Shown here: positions 1-64,000 of the stretch, piece by piece | How positions within the stretch are numbered: the stretch's first letter is position 1 | Layout: each line of letters begins with the position of its first letter | Assembly: GCA_019429275.1 (NCBI GenBank) | Contig: JAHYJC010000012.1 | Coordinates: forward strand, 1-64,000 | Length of the DNA stretch: 64,000 nt | Reading direction: 5' to 3' | From: Lentimicrobium sp. | Lineage (GTDB): Bacteria; Bacteroidota; Bacteroidia; Bacteroidales; Lentimicrobiaceae | Program-made: the position numbers and the translations under genes | The notes under the pieces: model-generated | The model's input: the letters and a program-made list of their open reading frames with translations, nothing else | Database searches by the model: none | What the model was told of the DNA's origin: nothing

Positions 1-301
1 CCGCAATACGCAATCCACAATCCGCAATTCCCAATCCGCAATTCCCAATCCGCAATCCGCAATCCACAATCCGCAATCCGCAATCCGCAATTCCCAATCC
101 GCAATCCGCAATCCGCAATCCGCAATCCGCAATCCGCAATTCCCAATCCACAATCCGCAATCCGCAATCCGCAATCCGCAATCCGCAATTCCCAATCCGC
201 AATCCGAAATTCCCAATCCGCAATCCGCAATCCACAATCCGCAATACGCAATCCGCAATTCCCAATCCACAATCCGCAATCCGCAATCCGCAATCCGAAA
301 T
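1..301. repeat. Degenerate 7-bp tandem array (CCGCAAT / TCCCAAT / CCACAAT / ACGCAAT), about 43 units, probably continuing beyond the window start
   Basis: Direct reading: continuous 7-bp periodicity from base 1 to about 301. Confidence 0.95.
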
Positions 302-315
302 TCTCTGCCTTCCTC

Positions 316-346
316 TTGATTTCAGCCCCTCACCATCGTATCTTTG
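316..346 (+). promoter_or_regulatory. Candidate Bacteroidota promoter for the UspA gene (TTG ... TATCTTTG)
   Basis: TATCTTTG at 339-346 matches the TAnnTTTG -7 consensus; TTG at 316-318 lies 20 bp upstream; ATG at 369. Confidence 0.55.
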
Positions 347-368
347 TATTGAAGACATACTATTCAAT

Positions 369-803
369 ATGAAAAAGATACTGGTTCCGGTTGATTTTTC
401 AGATTTATCGACCGAGGTGATTGAAAAAGCCGGAGAAATTGCCAAAGCCTTTGACAGTGAAATTTACATTTTACACATTACCCTACCCGGCCCTGTTTTT
501 CCGCAGGATCCTTCGCAGATTCCGGTGGCGACCAATCCCGGGCTCGAAGAAATGATCAGGGAAGACCACGACCTGAAAGCCATGGTTCATTACCTTCATG
601 AAAGGGGCATCAAAGCAAGGTCAGATCTTATTCATGGGCCGGTTGTAAAAACTATTCTTGATGAAGCCAGGAATTTTGAAGCCGATCTCATCGTTGTAGG
701 TTCGCAGAGTCATGGATTTCTGTATCGTACGTTTATCGGCAGCGTAAGCGACGGGGTGCTGCGCAACAGCCCCTGCCCGGTGATGATTGTGCCTCAGTCA
801 TGA
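369..803 (+). CDS. Universal stress protein (UspA family)
   Basis: MKKILVPVDFSDLS N-terminus and GSQSHGFLYRTFIGSVSDGVLRNSPCPVMIV C-terminal motif. Confidence 0.95.
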   Translation: MKKILVPVDFSDLSTEVIEKAGEIAKAFDSEIYILHITLPGPVFPQDPSQIPVATNPGLEEMIREDHDLKAMVHYLHERGIKARSDLIHGPVVKTILDEARNFEADLIVVGSQSHGFLYRTFIGSVSDGVLRNSPCPVMIVPQS

Positions 804-2674
804 GGCCGTTTACTGAACTTTGCCAGCAGGTCCGTACGGCCTGTTTTTCTTAATGTTTCAGCCATCCATCGCCTGTTCTCTGGTTTGTACCAGAAAAAGA
901 ACCGTTGTTGATTGACTTTTTCCAGTTTATCTTTGGCCACATAAACCGGTTTGAGCGTGTAGGGATCAAAGCCGGTGTAATAAATGGCTGTTGCCAGGGT
1001 CATGGGGGTGGGAGTGAAATCCTGAACCTGTTCCAGCCTGAAACCCTGCTGCATGGTTTCACAGGCCAATTCAGCCATGTCTTCAGGGCGGCTTCCCGGA
1101 TGGCTTGATATAAAATAAGGAATGAGTTGCTGCCTCAGTCCGTTTCTGCGGTTAATTTCATTAAATTTTTGCTGAAACTGCACAAAGGTGCGGTAATGCG
1201 GTTTACGCATGATCTGCAATACATGGGCCGAGCTGTGTTCGGGTGCCACCTTCAGGCGACCCGAAACATGGCGGGTAACCAGTTGTTCGAGGTATTCGTT
1301 CAGCCCGTTGGCTTTTGATTCGGCTTCGCTGCGGCCGATAAGCATATCGTAACGGATGCCACTACCGATGGTGATGCGTTTTACATGGGGTATGCGCAAA
1401 GCCTTGTTGTACAGGGAAGTCATTGGACGGTGGTCGGTATTCAGGTTGCGGCAGATGGTAGGGAAAATGCATGAGGCGCGTTTGCATTTTTTGCATTTAT
1501 CCGTGTCAATGCCTTTCATCAGGTACATATTGGCCGAAGGCCCGCCCATATCGGTAATGTGGCCTTTGAAGTCAGTAGCCGAAGCCACCTGTTCCACCTC
1601 TTTCAGGATTGATTTTTCCGACCGGCTCACCACAAACTTACCCTGATGCGCCGAAATGGCACAAAAGGCACATCCGCCAAAGCAGCCCCGGTGCATATTG
1701 ACCGAGTTGCGGATCATTTCATAGGCCGGAACCGCTCCGCGTTTCAGGTAGCGGGGATGTGGCATCCGGGTATAGGGCAGGTCAAAGGCGATGTCAATTT
1801 CACCATCCTGCATGGGCGCATTTGGAGGATTTACTACGGTCAGGGTTTCACTTTCAGGTTCCACCAGTCGGGCACCCTGCCAGCGATTCGATTCCTCTTC
1901 AAAAATCCTGAAATGCTTTGCAAACGCTTTTTTATCCGACAGGCATTCGGTATGCGTAGGAAGCTGAAGGGTTTGGATGCCGGGGAGTTCCGGCAGAGGT
2001 TCGGAAGCCGCAGCCAGAAAAACCGTTTGCTCAACATCCCTGATCTGGTGGATGGGTTCTCCGTCAGCCAGGCGGCGGAGCAGGGTTTGGATTGCCTTTT
2101 CACCCATACCGTAAACCAGCATATCGGCACCGCTCAGGGTCAAAATGCCGGGTTTAAGGCTGTCGCTCCAGTAGTCGTAGTGGGTAAGACGGCGCATTGA
2201 AGCTTCAATTCCGCCAAGGATTACAGGCACATCGGGGTAGAGCTTTTTCAGGATTTGCGAATAAACCACCGAAGCATAATCGGGCCGGAAGCCTGCAACT
2301 CCTCCGGCGGTATAAGCATCGTCGCTTCGCAGGCGTTTGTTGGCTGTGTAATGGTTCACCATGCTGTCCATATTGCCTGCCGTTACTCCGAAAAAAAGCC
2401 GGGGTTTGCCCAGTTTTTTGAAGTCGCGCAAATCGTCTCGCCAATTGGGCTGAGGCAGAATGGCCACCCTGAAACCTGCATGTTCGATCAGCCGCGCTAT
2501 CACTGCCGAACCAAACGATGGGTGGTCAACGTAAGCGTCGCCCGAAACAATGATCACGTCCACTTCATCCCAGCCGCGGCGTTCAAGTTCTTCGCGCGAT
2601 ACGGGCAACCAGTCGGTAATGGAGCGTCTTTGAGTGGTTTGCATGAAGCAAAGGTAGGTGATAAAATGGCTCAA
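794..2674 (-). CDS. YgiQ family radical SAM protein
   Basis: MHRGCFGGCAFCAISAHQGK (CxxxCxxC) and VSGDAYVDHPSFG N-terminal YgiQ signature; long ORF. Confidence 0.93.
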   Translation of the reverse strand: MSHFITYLCFMQTTQRRSITDWLPVSREELERRGWDEVDVIIVSGDAYVDHPSFGSAVIARLIEHAGFRVAILPQPNWRDDLRDFKKLGKPRLFFGVTAGNMDSMVNHYTANKRLRSDDAYTAGGVAGFRPDYASVVYSQILKKLYPDVPVILGGIEASMRRLTHYDYWSDSLKPGILTLSGADMLVYGMGEKAIQTLLRRLADGEPIHQIRDVEQTVFLAAASEPLPELPGIQTLQLPTHTECLSDKKAFAKHFRIFEEESNRWQGARLVEPESETLTVVNPPNAPMQDGEIDIAFDLPYTRMPHPRYLKRGAVPAYEMIRNSVNMHRGCFGGCAFCAISAHQGKFVVSRSEKSILKEVEQVASATDFKGHITDMGGPSANMYLMKGIDTDKCKKCKRASCIFPTICRNLNTDHRPMTSLYNKALRIPHVKRITIGSGIRYDMLIGRSEAESKANGLNEYLEQLVTRHVSGRLKVAPEHSSAHVLQIMRKPHYRTFVQFQQKFNEINRRNGLRQQLIPYFISSHPGSRPEDMAELACETMQQGFRLEQVQDFTPTPMTLATAIYYTGFDPYTLKPVYVAKDKLEKVNQQRFFFWYKPENRRWMAETLRKTGRTDLLAKFSKRPHD

Positions 2675-2739
2675 CGGTCATGGCCTGATGAGTAGAGATG
2701 AATTTCGAATTTCTCTTATATAACTCAGGTTGGGGTTGA

Positions 2740-2860
2740 CCCTTCGACTGGTCTCGACTCCGCTCGACCGCCGCCGCTCAGGGTGACAGGTTGGGGTTGA
2801 GGTTAACCCTTCGACTGGTCTCGACTCCGCTCGACCGCCGCCGCTCAGGGTGACAGGTTG
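2740..2860. repeat. Two copies of a 54-bp GC-rich direct repeat (CCCTTCGACTGGTCTCGACTCCGCTCGACCGCCGCCGCTCAGGGTGACAGGTTG)
   Basis: Identical units at 2740-2793 and 2807-2860. Confidence 0.95.
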
Positions 2861-2882
2861 AGGTTGGGCCTTTGTCCCGAAT

Positions 2883-2936
2883 TCGTCCCTTGCCCAAAAA
2901 TCGTCCCTTGCCCAAAAATCATCCCTTGCCCTCTTA
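2883..2936. repeat. 18-bp tandem repeat (TCGTCCCTTGCCCAAAAA), 2 exact units plus 1 degenerate unit
   Basis: Units at 2883-2900, 2901-2918 and 2919-2936. Confidence 0.9.
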
Positions 2937-3083
2937 TTTTGTCGCTCCATTCTAAATTTTACGATTGAATTAATATATACAAACACAGAGGAGATGATAT
3001 GGTCGTCAAAATCAAAAATGTGTCATAAAATATTGAAAAACAAGAATATAAAATCATTATTAATAAAAACAAATATCATTTTT

Positions 3084-3091
3084 TACTTTTG
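3084..3091 (+). promoter_or_regulatory. Candidate -7 box (TACTTTTG) upstream of the glucan-utilisation locus
   Basis: TAnnTTTG match in an AT-rich intergenic region about 100 bp before the first gene; no convincing -33 element. Confidence 0.4.
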
Positions 3092-3193
3092 TATATATAA
3101 TTAATAGGCTAAATTTGATAAAAATTATTATAGGTTTAGAAAAATTTTAGGAAATCAAACCACCCATTCCGAAACTTTATAACACAATAGAAG

Positions 3194-6100
3194 ATGAAAC
3201 AAAAATTTCTTGCTCTGATTTTATTAAGTTTCTCTATTTCTCTGTTTGCTCAACCCCAGAAGGTTGCAATAGAAAATAATGAAAAAGGAATGAAACTTAT
3301 GGTGAATGACCAGAGTTTCATGATCAACGGTATAAACTGGGATTATTTCCCCGTTGGTACCAATTACTCCTACAGCTTATGGACTCAATCTGACGACTTT
3401 ATTAAAAAGGCGCTCGATGATGAAATGTCAATGCTGAGAAACATGAATGTGAATACCATTCGTGTTTACACCGGTATCCAGCCTAAATGGATAAAATACA
3501 TTTACGAAACGTATGGTATTTATACTATGCTCAACCATTCTTTCGGAAGGTATGGGCTTACGCTCGACGGGGCATGGGTTGCTAACACAGATTATTCGGA
3601 TTCCCGGGTAAAGGAGCTTCTGTTAAAGGAAGTTACAGAGCTTGTAGCAGAATATAAGGACACACCAGGACTTTTGTTATACCTCCTGGGCAACGAAAAC
3701 AACTACGGATTGTTCTGGCGCGGAGCCGAAACCGAAGATATTCCGATGGAAGACAGAGAATCGACACAAATGGCCCGTTACCTCTATAAATTGTTCAACG
3801 AAGCCTCTTTGGCCATGAAAGCCATTGATCCCCATCACCCTGTATCATTTTGTAACGGCGATTTGCTGTTCCTTAATATTATCGCCGAAGAGTGTAAGGA
3901 TGTGGATATTTTTGGTATTAACGTTTACCGTGGCATTTCATTTACCGATCTGTTCGACAGGGTTAAGAAAGAGTATGGGAAACCCGTTTTATTGTCAGAA
4001 TTTGGTTCTGATGCCTTTAATGCCATCACCATGGAAGAGGCCCAGCAGGAACAGGCAATCTATAACCTTGCCAACTGGAAAGAAATATATGAGAATTCTG
4101 CAGGAATGGGAAAAGCAGGCAATTCCTTAGGTGGTTTTACCTTTCAGTTTAGTGATGGCTGGTGGAAATATGGCCAGACCGATTACCTTGATGTGCACGA
4201 CTCCCATGCTTCGTGGGCAAACGGCGGATATTTATTTGATTATCAGCCAGGCGAAAACAACATGAACGAAGAGTGGTTTGGAATTTGCGCCAAAGGCCCA
4301 ACCAATGCCAAAGGGTTTTATCAGTTGTACCCAAGAGCATCTTATTATGCACTCAAAGAAGCCCACCAACTGAACCCCTACGCCGAAGGTACCACTTATC
4401 AAACTTTGCAGCAGCACTTTGGTAACATTCAGGTGGTGGAATCGCTATTGAAAGCCAGGGGCGACAAGGCTGCACTGGAAGGCGAAAAGCTGAAAAAAAT
4501 CAGTATGAGCCGCTTAAGTGCTGAATACACAACATTTAACACCGGTGGCGCTTTAATCTCAACACCTAAAACAGCTGTCCCGGGCAGTAACACTTATCCT
4601 AACCAACTGGGTTTTGATCAGATGCAGTCTTTTTACTTTGGCGTTGAGGCCAATCCTGCGCCCAATTTCAGAGCCAATGTTGAGGTAAATGTTCTGGGAA
4701 ATGTGGCTCAAAATCCCATAGATCAGATCTTTTATGAAAACAGGGGCCGGCCTGTTGAAGTTGCCGGAGATGATGGTAACCTGAATATTGAATCAATCAA
4801 CAGGGTTCAGATATACAAGGCAAGCTATGAATGGGATCATAAATTATTTAAGATCAATGGTTTTTATCGCACCGGTCATTATCATTGGGGCTATGAAGGC
4901 GATTTCTTCGGACTTTACCCCGAAGCCAACTACGGTCCCAATATTGATATCTACAATGGAATTGCTCCCTTTGGATTTGAAATGGAAGGCAAGAAGAAAT
5001 TCAGTGATTTCAAACTGGCTTTTGGTCCGCAGCTCTGGTGGGGCGCTAACCCGGCTGTATTGCTGAAATACAGTAAAAAAGTAGCAAAAATCAACTTCAC
5101 CGGAATTTTTCATGAAGACCTTGCACAGCTTGGCCTTACTGAAAGTTCCTTTGCCATTCCGCAACCTAAAACCAGGCGACTGACCTTACATTTGAACAGG
5201 GAGTTTGGTAAGTTTGGTATTGATGCTGGCGGAATCTGGGCAGGGCAGCCTTTACAGGGAAGAGAGTTTCAGGTAGTAAGAGGTGAACCAGGAAATTACA
5301 TGGTTTATAAGGATGAAATAAAGTCTCAGGATAATTTCGGAGGAAAACTTAAATTTACATATACCGGCGGAAGGTTCAACTGGTATGCACAATCAGCAGC
5401 CATGGGCCTGGTAGCTCAGGGCGGCGCCGACCAGACACTGACTTTTACCGGTTGGAGGCTAAAAGACAGTGGCAGTGGAAACCAATATAATTTCCTGTCA
5501 GGATTTAGCTATTTGATTGGTGATTTGCAAATAGCTCCTAACTTTCTGTGGCAAAAACCCATTGAAGGGCCTATCCCTGCTGACGTTCCAGCTCCCGGAA
5601 GACCAAGAAATATACTCGACGATCCATTTGTAGTAAGGGTTAACAGGGAACAGGTGGCAGGTGAGATACTATTTACCTACGACCCTACACCCGGCACCTG
5701 GATGTATAACTGGGACAGTGACCGTTCGGAAGATGCGGGCCTTGCCGTTAGTTTAGGTTTTGTTTACAGGCATTTGCCAACCACACAGGATGCTGCCATA
5801 GGAATTTTACCCGATGGCCGTACAACGTTCGCCTTTCCCGGCGCAACTCCTGCCCAGGATCTATGGGAAATCCACTCAAGGCTGGTTTCGAAAGTCAGTG
5901 GCGATTTTGGTTTTATAGCCAATGTTTATGCCGGTGATGCTCAGGCCAATGGAAGTGATGAAAGGCTTATCAGGCGCTATGGCATTGATTTGCGAATGAT
6001 TTATAAAGAGCTGAAACTTACTTCTTTCGCCAGGATCAACGACTGGGGTCCTTACGACTATCACCGCGATTACAACCTTACATTCCCGCTTCAGCTAATG

Positions 6101-6328
6101 GCTGACATATCTACCTCTCTCCGAAAGCCCGATTGGTTTGACCTTCCTAATACCAACATTGGGTTGCGGGCAACATACCGTACGCTCGACAGGTATTCTC
6201 CCCGCTATTCACCAACCCAGAAGCCTGATCCAAGCGGAGCAATGGTTCCCGATCCTGAAGCAATTGGATTTGACAACGGTAATGAATGGGAAATCAGAAC
6301 TTATGTGCGCATAAATATTGGTAAATAA
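3194..6328 (+). CDS. Secreted clan-A glycoside hydrolase domain (GH2/GH5-like TIM barrel) fused to a C-terminal outer-membrane beta-barrel-like domain
   Basis: Signal peptide MKQKFLALILLSFSISLFAQ; LLYLLGNENNYG (acid/base) and KPVLLSEFGSDAF (nucleophile); residues ~475-1044 are alternating amphipathic beta-strand-like sequence ending EWEIRTYVRINIGK. Confidence 0.7.
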   Translation: MKQKFLALILLSFSISLFAQPQKVAIENNEKGMKLMVNDQSFMINGINWDYFPVGTNYSYSLWTQSDDFIKKALDDEMSMLRNMNVNTIRVYTGIQPKWIKYIYETYGIYTMLNHSFGRYGLTLDGAWVANTDYSDSRVKELLLKEVTELVAEYKDTPGLLLYLLGNENNYGLFWRGAETEDIPMEDRESTQMARYLYKLFNEASLAMKAIDPHHPVSFCNGDLLFLNIIAEECKDVDIFGINVYRGISFTDLFDRVKKEYGKPVLLSEFGSDAFNAITMEEAQQEQAIYNLANWKEIYENSAGMGKAGNSLGGFTFQFSDGWWKYGQTDYLDVHDSHASWANGGYLFDYQPGENNMNEEWFGICAKGPTNAKGFYQLYPRASYYALKEAHQLNPYAEGTTYQTLQQHFGNIQVVESLLKARGDKAALEGEKLKKISMSRLSAEYTTFNTGGALISTPKTAVPGSNTYPNQLGFDQMQSFYFGVEANPAPNFRANVEVNVLGNVAQNPIDQIFYENRGRPVEVAGDDGNLNIESINRVQIYKASYEWDHKLFKINGFYRTGHYHWGYEGDFFGLYPEANYGPNIDIYNGIAPFGFEMEGKKKFSDFKLAFGPQLWWGANPAVLLKYSKKVAKINFTGIFHEDLAQLGLTESSFAIPQPKTRRLTLHLNREFGKFGIDAGGIWAGQPLQGREFQVVRGEPGNYMVYKDEIKSQDNFGGKLKFTYTGGRFNWYAQSAAMGLVAQGGADQTLTFTGWRLKDSGSGNQYNFLSGFSYLIGDLQIAPNFLWQKPIEGPIPADVPAPGRPRNILDDPFVVRVNREQVAGEILFTYDPTPGTWMYNWDSDRSEDAGLAVSLGFVYRHLPTTQDAAIGILPDGRTTFAFPGATPAQDLWEIHSRLVSKVSGDFGFIANVYAGDAQANGSDERLIRRYGIDLRMIYKELKLTSFARINDWGPYDYHRDYNLTFPLQLMADISTSLRKPDWFDLPNTNIGLRATYRTLDRYSPRYSPTQKPDPSGAMVPDPEAIGFDNGNEWEIRTYVRINIGK

Positions 6329-6342
6329 TAAAACTCAAAAAG

Positions 6343-8208
6343 ATGAAAGCAAACATTCTCATCATTTTAAAAAAATATATCCCCATAGGTATTCTCGTTT
6401 TACTTTTCATGGGGTGCGAACGCGAGTTAAGCGATCTTAAACCTGTTACGTTTCCCGACAATCCTGAAGTATTTATTGACGGATTCAGCGCCGGATTGAA
6501 CTATGCAGCTTTTGGAGGCTCAGTGCCAACCGCTTTCGATGTGGATAATAAAGAAACCTGGAACAATTCCAAAGCATCTATGCGATTTGATGTTCCAAAC
6601 GTAGGTGATCCTCAGGGTGCCTATGCCGGAGGAGTTTTCTTTACCGAAACCGGCCGAAACTTAACGGGCTACAATGCTTTGACATTCTGGGCAAAAGCTT
6701 CCGAATCGGCAGTTATTGATCTGGTAGGCCTTGGTAACGACCTTGGAGCCTCAAAATACCAGGTAACTATTTCGGGTTTACAGGTGAGTACAAGCTGGAA
6801 AAAATATATAATTCCTCTGCCTAATTCATCGGTACTTACTGCCGAACGCGGAATGTTTTTCTATTCCACGGGGCCTGTCGACGGCAAAGGTTATACTTTC
6901 TGGATTGATGAACTGAAGTTTGAAAACCTGGGTACCATAGCGCATCCGCAGTTTGCCATTTTCAATGGTGAAGAGAAAGTGGAAACTTCGTTTATCGGAG
7001 TTACACAAAATATCAGTGGACTATCGGCAACCTTTAACCTGCCTGCCGGTGTTAATCAATCGGTAAATGCAGCTGCCGCGTATTTTAATTTTTCTTCATC
7101 CAACGAGGGCATAGCTACAGTTAATGAATCTGGTGTAGTTGCAGTAGTGGGAGGCCCGGGCAGTGCCGAAATTACAGCCAGGGTTGGGAATGAAGTTGCC
7201 AAGGGTTCGCTTACCTTACAATCCATTGGTACTTTTCAGCAGGCACCCCTGCCGGTTCATCCTGCTGATGATGTAATTTCCATCTTCAGCGATGCCTACA
7301 CCAGTGTGCCTGTGAATTATTACAATGGTTACTGGGAGCCCTATCAAACTACATTATCGGCCGATTTTGAAGTAAACGGGGATCATATTCTTCAATATAT
7401 TGATTTTAATTTTGTGGGTATCGAATTCAGCACTCCAACCGTAGATGCTACTGCAATGACGCACTTGCATATGGATATCTATATACCGAATACCCTCACC
7501 GCCGATGCGCAACTGAAAATAGAACTGGTGAATGAAGGCGCTGCCAGCTCTGCAACATCTGTTGTAAATATCCCTGTTTCACAGTCAAATAAATGGATTG
7601 GTCTTGATTTGCCGTTCTCTGGATTTAACGGATTAGGCAGCACGGCTAAGCTGATGCAGATTATTTTTGTGAATGAAAACAACAAGATTTCCAGCTTCTA
7701 TGCCGATAATATTTATTTCTATTCCGATGGTACCCAGCCACCTCCTCCTGGTGAACCGGATGTTGCGGCTGCAACTCCAACCTATCCGGCGGCTAATGTG
7801 ATTTCGGTATTCAGCGATGCCTATACAGCCATTCCTGGAACTAATCTTAACCCTGACTGGGGACAGGCAACGGTTGTTACAACAATTCAAATTCAGGGAA
7901 ACAATACTTTAAAACTTGCCGGACTCAACTATCAGGGCATTGAATTTGGCAGCAGCCAGAATGTAACAGCCATGGGATTTTTGCATGTAGACTTCTGGAC
8001 TGCAAATTCAACAGCACTCAATATCTTTCTGATTAGTCCGGGGCCTGTTGAAACCGCTTATTCATTGGCGGTTCCGACTACAGGCTGGACGAGTATCGAC
8101 ATTCCATTGTCTTCATTTGCACCGGTAAATCTTGGCGATGTCATTCAAATCAAATTCGATGGTAATGGCGATATTTATCTGGACAACATTTATTTTCGTA
8201 AAAATTAA
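6343..8208 (+). CDS. Surface lipoprotein, putative glycan-binding protein with a BIG2-like Ig domain and two related CBM-like modules
   Basis: SPII signal (VLLFMGCERE); FSSSNEGIATVNESGVVAVVGGPGSAEITA BIG2-like; two DVISIFSDAYT/NVISVFSDAYT modules; no catalytic motif seen. Confidence 0.7.
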   Translation: MKANILIILKKYIPIGILVLLFMGCERELSDLKPVTFPDNPEVFIDGFSAGLNYAAFGGSVPTAFDVDNKETWNNSKASMRFDVPNVGDPQGAYAGGVFFTETGRNLTGYNALTFWAKASESAVIDLVGLGNDLGASKYQVTISGLQVSTSWKKYIIPLPNSSVLTAERGMFFYSTGPVDGKGYTFWIDELKFENLGTIAHPQFAIFNGEEKVETSFIGVTQNISGLSATFNLPAGVNQSVNAAAAYFNFSSSNEGIATVNESGVVAVVGGPGSAEITARVGNEVAKGSLTLQSIGTFQQAPLPVHPADDVISIFSDAYTSVPVNYYNGYWEPYQTTLSADFEVNGDHILQYIDFNFVGIEFSTPTVDATAMTHLHMDIYIPNTLTADAQLKIELVNEGAASSATSVVNIPVSQSNKWIGLDLPFSGFNGLGSTAKLMQIIFVNENNKISSFYADNIYFYSDGTQPPPPGEPDVAAATPTYPAANVISVFSDAYTAIPGTNLNPDWGQATVVTTIQIQGNNTLKLAGLNYQGIEFGSSQNVTAMGFLHVDFWTANSTALNIFLISPGPVETAYSLAVPTTGWTSIDIPLSSFAPVNLGDVIQIKFDGNGDIYLDNIYFRKN

Positions 8209-8249
8209 CCCTGGTATGGTTTAATCTGGAAACTTTAAAAACTTTAAAA

Positions 8250-9074
8250 ATGAATAAAATAAATAAATTCAGGAAAATCCGCATCCAGTCATTTTTGCTG
8301 CTGATTCTGGTTATTTTTTGGGGTTGCGAACGCGACAACTTTCAGAAACTGGATGATCGCAATTGGCAATTAACCTGGAGCGATGAATTTGCCGGCACTG
8401 CCGGCCAGTTACCGGATGCATCAAAATGGGCCTTTGATTTGGGTACTGGTGACAATGGCTGGGGAAACAGCGAATTACAAAGCTATACCAACAGTCCGGC
8501 CAATGTGTCGCTCGACGGCAATGGCAACCTGGTAATAACAGCAATTAGGAGTGGCAATAGTTTTACCTCGGCCCGGATTAACACAAAGGGCCTGTTTTCT
8601 CAGAAATATGGCCGTTTTGAGGCACGATTAAAAACGCCTTATGGCCCGGGTTTGTGGCCTGCATTCTGGATGCTGGGCACAAGTATTGAGACTGTTCCCT
8701 GGCCTGGATGTGGCGAAATAGATATTATGGAACTCAGGGGGCAGGAACCTCACATTATCCACGGCACCATTCATGGACCAGGATATTCAGGAGGAAACCC
8801 GATTACTAAAAGTTATGCCCTCAATAACGACAGGTTCGATGCCGATTTTCATCTTTACGCCATTGAATGGGATAAAGATAAAATTGACTTTTTTGTGGAT
8901 GACTATCTTTATCAGCGCATTGAACGCAGTGATGTACCTGGTGAATGGGTTTACGACGAACCGTTTTTCATCCTGCTCAATGTGGCAGTGGGCGGCAATT
9001 ACGTCGGATTTCCTACTGCCCAGACCCCTTTCCCGCAAAAAATGGTCGTTGATTATGTAAGGGTTTATCAGTGA
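8250..9074 (+). CDS. GH16 family beta-glucanase (laminarinase-like) lipoprotein
   Basis: GCGEIDIMELRG matches the GH16 ExDxxE catalytic motif; W..FWMLG; SPII signal VIFWGCERD. Confidence 0.93.
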   Translation: MNKINKFRKIRIQSFLLLILVIFWGCERDNFQKLDDRNWQLTWSDEFAGTAGQLPDASKWAFDLGTGDNGWGNSELQSYTNSPANVSLDGNGNLVITAIRSGNSFTSARINTKGLFSQKYGRFEARLKTPYGPGLWPAFWMLGTSIETVPWPGCGEIDIMELRGQEPHIIHGTIHGPGYSGGNPITKSYALNNDRFDADFHLYAIEWDKDKIDFFVDDYLYQRIERSDVPGEWVYDEPFFILLNVAVGGNYVGFPTAQTPFPQKMVVDYVRVYQ

Positions 9075-9130
9075 GTGAAATAGGGGAAACACAACAGGTA
9101 TAATCTTTATTAACGAACTTTTCTCAACCA

Positions 9131-12100
9131 ATGAATAGAGCATATCCGGGAAATCCAATGAACGTTTCAAACAAAACAATTGAAATGCAGGTAGTTAATC
9201 ATGAAAACGAAAGCTACTTTAAGATTTCAAATCATGATATCATGCGTCCGTTTTTTATGAGCATTGTAAGTGATTCGAATCACTGGATGTTTATTGCAAG
9301 TAACGGAGGACTTACTGCCGGTCGAAAAAATCCTGAATATGCTCTATTCCCTTATTACACCGACGATAAAATCATAGAATCGGCCGACATCACCGGAAGC
9401 AAATCCATTTTCCGGGTACAAACAGATGGCCAGGTGTGGGTATGGGAACCCTTTTCTGAGAGGTTTACCGGAAAATATTCCATCAGTCGAAACCTTTACA
9501 AAAGCATTTATGGCAATAAAATCATCTTCGAAGAAATTAACCACGATTTGGGGTTCACCTTCAGATATCAGTGGAACTCATCGAAGATGTATGGTTTTGT
9601 AAGAAAGGCAGTTTTAATAAACAATTCGGCTAAAGATTACCAGATTACCCTGCTGGATGGAATACAGAATATCATGCCTTTTGGGGTACCCAGCGACCTG
9701 CAGCGATCGACCAGCAACCTGGTTGATGCTTACAAAAGAAGTGAACTGGAACCGGAATCAGGTATCGGAATTTATGCCCTCAGCGCCATTATTGTTGACA
9801 AAGCCGAACCCAGTGAAGCACTGAAAGCCAACATTGCCTGGTCTTTAGGTCTTGATAAACCAAAGTATCTGCTGTCATCTCTGCAACTTGATAATTTCAG
9901 AAAAAACATTGAAATTTCAGAAGAAACAGATATTAAAGGGGAAAAAGGAGCATATTTTGTTTGTGCTGACATTTTGTTGCCGGCTAAAAGTGATAAAAAC
10001 TGGGAAATCATTACCAACGTTAATCAGCATCATGCTCAGATCATTGGCCTTTCGCAGCTTTTAAAAGACAAAAACAATCTTGACTTGCAGATTCAGGAAG
10101 ATATCAATTCCGGAACAGAAAAATTAATTAATCTTGTGGCAAGTGCTGATGGATTGCAATTTACAGCCGAAAAGCTGAACAACTCCCGCCATTTTTCAAA
10201 TGTGTTGTTCAACATCATGCGTGGTGGCATTTTTGATGATGGTTACCTTTTGAAAAAAGAGGATTTTGTAAGTCACCTTGCAAAAGCCAATGCCAAGGTA
10301 GTTGAAAGGAATCAGGAATTTATAGGTAATCTTAAGGAGAATTTCAGCCAATCAGAGTTAAAAAGCCTTTTGTCAGAAAGCAACGATGCTGATCTGATAA
10401 GGTTATCTTTGGAGTATCTGCCGTTAAAATTCAGTCGCAGGCATGGCGATCCCAGTCGGCCCTGGAACTATTTTATCATCAATATTCAAAGCGAAACCGA
10501 TGGTTCTGAAATTCTGGATTATGAAGGTAACTGGCGGGATATTTTCCAGAACTGGGAAGCGCTGGCACATTCGTATCCCGAATTTGTAACCGGCATGATT
10601 TTTAAATTTCTGAATGCTTCAACCTTTGATGGTTACAATCCTTATCGCGTAACAAAGGACGGTTTTGACTGGGAAACCATAGAACCCGATAATCCCTGGT
10701 CTTATATCGGATACTGGGGAGATCATCAGATTATTTACCTGCAGAAATTCTTTGAAATCACCGAAAAATTCTACCCAGGCACATTGCAATCATTTTTCGA
10801 CAAAGAATGGTTTGTTTATGCTGCTGTTCCTTACAAAATTAAGCCTTACACCCAAATCCTGAAAAATCCGAAAGACACCATTGAATTTGATCATAAATGG
10901 GATAGTGCAATCAGAAAGCAGCGCGATTTGCTTGGAGCTGACGGCGCTCTTCTAATGGACAATAACAGTGATATTTACAGGGTTAACTTCATTGAAAAAA
11001 TCCTGGCTTCGGTGCTGGCAAAAATGTCGAACCTGGTGCCTGAAGCCGGCATTTGGATGAACACACAGCGCCCTGAGTGGAACGATGCCAATAACGCCCT
11101 GGTAGGAAATGGTGTTTCAATGGTTACGCTTTACTATCTGCACCGTTTCATGAAATTCTTCCGGCAAATGGTTGAACACTCAGAACTGGAAAACATAAAA
11201 TTATCGGGTGAACTGCTTGAATTCTACCATAGCATGAGAGAAACCCTCCAGGAATTCAGCCCCATGTTGTCAAAATCCCTCAGTGACCAAGACCGGAAAG
11301 TTATTATGGATCGCATGGGAAGGGCTGCATCAGATTACCGACAGCAAATTTACCAAAACGGTTTCTGGGGTAAGAAAAGGACAGCCTCAATGGCCGGCCT
11401 GAGAACATTTACTCAACTATGCCTAGATTTTATCGAACATTCAATCAAGGTTAACCAGAGAGTTGATAAACTTTATCACGCCTATAATCTCCTGACTGTA
11501 AAGGAAACCGGAGTTTCTTCTTCGCACCTCCCCGAAATGCTGGAAGGGCAGGTAGCAGTTTTAAGTTCGGGCTATTTAACTTCTGCACAGGCGCTGGAGG
11601 TGATGGATGCACTTAAAGATAGTGCTTTGTTCCGCCCGGACCAGTATAGCTACATCTTATACCCCAACAAAAAATTACCCGGTTTTTTACAAAAGAACAA
11701 TCTTCCAAAAATCAGGGTGCAGGAGTCGAAATTGATTAATAGACTGGTATCTGATGGGAATACTGAAATTGTTGTACAGGATATTCGCGGAGGATTGCAT
11801 TTTAACGGAAATTTTAAAAATGCCGCTGATCTGAATGATGCCCTGAATAGATTATCTGAGGGCGTTTACCAGAAGCTCGTTGAAAAAGACCGCAAACTGT
11901 TGCTTGATATTTTTGAGGAAGTATTCAATCATAAAGCATTTACGGGCAGGTCGGGCACTTTTTACTCCTACGAAGGGCTGGGGTCAATCTATTGGCACAT
12001 GGTTTCAAAACTGCATCTGGCAGTTCAGGAATGTTGCCTGAGAGCCATTGAAACGGGCGCTGATAAAAAAGTTATCGGGCATTTACTGGATCACTATTAC

Positions 12101-12586
12101 GAAATTGAAGCAGGAATCGGCGTTCATAAATCTCCTGAACTTTATGGTGCTTTCCCTACCGATCCTTACTCGCACACCCCTCAGCACAGAGGTGCCCAGC
12201 AGCCTGGAATGACCGGACAGGTTAAGGAAGATATTCTGGTCAGGTTTGGTGAATTGGGCGTATTTGTGAAGGATGGTAACCTCTGTTTCAACCCCTGGCT
12301 GCTCAGAAAAGATGAGTTTCAAAGTAAGGATGCAGTTTTTGAATATCGGAAATCCGGTGAAGGCATCGGTGAAATAAAACTCACTTCCGGCCAGTTGGCT
12401 TTTACCTATTGCCAGACCCCCATCGTGTATTCCCTTTCCGTAACTGACCGTATTACAGTTTACTATACCAATGGAAACAAAATACAAATTGATGGCAATG
12501 CATTAAATAAGGAAATCAGCAGTCTGATATTCAGAAGAACCGGAGCAATTGAAAAGGTGGAAGTTTCAATAAATAAAAAGGGATGA
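9131..12586 (+). CDS. Cytosolic glycoside phosphorylase of the GH94/GH149/GH161 superfamily; GH149-type beta-1,3-glucan phosphorylase most likely
   Basis: No signal peptide, 1151 aa; PEWNDANNALVGNG resembles the GH94-like WND catalytic motif; NPWSYIGYWGDHQIIY; next to GH16/17/30. Confidence 0.6.
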   Translation: MNRAYPGNPMNVSNKTIEMQVVNHENESYFKISNHDIMRPFFMSIVSDSNHWMFIASNGGLTAGRKNPEYALFPYYTDDKIIESADITGSKSIFRVQTDGQVWVWEPFSERFTGKYSISRNLYKSIYGNKIIFEEINHDLGFTFRYQWNSSKMYGFVRKAVLINNSAKDYQITLLDGIQNIMPFGVPSDLQRSTSNLVDAYKRSELEPESGIGIYALSAIIVDKAEPSEALKANIAWSLGLDKPKYLLSSLQLDNFRKNIEISEETDIKGEKGAYFVCADILLPAKSDKNWEIITNVNQHHAQIIGLSQLLKDKNNLDLQIQEDINSGTEKLINLVASADGLQFTAEKLNNSRHFSNVLFNIMRGGIFDDGYLLKKEDFVSHLAKANAKVVERNQEFIGNLKENFSQSELKSLLSESNDADLIRLSLEYLPLKFSRRHGDPSRPWNYFIINIQSETDGSEILDYEGNWRDIFQNWEALAHSYPEFVTGMIFKFLNASTFDGYNPYRVTKDGFDWETIEPDNPWSYIGYWGDHQIIYLQKFFEITEKFYPGTLQSFFDKEWFVYAAVPYKIKPYTQILKNPKDTIEFDHKWDSAIRKQRDLLGADGALLMDNNSDIYRVNFIEKILASVLAKMSNLVPEAGIWMNTQRPEWNDANNALVGNGVSMVTLYYLHRFMKFFRQMVEHSELENIKLSGELLEFYHSMRETLQEFSPMLSKSLSDQDRKVIMDRMGRAASDYRQQIYQNGFWGKKRTASMAGLRTFTQLCLDFIEHSIKVNQRVDKLYHAYNLLTVKETGVSSSHLPEMLEGQVAVLSSGYLTSAQALEVMDALKDSALFRPDQYSYILYPNKKLPGFLQKNNLPKIRVQESKLINRLVSDGNTEIVVQDIRGGLHFNGNFKNAADLNDALNRLSEGVYQKLVEKDRKLLLDIFEEVFNHKAFTGRSGTFYSYEGLGSIYWHMVSKLHLAVQECCLRAIETGADKKVIGHLLDHYYEIEAGIGVHKSPELYGAFPTDPYSHTPQHRGAQQPGMTGQVKEDILVRFGELGVFVKDGNLCFNPWLLRKDEFQSKDAVFEYRKSGEGIGEIKLTSGQLAFTYCQTPIVYSLSVTDRITVYYTNGNKIQIDGNALNKEISSLIFRRTGAIEKVEVSINKKG

Positions 12587-13935
12587 GCGTCAATACTACA
12601 AAATTATCCGTAAAGGAAAAAATCGGTTATGGCCTTGGCGATACAGCCTCGCACTTTGTGTGGGACATGGTTGGCTTCTGGATTTTGATTTTTTACACTG
12701 ATACCTTCGGGATATCTGCAGCTGCTGCCGGAACTATTATGCTCATTGCCCGTTTCTGGGATATGCTCAGCGATCCGTTGATGGGCATAATAGCCGACAG
12801 AACCAACACCCGTTGGGGAAAGTTTCGTCCCTATATCCTATGGATGGCTCTTCCTTACAGCGTACTGGCGGTGCTCACCTTTTCCACACCCGAGATCGGG
12901 CAAACCGGTAAAGTAATTTATGCCGGGGTTACCTATCTGCTGCTGATGACTGTTTTTACTGCCATCAACCTGCCTTATTCTTCACTCGGCGCTGTAATGA
13001 CTTCCGACTCTTACGAGAGGGCCGGATTAAATTCCTACCGTTTTATCTTTGCCTTTGTGGGACAATTTATCGTTACCGGAACTGCGCTTTATCTGGCCAG
13101 CTATTTTGGCAAAGGTGACAATGCCAAAGGTTACCAGTACACCCTGATGCTGTTTGCGGCAATCAGTTTTGTGCTGTTCATGATTACCTTTAAAACAACA
13201 AAGGAAAGGGTGAAGCCTCCGGCAGAACAACAAAAAAATCTTAAACAGGATCTTAAAAATCTTTTCAAAAACCGGCCATGGGTCATACTGTTCTTTGTCG
13301 GCATTGTTTCGTTTGTCATGTTTGCTCTGCAAAATCTGACCATTGCCTATTATTTCAAATATTATATGGGGCAAGAGCAAAATGTGCAATTGTTTAATGT
13401 GATAGGCACTGTTGCACTCATCCTTGGTATTCCGTTCTCTAAACCTCTTGCAAAAAGGTTTGGGAAACGAAATGTATATATCGCAAGTTCTCTGATTTCG
13501 GGCCTGTTTTTCATTCTGTTATACATTCCGGGAAACGAAAACATTTACTCCATTTACATACTGAACATCCTGGCCAAATTCACGTATGCCCCTGCCGTTC
13601 CGTTGCTTTGGACCATGCTCGCCGATACTGCCGATTACTCAGAGTGGAAATTTGGCCGCCGCGCAACCGGTTTGGTCTTTTCGGCAGCCACTTTCGCACA
13701 AAAAGCTGGATGGGGAATCGGAGGCGCATTGGCTGGCTGGCTGCTTGTATTGTTTCAATTTGTTCCAAATGCTGTACAATCGGCCACGTCGCTTAATGGA
13801 ATAAAACTGATGATTTCAGTATTTCCCGGAGTTCTGTATATGTCGTGCGCCATACTGCTTTATTACTATGCCATTGATCACAAAACCTGCCTTGTGATGC
13901 AGGTGGAACTGGAACAACGAAGAAAAGAATCATAA
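12583..13935 (+). CDS. GPH-family (glycoside-pentoside-hexuronide:cation) MFS symporter
   Basis: KIGYGLGDTASHFVWDMVGFWILIFYTDTFG and DPLMGIIADRTNTRWGKFRPYILW; multiple TM segments; ATGA overlap with upstream gene. Confidence 0.88.
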   Translation: MSVNTTKLSVKEKIGYGLGDTASHFVWDMVGFWILIFYTDTFGISAAAAGTIMLIARFWDMLSDPLMGIIADRTNTRWGKFRPYILWMALPYSVLAVLTFSTPEIGQTGKVIYAGVTYLLLMTVFTAINLPYSSLGAVMTSDSYERAGLNSYRFIFAFVGQFIVTGTALYLASYFGKGDNAKGYQYTLMLFAAISFVLFMITFKTTKERVKPPAEQQKNLKQDLKNLFKNRPWVILFFVGIVSFVMFALQNLTIAYYFKYYMGQEQNVQLFNVIGTVALILGIPFSKPLAKRFGKRNVYIASSLISGLFFILLYIPGNENIYSIYILNILAKFTYAPAVPLLWTMLADTADYSEWKFGRRATGLVFSAATFAQKAGWGIGGALAGWLLVLFQFVPNAVQSATSLNGIKLMISVFPGVLYMSCAILLYYYAIDHKTCLVMQVELEQRRKES

Positions 13936-13956
13936 AAACCATTTAAACCATGGGTT

Positions 13957-15261
13957 ATGCAATCTGAAAAAATAAATAAAATAAGTAAGGCTGTAAGGAA
14001 AATTCTTCAATTTCTGATGGTTTCTTTGTCAGTTTTGCTTTTGGTGTCATGCATGCCACGTCCGGTAAGCACTGGTAAAACCGCTGCTGATATTTTAGGT
14101 AATCCGGAATACAAAGCCATTTCGTATGGAGGATATCGCGAAAAGACCAGAGATATACAACCTACAATTCCTGAACTTAAAGAAGACATGAAAATTCTGT
14201 CGGCCATGGGAATTAAGTTGATCCGCACTTATAATGTTTATTACGACGAGGCCTCCAATCTGCTTGAAGCTATCAGTCAATTAAAAAAAGATGATCCTGA
14301 ATTTGAAATGTACGTGATGCTTGGTGCGTGGATAGACTGTAAGAATGCCTTTACTGAGCTTCCTGACCGCATAAGAAATGAGGAAAGCCCGCAGAATGCG
14401 GCTGAAATCGACCGTGCTGTTGAACTGACCCGGCAAAACCCTGATATCGTGAAGATTATAGCTGTTGGTAATGAAGCCATGGTGCATTGGGCATGGAACT
14501 ATTATGTTGAGCCTGCCATCATCCTTAGATGGGTAAAGCATTTACAAAAACTGAAGAAAAGCGGCGATTTGCCCGAAACTTTATGGATCACAAGTTCCGA
14601 CAATTTTGCCTCGTGGGGAGGAGGTGGAAGTGAATACCATCTTGAAGAGTTGAACGAACTTATTCGTGAAGTTGATTATATTTCGATGCATACTTACCCC
14701 ATGCACGACACTCATTATAATCCTGATTTCTGGGGAGTTCCCGAAGCTGAGGAAGCACTGACGGACATGGAAAAAATTGATTCGGCCATGATGCGTTCCA
14801 GGGATTATGCCATCTCTCAGTACGAAAGCGTAGTAAAATATATGCAAAGCCTTGGTGTTGATAAACCAGTGCATATGGGCGAAACCGGATGGGCAACCCA
14901 GTCCGGTGAGTTCTATGGCGACAATGGTTCCAGGGCATGCGATGAATACAAGTCGGCAATATATTACAAACTGATGCGTGAATGGACAGATTCAAAAGGC
15001 ATAACCTGCTTTTATTTTGAAGCATTTGATGAGCAATGGAAAGATGCTGCAAATCCACTGGGTTCCGAAAACCATTTCGGACTGTTTAACCTGCAATCTC
15101 AGGCCAAATATGCCTTGTGGGATTTGGTGGATGCCGGTGTTTTTGATGGTTTGACCCGTGATGGAAAGCCCATCACAAAGACATTCAATGGCGATACGGC
15201 AGCTATGATGCTTAAAGTAAAAGTTCCGCCAACTGCCAAAGAAATCGCAGAGCGCAAGTAA
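13957..15261 (+). CDS. GH17-like beta-1,3-glucanase/transglycosylase lipoprotein
   Basis: Lipobox LLLVSCMP; AVGNEA acid/base region; HMGETGWATQSG nucleophile region; EAFDEQWK..NHFGLF. Confidence 0.82.
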   Translation: MQSEKINKISKAVRKILQFLMVSLSVLLLVSCMPRPVSTGKTAADILGNPEYKAISYGGYREKTRDIQPTIPELKEDMKILSAMGIKLIRTYNVYYDEASNLLEAISQLKKDDPEFEMYVMLGAWIDCKNAFTELPDRIRNEESPQNAAEIDRAVELTRQNPDIVKIIAVGNEAMVHWAWNYYVEPAIILRWVKHLQKLKKSGDLPETLWITSSDNFASWGGGGSEYHLEELNELIREVDYISMHTYPMHDTHYNPDFWGVPEAEEALTDMEKIDSAMMRSRDYAISQYESVVKYMQSLGVDKPVHMGETGWATQSGEFYGDNGSRACDEYKSAIYYKLMREWTDSKGITCFYFEAFDEQWKDAANPLGSENHFGLFNLQSQAKYALWDLVDAGVFDGLTRDGKPITKTFNGDTAAMMLKVKVPPTAKEIAERK

Positions 15262-15276
15262 CATAAAATCAATGAT

Positions 15277-16779
15277 ATGAAGGCTATTGCAAAACATCTT
15301 ACTTTTTTAATTCTCATATTCATACTAATGAGTAGTTGTACCAATTCAAAAAAATGGGAAGTTGAAGTCTTTGAGACATCGGTAAATGGTAACCAACTCA
15401 CCAGATTAACTGAATTTCAGACTCCGGAAACAAAAGTGGAAATTTCCATTTTACCCGATCAGGAATTTCAGTCTGTCACCGGGTTTGGAGGTTCGTTTAC
15501 CGAAGCTTCTGCACACCTGCTTAACCAGGTTAGCAAGGAAAACCGAAACAAAATTCTGGAGGCTTATTTTGGCGAATCGGGTGCCAGATATTCACTCACC
15601 CGCACTCACATGAACTCCTGCGATTTCTCGTTGGGCAACTATTCTTATGCCCCGGTTGAAGGCGATACAGAATTGGCGAATTTTTCAATTGAGGAAGATA
15701 TGGATGACATTATTCCTATGATTAAAGATGCCAAAGCCATTTCGAAGGATGGGTTTAATATTATCTCATCACCCTGGACTGCTCCGCCATGGATGAAAGA
15801 CAATAAAGACTGGCGTGGTGGAAAGTTGTTGCCGGAATATTATGACACCTGGGCTTTGTTTTTTTCTAAATATATTGATGCCTATCGTGCTGAAGGCATT
15901 GAAATCTGGGGATTTACGGTCGAAAACGAACCCCTGGGCAATGATAACAACTGGGAGAGTATGCATTACACACCGGAAGAAATGACCGGATTTGTTAAAA
16001 ACCATCTGGGACCAAAATTGAAATCCGACGGGCACAATGTTAAAATTCTGGGATTTGACCAAAATCGTGATGAACAATTAAAAATATGGGTAGATGTAAT
16101 GTTTGGCGATGAAGTAGCAAAGGATTATTTCGATGGAACGGCCGTTCACTGGTACGCCAGTACCTTTGATTACTTTCCTGAAGCCTTGCAATATGTTGTT
16201 AATAAAGCGCCTGGAAAGCATATTATTAACACTGAGGCCTGTGTTGATGCCCAGGTGCCAAGGTGGAATGATGACGCATGGTACTGGTCGGAGGAAGCCA
16301 CCGACTGGGGCTGGACCTGGGCTCCAGAGGACCAGAAATACCTTCATCCGAAATACATACCTGTTTACCGTTATGCACGCGATATCATCGGATGCCTCAA
16401 CAACGGGGTAGATGGGTGGATTGACTGGAATATGGTTCTCGACAGGCAGGGAGGCCCGAATTGGGCAAAGAACTGGTGTGTTGCACCTGTTATTGTTGAC
16501 CCTGAAATGGATGAAGTTTATTTCACACCCCTGTACTATACCCTTGCTCATTTCAGCAGGTTCATCAGACCCGGAGCTGTGCGGATTGGTTTTAAAAATT
16601 CAAGCGATAGCCTTATGGTAACTGCTGCACGCAATCCTGATGGGAGCATTGCCGTCATTTGCTTCAATCCCGAAGAAGACTCAAAAGGAGTTCATCTTTC
16701 ACTTGGCGAAAAATCGGTTGATTTCGCCATCAATGCAAAAGCCATACAAACCATTCTAATCAATGACCATAATAAATAA
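15277..16779 (+). CDS. GH30 family glycosidase lipoprotein (glucosylceramidase/beta-1,6-glucanase-like)
   Basis: GFGGSFTEASAHLL; TVENEP acid/base; IINTEAC nucleophile; lipobox LMSSC. Confidence 0.9.
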   Translation: MKAIAKHLTFLILIFILMSSCTNSKKWEVEVFETSVNGNQLTRLTEFQTPETKVEISILPDQEFQSVTGFGGSFTEASAHLLNQVSKENRNKILEAYFGESGARYSLTRTHMNSCDFSLGNYSYAPVEGDTELANFSIEEDMDDIIPMIKDAKAISKDGFNIISSPWTAPPWMKDNKDWRGGKLLPEYYDTWALFFSKYIDAYRAEGIEIWGFTVENEPLGNDNNWESMHYTPEEMTGFVKNHLGPKLKSDGHNVKILGFDQNRDEQLKIWVDVMFGDEVAKDYFDGTAVHWYASTFDYFPEALQYVVNKAPGKHIINTEACVDAQVPRWNDDAWYWSEEATDWGWTWAPEDQKYLHPKYIPVYRYARDIIGCLNNGVDGWIDWNMVLDRQGGPNWAKNWCVAPVIVDPEMDEVYFTPLYYTLAHFSRFIRPGAVRIGFKNSSDSLMVTAARNPDGSIAVICFNPEEDSKGVHLSLGEKSVDFAINAKAIQTILINDHNK

Positions 16780-16816
16780 TTCTGTCAATTATCAAATAAC
16801 CTAAAAGCCATAAACT

Positions 16817-18247
16817 ATGTCAACTTATGTAACGCCACTAAAAGACAGGGTTCCCTTCGGACAAAAAGCAGCCTTTGGAGCCGGCCATCTGGTTAATAAC
16901 TTATTGCCAGGATCATTAGGAGTTTTTGCTTTCTTTTTGCTTACAGCCTTTGGAATGGATCCATTTTTGGCTGGTTTACTCGGAGGCCTGCCCCGTTTTT
17001 TTGACGCCATAACCGATCCTATTATGGGTTATATATCGGATAATACGAAATCGAGGTTTGGGCGACGGAAACCATACATTTTTATCGGAGCAATACTTAG
17101 TGGCGTTTTGTTTGCCGTTTTATGGCAACTCGATCCCGTAAATTCACAAATGTATAATTTCTGGTATTTTCTGATCTTTTCCATGGTTTACCTGATTGGT
17201 AACACCATGTTCTCAACGCCTCTGATTGGTTTGGGATATGAAATGACTTCTGACTATAATGAGCGCACCCGCCTGATGGGTTTCTCTCAGACCATTGGCC
17301 AGATGGCATGGATGATTGTGCCCTGGTTCTGGGTGCTGATTGCCAACCCTGATATATTTGATACACAAGCCATTGGTGTTCGCAGGTTGTCAATTATAGT
17401 CGGGGCAATTTGTATGATTCTGGGTTTGATGCCTGCCCTGTTTTGCAAAGAAATTGACCAGGCAAACCTTACCAACAGAGATGACCTTACATTAAAAAAC
17501 ATCGTTAAAAATTTTAAAAGTTTGCTTCACAACATGGTGCTGATTTTTAAAAACATGACATTTGTCAGGCTTTGCACGGCAACATTCCTGGTATTCAACG
17601 GTTTTCAGATGGTAGCATCGTTCAGTTATTTCATCATAGTTTTTTATTTGTTTAAAGGTGATTATGGACTTGCCGGAACCTGGCCGGCCTGGTTCTCAAC
17701 AATTAGCGCCGTGTGTACTGCATTTTTAATTATTCCGGTAATTACCTGGATGGCAAACAGGTGGGGCAAGAGAAGGGCATTTATTTACGCCACAGCCATT
17801 TCCATCGTGGGTTATGCTTTGAAGTGGTGGGGTTTCAATCCCGAAAATCCCTGGTTAATGTTTATGCCACTACCTTTCATGGTATTCGGAATTGGCGGAC
17901 TATTTACCCTGATGATGAGCATGACTGCTGATGTATGCGACCTCGACGAATTAAATAATGGCATGCCACGTAAGGAAGGTACCTTCGGGGCCATATACTG
18001 GTGGATGGTTAAACTAGGTCAGGGCCTTGCTCTTGTGTTGGGTGGGCTGGTGCTGAAGCTGGTAGGTTTTGACCAGAATGCCGCACAACAAACTGCTGAT
18101 ACGATTACCAACCTTAGGCTTGCCGATATTTTTGTACCTGCATTTACCGCGGGTCTGGCAATCTGGGTAATGTGGAAATACGACCTGACCGAGGCAAAAG
18201 CCAGAGAAATTAAGGAAGAGTTGGTCAACCGCAGGGGAGAATTATAA
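16817..18247 (+). CDS. Second GPH/MFS sugar symporter
   Basis: DAITDPIMGYISDNTKSRFGRRKPYIFIGA; polytopic. Confidence 0.85.
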   Translation: MSTYVTPLKDRVPFGQKAAFGAGHLVNNLLPGSLGVFAFFLLTAFGMDPFLAGLLGGLPRFFDAITDPIMGYISDNTKSRFGRRKPYIFIGAILSGVLFAVLWQLDPVNSQMYNFWYFLIFSMVYLIGNTMFSTPLIGLGYEMTSDYNERTRLMGFSQTIGQMAWMIVPWFWVLIANPDIFDTQAIGVRRLSIIVGAICMILGLMPALFCKEIDQANLTNRDDLTLKNIVKNFKSLLHNMVLIFKNMTFVRLCTATFLVFNGFQMVASFSYFIIVFYLFKGDYGLAGTWPAWFSTISAVCTAFLIIPVITWMANRWGKRRAFIYATAISIVGYALKWWGFNPENPWLMFMPLPFMVFGIGGLFTLMMSMTADVCDLDELNNGMPRKEGTFGAIYWWMVKLGQGLALVLGGLVLKLVGFDQNAAQQTADTITNLRLADIFVPAFTAGLAIWVMWKYDLTEAKAREIKEELVNRRGEL

Positions 18248-18292
18248 GTAACCGGTAAAATTTGAATTAAAATAAACTAACAAACTAAATAT

Positions 18293-19213
18293 ATGTCATA
18301 CAGAAAAGAAAGATTACTTAATTATAAGCGACCAGAAGGCATCCGGCAAGAATTGTTGTATGATGACAAGTCCTTGGAGGATATCAAAAGCTTATTTCTG
18401 GAAGTTTTACATGGTGGCGTAAATGGCTTCTGCTTCAGCATATACGAAGATGGGCAACAACCGGGAACCCTGATTTCTGATGCACAGATAAGAAGAAGAA
18501 TGCAAATTCTTAAACGCTATACCAATTCAGTGCGATCGTTTTCCTGTATCGAAGGCAATGAGCTGGTTCCTAAAATAGCCAAGGAATTTGGCATGAAAAC
18601 ACTGGTTGGCGCCTGGTTAGGAAAAGATGAAGAAAAAAACCATCAGGAAATTGAGAGCCTGATTCAATTGGCCAGAGATGGATACGTTGATTATGCAGCG
18701 GTTGGTAATGAAGTGCTTTACAGGAAAGACTTAACTGAAAGTCAACTCCTGGATGTCATTATGCATGTGAAAAGTGAAATCCCGGATATACCCGTTGGCT
18801 ATGTTGATGCATACTATGAATTTGTGCAAAGGCCGGCCATTGCCGATGCCTGTGATGTGATTTTTTGTAACTGTTACCCATTCTGGGAAGGAACCGGATT
18901 TATTGATTCATTCGATCACATGCAGCATATGTATTACCAGGCATTGTCGGCAGGGAAAGGTAAAAAAGTCATCATCTCCGAAACCGGCTGGCCAAGTCAG
19001 GGTCAGGCTCTTGGAGGAGCACAACCTTCCATTCTCAATGCTATGAAGTATTTCATCAACACAAACCTGTGGGCAATAGATGAAAATATTGAAGTTTTCT
19101 ATTTCGCCTCATTTGATGAATCGTGGAAGGTAGGACCAGAGGGAGATGTAGGTGCACACTGGGGCATCTGGGATAAGTCAGAAAAACTAAAATTTGTCGA
19201 TGAACATATTTAA
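18293..19213 (+). CDS. GH17-like protein without signal peptide (predicted cytosolic)
   Basis: AAVGNEVLY and IISETGWPSQG catalytic regions; no N-terminal hydrophobic segment. Confidence 0.78.
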   Translation: MSYRKERLLNYKRPEGIRQELLYDDKSLEDIKSLFLEVLHGGVNGFCFSIYEDGQQPGTLISDAQIRRRMQILKRYTNSVRSFSCIEGNELVPKIAKEFGMKTLVGAWLGKDEEKNHQEIESLIQLARDGYVDYAAVGNEVLYRKDLTESQLLDVIMHVKSEIPDIPVGYVDAYYEFVQRPAIADACDVIFCNCYPFWEGTGFIDSFDHMQHMYYQALSAGKGKKVIISETGWPSQGQALGGAQPSILNAMKYFINTNLWAIDENIEVFYFASFDESWKVGPEGDVGAHWGIWDKSEKLKFVDEHI

Positions 19214-20132
19214 CAAATTGGGTATAATTCCCGGAAAGGCCTTGTGCTATTCCGGCTTTAGGGAAGGTCAACAGCCCGGAGGTGCGTATCCTGATTATGA
19301 GGAGATTAAAGAGGATCTCCTGCTTCTCAGAAATCACTGGAAATATCTGCGTCTGTTTGATTGCGATGAGCATGCCCAAAAAGTTCTGGATGTGATTGCC
19401 AATGAAAAACTTGACTTCAAAATAATGCTGGGCGCGTATATTGAAGCCGAAATGAACAATTTTAACTGCCCTTGGGGAGGAGTGTATTCTGAAAAACAAC
19501 TCAGAAAAAACCGCAACAGCAATCTTAAAAAGATAGATAAGCTGATTGATTTAGGCAACCGATACCCCAACATCATTTTTTCGCTTTCGGTTGGCAATGA
19601 AGCATGCGTTGAATGGACTGACCATTATGTTCCGGAGAGCAGGGTGCTGGAATATGTAAGGAAAGTCAAAGCCAAAGCAGAACAACCGGTTACTTTCTGC
19701 GAAAATTATGCACCCTGGATTTTAAAATTGGAAAAATTGGCCGCTGAGGTTGATTTTATTTCCATTCACACCTATCCCGTCTGGGAATACAAGCACATTG
19801 ACGAGTCACTTGACTATTCAAAAGAAAACTACCGATCGGTTGCCAATAAATATCCTGACAAGCCTGTAATAATTACTGAAGCTGGTTGGGCAACCAATTC
19901 GAACGGAAGAGGAATTAATCCTCAACATGTAAATGAAGAGTTTCAGAAAACCTATTTTGAAAAACTCATGGAATGGGTCGAAAGCGAAAATATTCTTGCT
20001 TTCTTTTTTGAAGCTTTTGATGAATCATGGAAAGGATCATCAGAACCTCTGGAACCCGAGAAGCACTGGGGACTTTTCAAAATTGACAGAACACCGAAAA
20101 TGGCTGTCAAGAATTTTATGCAAAGTGAATAA
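19194..20132 (+). CDS. GH17-like protein without signal peptide (predicted cytosolic), overlapping the upstream GH17
   Basis: SVGNEACVEW and IITEAGWATNS; EAFDESWKGSSEPLEPEKHWGLF. Confidence 0.78.
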   Translation: MSMNIFNKLGIIPGKALCYSGFREGQQPGGAYPDYEEIKEDLLLLRNHWKYLRLFDCDEHAQKVLDVIANEKLDFKIMLGAYIEAEMNNFNCPWGGVYSEKQLRKNRNSNLKKIDKLIDLGNRYPNIIFSLSVGNEACVEWTDHYVPESRVLEYVRKVKAKAEQPVTFCENYAPWILKLEKLAAEVDFISIHTYPVWEYKHIDESLDYSKENYRSVANKYPDKPVIITEAGWATNSNGRGINPQHVNEEFQKTYFEKLMEWVESENILAFFFEAFDESWKGSSEPLEPEKHWGLFKIDRTPKMAVKNFMQSE

Positions 20133-20233
20133 AATTCAGTTAAATATTATCTGTTTTTCTGGTTACATTTTTTTGAAGTCAATGGAGTAGCATACCAATA
20201 GTGTAAACATTTTTTTAATCTAAAACCTAATAA

Positions 20234-22051
20234 ATGATGAAAAAAACTACGATTATTTTATTGATGCTTATTGCATCAGTCAGTTTTGCCCAAAACAATC
20301 CCATCAATTTTGAATCAGGCGGTTTCGGAGCAGGCTGGACATGGACCGTTTTTGAAAACGATGTCAATCCGCCGGTAGAGATAATTTCAAATCCCGATCC
20401 TACAGGCATTAACGCTTCAGCTACCGTTGCCAAATTTACGGCTTTACAAACCGGAAATCCATGGGCCGGATGCGAATCGGCTCACGGAACAACCGATCTG
20501 GGGCCTTTTGTGCTGGATGCTACAAATTCCACCATCAAAATTATGGTCTGGAAATCTGTGATAAGCGATGTCGGAATAAAGTTGGTAGCAGCTACCGGAT
20601 GGGCACTACCGGAGATTAAAGTTGCCAACACACTGATCAATCAGTGGGAAGAACTTACTTTCAATTTCTCAGCTTATTCCAATCCTCCTGGCTCCGAAGG
20701 ACAGTACGACCAGATAGTGATTTTCCCTGATTTTGATTTGTCAGGCAGAACTCAAACCAACATTGTTTACTTCGACAATATCACTTTCAACGAGGCCGGA
20801 TCAACCCCGGGAGAGCCAGGCACTGCTGCTCCAATACCTCCGGTTCGCAATCCTGGTGACGTGATCTCAATTTTCAGCAATGCCTACAGTAATGTTGCCG
20901 GAACCGATTTCAATCCAAACTGGGGTCAGTCTACTGTGGTTAGTTTCCCGCTTATAGAGGGCAACGAAACGATGAGATATGCTAACTTTAATTACCAGGG
21001 CACCCAGTTTGCCTCAGCCCTGAATGCTGCTGAAATGGAATTTCTGCACCTTGATATGTGGACTGCTGATGCCACAAGTGTGAATATTTTCTGCATCAGC
21101 CCGGGACCGGTTGAAGTGCCTTATTCACTGCCCATTACTCCCAATCAATGGGTAAGTCACAACATTCCTATGTCTTCTTTTGCAGGTGTAAATTTATCCG
21201 AGATTATTCAGTTCAAGTTCGATGGAGGTGACGGCTCACAGACCATTTATTTGGATAATATTTACTTCTTTAAAGAGGGTGGTGTTATTGGAGATACTCC
21301 CAGAAACCCGATTGATTTTGAAACTGGCGGCTATGGCGCTGACTGGACATGGACTGTTTTTGAAAACGGGCCGAATGACCCGTTGGGAATCATCCCGAAT
21401 CCCGATCCAAGCGGCATCAATACATCTGCAACAGTAGCCAAATTTGTTGCGCTGCAAAGCGGACAACCCTGGGCAGGCGTTGAATCAGGACATGGTGACA
21501 ACGACCTGGGGCCTTTTGTACTCGATGCAACCAATTCAGTTGTCAAAATCAAGGTTTGGAAGCCCGTGATCAGCGATGTGGGTATTAAACTGGTGGCAGC
21601 AACCGGCTGGGCTCAGCCTGAAATCAAAGTAGCAAACACCCTGATCAATCAATGGGAAGAGCTTACTTTCGATTTCTCAGCCTATCCCAATCCTCCGGGT
21701 TCTGAGGGTATGTACGATCAGATCGTGATTTTCCCTGATTTCAATCTGGCTGGCAGAACCCAGGACAATGTGATTTATTTCGACCACATTACATTTAATC
21801 AACTGATGAACACCAACAATCTGACTACCACTGGTCGTATTTTGGTTTATCCTAATCCTGTACAAGCCGGTGAACAGATAAACCTTGGCGCCAATGTTGA
21901 GCAATTCGACTTGATAGACATGAGCGGAAGATTGATGTCTTCGGCAAACACTTCTTTTATTGATACTGAAATGCTTGGCAAGGGAATCTATATTTTAAGA
22001 ATTTTCACCAAAAACGGTAATATTCAAACTCAAAAACTAATTGTAAAATAA
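20234..22051 (+). CDS. Secreted non-catalytic, multi-module carbohydrate-binding-like protein with T9SS C-terminal sorting domain
   Basis: Signal peptide; near-identical modules (NPINFESGG.. and NPIDFETGG..) flanking a DVISIFSNAY module; C-term ILVYPNPVQAGEQINLG..GIYILRIFTKNGNIQTQKLIVK. Confidence 0.8.
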   Translation: MMKKTTIILLMLIASVSFAQNNPINFESGGFGAGWTWTVFENDVNPPVEIISNPDPTGINASATVAKFTALQTGNPWAGCESAHGTTDLGPFVLDATNSTIKIMVWKSVISDVGIKLVAATGWALPEIKVANTLINQWEELTFNFSAYSNPPGSEGQYDQIVIFPDFDLSGRTQTNIVYFDNITFNEAGSTPGEPGTAAPIPPVRNPGDVISIFSNAYSNVAGTDFNPNWGQSTVVSFPLIEGNETMRYANFNYQGTQFASALNAAEMEFLHLDMWTADATSVNIFCISPGPVEVPYSLPITPNQWVSHNIPMSSFAGVNLSEIIQFKFDGGDGSQTIYLDNIYFFKEGGVIGDTPRNPIDFETGGYGADWTWTVFENGPNDPLGIIPNPDPSGINTSATVAKFVALQSGQPWAGVESGHGDNDLGPFVLDATNSVVKIKVWKPVISDVGIKLVAATGWAQPEIKVANTLINQWEELTFDFSAYPNPPGSEGMYDQIVIFPDFNLAGRTQDNVIYFDHITFNQLMNTNNLTTTGRILVYPNPVQAGEQINLGANVEQFDLIDMSGRLMSSANTSFIDTEMLGKGIYILRIFTKNGNIQTQKLIVK

Positions 22052-22073
22052 TTTACTGTTTTTTTATATCTTT

Positions 22074-22101
22074 AAGCCGTCTATAACAAGACGGCTTTTT
22101 T
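22074..22101 (+). terminator. Rho-independent terminator
   Basis: AAGCCGTC-tataacaa-GACGGCTT followed by a T-run. Confidence 0.88.
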
Positions 22102-22125
22102 TAACTTGCTCAAATCCTGATCTGA

Positions 22126-24822
22126 TTGAAAACAAGGGCAATTTTTCTATTGTTGCTGATTTTTGGAACTCTTGCAATTTTCGCCCAGTCGTTTCCGGAA
22201 AAAGGCGTACCCCTGCTTCAGAATTACACTCCGTCTCAATATCAGAATAAAGGTAAGATATGGGATATACAGAGTGCACCCAATGGCATAGTATATATGG
22301 CTGCCGATAAAGGGTTGATTGAGTTCGATGGAAAAACCTGGAACAGCTTTAAGGGAAGCAATGGATTCACCCGATCGTTGCTGATTGTCAATGATTCACT
22401 ACTCTACTCTGGATCTGATTTAGACTTTGGTGTTTGGAAAAGAAACAAATATCAAAGTTTTGATTATACCTCATTGTATCCTTTCAAAGAAGACATTTCT
22501 GATATTAATGAAGAATTCTGGGGCGTTTACCAGGTCAACGATAATGTGCTGTTTTCGTCTTCTAAAAACATATATGTTTATAAAAACCAGCATTTTACTA
22601 AAATTTCAGCACCCAATAGTTTCACCGGAGGTTTTACTGTAAATGATTCTTTGTATTTTGCTGATAAAAAGTCTGGTCTTTATCTTTTTGATGGTCTTGC
22701 GCTTAAACAGGTTTTAAGCTTCCCGCCAGAGGTGGATTTCGAGCTGGCAGGTATTTATCATCTTCCCAGGGGAACCCTTTTAGTTACTAAAAATTCAGGG
22801 TTGTATCTTTTTTCATCAGGAAAACTGAGCCTCATTGATAATGCTGTAACTCAAAAGTTAACAGCTGCAAAGGTTTTTAGTTTTGAACCCCTTGGCGATA
22901 AGTATCTGGCTTTTGGAACAATCCTTAAGGGGCTGTACATTACTGATTTAAACGGAAGGATAATTCATCAGATTAATAAAAATAAAGGCTTGCCCAACAA
23001 CACCATCCTCAGCCTTCACTATAGCCCTGCAGGAAAGCTATGGTTGGGGATGGATTATGGAGTCACAGCCATTGACCTTCAAAAAAAAATCACCACTTTC
23101 TATGATTTCAGAGGAGATTTTGGTACCGCTTCATCTGCCCTGGTTTCCAATAGAATCTTTTATCTGGGCGCCAATCAGGGTTTGTATAAATCCACCTGGA
23201 ATGACCTGAACAATGATTCAGAATACAACAAGTTCCAGCTAATTTCCGGAAGCGAGGGGCAGGTTTGGTGTTTGGAAGAAATTGATAAAACTATTCTTTT
23301 TGGACATGATCAGGGTTTGTATAGACTGAGCGGAAACAGCGTTCAAAAGATAAGCAGTGTGCCAGGTGTATGGACAATAGTGCCTTATAAAGAGTATTTG
23401 CTTACAGGCAATTACAATGGTATTTCCATCTTTAAAAAAACCGGCAATGGTTGGACTTTTCTTAAGAAAATGGAGCTGATATTAGGGTCGTGTAATCAGG
23501 TAATCGTCGAAAAGGAAAACATTTTATGGGTTAACATCCCCAATTTTGGCATCATCAGAGCCGTTTTAGACAACAACCTTTACCCAACAGAGCGCTTGAT
23601 AATCAAAGAGATGGAATTTGAGGGAGATAATCCGTTCCTTTTGCAAAGCGACACAGGGATGCATCTGGTGACCGACAAATTTCAATTCACTTTCAGTTCA
23701 TCAGAAAAAAAATTCCTTAAAAAGGCAGAAGTCATGCCTCAGCCTGAAATCGAAGGTCTGTTAACAGGTATTTATCAACCCAGGGCAATACATCAGGATT
23801 ACGAATTTTACCCTGTTTACAATGGCTTTGCTTTAAAATATTTGAGGTCTGACGGCGATAAAAAACCGGAAAACTTTGCAATTAATGTCAGAAAAATTAT
23901 TGCAATGGGTAATCATCCGGAAACCACCGTTTTTTATCCGGGAGCAACCATTCCCTTCAGGCAAAATAATTTAAAAATTGAGTGTATTGTTCCGAATCAG
24001 GACAAGGTTTTGTATCAGTATAAACTCAGCGAATCAGGCAAATGGAGCAACTGGAATCCAGATAATATTATCAGTTTTTTCAATCTGAAACAGGGGAAAT
24101 ACACTCTTTTTATAAAGGCCACAGTGAATGGAGACTTGACAGAAACCCAAACTATAAGTTTTAGGATTCAAGCCCCCTGGTATTTAACGTGGTATGCATT
24201 TCTGTCATATTTTTTGGTGGTTGCTTTTATTATTTTTGGGATAAGGGCGTTGCAAAAACTATCATTAAAAAAACAAAGAAAACTGCATTTAATTAAAGAA
24301 CAACGCTCATTGCGCGAACAAGCCGAAAAATACAGGCAGAAAGCTGTTCAGTTGGAGCAGGATCACTTGAAAGAAGAATACAATAAACTAAAACAACAAT
24401 TAAGAACCAAAACCATTGAGTTGGCATGCAAGGCCAGGGTTGATGAAGAGAAAAACCGTGTGTTGCTTTCGTTAAAAGAAAAATTTGAACGTATTCAAAA
24501 AGAACCTGGCCTTGTAAAAATAATGTTAAATGAAATTAACCGAATCCTTGAGTCTTCAATCGACACAGAGGTCAATGCCTTTGAAATTCAGATAGATGAA
24601 CTGCATCAGGAGTTTTACAGAAAATTAAAAACCAGTTACCCGGGCCTGTCTAATCACGATTTACGATTGTGTGCTTATTTGAAAATCGGATTGAATTCAA
24701 AAGAAATTGCTGATATCCTGAACATTCTGCCATCGAGTGCATTTATAAGCCGTTCGCGCCTGAGAAAAAAACTCAACATAAATGCCGATGAGGATTTGTA
24801 TGAATTTCTAAACTCGATATAA
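22126..24822 (+). CDS. Membrane-spanning ligand-binding regulator: periplasmic beta-propeller (Reg_prop) + Y_Y_Y domain + TM + coiled coil + LuxR-type HTH; no kinase domain
   Basis: GKIWDIQSAPNGIVYMAADKGLIEFDG..GLPNNTILSLHYSPAGKLWLGMDYGV propeller motifs; TM WYAFLSYFLVVAFIIFGI; C-term LSNHDLRLCAYLKIGLNSKEIADILNILPSSAFISRSRLRKKL; TTG start. Confidence 0.85.
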   Translation: MKTRAIFLLLLIFGTLAIFAQSFPEKGVPLLQNYTPSQYQNKGKIWDIQSAPNGIVYMAADKGLIEFDGKTWNSFKGSNGFTRSLLIVNDSLLYSGSDLDFGVWKRNKYQSFDYTSLYPFKEDISDINEEFWGVYQVNDNVLFSSSKNIYVYKNQHFTKISAPNSFTGGFTVNDSLYFADKKSGLYLFDGLALKQVLSFPPEVDFELAGIYHLPRGTLLVTKNSGLYLFSSGKLSLIDNAVTQKLTAAKVFSFEPLGDKYLAFGTILKGLYITDLNGRIIHQINKNKGLPNNTILSLHYSPAGKLWLGMDYGVTAIDLQKKITTFYDFRGDFGTASSALVSNRIFYLGANQGLYKSTWNDLNNDSEYNKFQLISGSEGQVWCLEEIDKTILFGHDQGLYRLSGNSVQKISSVPGVWTIVPYKEYLLTGNYNGISIFKKTGNGWTFLKKMELILGSCNQVIVEKENILWVNIPNFGIIRAVLDNNLYPTERLIIKEMEFEGDNPFLLQSDTGMHLVTDKFQFTFSSSEKKFLKKAEVMPQPEIEGLLTGIYQPRAIHQDYEFYPVYNGFALKYLRSDGDKKPENFAINVRKIIAMGNHPETTVFYPGATIPFRQNNLKIECIVPNQDKVLYQYKLSESGKWSNWNPDNIISFFNLKQGKYTLFIKATVNGDLTETQTISFRIQAPWYLTWYAFLSYFLVVAFIIFGIRALQKLSLKKQRKLHLIKEQRSLREQAEKYRQKAVQLEQDHLKEEYNKLKQQLRTKTIELACKARVDEEKNRVLLSLKEKFERIQKEPGLVKIMLNEINRILESSIDTEVNAFEIQIDELHQEFYRKLKTSYPGLSNHDLRLCAYLKIGLNSKEIADILNILPSSAFISRSRLRKKLNINADEDLYEFLNSI

Positions 24823-24840
24823 TATCAAAAAACCAGATGA

Positions 24841-25404
24841 TTATCCTTCACTCTGCTTCCTGAAGCAATTTTTCAGATGGTCATCGACCAGCCCCGCTGC
24901 TTGCATAAAGGCATAGCAGATGGTGCTTCCGCAGAAAGTAAAGCCTCGTTTTTTCATGTCTTTTGCCATGGCATCCGATTCAGGACTGGTAGCTGGAATT
25001 TGTTTCAAATCAAACCATTGATTTACAATGGTTTTCCCCCCTGTAAATTGCCAGATATAAGCATCAAAGGAGCCGAACTCTTTCTGAACTTCAAGGAACG
25101 CCCTGGCATTTTTTATAGTTCCCCTTATTTTGGCCCGGTTCCGGATGATGCCGGCATCGTTAAGCAGGCGGTTATAATCATCTTCAGTATAATCAGCAAT
25201 TTTGTCTGCATCAAAGTTATCAAATGCCCTGCGGAAGCCCTCCCTGCGGTGCAGTATTGTCTTCCAGCTTAGTCCGGCCTGAAAGGCATCAAGCACGAGG
25301 AATTCGAATAGTTTTCGATCGTCATGAACAGGAACACCCCATTCCTTGTCGTGGTATTCAATCATCAGCGGGTCATTGCCCGGCCAGGTACATGTGTGGA
25401 TCAT
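24841..25404 (-). CDS. tag: DNA-3-methyladenine glycosylase I
   Basis: CTWPGNDPLMIEYHDKEWGVPVHDDRKLFEFLVLDAFQAGLSWKTIL..GFTFCGSTICYAFMQAAGLVDDH. Confidence 0.95.
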   Translation of the reverse strand: MIHTCTWPGNDPLMIEYHDKEWGVPVHDDRKLFEFLVLDAFQAGLSWKTILHRREGFRRAFDNFDADKIADYTEDDYNRLLNDAGIIRNRAKIRGTIKNARAFLEVQKEFGSFDAYIWQFTGGKTIVNQWFDLKQIPATSPESDAMAKDMKKRGFTFCGSTICYAFMQAAGLVDDHLKNCFRKQSEG

Positions 25405-25448
25405 TTGAAAGTTGGTATTAGATTTTTAGATTTGGTAATAAAAAGACA

Positions 25449-25504
25449 GGGAGACTGGGGGACTGGGGGACAAGGAGACAAGGAGACTGGGGGACAAGGA
25501 GAAA
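25449..25504. repeat. 8-bp tandem array (GGGGGACT / AGGAGACA), 7 units
   Basis: Direct reading of 8-bp periodicity. Confidence 0.9.
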
Positions 25505-25662
25505 GGATTTCGGAGTTCAGAATGGACCCCGGACTTTTATGAAAACAATTGTGTTTCTCTATGTCTTTGCGTCACGGAAGGCTGGTTTTAGCGAGTTTAG
25601 GAAGAATGAAAAAGTAAAACCGTGAATACTCGAATTCATATAATTTAAGACGCCAAAACGTT

Positions 25663-25986
25663 TCAATCTTCAAGTTTGAATATCTTTATAAGGTTTTTGT
25701 TTACTTGTTTAAGAGTTCTGGAATCAACCGTTCCTAGCCGTCCCAAAGCAAGGTCTCTGTCGAGTGTTGCTAATTTTGAGAGTCTTAAAATAGAATCGCG
25801 CTTAAGCCCGTTTGCATCTGAAGGTTTTAGTAGAATGTCATTGCCATCTATCCTGTTGAGTTGGGTTGAAATAAAGGCCAGAGTAATTTCTGTCGGACCG
25901 GTTATCAGCAACAATGCAGGTCTGGTTTTACTGCCTGATAAATCGGAAAACGGAAATGGAATAAGAACAATATCGCCTTTGATCAT
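25663..25986 (-). CDS. PemK/MazF-like type II toxin
   Basis: MIKGDIVLIPFPFSDLSGSKTRPALLL N-terminus; 4-bp overlap with upstream small antitoxin-like ORF. Confidence 0.85.
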   Translation of the reverse strand: MIKGDIVLIPFPFSDLSGSKTRPALLLITGPTEITLAFISTQLNRIDGNDILLKPSDANGLKRDSILRLSKLATLDRDLALGRLGTVDSRTLKQVNKNLIKIFKLED

Positions 25987-26210
25987 TGGTATTTTTCTTT
26001 CAGATCTTCAACAGTATATAAATCCTCTTCATCATTCAGAAAGTAAAACACCTTTGAATCTGAAGTCAGTTTTTCCATCCCTTTAAGCAGAATTTCATCT
26101 TCGTATTTCATAAAAATGAATTCCGCAAAATCGGAGACCTCTTTCACCTTATCAGGAGGAAGTTTCGATAATGTTTTGATGGTTTTCTTTATCAGCGTTT
26201 CGCGTGGCAT
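25983..26210 (-). CDS. Putative antitoxin (DUF2281-like small protein)
   Basis: 75 aa, KTLSKLPPDKVKEVSDFAEFIFMKYEDE; immediately upstream of and overlapping the PemK-like toxin. Confidence 0.72.
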   Translation of the reverse strand: MPRETLIKKTIKTLSKLPPDKVKEVSDFAEFIFMKYEDEILLKGMEKLTSDSKVFYFLNDEEDLYTVEDLKEKYQ

Positions 26211-26270
26211 TTTTTATGACTTGAGATTTTATTAAACAAAAATACAAAAATAAGTAAGGAGTGGGGAGTC

Positions 26271-27287
26271 TCAATATTGAAAATCAGCGTTTCCAGGCTT
26301 AATGATTCCATTCTCAGTAATAATCCCACTAATCAACTCCGCCGGTGTTACATCAAATGCCGGATTTATGGCTTCAGAACCGGGATTTGTTACTCTTATG
26401 GTATGCATTTTTCCATTGGCATCGGGGCCGGTCTGGTAATGGACCTCAGCGGTGCTCCGTTCCTCGATGATGATATCGCTGCCTTCAAGGGTTTCCGTAT
26501 CAAAAGTGGAAAGTGGTGCTGCAACATAAAAAGGTACGCCAAAATGCTTTGCCACAATGGCTTTTTCAAAAGTCCCGATTTTATTGGCAACATCTCCATT
26601 GGCTGCAATTCGGTCGGCTCCGACAATAATCAGGTCTATCATGCCTTTCGACATAAGGTAAGCCCCGGCATTGTCGGCAACAATTTTATGATCGATTCCT
26701 TCGTTCGCCAGTTCCCATGCAGTCAGCCTTGCCCCCTGGCTGCGGGGTCGGGTTTCATCGGCGTAAACATGTATTTTTTTTCCATTAAGGTGGGCTGTAT
26801 AAATGGGTGAAAGTGCGCTGCCATAGTCAACAAAGCCAAGCCAGCCGGCATTGCAGTGGGTAAGGATGCGGGCGCCATCTTTAATGAGAGCATCACCGAA
26901 TAGGCCGATCTTCCTGGCCGCATCCACATTGGCTTCTGCCAGGTTTTGGGCTTCATCCACAGCGCTCTGCACCGAAATTTTACCGGCTTCAAAAACGCTG
27001 TCCACCGCAAAAAACAGATCTCGGGCGGTTGGGCGGGTTGATCTGATGCGGGCTCGTGCAGTCTCAGGATCTTTACCTTCGGCAAACGCCTGAGCCATTG
27101 CAAAACCAGCAGCAGCACCGATGGCACCGGCCCCTCTTACCGTCATCCGTTCAATGGCTTTGCAGGTTTCTTCGCTGGTGCGAAAACTTTTTATTTCAAA
27201 AGAAAATGGCAGAAGATTCTGATCGATCATTTGAACTTCCTGGCCTTCCATCCAGATGGTGCGGTAATGTTTGTTGCCGACTTTCAT
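26271..27287 (-). CDS. mtnA: S-methyl-5-thioribose-1-phosphate isomerase (start trimmed from the 27326 ORF start)
   Basis: MTVRGAGAIGAAAGFA..TARDLFFAVDSVF..GADRIAANGDVANKIGT; internal Met MKVGNKHYRTIWMEG fits a TACCTTTG box at 27305-27312. Confidence 0.92.
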   Translation of the reverse strand: MKVGNKHYRTIWMEGQEVQMIDQNLLPFSFEIKSFRTSEETCKAIERMTVRGAGAIGAAAGFAMAQAFAEGKDPETARARIRSTRPTARDLFFAVDSVFEAGKISVQSAVDEAQNLAEANVDAARKIGLFGDALIKDGARILTHCNAGWLGFVDYGSALSPIYTAHLNGKKIHVYADETRPRSQGARLTAWELANEGIDHKIVADNAGAYLMSKGMIDLIIVGADRIAANGDVANKIGTFEKAIVAKHFGVPFYVAAPLSTFDTETLEGSDIIIEERSTAEVHYQTGPDANGKMHTIRVTNPGSEAINPAFDVTPAELISGIITENGIIKPGNADFQY

Positions 27288-27304
27288 AAAGTCTGTGTTT
27301 TTTA

Positions 27305-27312
27305 CAAAGGTA
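27305..27312 (-). promoter_or_regulatory. Candidate -7 box TACCTTTG for mtnA (minus strand)
   Basis: Reverse complement of caaaggta; TAnnTTTG match upstream of the trimmed start at 27287. Confidence 0.5.
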
Positions 27313-27324
27313 AATTCAGTATGC

Positions 27325-27370
27325 AAAAAACAAAACAGGGAGGTACGGATATAAAGTACTTCCCTGTTTT
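27325..27370 (-). terminator. Rho-independent terminator for the 27395-27928 gene
   Basis: Minus-strand AAAACAGGGAaGTAC-tttatatcc-GTACcTCCCTGTTTT followed by a T-rich stretch. Confidence 0.85.
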
Positions 27371-27394
27371 GACATAAAACCTTTAAAATAAGGA

Positions 27395-27928
27395 TTATCT
27401 ATTCAGGATATACCTGATAGACAACGCTCCATAACCACCCCTGAACCTGTTATAAGAAGCACCCGGATAATCCCAGGAGTCCAATACAACAATAGTTGGA
27501 GCCCAGTCGAGGCTAAGATTTAAGGGTAGGTCGTCGAAGGAATAATCAAGTCCAAGTACACCTGATAATCCAATCTCATAATAATTATTATAACCAACAT
27601 ATCCATAGTTCCATGTTGTGAATGATCCTCCAAGTCCCCAATACCACCGAAGATTATCAGCAATTTCGAGGGGATAATGTTTCTCCCAGTAGGCTCCTGC
27701 GACAAATCCGCCCCAGCGAATACCACCAAATATATCTACAGCGTTCGATTCAGAAAGAAAGGTTTTGTATGATGCAATAAGACCATACCCAAGTTTTCCG
27801 CCGATGGCTGACTTATAGTCCTGCCCATAAGTGACTGAAACAGCCAAAAATAATGCAAAAAGAGTAATTGCTACTTTTTTCATGTTTGAAAGATTTAAGT
27901 TGAACTTTGGTTTAGGGTGAATTAACAA
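27395..27928 (-). CDS. Small outer-membrane beta-barrel-like secreted protein
   Basis: Signal peptide (VAITLFALFLAVSVTYGQ, probable start MKKVAITLF); repeated amphipathic beta strands; SIRYILNR terminus. Confidence 0.6.
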   Translation of the reverse strand: MLIHPKPKFNLNLSNMKKVAITLFALFLAVSVTYGQDYKSAIGGKLGYGLIASYKTFLSESNAVDIFGGIRWGGFVAGAYWEKHYPLEIADNLRWYWGLGGSFTTWNYGYVGYNNYYEIGLSGVLGLDYSFDDLPLNLSLDWAPTIVVLDSWDYPGASYNRFRGGYGALSIRYILNR

Positions 27929-28150
27929 TTATATTTAAAATCGGGTTCAAAATATTTTCAGTTAAAATCTTAGTTATTTAGTATGCCGGAGTTTTCAGCA
28001 GATAGCCATCGTTTTAGTTAAGCAAATATATGGCTTTTTAAAAAGTCAATACTAAGTATTGATCGGTATTTTTATAAATTTCATCTTTTTCTCGTTCTGC
28101 TGAAAGAATTTGCCTGTTTCCACAACGCAATTTAATTGGTAACGAATAGA

Positions 28151-29095
28151 TTAATGTTTTGTCGTTCCCTGATATTTTTTCAGTTCATTATCACAAAGCT
28201 TTGCAAAATACTTCTTTTTATCGCTGTTTATGCCATTATTTTTGGCTGCTGTTTTCAATATCTGCTGATATTGTTCTGTTGCAGAGTCCAATTTCCCCTG
28301 ACTGAGATAAATTTTAAACCTGTAATATTGGTAAAGCAGGTTATCGGGAGTCGCGTTCAAAAGAGAATTGCAATATATGTAAGCCGCGGAAGGGTTGGCT
28401 TCAATTTCAAAGGCAATTTTCATTAAAAAATAGGTGGCTTCATTACGGATCAGAAAATCGTTCGAAGTAGCTGCCTTTAAAAGGAATTTCATTCCGGTTT
28501 CCTTATCCTTACTGGTGTAATTGCTCAAAAACAGTCGCAGCACCGGAATCTTATTGCGTGCATGTGCTGTGAAATAATAGTATAAACCAGAAGTAAGGTA
28601 AAAGGCCGGAAACTCATTCTCACGCCCGAACGAATGCCCTATCACCGAATGATATTTAGAAAGCTTTGCCAATGCATCAAACCACGAATTGTTATGAAGG
28701 TTAATTCTTGCGCTGAAAGCATATGCCGTAATCATGGCAAAAAGTTGTGCATTTTCAAGCTCTTTTTTGTCGGATTGCACAATCGATTCCATTTGTTTCA
28801 GGCGCGATTCAATCAATCCGGCATAATGGTCGCTGTTTTCTGCCGAAACCAGTTTCCACCAATAGTGATTGATAACCGAGAGCTGATAAGAAAGATCATA
28901 CTTAAATTTCTGATCGCTGATTTTAATCAATGAATCGGCCGAATGAAACTGATAATTCAGGGTAAGTTCATATAGCGCGGGAGAAGTTGTAACAACCGTA
29001 TTCCCTTTTTGTGCATTGGCGATAGAATTTATCGACATTGCTATGAAAAACATCAGCGAAAGCAGCGTTGGACTGAGTTTTATTCCGGTTTTCAT
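28151..29095 (-). CDS. Secreted TPR-like protein of unknown function
   Basis: Signal-like N-terminus; helical-repeat character; ATGA overlap with upstream ORF. Confidence 0.6.
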   Translation of the reverse strand: MKTGIKLSPTLLSLMFFIAMSINSIANAQKGNTVVTTSPALYELTLNYQFHSADSLIKISDQKFKYDLSYQLSVINHYWWKLVSAENSDHYAGLIESRLKQMESIVQSDKKELENAQLFAMITAYAFSARINLHNNSWFDALAKLSKYHSVIGHSFGRENEFPAFYLTSGLYYYFTAHARNKIPVLRLFLSNYTSKDKETGMKFLLKAATSNDFLIRNEATYFLMKIAFEIEANPSAAYIYCNSLLNATPDNLLYQYYRFKIYLSQGKLDSATEQYQQILKTAAKNNGINSDKKKYFAKLCDNELKKYQGTTKH

Positions 29096-29964
29096 TGCCT
29101 TGAAGTATCTGATAGTTTATTTATCAGCGTAAGCAGTACTTCGCTTTTCGCAGCATTTTGTTTGTCTAGGGTAATAATATACGCCTTTTGATACCCTCCC
29201 ATGTAATACCTTTGGAACCATGGGAATACAATAATTGCTGCATCAACAAACTGAATGGAAGTTGCCAGACCAAATCCAACAGCAACAAAACCCGTAACAA
29301 GCATAAAGGAGTTTAGTCCGTTTTTCGCATCGCCGGCATACAACTGACCGCTTCCGGGAATTATGAAGCTCATAACCCTGGCTTTTCGAGGGTTGTATCT
29401 TTTCTCTGTCTGCTTTATTTTCCGGAAACTTTCAATTACAGCCGAAGCCGAAGAACTGTCGGCACACCTTAGAAAATAAGCTTCCGCGTTTTTATAGTCA
29501 TACAAATAGAATGAAGCAATTCCGGCAAGCAAATCGAACTGCCATTGCTGCGATTCTGTTGAGTTTCCCTGATATGACATCAGGTCGATCATTGCCGCAT
29601 GATACTCTTTGTTGTAAAGCCGGCAGGCAGCTTTAAGCGAAGTAAACTCAGCCCTCAGCGAATCGTTATCGGCACGTATGGCTGCCAGATCATAAAAATG
29701 CCAGGCATTTGAAAAGTCGTTCTGCTTAAAGTAAGTTTCAGCAAGCAGTTCAAAAGTTTCGGGATATTCTATTCCGTTGTCGAAAAATACCAGCCTGCTC
29801 AGTGCTTTTCCGGCCACTGAGTAATTTCCTGCTTCAATTTGTTTTGTGGCAAATGACAGCGTTTGCTCAGAGGTCTGCGCAACAACTGCCGATACCCAGA
29901 AACTAAAAAGTGCCGGTAAAAGTATCCGCCATACGGCGGTGCAGTTGATGCCTGATTTTATCAT
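29092..29964 (-). CDS. TPR-like protein with C-terminal PGSG membrane domain (start trimmed from 30039)
   Basis: Internal Met MIKSGINCTAVWRILLPALFSFWVSAVVAQ provides a signal peptide; SFIIPGSGQLYAGDAKNGLNSFMLVTGF. Confidence 0.65.
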   Translation of the reverse strand: MIKSGINCTAVWRILLPALFSFWVSAVVAQTSEQTLSFATKQIEAGNYSVAGKALSRLVFFDNGIEYPETFELLAETYFKQNDFSNAWHFYDLAAIRADNDSLRAEFTSLKAACRLYNKEYHAAMIDLMSYQGNSTESQQWQFDLLAGIASFYLYDYKNAEAYFLRCADSSSASAVIESFRKIKQTEKRYNPRKARVMSFIIPGSGQLYAGDAKNGLNSFMLVTGFVAVGFGLATSIQFVDAAIIVFPWFQRYYMGGYQKAYIITLDKQNAAKSEVLLTLINKLSDTSRQ

Positions 29965-30820
29965 TGTGTTTGCGTGCCGATTTAAAGGAACCATAAAGGT
30001 TGCCCAGATAAAATGTGGTTGCCAGTCCTGTGTATGCAATGAAGAATGCGCTTCTTTCGCCGTAAAGCTGATGTCCCCTGATGGCCTGAATTACAGATCC
30101 GGTGACAAACAGCAACGAAACCAGCCCGTCTTTCCACTCACCTGTATATACTTTTCCTGAACCTGGCAACAATGCCGACATTCCAAGCGCAAGACCCGGA
30201 CTTTTGTATCTGGCATTGTTCATATCCTGAAAAAGCGTTTTGTAACGCATATCAACACTTTGCCCCGAAGCGAGCATACTGTTGTAGGTATTCTCTGCAG
30301 CTTTCCAATTATAAGCAAGCAGCTGATTGTTAAGGATAAGAAATGTTCGGTCCTTTTCGGATATGGTTTTGCTTTCTTCTAAAAACTGATTTGCCATGAA
30401 GTGCATCCCGCTAAGGATAAGCGCCCGTGAATAATCCAGGGCAATGGGCTGTGGAATTACAGTCCGGTTCTGAAACAAACTATCGGTGCGCCGGATGGCT
30501 GACTGATAGCAGCCATCGAACAAGTATGAACGGACAAGCTTTTGTTTCAGGGTGTCGTTTGCCGGATTCATAAACAGCAGTCGCTCAAATTCTTCTGTGG
30601 CAAGGGTGTACTGACGGGTATTTAAAAGATAATTTCCGTAAATCAGCGAATGCTGGTAATCATATAGGTTCTGGGCCGATGCATCAGGAATAAATGAAAG
30701 CAGAAACAGGCAAAGTACTGCCCCGCCCCTTCTTATTTCCTGAAAGGGATTTAAGGATGTAAAAGCGGAAGATTCAGCACTTTCAGACCGGGAATAACCG
30801 GAAAATAATCTGAGCATCAA
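29903..30820 (-). CDS. TPR-like protein with C-terminal PGSG membrane domain
   Basis: SALLPGSGKVYTGEWKDGLVSLLFVTGS; same layout as the 29092-29964 product. Confidence 0.65.
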   Translation of the reverse strand: MMLRLFSGYSRSESAESSAFTSLNPFQEIRRGGAVLCLFLLSFIPDASAQNLYDYQHSLIYGNYLLNTRQYTLATEEFERLLFMNPANDTLKQKLVRSYLFDGCYQSAIRRTDSLFQNRTVIPQPIALDYSRALILSGMHFMANQFLEESKTISEKDRTFLILNNQLLAYNWKAAENTYNSMLASGQSVDMRYKTLFQDMNNARYKSPGLALGMSALLPGSGKVYTGEWKDGLVSLLFVTGSVIQAIRGHQLYGERSAFFIAYTGLATTFYLGNLYGSFKSARKHNDKIRHQLHRRMADTFTGTF

Positions 30821-30835
30821 TTGGAGTGGTTTTGG

Positions 30836-31237
30836 TCAGGGATTGTCGATGAGTAAATGTTTTTGCTGATCAATTTCGTAGTTTCCGGGTGATAGTCCGT
30901 TGCAACGGGTAAGGCGATCAACCGAGTCGAGAAATCCTTTTATAAGTCCGTTTTTTCTAATGGTTTCAATGGCGTACACCGAACAGCTGGGTTCAAAAGT
31001 GCAACTACGGCTGTCCTGGGATGAGAACAAATGCTTGTATCCCAGAAAAAAGCCCGTAAAGATTACTTCCGCTTCATTTGAACATTGCTCCATATAATGC
31101 CCGAAACTATGCTGGTGCGGTTCATCGGCCTGGCAGGCAATAATATCGCAGGCCATGGCTTTAAAATTACCTTCTTCATTCTGTGCATATGCAAAACTAA
31201 GGCACAGCAACATTATAATTGTAAAAATAATCCTCAT
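30836..31237 (-). CDS. YidD-domain protein with N-terminal signal peptide
   Basis: SCTFEPSCSVYAIETIRKNGLIKGFLDSVDRLTRCNGLSPG matches the YidD core; MRIIFTIIMLLCLSFAYAQ leader. Confidence 0.82.
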   Translation of the reverse strand: MRIIFTIIMLLCLSFAYAQNEEGNFKAMACDIIACQADEPHQHSFGHYMEQCSNEAEVIFTGFFLGYKHLFSSQDSRSCTFEPSCSVYAIETIRKNGLIKGFLDSVDRLTRCNGLSPGNYEIDQQKHLLIDNP

Positions 31238-31886
31238 CCCAGTTGTTGATTTTCACATTTTTGTAAGTGGTAATCTGCCGGATTTCTTCTCCGTTTTCAA
31301 GATATGAAAAGTTGATGATTTCAGCAGGAAACTCAAACCCGCCTATTTTCAGATAGTCAGAGAAAATTTGTTTGCCTATCATTTTTTTGTTGACATCATA
31401 AATCAACACACCATAAAGCCGGTTGTCTTTAACCGAAACTTTCACATCGCCGATTAATTTGGCTAACTCTTTTTTCGGGACGTACAATGAAATAACCATA
31501 TCCTCATCCTTCACAACTTCTTTCAATTCATAAATTGAATTTTTGAGTCCGTAATCCTTAAGGTTGTTGTTCAGTGATAGGTTAAAAACCGAAAATTCGA
31601 TATACCCCGGAACAATAGGGTTCTTTACCTGTGCATCTCCTCTGATGGTGTACATCACCGTATCGGTAAAGAGCCACATTTCCTTTTCGGGAAACAAAAC
31701 ATCATAGACGATCCGTTTTCTGGCTTTGTCATAAAATACCTTCCCCATTGTAAGGCTTGACCTTCCGTCAGAGCTTTTTTCCTTAACCGAAAAATCAGCT
31801 CTTACACGGTAATACACATCCTTCTGAGCAGAAGAAATTAATGGGTAGAGAAAAAGCAACGGCAATAAAAGAAAAAGTTTTTTCAT
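31197..31886 (-). CDS. Secreted LolA-like/outer-membrane lipoprotein-sorting-like protein
   Basis: Signal peptide; YYRVRADFSVKEKSSDGRSSLTMGKVFYDKARKRIVYDVLFPEKEMWLFTDTVMY fold-like pattern. Confidence 0.5.
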   Translation of the reverse strand: MKKLFLLLPLLFLYPLISSAQKDVYYRVRADFSVKEKSSDGRSSLTMGKVFYDKARKRIVYDVLFPEKEMWLFTDTVMYTIRGDAQVKNPIVPGYIEFSVFNLSLNNNLKDYGLKNSIYELKEVVKDEDMVISLYVPKKELAKLIGDVKVSVKDNRLYGVLIYDVNKKMIGKQIFSDYLKIGGFEFPAEIINFSYLENGEEIRQITTYKNVKINNWDEDYFYNYNVAVP

Positions 31887-32135
31887 AAGAAGCTTAAAAA
31901 GTGATTGTGTTCAGGGAAAAAAGCAGCTAAATTAAACGACATTAAATAGTGCTTCATTAATGTTTAATGTGTGTTCTTCCTGAGTTGAAACTCAAAAAAT
32001 ATTTGAGCATAATGTGGAGATGACAGTTAAATCAAGCGTTTAAGCACTTTCCCGAACGTGCGGGACTCAGTATGACATTCGTGTTAAGTTGACAGTGATT
32101 CTCCTTAAAGCAGACGTTATCAGCCATATACGATG

Positions 32136-32160
32136 TCCTCCTGAGCGGAGTCGAAGGACA
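32136..32160. repeat. Intergenic fragment TCCTCCTGAGCGGAGTCGAAGGACA, related to the 2740-2860 repeat in reverse orientation
   Basis: Shares the gagcggagtcga core with the reverse complement of the 2740-2860 units. Confidence 0.6.
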
Positions 32161-32300
32161 AAACGAACAATCTGTCATTGGTACAAACATAGTCAAATAA
32201 TTCAATGCAGTGACTCAGAATAATAATGGAAATCTGTGAAACTTATTCCTTAAAAAGCTTTGCTTTTTTTCAGCGATCCCACTCAGTCTCAGATTTCGAA

Positions 32301-32750
32301 TCAATAGACTGAAAAATAAGTCAGAATCCAAAGGTAATATACAACCGCAATACCTGCACTCACAGCTCCATTTACAATGCAACCGGTAAGTGCCTGCCGG
32401 GCCTGATATTTGTCATTGTCTGATAAAACGTAAGCCATCAGAATACCTAATGGCCCCATAATGCAACCCCACCAAAAACCGGGAATACCAAGAGGATCTT
32501 CAATCATAGGCGTGGATGCCAGGTTATTTATTGAAAATGATTCAAGCAGGGACTCCTGATCCTTGATTTCACTTAAGCTTAAAAAGTTCTTTGATTCCAC
32601 CAGTTGCTCAAGTTCACTTAATCCGGCAAAATCGGCTTCTATTGCTCCACGGTCATATTTAAAATCTGCGGAACCATCTGCATAGGAATTAATTACACCT
32701 GCCAGCAGCAGAGAAAGAACAACAAGGAATTTGAGTGGGGTTGTTTTCAT
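32301..32750 (-). CDS. Small secreted/membrane protein, GIPGFWWGC family, copy 1
   Basis: LGIPGFWWGCIMGPLGILMAYVLSDNDKYQARQALTGCIVNGAVSA; paralogous to 32916-33350. Confidence 0.8.
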   Translation of the reverse strand: MKTTPLKFLVVLSLLLAGVINSYADGSADFKYDRGAIEADFAGLSELEQLVESKNFLSLSEIKDQESLLESFSINNLASTPMIEDPLGIPGFWWGCIMGPLGILMAYVLSDNDKYQARQALTGCIVNGAVSAGIAVVYYLWILTYFSVY

Positions 32751-32915
32751 AGTGTGAAAGTTATTTCAGTTGATGGATTGAAGAATGATATCCTTGCTGA
32801 TAAGTCATAGAAAAAGCAGCAGAATATAATCAGTAAATATTATATCTGCTGCTGGTTTAAGTCAATAAACATTGCAGCAATTCTTATCAAATCGCACAAT
32901 GTTGATATACCTTCG

Positions 32916-33350
32916 TTAGATTGCTGATGCTAAGGCAAGATACCAAATCAGGTAGAATACTGCACTTACAGCTGTACCAACAATACAACCAGTAAAGGCG
33001 CTTTTTACTTCTGACCTGTCGTTGTCGGTTGCCAGATAAACAATTAGAATACCTATTGGGCCTAAAATACATCCCCACCAGAAGCCCGGAATACCGAGAG
33101 CTGATTCCATCATCATGCTGCTGCTCAGGTTCATTGAAGCAAATTCAGCAGAAAGCATACTATCCTCTTTTAATTCGGATAGTGTAAGATAGTTGTGATC
33201 AGCCACTGTTTGTTCCAAGCGGGTAAGATCAGCAAATTCATCCTGAACTTTCTGTTTGTCAATTTTGAAATCATCTGCCGTTCCGGCAAACAGAGTTGTT
33301 GTGCATAGCATAACGGCCAGGAGCGATAATAGTAGAATTCTGATTTTCAT
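32916..33350 (-). CDS. Small secreted/membrane protein, GIPGFWWGC family, copy 2
   Basis: LGIPGFWWGCILGPIGILIVYLATDNDRSEVKSAFTGCIVGTAVSA. Confidence 0.8.
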   Translation of the reverse strand: MKIRILLLSLLAVMLCTTTLFAGTADDFKIDKQKVQDEFADLTRLEQTVADHNYLTLSELKEDSMLSAEFASMNLSSSMMMESALGIPGFWWGCILGPIGILIVYLATDNDRSEVKSAFTGCIVGTAVSAVFYLIWYLALASAI

Positions 33351-33801
33351 AAAAGATGAATTAAAAGTGAGTATTAATGCGAATAGGTAATAGATGAACT
33401 TTAATCACAGCAAATATATACCAGAAGTATTAAAAATGCAATTCAAGCAGGGGAAAAATAATTTCTTCAATCAGCGCATGATTCATAATTAAGATTCGGG
33501 GAGTTTTTAATAAAGAAAACGGAGCGACTTGTAATTCGTCAAAATACAAATTCCATTCAAAATATCGCACACCTGTGCGGTTTTGTGTGTGTTTTTGAGA
33601 CTGTATTTTAACAGAAAAAAATAATGTTCGGAATTCATAATACACTAACAGATATCTATTCAGGCTTATATTATTCATATTCAATGCTATATAAGCAGTA
33701 TAAACTTCGCTTACCAACACCAACAAATCTTTATTTGTTTTCAGGAACGGGTATTGACTTAGGGGGTGTGCGCCCAATTGCCAACAGCAAAAACAGCACA
33801 T

Positions 33802-36800
33802 ATGAAGAAACTGTTTACTATAATTTTTTTAATGGTTCTCTCAGGCCTGCTTTATTCACAGGAATGGATTTCAATTACAGGCGAAAGTAGTTCCGAACCC
33901 CGGGTTACCATCGAAAACCTGCCGTCGGTCGGACTTTCGGCAAGTATCAGCATAGAGGGCTTTTGGAAACAGGAAGTATCGACACCTGCCGGAATCATGA
34001 ACAGGATTGTTGTTGTAGATGGAACAGCACAGACAGAAGCCGGTTTCCCCGATGTTCAACACCTCACCGTAAGTCTTATGATCCCGGAAACAGGAAATTT
34101 CAGCATTAACGTTTTACGGGCAGATTACACGGATTATTCAGATATAGTTGTAGCTCCGTCAAAGGGAGATCCGCAATTCTCAGACCTTCCCGGTTGGGGG
34201 AGCCTGGTTTACAATAAAGACCTTCTTACCAACAATGATTTCTATCCTGCAGCAATTGCAGAAGCTGGTCAGCCTTACATCTGGTGCGATACCCGCGGAA
34301 TGGCGTTGCAGGTTTATCCATTTGCATATAATCCGGTTTCAGGCATTCTCAGGGTTTATCACAACATTGAAATAAATTTGCAAGTGGATGCTGAGCCCGG
34401 CACAAATGAGCTTGTCAGGTACAGCGGTTCCTATGGCCGATTGAGCGGACTTTCCACACTAAAACAAAGTCATTTTATCAATTACAGTGAAAGCAGTCGT
34501 TATCAGCCAGTGGAAGAAGCCGGCAACATGCTGATTGTAGCGCCTGAAAATTACCGCACTACCCTTCAGCCCTTTATTGACTGGAAAACCCGCTGCGGAA
34601 TTGTGTGTGAATTTGCTGATGTTTCTGCGTTTCAGTCTGCTGATCAAATCAGGCAATTTGTTTCCGAGAGATATTATTCCCAAGGCCTCGCCTATCTGAT
34701 TCTGGCTGGAGATGCCGCCCAGGTTCCTACCAATCAGGCCGAAAACGGAGCCAGCGACAATATGTACGGATACATAGCCGGCGACGATCATTATCCCGAG
34801 GTGCTTGTTGGCAGGTTTTCAGCAGAAAATGTTAACCAGCTCGCCATTATGGTTAAGCGGTCAATTGAATATGAGATGCTTGGGAAAGGCAACAATGCTT
34901 ACAGTAATTTTTTGGGAATTGCCAGTGAAGAAGGGCCGGGCGATGATGGCGAACTTGATTTTGAACACATGCGCAATATTGGCAAATTGCTTCAGACTTA
35001 CAATTACAGCAACTTTGCCGAGATGTATGACGGTTCACAGGGAGAGGCCGATGCAGCCGGGAACCCGAATTCAGGTATGGTCGAAGCGGCAATAAACAAT
35101 GGGCAGGGTGCTGTAATGTATATTGGGCATGGATCCTCGGGTGCATGGACTACCAGTGCATTTTCAGGTGATAAAGTTGCCGCACTTTCAAACACAGAAA
35201 CACATCCTTTTATTTGGGCAGCGGGCTGTAGCAGTGGCGATTTTGTTACAACTACCTGTTTGGCTGAACGTTGGCTCAGGGCCGAAAAGAACGGTGTTCC
35301 TACAGGCGCCGTTGCTGTGATGATGTCGACAAGCCGCCAGAGCTGGTATCCACCCATGGAAGCACAGGACGAAATGGCGCTTATACTTGCCCGTAAAAAA
35401 GAATCAGTGACTACCCGCACCTTCGGAGGAATTTCGATGAGCGGATGCATGAGAATGAACGATAAATACGGACCCGGTGGTTTCAAAGTTACCGATACCT
35501 GGAATATTTTTGGTGATCCTTCGGTGGTGGTTAGGACAGCTTTACCTATGGAAATGCAGGCACTTCACTCAAGCACTTTAGGAACTGATGCTCGGGAATT
35601 TGTGGTAAAACTTAATGTTTCTGAGGCCTTAGCCTGCATCACTTACAACGGAAAATTGTATGGTGCAGGTAGGGTTCAGGATGGAACGGCCATCATTAAC
35701 CTTGACGAAATTCCTGAAACAGGTGTGATGCAACTTACCATTACTGCTTATAATTACAGGCCATACACTGCCGATATTGAAATAACGAAAATGCCTTCAG
35801 TTGCCTTCAATCCTGAGCCTGTTAATTATGCCGGGAAAATTTCGCCCTATACTTTATTGCGATGGAAAACCAAAGACGGTATGGAGCCTGCTTTTTTCGA
35901 GATTCTGATTTCAGAGAATCCGGATATGAGCAATCCTATCAGTACAATGGTATCATTTACCAACGAAATCAGACCTCAGTTTCCCCTGGCTTATGCCACC
36001 ACCTGCTACTGGAAAGTGATTTCTTACAATGAATTTGGTTCTTCCGAAAGCAGGGTTTTTAATTTCAATACAGCCAATCCTCCCGACGAAGACTTTGAAA
36101 GTCAGGGATTTCCACGGAGTAACTGGTTAAATACCGATGATTCTCCATGGTTTATTGATGGAGAAACCTCATTTGAAGGAAATTACTCTTTGCGGTCAGG
36201 AATAATTGATGATTTGGGAAGCAGTCGTCTGGCCTATTCCTGCTACAGCCATTCCTGCGATTACATTAGTTTTAGGGTAAAAATATCATCGCAAACCAAT
36301 GCTGATTTCCTCCGTCTGGTCATCAATGGTAATACTGTTGCTACCTACAGTGGAGAGTTTGATTGGACAGAAGAAAAGTTCCCCATCGATCCCGGTGAAC
36401 ATCTGATTGAATGGATATACAGTAAGAACGAGAGTGAATCGCATGGAATGGACGCTGTGTGGATCGACAACATTTATCTTCCGGGTAACCTCGATCCTGT
36501 AGTAATTATCGATGACTTTGAAACCTGCCAGGGATATGATGTGGAGCTTTCAATTCAGACAACCGGAAGCTCAAGGGTGGAATGGCTGAGCGAAGGCAGC
36601 GGAATATTTGATGATTACAACAGTCATTTTCCGGTCTATATTCCTTCAAAAGAAGATAAAGCCAGGGGTTATGTGATATTATTTACCGATGTTTTTGGAA
36701 ACGATTTTTGTGATCCGGTAAGGTATGAAACCACGGTAACCTTACTTGCATTACCTGAACTTCCGGCGATAAACGATACAGTGTTGTATGCAGGCGAAGA

Positions 36801-37248
36801 AATCGAAATAGTACTTCCCATCGCAGTTAATGCTGATTATAAGCTACATCCTTGTGGTAACAGCGGCTCTGTATTTACCATAAAAGCCGATGAACTTAAC
36901 GAAGGAGAAAATATACTGACCATTGCCTGTGAAAATGAGGGGGGATGCTTTGTTGAAACGAGTTTCACAGTCACGGTAATCAAGGCTATAAGACCTTTAG
37001 CAGGGAAAGAGCTTCTGATATATCCTAATCCGGCTGTTGATCAGATTTCATTTGCCACTACAATTCAGGATAATGGTAAAATCAGTGTTAAAATGTTCAA
37101 TATTTCCGGACAGTTGGTGGTGCAATCCGATAAGGATAATGCTTACGGCAACCCACTTGACATTTCAGGCTTGCCTGGTGGAATTTACATGGTAAGAATA
37201 GAAAATGGTGAAGAAGTGCAAAATGGCAGATTTATAAAAATGATGTAA
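33802..37248 (+). CDS. C25 (gingipain-family) peptidase with T9SS sorting domain (start trimmed from 33766)
   Basis: YLILAGDAAQVPTNQAENGASDNMYGYIAGDDHYPEVLVGRFSA; MYIGHGSSGAWTTSAFSGD; FIWAAGCSSGDF; C-term LLIYPNPAVDQISF..GGIYMVRIENGEEVQNGRFIKMM. Confidence 0.9.
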   Translation: MKKLFTIIFLMVLSGLLYSQEWISITGESSSEPRVTIENLPSVGLSASISIEGFWKQEVSTPAGIMNRIVVVDGTAQTEAGFPDVQHLTVSLMIPETGNFSINVLRADYTDYSDIVVAPSKGDPQFSDLPGWGSLVYNKDLLTNNDFYPAAIAEAGQPYIWCDTRGMALQVYPFAYNPVSGILRVYHNIEINLQVDAEPGTNELVRYSGSYGRLSGLSTLKQSHFINYSESSRYQPVEEAGNMLIVAPENYRTTLQPFIDWKTRCGIVCEFADVSAFQSADQIRQFVSERYYSQGLAYLILAGDAAQVPTNQAENGASDNMYGYIAGDDHYPEVLVGRFSAENVNQLAIMVKRSIEYEMLGKGNNAYSNFLGIASEEGPGDDGELDFEHMRNIGKLLQTYNYSNFAEMYDGSQGEADAAGNPNSGMVEAAINNGQGAVMYIGHGSSGAWTTSAFSGDKVAALSNTETHPFIWAAGCSSGDFVTTTCLAERWLRAEKNGVPTGAVAVMMSTSRQSWYPPMEAQDEMALILARKKESVTTRTFGGISMSGCMRMNDKYGPGGFKVTDTWNIFGDPSVVVRTALPMEMQALHSSTLGTDAREFVVKLNVSEALACITYNGKLYGAGRVQDGTAIINLDEIPETGVMQLTITAYNYRPYTADIEITKMPSVAFNPEPVNYAGKISPYTLLRWKTKDGMEPAFFEILISENPDMSNPISTMVSFTNEIRPQFPLAYATTCYWKVISYNEFGSSESRVFNFNTANPPDEDFESQGFPRSNWLNTDDSPWFIDGETSFEGNYSLRSGIIDDLGSSRLAYSCYSHSCDYISFRVKISSQTNADFLRLVINGNTVATYSGEFDWTEEKFPIDPGEHLIEWIYSKNESESHGMDAVWIDNIYLPGNLDPVVIIDDFETCQGYDVELSIQTTGSSRVEWLSEGSGIFDDYNSHFPVYIPSKEDKARGYVILFTDVFGNDFCDPVRYETTVTLLALPELPAINDTVLYAGEEIEIVLPIAVNADYKLHPCGNSGSVFTIKADELNEGENILTIACENEGGCFVETSFTVTVIKAIRPLAGKELLIYPNPAVDQISFATTIQDNGKISVKMFNISGQLVVQSDKDNAYGNPLDISGLPGGIYMVRIENGEEVQNGRFIKMM

Positions 37249-37284
37249 GGTCTCACTTCTTGAATTACCGGAAACCAGGGGGAA

Positions 37285-37319
37285 ATCATGGGCTTGCTGC
37301 AAAGCAGGCCCTGATTTTT
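37285..37319 (+). terminator. Probable rho-independent terminator
   Basis: ATCAtGGGC ... GCCCTGAT followed by TTTT. Confidence 0.5.
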
Positions 37320-37383
37320 ATGTGTAAAAATACAAGCAAACGAAATTATTATTTACTTTCACATCGACAAAACGACAAAACAG

Positions 37384-40300
37384 ATGATGAAATTTTTACT
37401 TGCATTAATACTGCTTCCACTGTTGCTTCATGCCCAGGATGGTGAATATACTCCGAAACAGGTTCAGCTTCGTTATCCCGAACTTCAGCCCATGAGTGCT
37501 TATGATTCAATGATGCTTTCGCGTTTACCGGAATTTGTGCCCGAAAACAATACACTTCGCCGTTTACTTCCGTTTTCAGTCGATAATTCTGTACTACCCT
37601 GGTTCAGGCCATTGGTTGCCCAGGTAGGACTTGAATGTGGTCAGGCAAGTAGTATCGGAGTTATGTTTACCTATGAAATGGCCAATGCAAGACAATTGCC
37701 GGCCAATGTACCTGAGAATCAATATACCACGCATTTTACCTATAGTTTTATCAACGGAGGCTCTAATGCCGGAGTTAATTATTATGAATCCTTCGAAATT
37801 ATAAAAAAGGCAGGAAATCCAACGATTGCAGATTACGGAGGAATGGCTCCCGGGGGGCCGTCTATGTGGATGAACGGATATGCCAAGTACTACAATGCCT
37901 TGCACAACCGTGTAGATGAGGTTTATTCAGTAAAAGTAAATACAGCCGAGGGTATTCAAACCCTTAAAAACTGGATTTACGACCACGCCAATGGATCCTC
38001 AGCCGGTGGGCTCGGATGTTTTTACGGTCAGTATTCCAACCCGCCGATGGTTTTACCTCCGGGCACACCCGAAGCGGGTAAACACGTAATACCTTCATGG
38101 GGCAGCTCAGCCAACCATGCCATGACCATCTGTGGCTACAACGATTCTATTCGCTGGGATTACAATGGCGACGGGCAATACACCAACCATATCGACCTTA
38201 ACGGTGATGGTATTATCGATGTGCGCGACTGGGAAATCGGAGGGTTTAAAATGGCCAATACCTATGGCTCCATCAGCGGTTGGGGCGATCAGGGCTTTGC
38301 CTATATGATGTATAAGTCGGTGGCCGATCCGTTTCAGCAGGGTGGCATCTGGAACAACAGTGTTGTAATAGTGGATGTTAAAGATGAGTATCAGCCACAG
38401 CTCACTGCAAAAATCTCAATGTCGTACTATTGCAGAAATAAACTTAAGGTTACCGTTGGCGTATCATCCGACCCTGCTGCAACACAACCGGAATACATCA
38501 TGCATTTCCCGGTTTTTGATTTTCAGGGAGGTTGTCTGCCCATGCAGGGAAATGGTTTTCCCGAAATCATTGAATTCGGACTCGATCTGAATCCCATTCT
38601 GGTGCACCTTGAGCCGGAAGTTGAAGCCAGGTTTTTTCTGAGAATTGAAGAAAACGATCCGCTGAACGAAGGAACCGGAATACTGACCGGATTCTCACTA
38701 ATGGACTATACACAAGGGGTCACTGAAATTAACAGCATGGTTACCAATATCCCAATCGTTAACAATGGCATTACTTCTGTAAATTTAAATGCCTCCATCA
38801 ATTTTGATCCCGCACTGATTGTCACTGAAAACCTTCCTCCGCTTCAGTTATACGGCAACTACAGTGCTGAACTTCAGGCTCAGGGAGGAACTCCGCCCTA
38901 CAAATGGAGCATTGCAGAAGATTATTCACGTTTTGATTCTGTAGCAACCATGCAGAATATCACCGCCCAAAAGCTGACCCTTTCGAGCAACAGCAATGGC
39001 AAAGCCCAGGTGAATCTGCCTTTTGCTTTTCCTTATTTTGGCAACGAATATGAAGTAGTTTATGCTACTGCCGATGGTTACCTCATCTTTGAAAACACAC
39101 TGATTCCCTGGCCTTTTTACATAGAAGGAAGAACATATTTTATTGACAATCCTATGATTGCCCCCAGTATGTCAAATCCTTACATTATTACTCCTGCCGA
39201 AGGTGATGGGGTGTGGTATGAGGCTTCAGAGGACTATGTTACCTTCAGGTGGAAGATGTCAATTTATCAGACTGCCGGAACTATAAATTCCACAGCCCGT
39301 TTGTTCAGGGATGGCCGCATAGAACTGAACTTCGGAGAATTCAGCGCACCTTCATACATTGAAAGATATACCGGAATTTCGGCTGGGGATGGAGAAAACT
39401 ATTACCTGCTTTCACACAATCCCGACTTTTCGCCTGCACTTGACCAGCTCGTGCGATACAGTCCTCTTGCGCTGCATAAAGGTATTGATTTGACAGAAAA
39501 CGGTTTGCTTACAGGCACAGCCGTTGAAATGTCCGAAGATATTCCTTTAAGATTTTGTGTTTCAGACAAAAACAATCTCAAGAGCTATAAAACTCTGATA
39601 ATTAGCACAGAAGGCTTGCAAATGGAATACGAAATAAACTCTGGCGATGATTCAGTGATTGAATTTGGCGAAACATTTACCATTGATCTTCAGATTACGA
39701 ATCATAACAGCTTCCCAATTCAGGAGACAACATTTTCGCTCACCACCATTGATACGAATTTCGAAGTCCTCGATGGCCTTTCTTCAATTTCAGGACTCTT
39801 ACCTGGAGAGAGTATTTCGGTGAAAGATGCATTTATGGTACTGACAGGAAATTTTGTGCCCGACGATCACGAGGGAATCTTTACCATCTCAGCTTCATCA
39901 GCCGAGGGAAACTGGGCCCGTACCATAAGCCTCACAGGGCACAGCCCGGTTATTGACTTCAGCAATCTGCAAATTGTGGATGGCAACAATGGCATACTCG
40001 AACCCGGCGAAAGTGCTATACTACAGATTGGAATTACAAATACCGGAGGAGCAAAATTGTTAAACGCAGTGGCATCATTGCAATCCTGGGACCCATATTT
40101 AACAATAACTGAAGTGAATCATTCCTGCGACACCCTCTCGCCTGATGAAGAATGGTCAATTACCTATAACATCGCCCTTGCACCAGCTGCGCCACTTTAT
40201 CATACCCTGCTGCTCAATGTTCAGGTTTTGGGTGATAATGAGTTTAATTTCATTAAAACAATTCCGCTGCTCACAGGCTTCATCATTGAAGATTTTGAAA

Positions 40301-41007
40301 CCGGTTCAATGTTTACGTATGATTGGCAAACCGGAGGAAATACAAAATGGTACATCGAAGGAGAAAGTGCCTGGGAAGGTAATTACTGTGCAAGGTCAGG
40401 GTCCATTGTTGACAATCAGAACTCAAACCTCTGGCTTGAATGGAATGTGGCTTATGCCGATTCTATTTCTTTCTGGTATAAGGTTTCATCAGAAGCCAAC
40501 TACGATTATCTCTACTTTTTCTGTGGCGAACAGGAAAAAGGTAAATGGGCCGGTGAAGTTCCATGGTCTTTTGCAAAATTTCCCGTCAACTCGGGTAATC
40601 AGATTTTCTCATGGCGATACAAAAAGGATGTAAGTGTTTCAACCGGTGAAGATTGCGCAAGAATCGATTATATAATGCTGCCTGTTTTTGAAGTGCCAAC
40701 AGCGGTTCCGGAAACCGAAACCATACTTTCGATATTTTCGGTTTATCCCAACCCTTTTACAGAGGATTTTACCATCAGCTATGGGCTGATGCAATCAAGC
40801 CATGTTAATGTGCTGGTAAGTGATGCAAAGGGCCGGATTTTATACCAGCACTCCCCGCCAACTCCTTTGCCAAAAGGAATACACCAGTTAAAGCCCGGGC
40901 TCAATTTGGAGGCTCCGGGTACTTATCTTATTATTCTTCAGACAGATACAGGTAGGTATGTGAAAAAATTAATCCGCACAGGGCGGAGTAAAGCCGGTGT
41001 TAATTAA
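37384..41007 (+). CDS. C1A papain-like peptidase with T9SS sorting domain
   Basis: QVGLECGQASS (Cys), SANHAMTICGYND (His), ANTYGSISGWGDQGFAYM (Asn); C-term SVYPNPFTEDFTISYG..GTYLIILQTDTGRYVKKLIRTG. Confidence 0.85.
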   Translation: MMKFLLALILLPLLLHAQDGEYTPKQVQLRYPELQPMSAYDSMMLSRLPEFVPENNTLRRLLPFSVDNSVLPWFRPLVAQVGLECGQASSIGVMFTYEMANARQLPANVPENQYTTHFTYSFINGGSNAGVNYYESFEIIKKAGNPTIADYGGMAPGGPSMWMNGYAKYYNALHNRVDEVYSVKVNTAEGIQTLKNWIYDHANGSSAGGLGCFYGQYSNPPMVLPPGTPEAGKHVIPSWGSSANHAMTICGYNDSIRWDYNGDGQYTNHIDLNGDGIIDVRDWEIGGFKMANTYGSISGWGDQGFAYMMYKSVADPFQQGGIWNNSVVIVDVKDEYQPQLTAKISMSYYCRNKLKVTVGVSSDPAATQPEYIMHFPVFDFQGGCLPMQGNGFPEIIEFGLDLNPILVHLEPEVEARFFLRIEENDPLNEGTGILTGFSLMDYTQGVTEINSMVTNIPIVNNGITSVNLNASINFDPALIVTENLPPLQLYGNYSAELQAQGGTPPYKWSIAEDYSRFDSVATMQNITAQKLTLSSNSNGKAQVNLPFAFPYFGNEYEVVYATADGYLIFENTLIPWPFYIEGRTYFIDNPMIAPSMSNPYIITPAEGDGVWYEASEDYVTFRWKMSIYQTAGTINSTARLFRDGRIELNFGEFSAPSYIERYTGISAGDGENYYLLSHNPDFSPALDQLVRYSPLALHKGIDLTENGLLTGTAVEMSEDIPLRFCVSDKNNLKSYKTLIISTEGLQMEYEINSGDDSVIEFGETFTIDLQITNHNSFPIQETTFSLTTIDTNFEVLDGLSSISGLLPGESISVKDAFMVLTGNFVPDDHEGIFTISASSAEGNWARTISLTGHSPVIDFSNLQIVDGNNGILEPGESAILQIGITNTGGAKLLNAVASLQSWDPYLTITEVNHSCDTLSPDEEWSITYNIALAPAAPLYHTLLLNVQVLGDNEFNFIKTIPLLTGFIIEDFETGSMFTYDWQTGGNTKWYIEGESAWEGNYCARSGSIVDNQNSNLWLEWNVAYADSISFWYKVSSEANYDYLYFFCGEQEKGKWAGEVPWSFAKFPVNSGNQIFSWRYKKDVSVSTGEDCARIDYIMLPVFEVPTAVPETETILSIFSVYPNPFTEDFTISYGLMQSSHVNVLVSDAKGRILYQHSPPTPLPKGIHQLKPGLNLEAPGTYLIILQTDTGRYVKKLIRTGRSKAGVN

Positions 41008-41051
41008 GAAAACAAATTATTCACTTACTTTGCCAAACAGATAGCGCAGGC

Positions 41052-42560
41052 ATGAATAATGGCAGAAAATTTCCGGAAGAATGGCTAAAACAGGGAATGT
41101 TTACATTTCTCCTGTTTATGATGGTTTTTCCACTGCTACAGTCGCGCTTCGGATTGATTAAAGAAAAGCCCCTTACCGGTGCATTTTCAGCCATTGCCAA
41201 ACCCGATCCGGGTAGTTTTACACGGCCCGAATGGCTGAGTGGTGTTTTTCAGGATGAATTTAACAAACGAACCGAAAATCATATCGGATTCCGGAATTCT
41301 CTTGTGAGAATAAACAATCAGATCGATTATACTTTTTTCAGGCAAGCCAATGCCGAAGGGGTAATTTCAGGGAAAAACGGAGAATTGTTTGAAGAAGATT
41401 ACATCAGGGAGGCAAAGGGTTTGTTTTTTATTGGCGACGAAACCTGGAAGAAAAAAGCAGCTCAGTTAAAGGCCGTGCAGGATACACTTGCCGTTTTTGG
41501 AAAAACACTGGTGGTAATTATCGAACCGGGAAAAGCAACGTACTACCCCGAGTTATCTCCCCGAAAATACCGGAATATTGATTCTGACGGGAAATTGACA
41601 AACTATGGGCAAATGGTTCACCATTTCATTAAGGAAGGCATCAATTTACTGGATTTGGATGCGTATTTCAGAAAAATGAAAAACGAAGTGCCCCATCCTT
41701 TGTTTCTAAAGGGAGGAACTCACTGGAGCTACTATGGGGCGGCACTTGCAGCTGATACTACCCTGGCATACCTTTCAGGATTGAGTCATAAATATATTCC
41801 GGATATGACGATTGAAGGCATCAAAAATCTTGATACCATAAGGCATCCCGATTATGACATTGGTTTGGCAATGAATCTGATATTTTCCATAAGGCAAGAA
41901 GAACCCGTTTACCCGGTTTTTAGTTTTGACGAGAAGCAAACTTCAGAAAAAGCCGACGTACTCATTGTCGGAGACAGTTTCTATTTCAACTGGCTCAATG
42001 ATCAAATCACTCCCTCGGCTTTTAGCAATTGTGATTTCTGGTACTATAATAAAAATATTACCCGCTGCGATTACCTGCAGGATGGAATAGCCTCAGATAA
42101 AAATCTCAGGGACGAGGTGCTAAAACGTGATATCATTATGATTATGATTACCGGAAGATTTCACCATGCATTTGCCTGGAGTTTTGACGAACAGCTACAT
42201 GAATTGTTTTTCCCCGAAAAGAGGGATCACGAATGGTACTTTGCCAATCAGGTAAGAGTTTATGATGCAGCTTTCAGGCAAATGGTTGCCGAAGCCGATT
42301 CTATGCAGATAAGCAATGAACAACGCATCAATCAGGAGGCAAGCTATTTATTCTATAAGGATTACACAGAAAATCCTGAGAAATATACCCGGCGTCATGA
42401 ACTGGTCAGGCTATACAGTCTGGGCATTTCAAGCACACCCGAATGGATGGAGCAAATAAGAGAGAAAGCCTTAAAAAACGGAGTTGATGTTGATGTGCAA
42501 CTCCGTCGCGATGCAGAATGGATGGCCGATGAAAAACTTAAAAACCTGAACCGGGAATGA
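41052..42560 (+). CDS. AlgJ/AlgX-like SGNH-fold protein (putative O-acetyltransferase/esterase)
   Basis: N-terminal TM; GVISGKNGELFEEDYI; GGTHWSYYGAALAADTT (HW motif); VLIVGDSFYFNW. Confidence 0.68.
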   Translation: MNNGRKFPEEWLKQGMFTFLLFMMVFPLLQSRFGLIKEKPLTGAFSAIAKPDPGSFTRPEWLSGVFQDEFNKRTENHIGFRNSLVRINNQIDYTFFRQANAEGVISGKNGELFEEDYIREAKGLFFIGDETWKKKAAQLKAVQDTLAVFGKTLVVIIEPGKATYYPELSPRKYRNIDSDGKLTNYGQMVHHFIKEGINLLDLDAYFRKMKNEVPHPLFLKGGTHWSYYGAALAADTTLAYLSGLSHKYIPDMTIEGIKNLDTIRHPDYDIGLAMNLIFSIRQEEPVYPVFSFDEKQTSEKADVLIVGDSFYFNWLNDQITPSAFSNCDFWYYNKNITRCDYLQDGIASDKNLRDEVLKRDIIMIMITGRFHHAFAWSFDEQLHELFFPEKRDHEWYFANQVRVYDAAFRQMVAEADSMQISNEQRINQEASYLFYKDYTENPEKYTRRHELVRLYSLGISSTPEWMEQIREKALKNGVDVDVQLRRDAEWMADEKLKNLNRE

Positions 42561-42693
42561 CTCTCTTTTTCCATAAAAAGTAGCTGTGATCTGGATGTTG
42601 TCATTCTACCTGCATTTAATTACATCTGTTTTTGCGAAAATTCTGAACAACAAATCTTTTTATATGTTAATTGACGGAAAAAACCTCTTCAGC

Positions 42694-44652
42694 ATGAAAT
42701 ATTTACTTTTGTTTGCACTTTCAGTGTCAATCAGTCTGCCGTCTTATTCCCAGAATCCTTCTTCGCTGAGAGAAACCGGCGAAATGCTGGTTCAGTTCAA
42801 ACCAACCCTTGAGGCAGTCAACGCCTTACAATTTGCAAATGATTTTGTGGAGGCTGATATATCTTTTGACAGACAATTATCGGAAAGGATGAACATCTGG
42901 CTGCTGACTTTTGACGAATCAAGAGCATCAGCCAATCAATTACTGGAAAAGGTCAGAAGCCATCCGATGGTTTCTCTGGCGCAGTTTAATCATTTGGTCA
43001 CCGAAAGAGAGGTTATTCCCAACGATCCTTCGTTTGATCTGCTGTGGGCTATGCAAAACACCGGGCAAATGAACGGAACCCCTTCGGCCGATATCAAAGC
43101 AACTTTTGCATGGGATATCACAACTTCGGGAACCACTGTACTTGGCGACACCATTGTGGTTGCCATGGTTGATGGTGGCATTGACCTTAACCACAATGAC
43201 TTAAAGCTCTGGAAAAACAGGCTTGAAATTCCCGGCAACGGAATTGATGATGATTTAAACGGATACATTGATGATTACAATGGCTGGAATGCATACGGGA
43301 ACAATGGAAATGTTCAGTCGAGCGATCATGGAACGCATGTTGCAGGAACTGCTACAGCCATTGGTAATAACGAAAACGGCGTCACAGGCGTGGCGTTCAA
43401 CACCTACCTGATGCCCATTTCGGGGTCAGGTTCAAACGAAGCCCTGGTTGTAGCTTCCTACGACTACATTTTCACCATGCGCAGGATTTACAACGAAACC
43501 AATGGTTCGGCCGGGGCTTTTGTTGTTGCCACAAACTCTTCTTTCGGAATTGATATGGGAAATCCAGTCAATTACCCTTTATGGGGAGCAATCTATGATT
43601 CACTGGGCTCGGTCGGAATTCTGAACGTTGCTTCCACTGCAAACAGAAATTGGAATATCGATGAGGTTGGAGACATACCTACAGGAATGACCAACAACTC
43701 GGTTGTAGCCATTACAAACAGCACCAATACCGATGCCCTGAACAGTCAGGCAGGTTACGGCCTCGTCAGCATCGACCTGGCCGCTCCGGGAACCAACATT
43801 TACTCCTCCCGTCCCGGGAATACTTATGGATACAAAACCGGAACATCAATGTCATCGCCCCATGTAACGGGTTCAATAGCCCTTATGTATGCCGCAGCCG
43901 ATTCAGTTACCATTGAGGAGTACAGAAGCAATCCGGAGTTAGTTTCGCTTAAGTTTAAACAATATCTGATTGCTTCTGTGGATACCCTTCCGGCTTTCGT
44001 TGGGCGAACGGTAAGCGGAGGCCGGCTCAACCTGTTTAATACTTTGCTAATGGTTCAAAACCCGCCTTCAATTTCTGTTGAGCCCGATTCAGTTTCAGTT
44101 TTGCTCGGTCCGGGTAACATTGCAAATATTGCACTTGAGATTGCCTCTACCGGCAGTGGCTATAACCCTTTCTCGGTCTTAATACCCGACACCATTTCAT
44201 GGGTTTCTTCTGAATTTCCCAATGATACTTTATCAGGAAGCTTGCCAAAACAAATAAACCTCAGTTTTGCTGCAGGTGACCTGGATGCAGGAAATTACAC
44301 AACCGAAATTACAATCAGAGACTATTTTCTGAACGAAATAACCATTCCGGTCAGCCTGGATATTGAGCTTGGAGTTGATTCAAAAATTTTATCGGGAATT
44401 GATGCGGGATTCAGGGTTTTCCCCAACCCATTCACATCGGGATTCAAGATTTTTCTTTCTCTACCGGAATCAAATGGTGCAGCCTTCCAACTGTTTCGTT
44501 CAAATGGGGCAAAGGTTTATGAAACTTCAAACCAAGCATTTTCAGCGGGATCATACACTTTCAACGTTAATGAAACGCTGGCTCCCGGGGTTTACTTTCT
44601 CCGTTTGACTACCAATAATTTTGTCAGGACATTGAAACTTATTGCGCAATAG
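42694..44652 (+). CDS. S8 subtilisin-like peptidase with T9SS sorting domain (start trimmed from 42586)
   Basis: VAMVDGGIDLNHND, SSDHGTHVAGTATAIGNN, GTSMSSPHVTGSIALMYAA; C-term RVFPNPFTSGFKIFLS..GVYFLRLTTNNFVRTLKLIAQ. Confidence 0.95.
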   Translation: MKYLLLFALSVSISLPSYSQNPSSLRETGEMLVQFKPTLEAVNALQFANDFVEADISFDRQLSERMNIWLLTFDESRASANQLLEKVRSHPMVSLAQFNHLVTEREVIPNDPSFDLLWAMQNTGQMNGTPSADIKATFAWDITTSGTTVLGDTIVVAMVDGGIDLNHNDLKLWKNRLEIPGNGIDDDLNGYIDDYNGWNAYGNNGNVQSSDHGTHVAGTATAIGNNENGVTGVAFNTYLMPISGSGSNEALVVASYDYIFTMRRIYNETNGSAGAFVVATNSSFGIDMGNPVNYPLWGAIYDSLGSVGILNVASTANRNWNIDEVGDIPTGMTNNSVVAITNSTNTDALNSQAGYGLVSIDLAAPGTNIYSSRPGNTYGYKTGTSMSSPHVTGSIALMYAAADSVTIEEYRSNPELVSLKFKQYLIASVDTLPAFVGRTVSGGRLNLFNTLLMVQNPPSISVEPDSVSVLLGPGNIANIALEIASTGSGYNPFSVLIPDTISWVSSEFPNDTLSGSLPKQINLSFAAGDLDAGNYTTEITIRDYFLNEITIPVSLDIELGVDSKILSGIDAGFRVFPNPFTSGFKIFLSLPESNGAAFQLFRSNGAKVYETSNQAFSAGSYTFNVNETLAPGVYFLRLTTNNFVRTLKLIAQ

Positions 44653-44692
44653 TTAAGAAATCCAATATTTCTTCAAACTCAAAAACCCACAA

Positions 44693-44719
44693 AGTCAGCT
44701 GTAAAAGGCTGATTTTTTT
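44693..44719 (+). terminator. Weak rho-independent terminator candidate
   Basis: TCAGC-tgtaaaag-GCTGA followed by TTTTTTT. Confidence 0.45.
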
Positions 44720-44845
44720 GCATTTTTTTTTGCAACCAACAACACTGATGACATTTCTGCATTAATCAACCAGCGGAATTTGTAATTCCTTTGATTTTTC
44801 TGTAACTTTATTCCTTGTTACAAAACAAACCAACACTGAATAAGG

Positions 44846-47743
44846 ATGAAAAATCAAATTACCCTGATTGCTGTCATCGTTTTTCTGGTGGCCATGTTTC
44901 CCAAAACCGGCCCGGCTCAGAAACCTTCCCGATCTCCTGAAGGTTGGGCAATAGTTGCTTCCTATACCATCCCAGGTAAAGCATCGGGACTGGCCTGGGA
45001 CGGAACCTATATCTACTTCGGCATATACGGAACCAACGGGAGCAATATTTACAGATTCGACCAATCCAATGGTAGCAGCGCTCTTCAGTGTACCGGATCG
45101 TTTGGTGATGCCTACGGACTGACCCACAAGTCACCCAATCTGGTTACCATTGATCAACCTTCATCATCATCACAGCCGGCCAATGCCCTTGAGTTTAACC
45201 TGTCAGGAGCAACAGCATCTACCTTGCCTCTTCCCGATCATTATATGTCAGGAGTAGCCTGGGACAATGATAGCTGGTGGGTTTGCACCTATTATCCCGA
45301 TCCGGGAACGGTTTACAACCTCAGTACAACAGGGGCGGTTTTATCGCAGTTTACCCCACCGGCAAACCAGCCCTGGGATATCTGCAAACAGGGCAACGAC
45401 CTTTGGATAGCTGATTATAATGCGAATATGCTCTACAAAGTTACCACAGCCGGTAATGTGATAGAAAGTCATGCTTCGGTTAATCAACGGCCTTCAGGAA
45501 TTGTCTTTGATGGAACCTTTCTTTGGTATTGCGATGGTCCGCTGGGAAGTAGCAGCACACTTTACAAAATTGATCTGGCCGGAACAGGAACTCCGATGAT
45601 CTATGTGCCGGTTACCACACATAATTTCGGGGCAGTGTCCATAGGAGAATCTTCAACCTGGAATTGCGAAGTATACAATAATGGCACAGCCGATCTAAAT
45701 ATTACAAACATTCAGATACCAGCCGGACAGCCTATTACCACTACTTTTTCGGTGCCACAAATCATCGCCCCGGGCAACAGTTTAATTGTTCCTCTTAAAT
45801 TTACACCTGTTGTTGCCGGAGCATTGATCACCCATGTAAACATTCTCTCAAACGATCCGCTTCACCCCCAGGTTCAGTTAGCCCTGACCGGAAACGGTGT
45901 GTATCCGGGACCACATATTCTGCTAACCCAAACCAGTCATAATTTCGGATTAAGGCGGGCCGGAGCTTTTTCAAGGTGGTATCTCCCTGTGACCAACGAT
46001 GGCAACCAGAATCTGGTAATCAGTGATCTTTTGATGAGTGACGATCACTTTATTGTTGATGAATCAGTGGTTCTTCCTTTGACTCTTTTGCCCCTGGGCA
46101 CAACCGATATCCCTGTTTGGTTCCACCCAACCGATGGTGACGACTACGACGGCATACTATCCATTATTTCGAATGCTGAAGGGCAGGGCACAGTGGATGT
46201 TGATTTGAGTGGAAGTGGTGATGATGCCCAATATCCTATCGGAACTACCCTTTGGACATACAACATTACCGGAGGTTTTGACAACAGCCCGAAATCTATT
46301 GTGCCGATAGGTGATAATACAGGCGATGGAGTCGATGAGGTTGTTGTAAGCTCTGAAGATTATATCATTCGTTGCTTTAATGGAAATTCTTCAGGTACTG
46401 CAGATGTGTTGTGGGAGAAATTTATATATTCCGGTGCAGTTTATCAGCAGAATGGTATCACTGCAACCGGCGATATTGATGGCGATGGTTTTCAGGATGT
46501 AATCATCGGTACAGCCTGGGGAGACCGATCCATCATCGCATTATCGGGTAAAACAGGTGCCCAACTGTGGAAACACGACACCCATGAATACGGCGGTGGA
46601 GGCTGGGTTTATCAGGTAGATAGCCGGTTCGACTACAACTCCGATGGCTTTCCCGATGTTCTTGCTGCAACAGGTAACGATGTAAATGATACCGGTCCTT
46701 TGCGCGTATATTGCCTTAACGGATTGACTGGTAATCCAATCTGGGAACGACCTATAGGCGGAGCTGTATTTTCAGTGATCGGCGTTGAGGATTTTACCGG
46801 CGATTCGCATCCCGACGTTATTGCGGGAGCTACCAATATTTCAGAAACGGCCGGAAGGGTAATCGGAATTGATGGTTCTAATGGTACAATAAAATGGACT
46901 TACAATACATCCGGAACTTCGGTCTGGGGCCTTATGCAGTTGGATGATATCAATGATGATGGAATTCCTGATATCGCAGCAGGTGACTTCAGCGGTAAAA
47001 TCGTATTTCTGGATGCAGTAACCGGAAGTAAAATTAATGAGTTGAGTCTGGGGCCGGTTTTGATATTGAGGCTGGTTGATATAGGAGATGTCAACAATAA
47101 TGGTTTCCGCGATGTGTTGATTGCTCACAGTGGAACCAATGGCCTTGTGGTAGATGGAAAAACCTGTACAACCGTCTGGGTAAAACCACTTTCCGACAAA
47201 TCCTGGTGTGTCGCCAATATCGGAGATATTACCTGGGATGGAACCAGCGATGCCATTATAGGAACCCTTTATCAGAGCAACACAGCTTATTTTCTTGATG
47301 GTTCAGACGGCACAGTGCTCAACTCAAGCCCGGCAAATGCCGCTGTAGATGCTTTGAATGCCATCCCCGATATTACCGGTGATTTCTCCATGGAAATGGT
47401 CTTTGGCGATCGGAATGGATTAATCACCTGTTTATCTGGAGGATATAATCCTTCAACCGTTGGCGTAATTTCTTTGCCCACTGAGACTTTTACTTTTCAG
47501 GTATATCCCAATCCAAATGAGGGTGAATTCCAGGTAAAATTTATGAGTAGTGAGAAGCTTGAGACTGGTTTTCGCCTGACGGATATGCAGGGTAGGGTAG
47601 TTCAGGAATTGCGTTCCATCCGTTTTGATGCAGGAATCAACACCATTGAATTGAATCTGAGAGATGACCTTGCTCCGGGGATTTATTTTCTCGAAGCAAA
47701 TTCATACAAGGGGATACATGTCGAAAAACTGATTTTAAGGTAA
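44846..47743 (+). CDS. Secreted FG-GAP/PQQ-repeat-like protein with choice-of-anchor-D-like domains and T9SS sorting domain
   Basis: GDNTGDGVDEVVVSSEDY, GDIDGDGFQDVIIGTAWGDRS; HNFGAVSIGESSTWNCEVYNNGTADLNITNI; C-term QVYPNPNEGEFQVKF..GIYFLEANSYKGIHVEKLILR. Confidence 0.87.
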   Translation: MKNQITLIAVIVFLVAMFPKTGPAQKPSRSPEGWAIVASYTIPGKASGLAWDGTYIYFGIYGTNGSNIYRFDQSNGSSALQCTGSFGDAYGLTHKSPNLVTIDQPSSSSQPANALEFNLSGATASTLPLPDHYMSGVAWDNDSWWVCTYYPDPGTVYNLSTTGAVLSQFTPPANQPWDICKQGNDLWIADYNANMLYKVTTAGNVIESHASVNQRPSGIVFDGTFLWYCDGPLGSSSTLYKIDLAGTGTPMIYVPVTTHNFGAVSIGESSTWNCEVYNNGTADLNITNIQIPAGQPITTTFSVPQIIAPGNSLIVPLKFTPVVAGALITHVNILSNDPLHPQVQLALTGNGVYPGPHILLTQTSHNFGLRRAGAFSRWYLPVTNDGNQNLVISDLLMSDDHFIVDESVVLPLTLLPLGTTDIPVWFHPTDGDDYDGILSIISNAEGQGTVDVDLSGSGDDAQYPIGTTLWTYNITGGFDNSPKSIVPIGDNTGDGVDEVVVSSEDYIIRCFNGNSSGTADVLWEKFIYSGAVYQQNGITATGDIDGDGFQDVIIGTAWGDRSIIALSGKTGAQLWKHDTHEYGGGGWVYQVDSRFDYNSDGFPDVLAATGNDVNDTGPLRVYCLNGLTGNPIWERPIGGAVFSVIGVEDFTGDSHPDVIAGATNISETAGRVIGIDGSNGTIKWTYNTSGTSVWGLMQLDDINDDGIPDIAAGDFSGKIVFLDAVTGSKINELSLGPVLILRLVDIGDVNNNGFRDVLIAHSGTNGLVVDGKTCTTVWVKPLSDKSWCVANIGDITWDGTSDAIIGTLYQSNTAYFLDGSDGTVLNSSPANAAVDALNAIPDITGDFSMEMVFGDRNGLITCLSGGYNPSTVGVISLPTETFTFQVYPNPNEGEFQVKFMSSEKLETGFRLTDMQGRVVQELRSIRFDAGINTIELNLRDDLAPGIYFLEANSYKGIHVEKLILR

Positions 47744-48340
47744 GCTGATGCATTGATTTACTTTGATATCTCAATTACAAATACAGGATACATATTCTGT
47801 TTATTCTGCCATTGCCTTGTAATTGGTTTATTCGAACAGCAGCTAATTATCGCATCTTGCAAAATAAATTTATTTTTTTGCAAAAATTATTACATAAAAT
47901 TTTGATAATATCCTCTTTTTCACACAGCAATAATTTTTTTTGGGGGGTATCTTTCCTTGCTTTAGTTGATTTTTCTGTCAATCCAGAATATGCCTCATCC
48001 GGTTTCGGTTTATCAATCGATTCAAAATACCTGCAATTATTTTGATAGTCGACAAATGCTTCAAGCCATTTCTGTATTACCTGTGGGGAAATTATATTCT
48101 CAGGTTTACATCGTTTTTTATTTTTTGATGATAAAGTTTTATTTTTTGATGGGGTCGGAGGTTGTTAAGTTGCTCCGGATATCTGTACTTATTGCTCCTC
48201 GTGGTAATTTGTGAAATCAACAGAGCGAAAATTGGACCTGTTATAAATAAATAATCGGGGGCTGTCTTCTTTTTCAGTACAACGATCCCCAAAGCCTTAT
48301 TAAATAATGGCTCCGAATCAAACGCCTTCGTCTCAGTGAT

Positions 48341-48404
48341 GAGTTCCCGGGTAACAATCTAGCTTGAGTATCCATCTTGTTACGTGCCCGGGAAATGCTA
48401 ACTC
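48341..48404. other. Strong imperfect inverted repeat (possible RNA hairpin)
   Basis: TTCCCGGGTAACAA (48344-48357) pairs with TTGTTA-CGTG-CCCGGGAA (48377-48394); outer GAGTT/AACTC also complementary. Confidence 0.65.
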
Positions 48405-48729
48405 CATACAAAATCTTTAAAGTACATCGAGTCTATCTATTATTGTTGATGGATCTGACTTGTTCGGCAACTTTATGCTTGAGAGCTCAGTTTTCCTTTT
48501 GTAAGTAATCACTTTATTACTTGTTGACTGGCGCTGAGTATCTCTATTTAATAGTTTTTTGTCCGCCTTAAACAACTCTTTGTTTTAACAGCAATTCAGG
48601 TTAGAGTTAATGCCCTTACACCGCCAAAAAAAAGGAAGCTAAACTCTCTATAGCACGAAAGACTCATGCACTCAATGTATTTGTTTCATTAAGTATTTCC
48701 AGAAATCCAGTAATTTTGAAGCAATAAAA

Positions 48730-49377
48730 ATGCTCAACATGAAAAAAATCAATCAAAAACCCGACATTACTAACATTAAAAATATTATCTTCGACTTTGG
48801 GAATGTGTTGCTGAATATTAATCCCGAATTAACGGCAAAAGCTTTCAGAGAACTTGGATTAAGAGATGAAACCGATTTCTTTGGTGGTCGCGGAAGCCTT
48901 GAGCTTATGTTGAGGTTTGAGCGTGGGCAGGCCACTCCGGATGAATTCCGGGAAGGTGTTGCCTCATCAATGAAACATATGGTGACAAATAATCAGATCG
49001 ATGAAGCCTGGAATGCCCTTTTGCTTGATTTTCCAAAGGCACGGGTTGAACTCATGCGCAAACTTGCTAAAACGCACAGAATTTTTCTGCTTTCCAATTC
49101 TAATCAGATCCACTACGATATGTTTACTTCTGATTTTGAAAGAAATTACGGATACCCCCTGGAATCGCTTTTCGAAAAAATGTGGTTCTCTCATCAAATC
49201 GGATTGTCGAAACCTGATTCTGCAATATTTGAGTTTGTATTGAAAGATAAAAATCTGATTCCGGCAGAAACAATTTTCATTGATGATACCCTTTTGCACG
49301 TTGAAGCTGCACAAAAAACCGGAATACAAGCCTTGCATTTGCAGTCAGGCACCGACGTTTGCGATCTGCTGTCATAG
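48730..49377 (+). CDS. HAD family hydrolase (HAD-IA type)
   Basis: IIFDFGNVLLNI; FLLSNSNQIH; GLSKPDSAIFEFVL; IFIDDTLLHVEAAQKTGIQALH. Confidence 0.93.
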   Translation: MLNMKKINQKPDITNIKNIIFDFGNVLLNINPELTAKAFRELGLRDETDFFGGRGSLELMLRFERGQATPDEFREGVASSMKHMVTNNQIDEAWNALLLDFPKARVELMRKLAKTHRIFLLSNSNQIHYDMFTSDFERNYGYPLESLFEKMWFSHQIGLSKPDSAIFEFVLKDKNLIPAETIFIDDTLLHVEAAQKTGIQALHLQSGTDVCDLLS

Positions 49378-49581
49378 GTTAATACATTTATCTTTTATGC
49401 ATATTATATTGGTGAAACATGTCTGTTTGTAAATGTCACAATGCCTCCCTTTTTATTAAATGTAAAAGGTTTCATATATAGATTTAACTATGTGTAAATC
49501 AATTTCTTAATTAGACTGATTATATATTAAATCTTTGGTGTGATTTTCACGATTTTCCTTTCCCATGATTTAAATAGTACA

Positions 49582-49589
49582 TACTTTTG
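49582..49589 (+). promoter_or_regulatory. Candidate -7 box TACTTTTG for methylmalonyl-CoA epimerase
   Basis: TAnnTTTG match 15 bp before ATG at 49605. Confidence 0.5.
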
Positions 49590-49604
49590 CCGAAAATTTC
49601 AGTT

Positions 49605-50012
49605 ATGAAACCTACACATATTGAACACATTGGCATCGCTGTTAAAAGTCTGGATGAAAGTATTCCTTATTACGAAAACGTACTCGGCCTGAAATGCTAT
49701 GCTTTAGAAGATGTTGCAGATCAGCGGGTTAAAACAGCATTCTTTATGGTTGGTCAAACAAAAATAGAATTACTCGAGTCAACCGACCCTGAAGGACCCA
49801 TTGGAAAGTTTCTTGAGAAAAAGGGAGAAGGTATTCACCATATTGCTTTTGCTGTTGAAAATCTCCCTGAAATGCTTGATCAGGCTACTACTAATGGTGT
49901 ACAACTTATTGATAAACAGCCGCGTCGTGGAGCAGAGGGTTTGAATATTGCCTTTCTGCATCCAAAGTCCACATTTGGTGTACTTACTGAATTCTGCACC
50001 CATCCTGAATAA
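49605..50012 (+). CDS. mce: Methylmalonyl-CoA epimerase (start trimmed from 49587)
   Basis: IEHIGIAVKSLDESIPYYENVLGLK; EGIHHIAFAVENL; FLHPKSTFGVLTEFC. Confidence 0.93.
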   Translation: MKPTHIEHIGIAVKSLDESIPYYENVLGLKCYALEDVADQRVKTAFFMVGQTKIELLESTDPEGPIGKFLEKKGEGIHHIAFAVENLPEMLDQATTNGVQLIDKQPRRGAEGLNIAFLHPKSTFGVLTEFCTHPE

Positions 50013-50093
50013 ATAATTCACCTATAAATAACGCTGACACACGCATGGAATGAATCAAATCCATGCGTGATGTTCAATAAAAACATTTCTAAA

Positions 50094-51653
50094 ATGTCAT
50101 TTGAAAATAAGATTAAAGAGCTTCTTGATAAGAGAGAGCTTGCCAAGCTTGGCGGTGGTCAGAAAAGAATTGATGCCCAGCATGCCAAGGGAAAACTTAC
50201 AGCCCGCGAACGCATTGACTTACTGCTCGACGAAGGTAGTTTTGAAGAATTTGATATGTTTGTAACACACCGCTGTACAAATTTTGGTATAGAGAAACAG
50301 GAATTCCTTTCCGATGGTGTGGTTACCGGCCATGGCACCATCGATGGCAGGGTTGTTTACGTATTTTCTCAAGATTTCACTGTTTTCGGTGGATCTTTAA
50401 GTGAAACTTTTGCGAATAAAATATGCAAGGTTATGGATCAGGCGATGAAAGTCGGTGCTCCTGTTATCGGCATCAACGATTCAGGCGGTGCCCGCATTCA
50501 GGAAGGAGTAAACAGCCTTGCCGGATATGCTGAGATTTTTGAACGTAATATTCTTGCTTCGGGAGTCATTCCGCAAATATCAGCCATTTTTGGCCCATGT
50601 GCGGGAGGTGCAGTTTATTCACCGGCCCTCACCGATTTTATTGTAATGAGCAAAGGCACTTCAAATATGTTTGTAACCGGACCCAAAGTGGTTAAAACGG
50701 TTACCGGCGAAGTGGTTACCGAAGAAGAACTTGGTGGTGCTATGGTACATGGTTCAAAATCAGGTATTTCTCATTTTGTTGCCGAAGATGAAAGGGAAGG
50801 CATTGCCCTAATCAGAAAACTGCTCAGTTTTTTGCCTCAGAATAATCTCGAAGAGCCTCCATTGGCTGCCTGTCCCGATCCCATCGACAGGCTTGAAGAT
50901 TCGCTAAATTATATTATCCCCGACAATCCCAACAAACCATATGATGTAAAAGACATCATCTATGCCATTGCCGACTGCAATGAGTTTCTTGAGATTCAGA
51001 GGCATTACGCCCCGAACATCGTGACCGGTTTTGCCAGATTCAATGGCATGAGTGTGGGTGTTGTATCCAATCAGCCCAGCTACCTTGCCGGGGTGCTCGA
51101 TATCAATGCATCGCGCAAAGCAGCTCGTTTTGTCAGGTTTTGCGATGCTTTTAACATCCCGATTCTAACATTGGTCGACGTGCCTGGATTTCTTCCGGGT
51201 ACAGCTCAGGAATATGGCGGAATCATCATTCACGGAGCCAAGCTTCTTTATGCTTATGGCGAAGCTACTGTTCCCAAAGTTACCGTTGTGTTGCGCAAGG
51301 CGTATGGTGGCGCTTATTGTGTAATGAGTTCGAAGCACTTGCGCGGCGATATCAATTATGCATGGCCAGGTGCCGAAATTGCAGTTATGGGTCCAAAAGG
51401 AGCCATTGAAGTGTTAAACAGCAAGAAACTGGCCGAATTTACTGATCCTAAAGAACGTGAAGAATTTGTTCGCCAGAGCGAGGAAGATTACAAGGACAAA
51501 TTTGCCAATCCATACAATGCCGCCAAATACGGGTACATCGATGATGTGATTGAACCAAAAAACACCCGGTTCAGGGTAATCAGGGCTTTCCAGGCTTTGG
51601 CGACCAAAAAGGATGTAAATCCGCCCAAAAAGCATTCAAACATACCTTTATAA
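50094..51653 (+). CDS. mmdA: Acyl-CoA carboxylase/methylmalonyl-CoA decarboxylase carboxyltransferase subunit (start trimmed from 50067)
   Basis: [97 protein letters not shown]. Confidence 0.93.
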
Positions 51654-51662
51654 TCCAACATC

Positions 51663-52559
51663 ATGGCAAAAAATAATAAAATAATCAGATTGTCAGGTGC
51701 CTTTCTTGCACTTGTTCTGGTTTTGCTTGCCGGGCCGGGCACTGCACAAAGCTCCCTGGATTTAAAGATCAACGAAGTATTGGTACTCAACGACTCCAAC
51801 TTTGTTGATGATTACGGACAAAGGAGCGGATGGATCGAAATATTTAACTCGGCATACAATACGGTGGATATTGGTGGATTATACCTGACAAACGATCCGG
51901 CAAATCCTACAAAATACAGAATTCCCAAAGGCAACCCGCTCACAAAGATACCTCCCAGAAATTATCTGCTGTTTTTTGCAGACAATCAGCCGACCAGAGG
52001 CATTCAGCATCTGAATTTTACCCTTGAAGAGACCGATTATATTGCACTTTATGAGATTAATGGAAGGACCTTGATAGATGAGGTAAAGTTAAGACCTCAA
52101 ACTCCGGATATCTCTTATGGCCGGCTAAATGATGGCAGTCACGAATGGGGATTTCTGGATAAGGCAACTCCACGGGCAAACAACTACACTGGTGAAATAG
52201 TATCACCGGGTGAAAAATTTGCAATTATGGATCCTTTTGGTGTTGGAATGGCCTTTGTTGCTATGTCGGTTGTTTTTACTGCACTTATTCTTTTGTACGT
52301 AGTTTTTAAAAACACCAAAAAGATTTATGCAATCGACTTAAAAAAGTTGTTTACACGCAAAAAGGGATCCGTTATAATAGAAAAACCGATGGTTGAAGAA
52401 ATTACAGGCGAGGTAAATGCCGCTATTGCCCTGGCATTGCATCTATACATCAGCGAATTGCATGATCACGAGGAAGCCATTCTGACGATTAAGAAAGTTG
52501 CCCGTACATATTCGCCGTGGAGTTCAAAGATTTATGGCCTTCGCAATCAGATGCGTTAA
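51663..52559 (+). CDS. Lamin-tail-domain protein fused to an OadG-like decarboxylase gamma-chain membrane segment
   Basis: LKINEVLVLNDSNFVDDYGQRSGWIEIFNSAYNTVDIGGLYLTNDPANPTKYRIP (LTD); GVGMAFVAMSVVFTALILLYVVFKNTKKI (OadG-like TM); between mmdA and the biotin carrier gene. Confidence 0.82.
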   Translation: MAKNNKIIRLSGAFLALVLVLLAGPGTAQSSLDLKINEVLVLNDSNFVDDYGQRSGWIEIFNSAYNTVDIGGLYLTNDPANPTKYRIPKGNPLTKIPPRNYLLFFADNQPTRGIQHLNFTLEETDYIALYEINGRTLIDEVKLRPQTPDISYGRLNDGSHEWGFLDKATPRANNYTGEIVSPGEKFAIMDPFGVGMAFVAMSVVFTALILLYVVFKNTKKIYAIDLKKLFTRKKGSVIIEKPMVEEITGEVNAAIALALHLYISELHDHEEAILTIKKVARTYSPWSSKIYGLRNQMR

Positions 52560-52601
52560 TCAGGTAGCATCAAAGTATTAAAATTTACAAAAAATTATAG
52601 G

Positions 52602-53045
52602 ATGAAAAAATACAAATTCACTATAAACGGTAATATTTACGAGGTAAATATTCAGAATGTTGAAGACAATATGGCAGAAGTTGAAGTAAATGGTACAGCC
52701 TATAAAGTAGAGGTTGATAAAGCCATTCAAACAAGTAAAACTCCCCGACTTATCAGGTCGGTTAGTGTTCCATCAACAGATTCTGCACCAAGTCTTGCCA
52801 AGACTTCAGGTCCGGGAACGGCCAAAGGCACAGGCAATATTAAATCTCCATTGCCAGGTGTTATTCTTGATATTCATGTTCGCGAAGGAGACACTGTTAA
52901 ATTTGGCCAGAAACTGATCACACTCGAGGCAATGAAGATGGAAAACAACATTACTGCCGATAAAGAAGGGAAAGTGGTTTCATTGAAAGTTGGGAAGGGC
53001 GATTCAGTGATGGAAGGCGATGTTCTAATTGTGATAGGAGACTAA
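52602..53045 (+). CDS. Biotin carboxyl-carrier subunit
   Basis: LITLEAMKMENNITADKEGKV biotinylation motif; SPLPGVILDIHVREGD. Confidence 0.93.
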   Translation: MKKYKFTINGNIYEVNIQNVEDNMAEVEVNGTAYKVEVDKAIQTSKTPRLIRSVSVPSTDSAPSLAKTSGPGTAKGTGNIKSPLPGVILDIHVREGDTVKFGQKLITLEAMKMENNITADKEGKVVSLKVGKGDSVMEGDVLIVIGD

Positions 53046-53048
53046 AGC

Positions 53049-54212
53049 ATGGAACATTCAAGTAGTTTTCTCACATTTATCGTGGAGCACCTTCAGCAGT
53101 TCTTCACTTATACAGCTTTTGCCAACGTTACATCAGGTCATATTATCATGATCTGTATTGGCTTGATTTTTATATATCTGGCCATAACCAAGGAATATGA
53201 ACCCATGTTGCTTATACCTATAGGATTTGGTATTCTTGTAGGTAATGTTGCATTTATGCCGGGTTTGAAAATTGGTATTTATGAATCAGGAAGCGTGTTG
53301 AATTATCTCTATTTTGGGGTACTTCAAGGTGTTTACCCGCCGCTCATATTTCTAGGAATAGGTGCCATGACTGATTTTTCGGCTTTGATTTCCAATCCTA
53401 AGCTTATGCTTATTGGTGCTGCCGCCCAGTTTGGTATATTCGGCGCATATGCCATAGCTCTGTTTCTCGGGTTTTCACCTTCCGAGGCCGGTGCAATTGC
53501 CATTATAGGAGGTGCCGATGGCCCGACTGCAATTTTCCTTTCTTCAAAACTCGCACCGGATCTCATGGGAGCCATTGCCATTTCGGCTTACTCATATATG
53601 GCTTTAGTGCCTGTTATTCAGCCGCCTATCATGCGCCTTCTTACCAATAAACGCGAAAGGTTAATACGCATGAAACCTCCCCGCAGTGTTTCAAAAACCG
53701 AAAAAGTACTTTTCCCGATCATTGGAATGTTGCTTACCACCTTCATCGTTCCATCAGGGCTACCCTTGCTGGGTATGTTATTCTTTGGCAATCTGTTGAA
53801 AGAGAGCGGAGTAACCAAGCGTCTGGCCGATACTGCCAGGGGTCCATTGATTGACATTGTAACTATATTGATTGGACTGACTGTTGGTGCTTCTACCCAG
53901 GCAACCACTTTTCTTACTCCAAAATCAATCGGCATTTTTGCACTTGGTGCGGCTTCCTTCGTGATAGCTACCACCGCTGGTGTTCTGTTTGTCAAAATTT
54001 TCAACATCTTCCTTAAAGAGGGAAACAAAATAAATCCTTTGATTGGTAACTCGGGCGTTTCTGCTGTACCTGACAGTGCGCGCGTTTCGCAGGTTGTGGG
54101 ACTTGAATATGATAAAACCAACTATCTGCTGATGCACGCAATGGCGCCCAATGTAGCTGGCGTAATCGGTAGTGCCGTTGCAGCAGGTATTTTGCTGGGA
54201 TTTCTTTCTTAG
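53049..54212 (+). CDS. Sodium ion-translocating decarboxylase subunit beta
   Basis: PLIFLGIGAMTDFSALISNPKL; GFSPSEAGAIAIIGGADGPTAIFLSSKLAPDL; GNSGVSAVPDSARVSQ. Confidence 0.95.
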   Translation: MEHSSSFLTFIVEHLQQFFTYTAFANVTSGHIIMICIGLIFIYLAITKEYEPMLLIPIGFGILVGNVAFMPGLKIGIYESGSVLNYLYFGVLQGVYPPLIFLGIGAMTDFSALISNPKLMLIGAAAQFGIFGAYAIALFLGFSPSEAGAIAIIGGADGPTAIFLSSKLAPDLMGAIAISAYSYMALVPVIQPPIMRLLTNKRERLIRMKPPRSVSKTEKVLFPIIGMLLTTFIVPSGLPLLGMLFFGNLLKESGVTKRLADTARGPLIDIVTILIGLTVGASTQATTFLTPKSIGIFALGAASFVIATTAGVLFVKIFNIFLKEGNKINPLIGNSGVSAVPDSARVSQVVGLEYDKTNYLLMHAMAPNVAGVIGSAVAAGILLGFLS

Positions 54213-54224
54213 AGACTGGATTGA

Positions 54225-54340
54225 AATGATGGAATGATGGAAAAATGGTAGGATGGAATGATGGAAAAAAATTGGAATGATTGAAGCTACCCCATTCCCA
54301 AGGTAAACTCCATTATTCCAACAGTCCATTATTCCAGTTA
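54225..54340. repeat. Short degenerate repeats (GATGGAATGATGGAAAAATGG ... CCATTATTCCA)
   Basis: Direct reading; left arm GGAATGATGG-type, right arm CCATTATTCC-type. Confidence 0.75.
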
Positions 54341-54367
54341 AAGTGTGGCTAATTAATCCGGTGATAA

Positions 54368-54772
54368 GTGACCGAGAGAAAAAACATTAATCGCGGTTTT
54401 AAACAACTTCGGGTGTGGCAGGATGCCGTGGAGTTATATATCCTTGTTTGCCAGCATTTAATGAATTTTCCATGGGAACTCAGGAAAACCTCATCAAATT
54501 GAATCGATTCAGCTCATAGCATCAGCAGAAATATCGCAGAAGAATATTGTCGGAAAAGTATTAAGGAGTACCTTAACTTCTGCAATATTGCACTTGGTTC
54601 TTCCGGGGAGTTTCATTCATGTATTATTAGTTTCTTTAAAGCCGGACAGATACCAGAAGAGGTTTATAATGAGATTGATGAACTTTACTATAAAACAGAA
54701 AACGAATTAATTCAACTCATCAAATCATTGCGGGCAAAACTGAAGCAAGGTATCTGGGATGACCAATTGTGA
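54368..54772 (+). pseudogene. Four-helix-bundle protein relic (23S rRNA IVS-protein-like) interrupted by one in-frame TGA at 54500-54502
   Basis: Same frame both sides of the stop: NRGFKQLRVWQDAVELYILV...TSSN*IDSAHSISRNIAEEYCRKSIKEYLNFCNIALGSSGEF.. Confidence 0.72.
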
Positions 54773-54829
54773 AATCAATGATGGAGGGATGGATTTAATT
54801 CAGGTTGTGAAGGTGGTTGTGCCAATAGT

Positions 54830-55005
54830 CCGGCATTCCAATATTCCGGAGGTAAGAAAAAATGACGAAGGGAATGTGTCAACATTCCATCCGTCAATAA
54901 CCTGAAATCCTGAAGTAAAAGCAGGATTTCCAAGGCACCTATCCAATACTCCATTACTCCATCTTTCCATTATTCCAACATTCACTGTTCCCAATACTCA
55001 AATTT
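54830..55005. repeat. Second tract of short CCATTATTCCA/TCCATTACTCC-type degenerate repeats
   Basis: Direct reading of ccaatactccattactccatctttccattattccaacattc. Confidence 0.7.
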
Positions 55006-55039
55006 TCATATATTTACCTCGAATTCCAAATCTAAAGGC

Positions 55040-55651
55040 ATGCTCATCATAGGAATTGCCGGCGGCTCCGGTTGTGGTAAATCAACTGTTGTAAAACAGA
55101 TTATAAAGAAACTCCCGAAAGATTCTGTAACAGTTATCCCACAGGACTCCTATTACAAAGATAATGGCCATCTTAGTCCTGAGGAGAGGGCTAAAATCAA
55201 TTTTGACCACCCCTCATCCATTGAATTCAACCTACTTATCAAGCACCTGGATTTGCTCAAAGAGGGAGAAACCATTGGCATGCCCATTTACAGCTATCTT
55301 ACTTGTGCCAGGGCAAAGGAAACCATTCCGGTTCAACCCAGGGAGGTGATTATTGTTGAAGGCATTCTAATTATGTCGAATCCCCGCCTGCGAGAGCGAA
55401 TGGACATTAAGGTTTTTGTGGATGCCGATGCCGATGACCGGCTGATGCGAATTATCCGCCGCGATATTGAAGAACGTGGACGGTCTTTTGCCCAGGTTCT
55501 GGATCATTACGATAAGTTTGTAAAACCAATGCACCTGCAGTTTATTGAACCCACCAAGCGCTATGCCGATATTATTGTTCCCCAGGGCGGCGCAAATCAT
55601 GTTGCCATTGATATCCTGACTTCGCGTATTAAAATCAATATTAAAGGCTAA
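55040..55651 (+). CDS. udk: Uridine kinase
   Basis: GIAGGSGCGKSTVVKQI P-loop; QDSYYKD; NFDHPSSIEFNLL; VIIVEGILI. Confidence 0.95.
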   Translation: MLIIGIAGGSGCGKSTVVKQIIKKLPKDSVTVIPQDSYYKDNGHLSPEERAKINFDHPSSIEFNLLIKHLDLLKEGETIGMPIYSYLTCARAKETIPVQPREVIIVEGILIMSNPRLRERMDIKVFVDADADDRLMRIIRRDIEERGRSFAQVLDHYDKFVKPMHLQFIEPTKRYADIIVPQGGANHVAIDILTSRIKINIKG

Positions 55652-55818
55652 GAATCTAAGGATCAGACATTTTGTCTTGTATTGCCCTGTCAGATTTTCT
55701 TAAAAAATGACAATCTGACGTTTTAAAAGGCGTTTTTTATTGCTTTTTCCTCCCGGCATACATTTTGAAAATATGGTTTTAAATCAGATGTTTAACTTAA
55801 AATATGGAGGATAAAACC

Positions 55819-56253
55819 ATGTTACCGATCTTAAAAAAAGACAGAAACTATTTCCCGAGCATCGTGGATGAGTTCTTTGGCAGGGATTTTCTTCCCAACC
55901 TGTTCGAGTTTCAGACCGGAATCAATATGCCTTCAGTAAACATTATCGAAGGCAAAGAAGATTTCCGCATAGAGGTGGCAGCTCCCGGCCTGGATAAGAA
56001 CGATTTTAACATTAATCTTGAAAATAATGTTCTGACTATCTCATCGGAAAAGGAGGACAAAAAAGAAGAAAAGGAAGAGCGTTATATGCGCCGTGAGTTC
56101 AGCTATACCTCTTTCACCCGTTCATTCAGCCTGCCAAATTCTGTGGAAGCCGATAAAATTGTTGCCAATCACAGCAATGGGGTACTGAGCATCACCATCC
56201 CCAAAAGGGAAGAGGCAAAGGTGAAACCAGCAAAACAAATTCAGATTAAATAA
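55819..56253 (+). CDS. Hsp20/alpha-crystallin family small heat-shock protein (likely start trimmed from 55804)
   Basis: PSVNIIEGKEDFRIEVAAPGLDKNDFNINLENNVLTISSEKE; FTRSFSLPNSVEADKIVANHSNGVLSITIPK. Confidence 0.95.
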   Translation: MLPILKKDRNYFPSIVDEFFGRDFLPNLFEFQTGINMPSVNIIEGKEDFRIEVAAPGLDKNDFNINLENNVLTISSEKEDKKEEKEERYMRREFSYTSFTRSFSLPNSVEADKIVANHSNGVLSITIPKREEAKVKPAKQIQIK

Positions 56254-56276
56254 TTGTTTCATCTCAGAGATTGATC

Positions 56277-56322
56277 AAAGCCCCGAAACCATATTTTTCC
56301 TGGTTTCGGGGCTTTGTTTTTT
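56277..56322 (+). terminator. Rho-independent terminator
   Basis: AAAGCCCCGAAACCA-tatttttcc-TGGTTTCGGGGCTTT followed by a T-rich tail. Confidence 0.93.
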
Positions 56323-56358
56323 CGGCAAACAGAAACTCCTGTATGATTTACGGGCAAT

Positions 56359-57459
56359 TTATGGCAAGCTGAGGATCAATCCCATCCACTTCCAAATATT
56401 CCGGTTGAATTCCAATCCCATTTCACCGCCATAAAGATCAATAAATGAGTGGGATGCAGTTTTGCCGGGTTCAAAGCTTATTTTGGATTCCGATTGGTAG
56501 AGGAATGGGGGTTCAGGATGAAACTGAAAACCAATTACATTCGGATATTTTTCATGAACCAGCGCCTCCACTATCTTGCCATCTATGCTTGTTGCCGCAA
56601 TCAGCATGCCTTTCCCAATGCGTCCCGCTGCCTGATGATGACTGCTTAACACGTAAGGATTGGGGCCGGATCCTAACATCATTTGATTTAACCTTTCGGG
56701 AAGAGTGACCATTATCCTGTGGAAATCGCCCCAAACTAAATTGTCGTCAGTGCCAAAGTGTGTAAAATAGTTTCGATGGCGGTCGTCACGATCAGATGTC
56801 AGCACCTGTTCTACCGATTTTTGGTCGTAAACAATGGTTGGTATGTCCTGAATCAGAGTGCCTCCGGTGGCAATATTTATGGTTTGCATACCGAGGCAGA
56901 TACCTAGAATCCGGTAATCGGGTTTTTGCTCGAGCAGCGGAATAAATTCGTTGTTCTGATAACCTCCCAACAAATGAAAAAGGAATGAGGCTTCAAAAGT
57001 GTGCCGGTGATAATCGGTAATTTCGGTCAGCAGGTTGGTCTCTTCGCCATAAAGTGCCGGTGGAATATCTGGCCCACCGAAGAAAATTACACCATTTGAA
57101 CCCTCAAATGCTTTTACAAAATCATTGCTGCAAGGATTTTCTGAAAAGATATTGCTGCCTGGTTCCTCAGCACATTCATGTAAATAAACGTTGCTTCGCC
57201 CCGACTCGTAAATGTAATCTTTAGACCGGGAAAAATCATAAGACTGGGCCGAATGATAAAATCCAACCAGATTATATTCTTCAGGCAAGAGAAAAATTTG
57301 ATTATCGATTAAATAAAAAATAGTTCTCAGGTTGTTTGCCGTAGGATTCATCAGTATAAGGCAAGGTTTGGCTTTTGCTTCAGGGGTTCCAAAATATTGC
57401 TGTGCCTGAAGAGAGAAAACAAGCAGGAGGGAAATAGATAACAGGGCTAAATGTTTCAT
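56359..57459 (-). CDS. Secreted class-I glutamine amidotransferase-like (peptidase C26-like) protein
   Basis: Signal peptide; GVIFFGGPDIPPALYGEE; ILGICLGMQTINIATGGTLIQDIP; VIGFQFHPEPPF. Confidence 0.8.
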   Translation of the reverse strand: MKHLALLSISLLLVFSLQAQQYFGTPEAKAKPCLILMNPTANNLRTIFYLIDNQIFLLPEEYNLVGFYHSAQSYDFSRSKDYIYESGRSNVYLHECAEEPGSNIFSENPCSNDFVKAFEGSNGVIFFGGPDIPPALYGEETNLLTEITDYHRHTFEASFLFHLLGGYQNNEFIPLLEQKPDYRILGICLGMQTINIATGGTLIQDIPTIVYDQKSVEQVLTSDRDDRHRNYFTHFGTDDNLVWGDFHRIMVTLPERLNQMMLGSGPNPYVLSSHHQAAGRIGKGMLIAATSIDGKIVEALVHEKYPNVIGFQFHPEPPFLYQSESKISFEPGKTASHSFIDLYGGEMGLEFNRNIWKWMGLILSLP

Positions 57460-57487
57460 ATTGAATTATTTAATTGTAAAACAACGC

Positions 57488-58675
57488 TTAATCTACCCTC
57501 AACACCAGGCCTTTCAGATATGCTCCTTCAGGATGAAAAATACTCACCGGATGATCGGCCGAATGGCCCATATGATGAAGAATGCGGACATTTCGACCAG
57601 CTTCAATCGCTGCAGCCATTGCCATTGAGCCAAACATTTCACGATCAATCGCCTGCGAACAGGAAAAAGTGAAAAGCAGTCCGCCAGAATTGATTTTTTT
57701 CATGGCCGTGGTATTGATAAAGCGGTAAGCCTGTATTGCTTTGTGCCTGTCGGAATGGCGTTTGGCAAAAGCAGGAGGATCCAGCACAACAATATTGAAA
57801 TCATCGGGCATACTGCTTACCCAGGGTTTAAAATCGGCTACTATACTTTCATGCCTGCTGCCATCAAATCCATTGAGAGAAAGGTTGGCTTCCAGGCCTT
57901 CGATTGCTTTTCGTGAACTATCGAGCGAAGAAACATGGCTTGCTCCTGCAGCAAGAGCATACACCGAAAAACCCCCGGTGTAGCAAAAGGCATTAAGTAC
58001 TTTTTTGCCAGCGGCATAAGAGCCAAGCAGTTTACGGTTGTCGCGCTGGTCAAGGAAAAAACCGGTTTTCTGACCTTGAATAAAGTCAATGGCAAAACGG
58101 TGCCCGTTTTCTAGGATTTCAACGCCATCAGAAGTATCAATTAAAAACCCATCGCCTTTTGAATGTATGCCCGACTTACTGAGCGCATCTGAACTTTTGT
58201 CGTAAACAGTTTTCAACTCACTGCCATAGATTTGTTTTACCGCTTCAGCCAGTTCGTCGCGAATCAAATACATTCCTGTGCTGTGAGCCTGAATAACAGC
58301 CACTCCGTTGTAATAATCAATGATTAATCCCGGCAAACCATCTCCTTCACTAAAAACCAGCCGGTAGGCATTACTTGATGGGTCAGAGGTAAAACCGATC
58401 TGCTTTCTTAATAAATAGCTTTGCCTTAGTTTGTTTGCCCAGAAATTATCAGATGGTTTTTCGGGGCCAAAGTGAAATATTTTCACTGCAATGGAACCCG
58501 CACAGGCATGTCCTGTGGCCAGATAATTCCCTTTGATGTCGAAAACCTCAACAATATCGCCATCCTCAGGTTTTCCTTCCACTTTATGGATAGCTCCTGA
58601 AAAAATCCAGGGGTGAAAACGGAGCACGGCTTCATCACGCCCTTTATTTAAAATTATCTTTGAAGAAACCACCAT
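57488..58675 (-). CDS. Class I SAM-dependent rRNA methyltransferase (RlmI-like, PUA domain; start trimmed from 58762)
   Basis: ILNKGRDEAVLRFHPWIFSGAIHKVEG; GQKTGFFLDQRDNRKLLGSYAAGKKVLNAFCYTGGFSVYA; VVLDPPAFAK. Confidence 0.93.
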   Translation of the reverse strand: MVVSSKIILNKGRDEAVLRFHPWIFSGAIHKVEGKPEDGDIVEVFDIKGNYLATGHACAGSIAVKIFHFGPEKPSDNFWANKLRQSYLLRKQIGFTSDPSSNAYRLVFSEGDGLPGLIIDYYNGVAVIQAHSTGMYLIRDELAEAVKQIYGSELKTVYDKSSDALSKSGIHSKGDGFLIDTSDGVEILENGHRFAIDFIQGQKTGFFLDQRDNRKLLGSYAAGKKVLNAFCYTGGFSVYALAAGASHVSSLDSSRKAIEGLEANLSLNGFDGSRHESIVADFKPWVSSMPDDFNIVVLDPPAFAKRHSDRHKAIQAYRFINTTAMKKINSGGLLFTFSCSQAIDREMFGSMAMAAAIEAGRNVRILHHMGHSADHPVSIFHPEGAYLKGLVLRVD

Positions 58676-58794
58676 ATCTTTTATTTTTAACAAATGTAGA
58701 AATATTGGCAATCTGCAGAAAGCAATCAAAGGTATTTCCAACAAAGAATGTGAATTATTCATATTTTTATATCCTCTTTATATCCAGACGAATT

Positions 58795-61215
58795 ATGATT
58801 CCAGACAAGTTTATTAAATTTATTTTATCAGGTTTCCTTTGCTTTTTTATAATAGGATCCAAGGCACAGCAACCTGAGCGAAGGTTCGGCAGCATAAAAG
58901 TTGCTGATGATAAAATTGAGATAGAAGTCAGTGATGGCCAATATCTTATTGCCCCTTTCAATGAAACTGTTTTTCATACTACCTTTTATCCTCAGGGCAA
59001 AACCGTAAAGAATTTCTCTTTTGCAACAGAGTTGAAGCCTGCTAAAGTTGAACTAACGGTTCTGGAGGAAGGCAATGAAATCACCGTCAATTCACCAGGT
59101 ATCAATATCCTTATTACAAAAATACCATTCACTTTGGCCTATTACTTTAAGGATAAACTGCTGATTAGTGAGAAAAAAGGTTTTGTACCTACCGACACCC
59201 TTCAACTTATAAATTTTGCAATTGAAAAGGATGAAATTTTTTACGGAGGAGGAGCGAGGGTGCTTGGCATGAACCGCCGGGGCAACCGCCTGATGATGTA
59301 TAACCGGGCACATTATGGGTATGAGACCCGCTCGGAACTGATGAACTACACACTTCCGCTGTTTATTTCATCAAAACAATATGCTGTGTTGTTCGATAAC
59401 GCCAGCCTTGGCTACCTGGATCTCGACAGCAAAGACATCAATGAGGTTACCTATGAGACAATTGGTGGTACATCAAATTATTTTGTAATTGCAGGTGCTG
59501 ATTGGTATGATCTGTTAAAACAATATACCTTTTTAACCGGACGGCAACCTATGCCTCCACGATGGGTGTTTGGCAATTTCAGTAGCCGTTTTGGATATCA
59601 TTCGCAGGCCGAAACAGAAGCAACAGTTAAGAAGTTCTTTAAAGATGGCATTCCGCTTGATGCTGTAATTATTGATATTTACTGGTTTGGAAAGGAGATT
59701 ATGGGTTCTATGGGTAATCTGGATTGGTACCGCGATAGCTTTCCGAATCCTGAAAGGATGATGAAGCGTTTTGAAAAGAAGGGGGTGAAAACTGTACTTG
59801 TGACGGAGCCATTTATTTTAACCACCTCAACGCGATGGCAGGATGCTGTTGAAAATGAGGTTCTTGGAACCGATAGTTTGGGCAAACCTTTCACCTATGA
59901 CTTTTACTTCGGCAACACCGGATTGGTGGATATTTATAAACCCGAAGCCCGGGATTGGTTCTGGAACATCTACAAAGAACTTACAAAGCAAGGCGTTTCG
60001 GGATGGTGGGGAGATTTGGGAGAGCCCGAGGTTCACCCTTCAGCATTACAGCATACAAACGGGTCGGCCGATGAATTGCATAATTCTTACGGACATGAAT
60101 GGGCAAAAATGATTTTTGAAGGCTTCCGGAAAGATTTTCCTGATCAGCGGCCTTTCATCTTAATGCGCTCAGGTTATGCAGGGTCGCAGCGTTATGGAAT
60201 GATACCCTGGACTGGCGACGTGAACCGCACCTGGGGAGGAATGGTTCCTCAGCCTGAGCTTTCACTTCAGATGGGTATGCAGGGGCTGGCCTATATGCAC
60301 TCAGATCTTGGCGGTTTTGCCGGCGGAGATACCCTTGATAATGAACTCTATACCCGATGGCTTCAGTATGGTGTTTTTCAGCCTCTTTACAGGCCTCATG
60401 CCCAGGAACATATCCCGGCCGAACCGGTTTTCCAGAAGGAATCAACAAAAAAGAGGGTAGCCAAAGCCATTGACCTGAGATATCGTTTGCTGCCATACAT
60501 TTATAACATGGCATTCGAAAACCAGACATCGGGTAAGCCATTTATGATCCCACTTTTTTTTAATGAACCTGAAAATTATTCGCTGCTGACTTATGATTCG
60601 GCATATATGTGGGGAGATGCTTTTTTGGTGTCACCGGTAAAAAGTCCCGGATTGAAATGGCAAACCCTGTATCTGCCCAAAGGCACTTCATGGATAAATT
60701 ATTATACCGGCGATGTTCATCAGGGTGGATCATGGCTTACGGTGCCTTTGAATATCGAGAATATACCAGTCTTTGTGAAAGGAGGATCATTCATACCCAT
60801 GTCAAAATTGGCTGAAAACACGAAAAATTATTCACTGAAAGCATTTGATTTACACTATTATGCCGATCAGGATGTCAAGAAAACAGGCTATAGACTCTAT
60901 AACGATGATGGCGAAACACCAAATGCATTTGAAAATGGAAATTATGAATTAATGGATTTTACTGCTGAGGAAAATAAGGAAGCCCTGATTATTACACACA
61001 AAAAAAGTGAGGCCGGAGAAAATTTTGCCAAAACAAAAAATTCGATTTCTCTGACTGTGCATAATCTTAAAGATAAACCAAATGGGGTAAGGCTGAATGG
61101 TAAAGACCTTCCTGCAAAAAAGTGGAACTGGTCGGGTGCTGAAAAACTTTTACGCATTGGTATTACCTGCTCAGCAAATACAGAAACCATTGAAATTATA
61201 AAAGATTTGTACTAA
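58795..61215 (+). CDS. GH31 family alpha-glycosidase, secreted (start trimmed from 58660)
   Basis: FGNFSSRFGYHSQAETEATVKKFFKDGIPLDAVIIDIYWFG; GWWGDLGEPEVHP; RPHAQEHIPAEPVF. Confidence 0.93.
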   Translation: MIPDKFIKFILSGFLCFFIIGSKAQQPERRFGSIKVADDKIEIEVSDGQYLIAPFNETVFHTTFYPQGKTVKNFSFATELKPAKVELTVLEEGNEITVNSPGINILITKIPFTLAYYFKDKLLISEKKGFVPTDTLQLINFAIEKDEIFYGGGARVLGMNRRGNRLMMYNRAHYGYETRSELMNYTLPLFISSKQYAVLFDNASLGYLDLDSKDINEVTYETIGGTSNYFVIAGADWYDLLKQYTFLTGRQPMPPRWVFGNFSSRFGYHSQAETEATVKKFFKDGIPLDAVIIDIYWFGKEIMGSMGNLDWYRDSFPNPERMMKRFEKKGVKTVLVTEPFILTTSTRWQDAVENEVLGTDSLGKPFTYDFYFGNTGLVDIYKPEARDWFWNIYKELTKQGVSGWWGDLGEPEVHPSALQHTNGSADELHNSYGHEWAKMIFEGFRKDFPDQRPFILMRSGYAGSQRYGMIPWTGDVNRTWGGMVPQPELSLQMGMQGLAYMHSDLGGFAGGDTLDNELYTRWLQYGVFQPLYRPHAQEHIPAEPVFQKESTKKRVAKAIDLRYRLLPYIYNMAFENQTSGKPFMIPLFFNEPENYSLLTYDSAYMWGDAFLVSPVKSPGLKWQTLYLPKGTSWINYYTGDVHQGGSWLTVPLNIENIPVFVKGGSFIPMSKLAENTKNYSLKAFDLHYYADQDVKKTGYRLYNDDGETPNAFENGNYELMDFTAEENKEALIITHKKSEAGENFAKTKNSISLTVHNLKDKPNGVRLNGKDLPAKKWNWSGAEKLLRIGITCSANTETIEIIKDLY

Positions 61216-61278
61216 ATTCCGTCAATTTGAATTAATTTGATTTTACTTTGCACCTAAAATTTTTAAACCAAAACACTT

Positions 61279-62136
61279 ATGAAAAAGCTTATTTTCATTA
61301 CATTAATTACTCTTGTTTTGTTTGGTTGCAACAACAAAAAGAAAGAGTATGAAGCCCTCAGAACCAGGTATGACAGCCTGCTTTCAATAGGTTTTACAAA
61401 AGATACAGCCATAATCGGATACCTGGAATCTTTTAATGCAATACAGGCAAATCTTGATTCCATTAAACAGGCTGAGATGATCATTAGCCAGAGTACCATA
61501 AATGGAGGCGAATTACAATTGGATCAAAAGGAGCAAATCAACCGTGATATTAACATGATCATGGATAAGCTCAATGAAAACAAAAAAACAATTGCCGAGC
61601 TGCGGTCCAGAATGAAAAAATCGGATTCAAAAGTCACGGTATTAGAACAAATGATAGACCGGATGACCCGACAAATTGAGGACAAAGATATAGAGATAGC
61701 CCAAATGCGCGAGCAGCTGGAAAAGATGAATATACAGATTGAAATTATGAGCGGCGACATTGAGAACCTTTCAGCAGAAGGCCTTGCCAAATCAAGAACC
61801 ATCAGCGAACAGGCCGAAGAATTAAACACTGCTTACTATGTTATTGGAACAAAACGCGAATTGTTGGACCAGAACATCATCACCAGGGATGGCGGTTTTG
61901 CAGGAATCGGCCGAAATAAGAAACTGAGGGAAGACTTCAATGCAGATTATTTTACCAGGGTTGATATCACCAAAATCAACTCAATTCCCGTTCTCCGTAA
62001 AAAAGCCGATGTCATTACCACCCATCCTTCACAATCATACAAAATCTTTGGAGAGAAATCGGTTGACAGCATTGTGATTACCAATCAGAAGCAGTTCTGG
62101 TCTGCTTCAAAATACCTGGTGATTGTGATCGACTAA
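61279..62136 (+). CDS. Coiled-coil lipoprotein of unknown function
   Basis: Lipobox LVLFGCNN; long heptad-like segment MDKLNENKKTIAELRSRMKKSDSKVTVLEQMIDRMTRQIEDKDIEIAQMREQLEKM. Confidence 0.75.
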   Translation: MKKLIFITLITLVLFGCNNKKKEYEALRTRYDSLLSIGFTKDTAIIGYLESFNAIQANLDSIKQAEMIISQSTINGGELQLDQKEQINRDINMIMDKLNENKKTIAELRSRMKKSDSKVTVLEQMIDRMTRQIEDKDIEIAQMREQLEKMNIQIEIMSGDIENLSAEGLAKSRTISEQAEELNTAYYVIGTKRELLDQNIITRDGGFAGIGRNKKLREDFNADYFTRVDITKINSIPVLRKKADVITTHPSQSYKIFGEKSVDSIVITNQKQFWSASKYLVIVID

Positions 62137-62163
62137 TTCCTTTCAACAATTCTGAACAGCAGA

Positions 62164-62197
62164 AAGGCCGGGGACATACTCCGGCCTGTGATTTTTT
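62164..62197 (+). terminator. Rho-independent terminator
   Basis: AGGCCGG-ggacatact-CCGGCCT followed by TTTTTT. Confidence 0.75.
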
Positions 62198-62241
62198 GGC
62201 AATCATAACATGCCAGGAAATGTCGGTAAAGAAGTAGATTT

Positions 62242-62679
62242 TTATTCCTTCATCTCAGGAGCTTTGTTGTAATCTATTTCCTTTGTTTTTACTCCCTTTT
62301 CATCATAAAAGGTCCATATGCCAACTCTTTTCCCCATATCAAAAGTGCCTTCATAATACAAGGCCCCGTTTGAATGAAATACCTTTCGTTTTCCATGACT
62401 TTCTCCGGCTTTAAACTCCCCTTCGCTCCATAAGGTTCCATCATCAAACCACGATGCCCAGTAGCCTTCACGAAGGTTGTCTTTATAGTTACCTTCCATG
62501 TACTTCTGTCCGTTGGGATGATAAACCACCTCTTTAACCAATTTTTCCTCACCTCCTGATTTTTCGAAAGTTTTTTCAGATTTTACCGAGCCATCATCGA
62601 AGTGTTCTTTTTGCACAATCTGGTTATTGCAGGCGACAAGAAACATAATACTGAGAAAGATGAGAAACAATTTTTTCAT
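62242..62679 (-). CDS. MORN-repeat (YwqK-like) lipoprotein
   Basis: Lipobox FLVACNN; YHPNGQKYMEGNYKDNLREGYWASWFDDGTLWSEGEFKAGESHGKRKVFHSNGALYYEGTFDMGKRVGIW. Confidence 0.88.
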   Translation of the reverse strand: MKKLFLIFLSIMFLVACNNQIVQKEHFDDGSVKSEKTFEKSGGEEKLVKEVVYHPNGQKYMEGNYKDNLREGYWASWFDDGTLWSEGEFKAGESHGKRKVFHSNGALYYEGTFDMGKRVGIWTFYDEKGVKTKEIDYNKAPEMKE

Positions 62680-62705
62680 ATTCAGATAGAAGTAATGTTA
62701 ATAAA

Positions 62706-64000
62706 TTAACGATTAAAAATCAGTCTGCTGCCTGGCTGGCTGTCGTCGAATTTGTCATTGTACCAGGCCAGATGCCCACCGACAAATGTATGTGTAACTT
62801 TTGAATGAAAAATTTCGCCTTCCAATGGCGACCAGCCACATTTGTATTGAATGTTGTCGGTCTGAACGGTCCAGGGCGCATCGGGATCAATTAAAACAAG
62901 ATCAGCATGAAATCCTTCGCGGATGTATCCCCTGCGATCGACGCCAAAAATGCGGGCGGGAGCATGGCACATTTTTTCCACCACAACTTCGCGTGATATT
63001 TTTCTCAGTCGGCTCATTTCAAGCATAGCAACCAACGAATGTTGCACCAAAGGACCGCCCGAAGGACAAGATAAGTAAGGATTTGCTTTTTCAGTAAGGG
63101 TGTGCGGAGCATGGTCGGTGGCTATTACATCAAGTCGGCCATCAATCAAAGCCTGGAGAAGGGCATCGCGGTCGGATGATGATTTAATGGCGGGATTCCA
63201 TTTGATTCGAGTTCCTAAACGCGAATAATCTTTATCAGAAAACCAGAGATGATGAACGCAAACTTCGGCTGTAATTCGTTTTTTATCATTTGAAAGAGCA
63301 TCAGAAAAAAGAGCAAGTTCATCTGAAGTAGAAAGGTGCAGAACATGCAGTCGTGTGTTGTGTTTTTTTGCCAATTTTACAGCAAGAGAGCTTGATTTAA
63401 GGCAAGCTTCGCGGCTTCGGATTTGCGGATGGACTTCAAGCGGAATTTCTTCGCCATATTTGTGGCGCATAGCCAGGGTGTTGGCACGAATGGTTTCTTC
63501 GTCCTCACAATGTACTGCCACAAGTAAAGGTGAATCTCTGAAAATTCCTTCGAGTGTTTCGGGGTTGTCAACCAGCATATTACCGGTTGAAGCTCCCATA
63601 AATACCTTAACTCCACATACATTCCGTGGATTGGTCTTCACAATTTCTGAAAGGTTATCGTTGGATGCTCCCATGTAAAAAGAGTAATTTGCCAGCGATT
63701 TTGAAGCAGCCAGTTTATATTTTTCTTCGAGTAGTTCCTGAGAAAGTGTATTGGGCAATGTATTTGGCATTTCCATATAAGAAGTCACACCTCCGGCAAC
63801 TGCAGCCCGGCTTTCGGTGTAAATATCGCCCTTGTAGGTAAGCCCCGGATCGCGAAAATGCACCTGATCATCAATTACCCCGGGTATCATCAATTTGCCT
63901 GTGGCGTCAATCAATTCATATTCAGAAGCACCATCGGTTTGAGGAAGAGTTTCTCCTTCAAAAATCCGACTGATTAATCCGTCGACAATAAGCACACTTG
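62706..64000 (-). CDS. pyrC: Dihydroorotase, probably truncated at its N-terminus by the window edge
   Basis: GVIDDQVHFRDPGLTYKGDI; GVKVFMGASTGNMLV; VAVHCEDEETI; LHVLHLSTSDEL; VIATDHAPHTLTEK. Confidence 0.9.
   Translation of the reverse strand, partial: SVLIVDGLISRIFEGETLPQTDGASEYELIDATGKLMIPGVIDDQVHFRDPGLTYKGDIYTESRAAVAGGVTSYMEMPNTLPNTLSQELLEEKYKLAASKSLANYSFYMGASNDNLSEIVKTNPRNVCGVKVFMGASTGNMLVDNPETLEGIFRDSPLLVAVHCEDEETIRANTLAMRHKYGEEIPLEVHPQIRSREACLKSSSLAVKLAKKHNTRLHVLHLSTSDELALFSDALSNDKKRITAEVCVHHLWFSDKDYSRLGTRIKWNPAIKSSSDRDALLQALIDGRLDVIATDHAPHTLTEKANPYLSCPSGGPLVQHSLVAMLEMSRLRKISREVVVEKMCHAPARIFGVDRRGYIREGFHADLVLIDPDAPWTVQTDNIQYKCGWSPLEGEIFHSKVTHTFVGGHLAWYNDKFDDSQPGSRLIFNR

Follow-up and report, generated by a model that had tools for sequence, protein, structure and literature searches.

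The window analysed here is a 64,000-nucleotide stretch of a Lentimicrobium sp. contig. Positions 3194-6328 of its forward strand form one uninterrupted open reading frame of 1044 amino acids, which is single-copy in the genome. The original prediction was that this frame fuses an N-terminal glycosidase to a C-terminal membrane barrel, and the reading frame, the structural model and the homologues all agree with it. The translation contains the expected signal peptide, GNENNYG at residues 166-172 and LSEFGSDAF at residues 267-275. The barrel half, which had been placed from about position 4615, is present and begins slightly earlier, with strand 1 starting at residue 437 (nt 4502). The parts of the protein are:

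3194..3253, + strand: Sec signal peptide, residues 1-20, read from the translation; without a lipobox cysteine; helix 2-18 in the model
3254..4396, + strand: clan GH-A TIM-barrel glycosidase domain near GH158, residues ~21-401 (Pfam, profile and Foldseek)
3695..3697, + strand: E168, predicted acid/base (GNEN motif), invariant in 78 sequences and aligned with GNE of BuGH158
3998..4000, + strand: E269, predicted nucleophile (SEFG motif), invariant in 78 sequences and aligned with TEWG of BuGH158
4397..4489, + strand: helical linker between enzyme and barrel, residues 402-432 (model helices 402-410 and 414-432)
4499..6325, + strand: 24-strand outer-membrane beta-barrel, residues 436-1044 (AlphaFold2, fold matches, amphipathic strands)
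4868..4969, + strand: aromatic-rich long loop, residues 559-592, nearly invariant (mean column conservation 0.93)
6047..6079, + strand: loop GPYDYHRDYNL, residues 952-962, nearly invariant (mean column conservation 0.96); putative role discussed below

Across 84,980 species genomes scanned, at least 582 loci encode this protein. In the best 80 of these, the copies are full-length or nearly so, with 65-91% identity, and the whole fusion is conserved; a chance or mis-joined reading frame is thus ruled out. Such full-length relatives are spread throughout the Bacteroidota, many of them environmental, and are part of clusters for beta-1,3-glucan. Two close full-length copies (L054 and L072) are in MAGs labelled Thermoanaerobaculia and Calditrichia, by horizontal transfer or misbinning. 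The barrel is present in 35 of 396 sampled Bacteroidota genomes, and all barrel matches lie within open frames of 1028-1084 amino acids except for draft-assembly fragments in three genomes (G119, G204 and G235). Neither a separate barrel gene nor a distant barrel relative was found in the 396 genomes, so the recent fusion of a free-standing porin is unsupported. Conservation is as high in the barrel as in the enzyme (mean identity to the window protein of 78% in residues 801-900 vs. 69.5% in residues 21-300), and the linker shows the lowest conservation in the mature protein, with a mean identity of 52%. We conclude that the fusion is real and old.

The fusion gene heads a co-directional cluster at 3194-24822, and no SusC or SusD is encoded in the window, as expected from its earlier description as the first gene of a locus lacking SusC. 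The other genes of the cluster are:

6343..8208, + strand: CBM11-like lipoprotein with a SusD-like surface signal (CERELSD) and acidic tract; Pfam CBM_11 E = 0.0012, below the cut-off
8250..9074, + strand: GH16 lipoprotein, probable surface endo-beta-1,3-glucanase; Pfam GH16 9.2e-26, acidic tract after the Cys
9131..12586, + strand: GH149 beta-1,3-glucan phosphorylase, cytoplasmic; NCBIfam NF058639, 1765.7 bits vs. a cut-off of 1150
12583..13935, + strand: GPH-type sugar:cation symporter; TIGR00792, 414 bits, above the cut-off
13957..15261, + strand: GH17 lipoprotein, probably a periplasmic endo-glucanase; Pfam GH17 1.7e-7, few acidic residues after the Cys in the set
15277..16779, + strand: GH30, probable beta-1,6-glucosidase debranching enzyme; Pfam GH30 3.4e-75, activity by analogy with FbGH30 (PMC6246565)
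16817..18247, + strand: second MFS/GPH-like transporter; TIGR00792, 186 bits, below the cut-off
18293..20132, + strand: two GH17-type genes (18293-19213 and 19194-20132) without signal peptides; the first matches Pfam GH17 at 8.9e-15
20234..22051, + strand: secreted modular protein with a type IX sorting domain; PF18962 5e-8, TIGR04183 1.9e-11
22126..24822, + strand: sensor-regulator with a propeller-type sensor and a C-terminal HTH, read from the translation

The cluster at 3194-24822 is a beta-1,3-glucan (laminarin-type) locus. The second GH17-type gene (19194-20132) was identified by its similarity to GH17 in related loci. The GH17-type pair, with an overlap of about 20 bases, adjoins an MFS gene; in Formosa laminarin loci GH17 is fused to MFS (PMC6246565). 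Among 81 loci, 35 have a gene similar to the regulator in the vicinity of the fusion. Apart from the glucan locus, positions 33766-47743 of the window, as read from the sequence, encode a series of very large secreted proteins whose C-terminal tails are type IX-like; peptidase-like and subtilisin-like sequences are among them.

The enzyme half matches Pfam GH2_C, the GH2 TIM barrel, above the cut-off (E = 3.1e-6). In the match of a family profile to the endo-laminarinase BuGH158 (E = 3.5e-7), the GNE and E-[FW]-G motifs line up, and the top Foldseek match is the BuGH158 structure (6pal, 2.3e-12) at about 14% identity in the fold alignment. Like GH158 enzymes, the domain is a clan GH-A TIM barrel with the predicted acid/base and nucleophile glutamates at the ends of strands 4 and 7. 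The C-terminal Ig-like domain of BuGH158 is absent, and the TIM barrel is followed by the helical linker and then the membrane barrel. N136, E137 and E220 are essential in BuGH158 (PMC7157763). The assignment to the clan-A glycosidases has therefore held, with BuGH158 as the nearest solved relative and both catalytic glutamates invariant. The enzyme half is a clan GH-A enzyme near GH158 that is probably active on beta-1,3-glucan.

The barrel-only AlphaFold2 model, built from an alignment of 74 relatives, contains 24 main strands (pLDDT 85, pTM 0.83). When the barrel was compared with the PDB by Foldseek, the matches included TonB receptors, Occ porins, LptD, MtrB and maltoporin. The model and this fold search support the predicted membrane barrel and rule out a C-terminal half made of soluble beta-sandwiches, because all 50 matches listed are outer-membrane barrels. 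The TM-scores to known structures are low (0.21-0.39 by query length); therefore, no close structural relative is known. The barrel matches no family in Pfam or NCBIfam, and a profile search against PDB sequences gave one meaningless match. Outward positions of the strands are hydrophobic or aromatic and inward positions are polar, with an amphipathicity score above those of all 2000 within-strand shuffles. The connections from odd to even strands average 23 residues and those from even to odd strands average 5. Thus, the protein has the marks of an outer-membrane barrel: an even number of antiparallel, amphipathic strands, joined by tight turns at the side of the termini and by long loops at the opposite side. 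The inner face is more conserved than the outer face (0.80 vs. 0.67). Residues 612-620 form another loop which, like 559-592 and 952-962, is long, aromatic and nearly invariant. By these traits, the three loops would suit sugar binding, and loop 559-592 is a candidate sugar-binding constriction. The plug, 22-strand barrel and family HMM of SusC/TonB receptors were not found, there being no Pfam or NCBIfam match, and the fusion gene is not among the TIGR04056 matches of the genome.

The CBM-like lipoprotein gene is the immediate downstream same-strand neighbour in 123 of 123 fused loci with a visible neighbour, and it is found with none of 16 barrel-less homologues (17 as first counted; L155, cut by a contig end, was left out). 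The fusion had been proposed to be a self-contained 'hydrolase-porin'. The term "self-contained" overstates the case, since barrel and downstream gene are inseparable. The barrel-less genes arose repeatedly: in a 90-sequence tree, well-supported branches force at least 6 changes, and the shortest history has 8. Four barrel-less loci carry barrel remnants of about 50-80 residues before GH149:

L148, 3384-3620: decaying barrel remnant between the barrel-less glycosidase gene and GH149
L156, 5065-5310: same position, decaying
L158, 6350-6542: same position, decaying
L164, 3383-3568: same position, decaying

These four loci therefore descend from fused ancestors by deletion. Because one deletion can take the barrel, the lipoprotein and GH16 together, such co-loss is weaker evidence than the unbroken co-retention. 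Genome G606, the source of L156 and L163, holds one copy with the barrel fused and one without it, each on its own contig. Two divergent barrel-less homologues (L146 and L147) lie beside DNA gyrase-like genes rather than the usual neighbours, and together with L153 they form the most distant branch.

The genome encodes eight SusC proteins above the family cut-off, all on contigs other than that of the window. Most fused loci have no SusC or SusD in view within flanks of about 10 kb. Of the 126 fused loci, 13 show SusD within these flanks, most of the 13 in one family; of the 17 barrel-less loci (L155 included), 5 do. SusC/SusD genes lie directly upstream of the barrel-less genes in L143, L145, L160 and L162, and SusCD is found further along one more barrel-less contig (L167). 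The barrel is not simply a SusCD substitute, because those 13 fused loci also have SusD nearby; the evidence that it strictly replaces SusCD is only suggestive. The fusion is usually the sole outer-membrane protein seen in its locus within these flanks, yet it can coexist with SusCD.

In the model, the N- and C-termini of the barrel are both on the tight-turn side. With 24 strands and tight turns at the terminal ends, both termini would face the periplasm. Autotransporters likewise begin strand 1 from the periplasm, so this position alone is compatible with an autotransporter-like passenger. The full-length model, with a pTM of only 0.58, is too low in confidence to settle the placement of the domains. 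In Bacteroidota, acidic tracts after the lipoprotein cysteine mark surface export. Lipoboxes were scored with a simple in-house pattern, and D/E residues were counted at +2 to +7 after the Cys. The mean counts were 2.09 for GH16, 2.67 for the CBM-like lipoprotein and 2.38 for SusD, and 0.71 each for GH17 and GH30. The barrel-less homologues are mostly SPI-type or lipoproteins without an acidic tract after the Cys. Six of them have a lipobox, and because two of these six carry at least two acidic residues, some chance is left for a surface location of the enzyme.

The original prediction had likened the fusion to type V secretion. We consider it rather unlikely that the glycosidase is displayed on the cell surface in a type V-like manner, threaded through or anchored by a barrel that transports no sugar. 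The order of an N-terminal passenger and a C-terminal barrel, with helix 402-432 just before strand 1, fits such an arrangement, and BuGH158 is itself predicted to be a cell-surface enzyme (PMC7157763). However, Pfam finds no autotransporter, POTRA or TPS match in the fusion protein, the barrel has 24 strands and not 12 or 16, and its long, nearly invariant loops and conserved polar lumen also speak against surface display, as does the general lack of surface-export signals in the barrel-less homologues. In addition, the GH16 of the same locus is already exported by the lipoprotein signal in Bacteroidota. A periplasmic enzyme is favoured over type V secretion, which is unlikely, because the termini are on the turn side, the barrel-less homologues mostly lack surface signals and no type V domain is found. 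The alternative offered in the same prediction, a 'hydrolase-porin' with its enzyme in the periplasm beneath its own putative pore, is the best-supported fit, and we favour an enzyme suspended below a glucan pore of the same protein, partnered by a surface lipoprotein.

It is also unlikely that the barrel transports nothing and only fixes the enzyme under the outer membrane, or serves as a platform for the lipoprotein or SusCD, with sugars entering through other porins or SusCD. The SusD genes near 13 of 126 fused loci and the repeated loss of the barrel with retention of the enzyme would agree with this. On the other hand, most fused loci lack SusC/SusD within about 10 kb, and conservation within the barrel peaks at its inner face and in its long loops, unlike in a mere anchor. 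Secretion of a polysaccharide through the barrel, with the hydrolase trimming it as in exopolysaccharide export, seems very improbable. In the exporters PgaA and BcsC, N-terminal periplasmic domains also precede the barrel. For PgaA, a TPR domain is reported (PMC9384988). But the present cluster encodes no synthase and contains a GH16 glycanase, a glucan phosphorylase and sugar symporters, and similar clusters are induced by laminarin (PMC6246565).

Sequence, model and comparison support the joining of the two domains, the fold of the barrel, the invariance of the catalytic residues, the pairing with the lipoprotein gene and the gene content of the locus. On this basis we regard a two-domain outer-membrane glucan intake module as the probable function of the protein, in which conductance, glucan selectivity, the periplasmic enzyme and contact with the lipoprotein are predicted features. 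The 24-strand barrel would form a large polar-lined channel in the outer membrane, and the beta-glucanase domain would hang from its periplasmic mouth by the short helical linker. Surface GH16 would cut the laminarin-type glucan, and the CBM-like surface lipoprotein, paired with the barrel, would capture the fragments. These would cross the barrel and be trimmed on emergence by the tethered enzyme, and then pass to periplasmic GH17 and GH30, MFS/GPH import and cytoplasmic phosphorolysis by GH149. The chances are about even that an orphan family of such channels, each with its own hydrolase at the periplasmic exit and a dedicated surface lipoprotein, provides a widespread SusCD-independent route of laminarin uptake. 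The hydrolase would then occupy the place where TonB receptors have their plug.

Laminarin ranks with the most plentiful polysaccharides that serve as food in the sea (PMC13188888). Laminarin clusters with GH149, GH17, GH30_1 and MFS are already known (PMC6246565; PMC13188888; PMC10108472). One of their genes, named 'GH2' in Muricauda and 'GH0' (unclassified) in North Sea MAGs, may encode the same protein as the fusion. GH149 clusters without susCD have been described (PMC5827456), and one such PUL was noted (PMC10108472). Outer-membrane pore proteins are reported to be fused to other domains only rarely, and SpmT is the one example with an enzyme that was found (PMC4827864). In a search that left preprints and most subscription journals outside its scope, we found no published description of a glycosidase-barrel fusion and no account of how sugars cross the outer membrane for GH149 clusters without SusC/SusD. 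The locus type is thus already published, and the barrel is the part for which this search gave no description. The fusion is a concrete candidate for, and probably is, the outer-membrane entry gate for algal glucan in clusters without the usual importer. Its partner gene is defined, homologues without the barrel can serve as natural controls, and its barrel has neither a Pfam/NCBIfam family match nor a close solved structure.

Several known systems share part of this architecture. BuGH158 (PDB 6pal; PMC7157763) has the same clan GH-A TIM barrel, aligned catalytic motifs and a beta-1,3-glucan locus, but it is distant in sequence, lacks a membrane barrel and ends in its Ig-like domain. In SusC/SusD and related TonB receptor-lipoprotein pairs, too, a polysaccharide locus supplies both an outer-membrane barrel and, next to it, a lipoprotein of the surface type. 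The fusion differs in having no TonB plug, 24 instead of 22 strands, a glycosidase ahead of the barrel and a partner that is CBM-like, not SusD-like. The sugar porins (maltoporin LamB, OprB and the Occ family) are outer-membrane barrels with a polar lumen, and maltoporin and Occ proteins are among the fold matches; they have 16-18 strands and no fused enzyme, and no sequence similarity to the fusion was detected. Type V proteins, such as autotransporters and the patatin-like PlpD type, have an N-terminal enzyme domain and a C-terminal outer-membrane barrel as well, but their barrels are 12- or 16-stranded with their own HMMs or POTRA domains, none of which was found in the fusion. SpmT, a channel-sphingomyelinase of Actinobacteria (TC 1.B.79; PMC4827864), likewise places a channel and an enzyme in one outer-membrane protein; its channel is N-terminal, and its enzyme and membrane are unrelated. 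The MFS-GH17B fusion of Formosa laminarin loci (PMC6246565) joins a transporter to an enzyme in the same kind of locus, but its transporter is an inner-membrane MFS protein and not an outer-membrane barrel.
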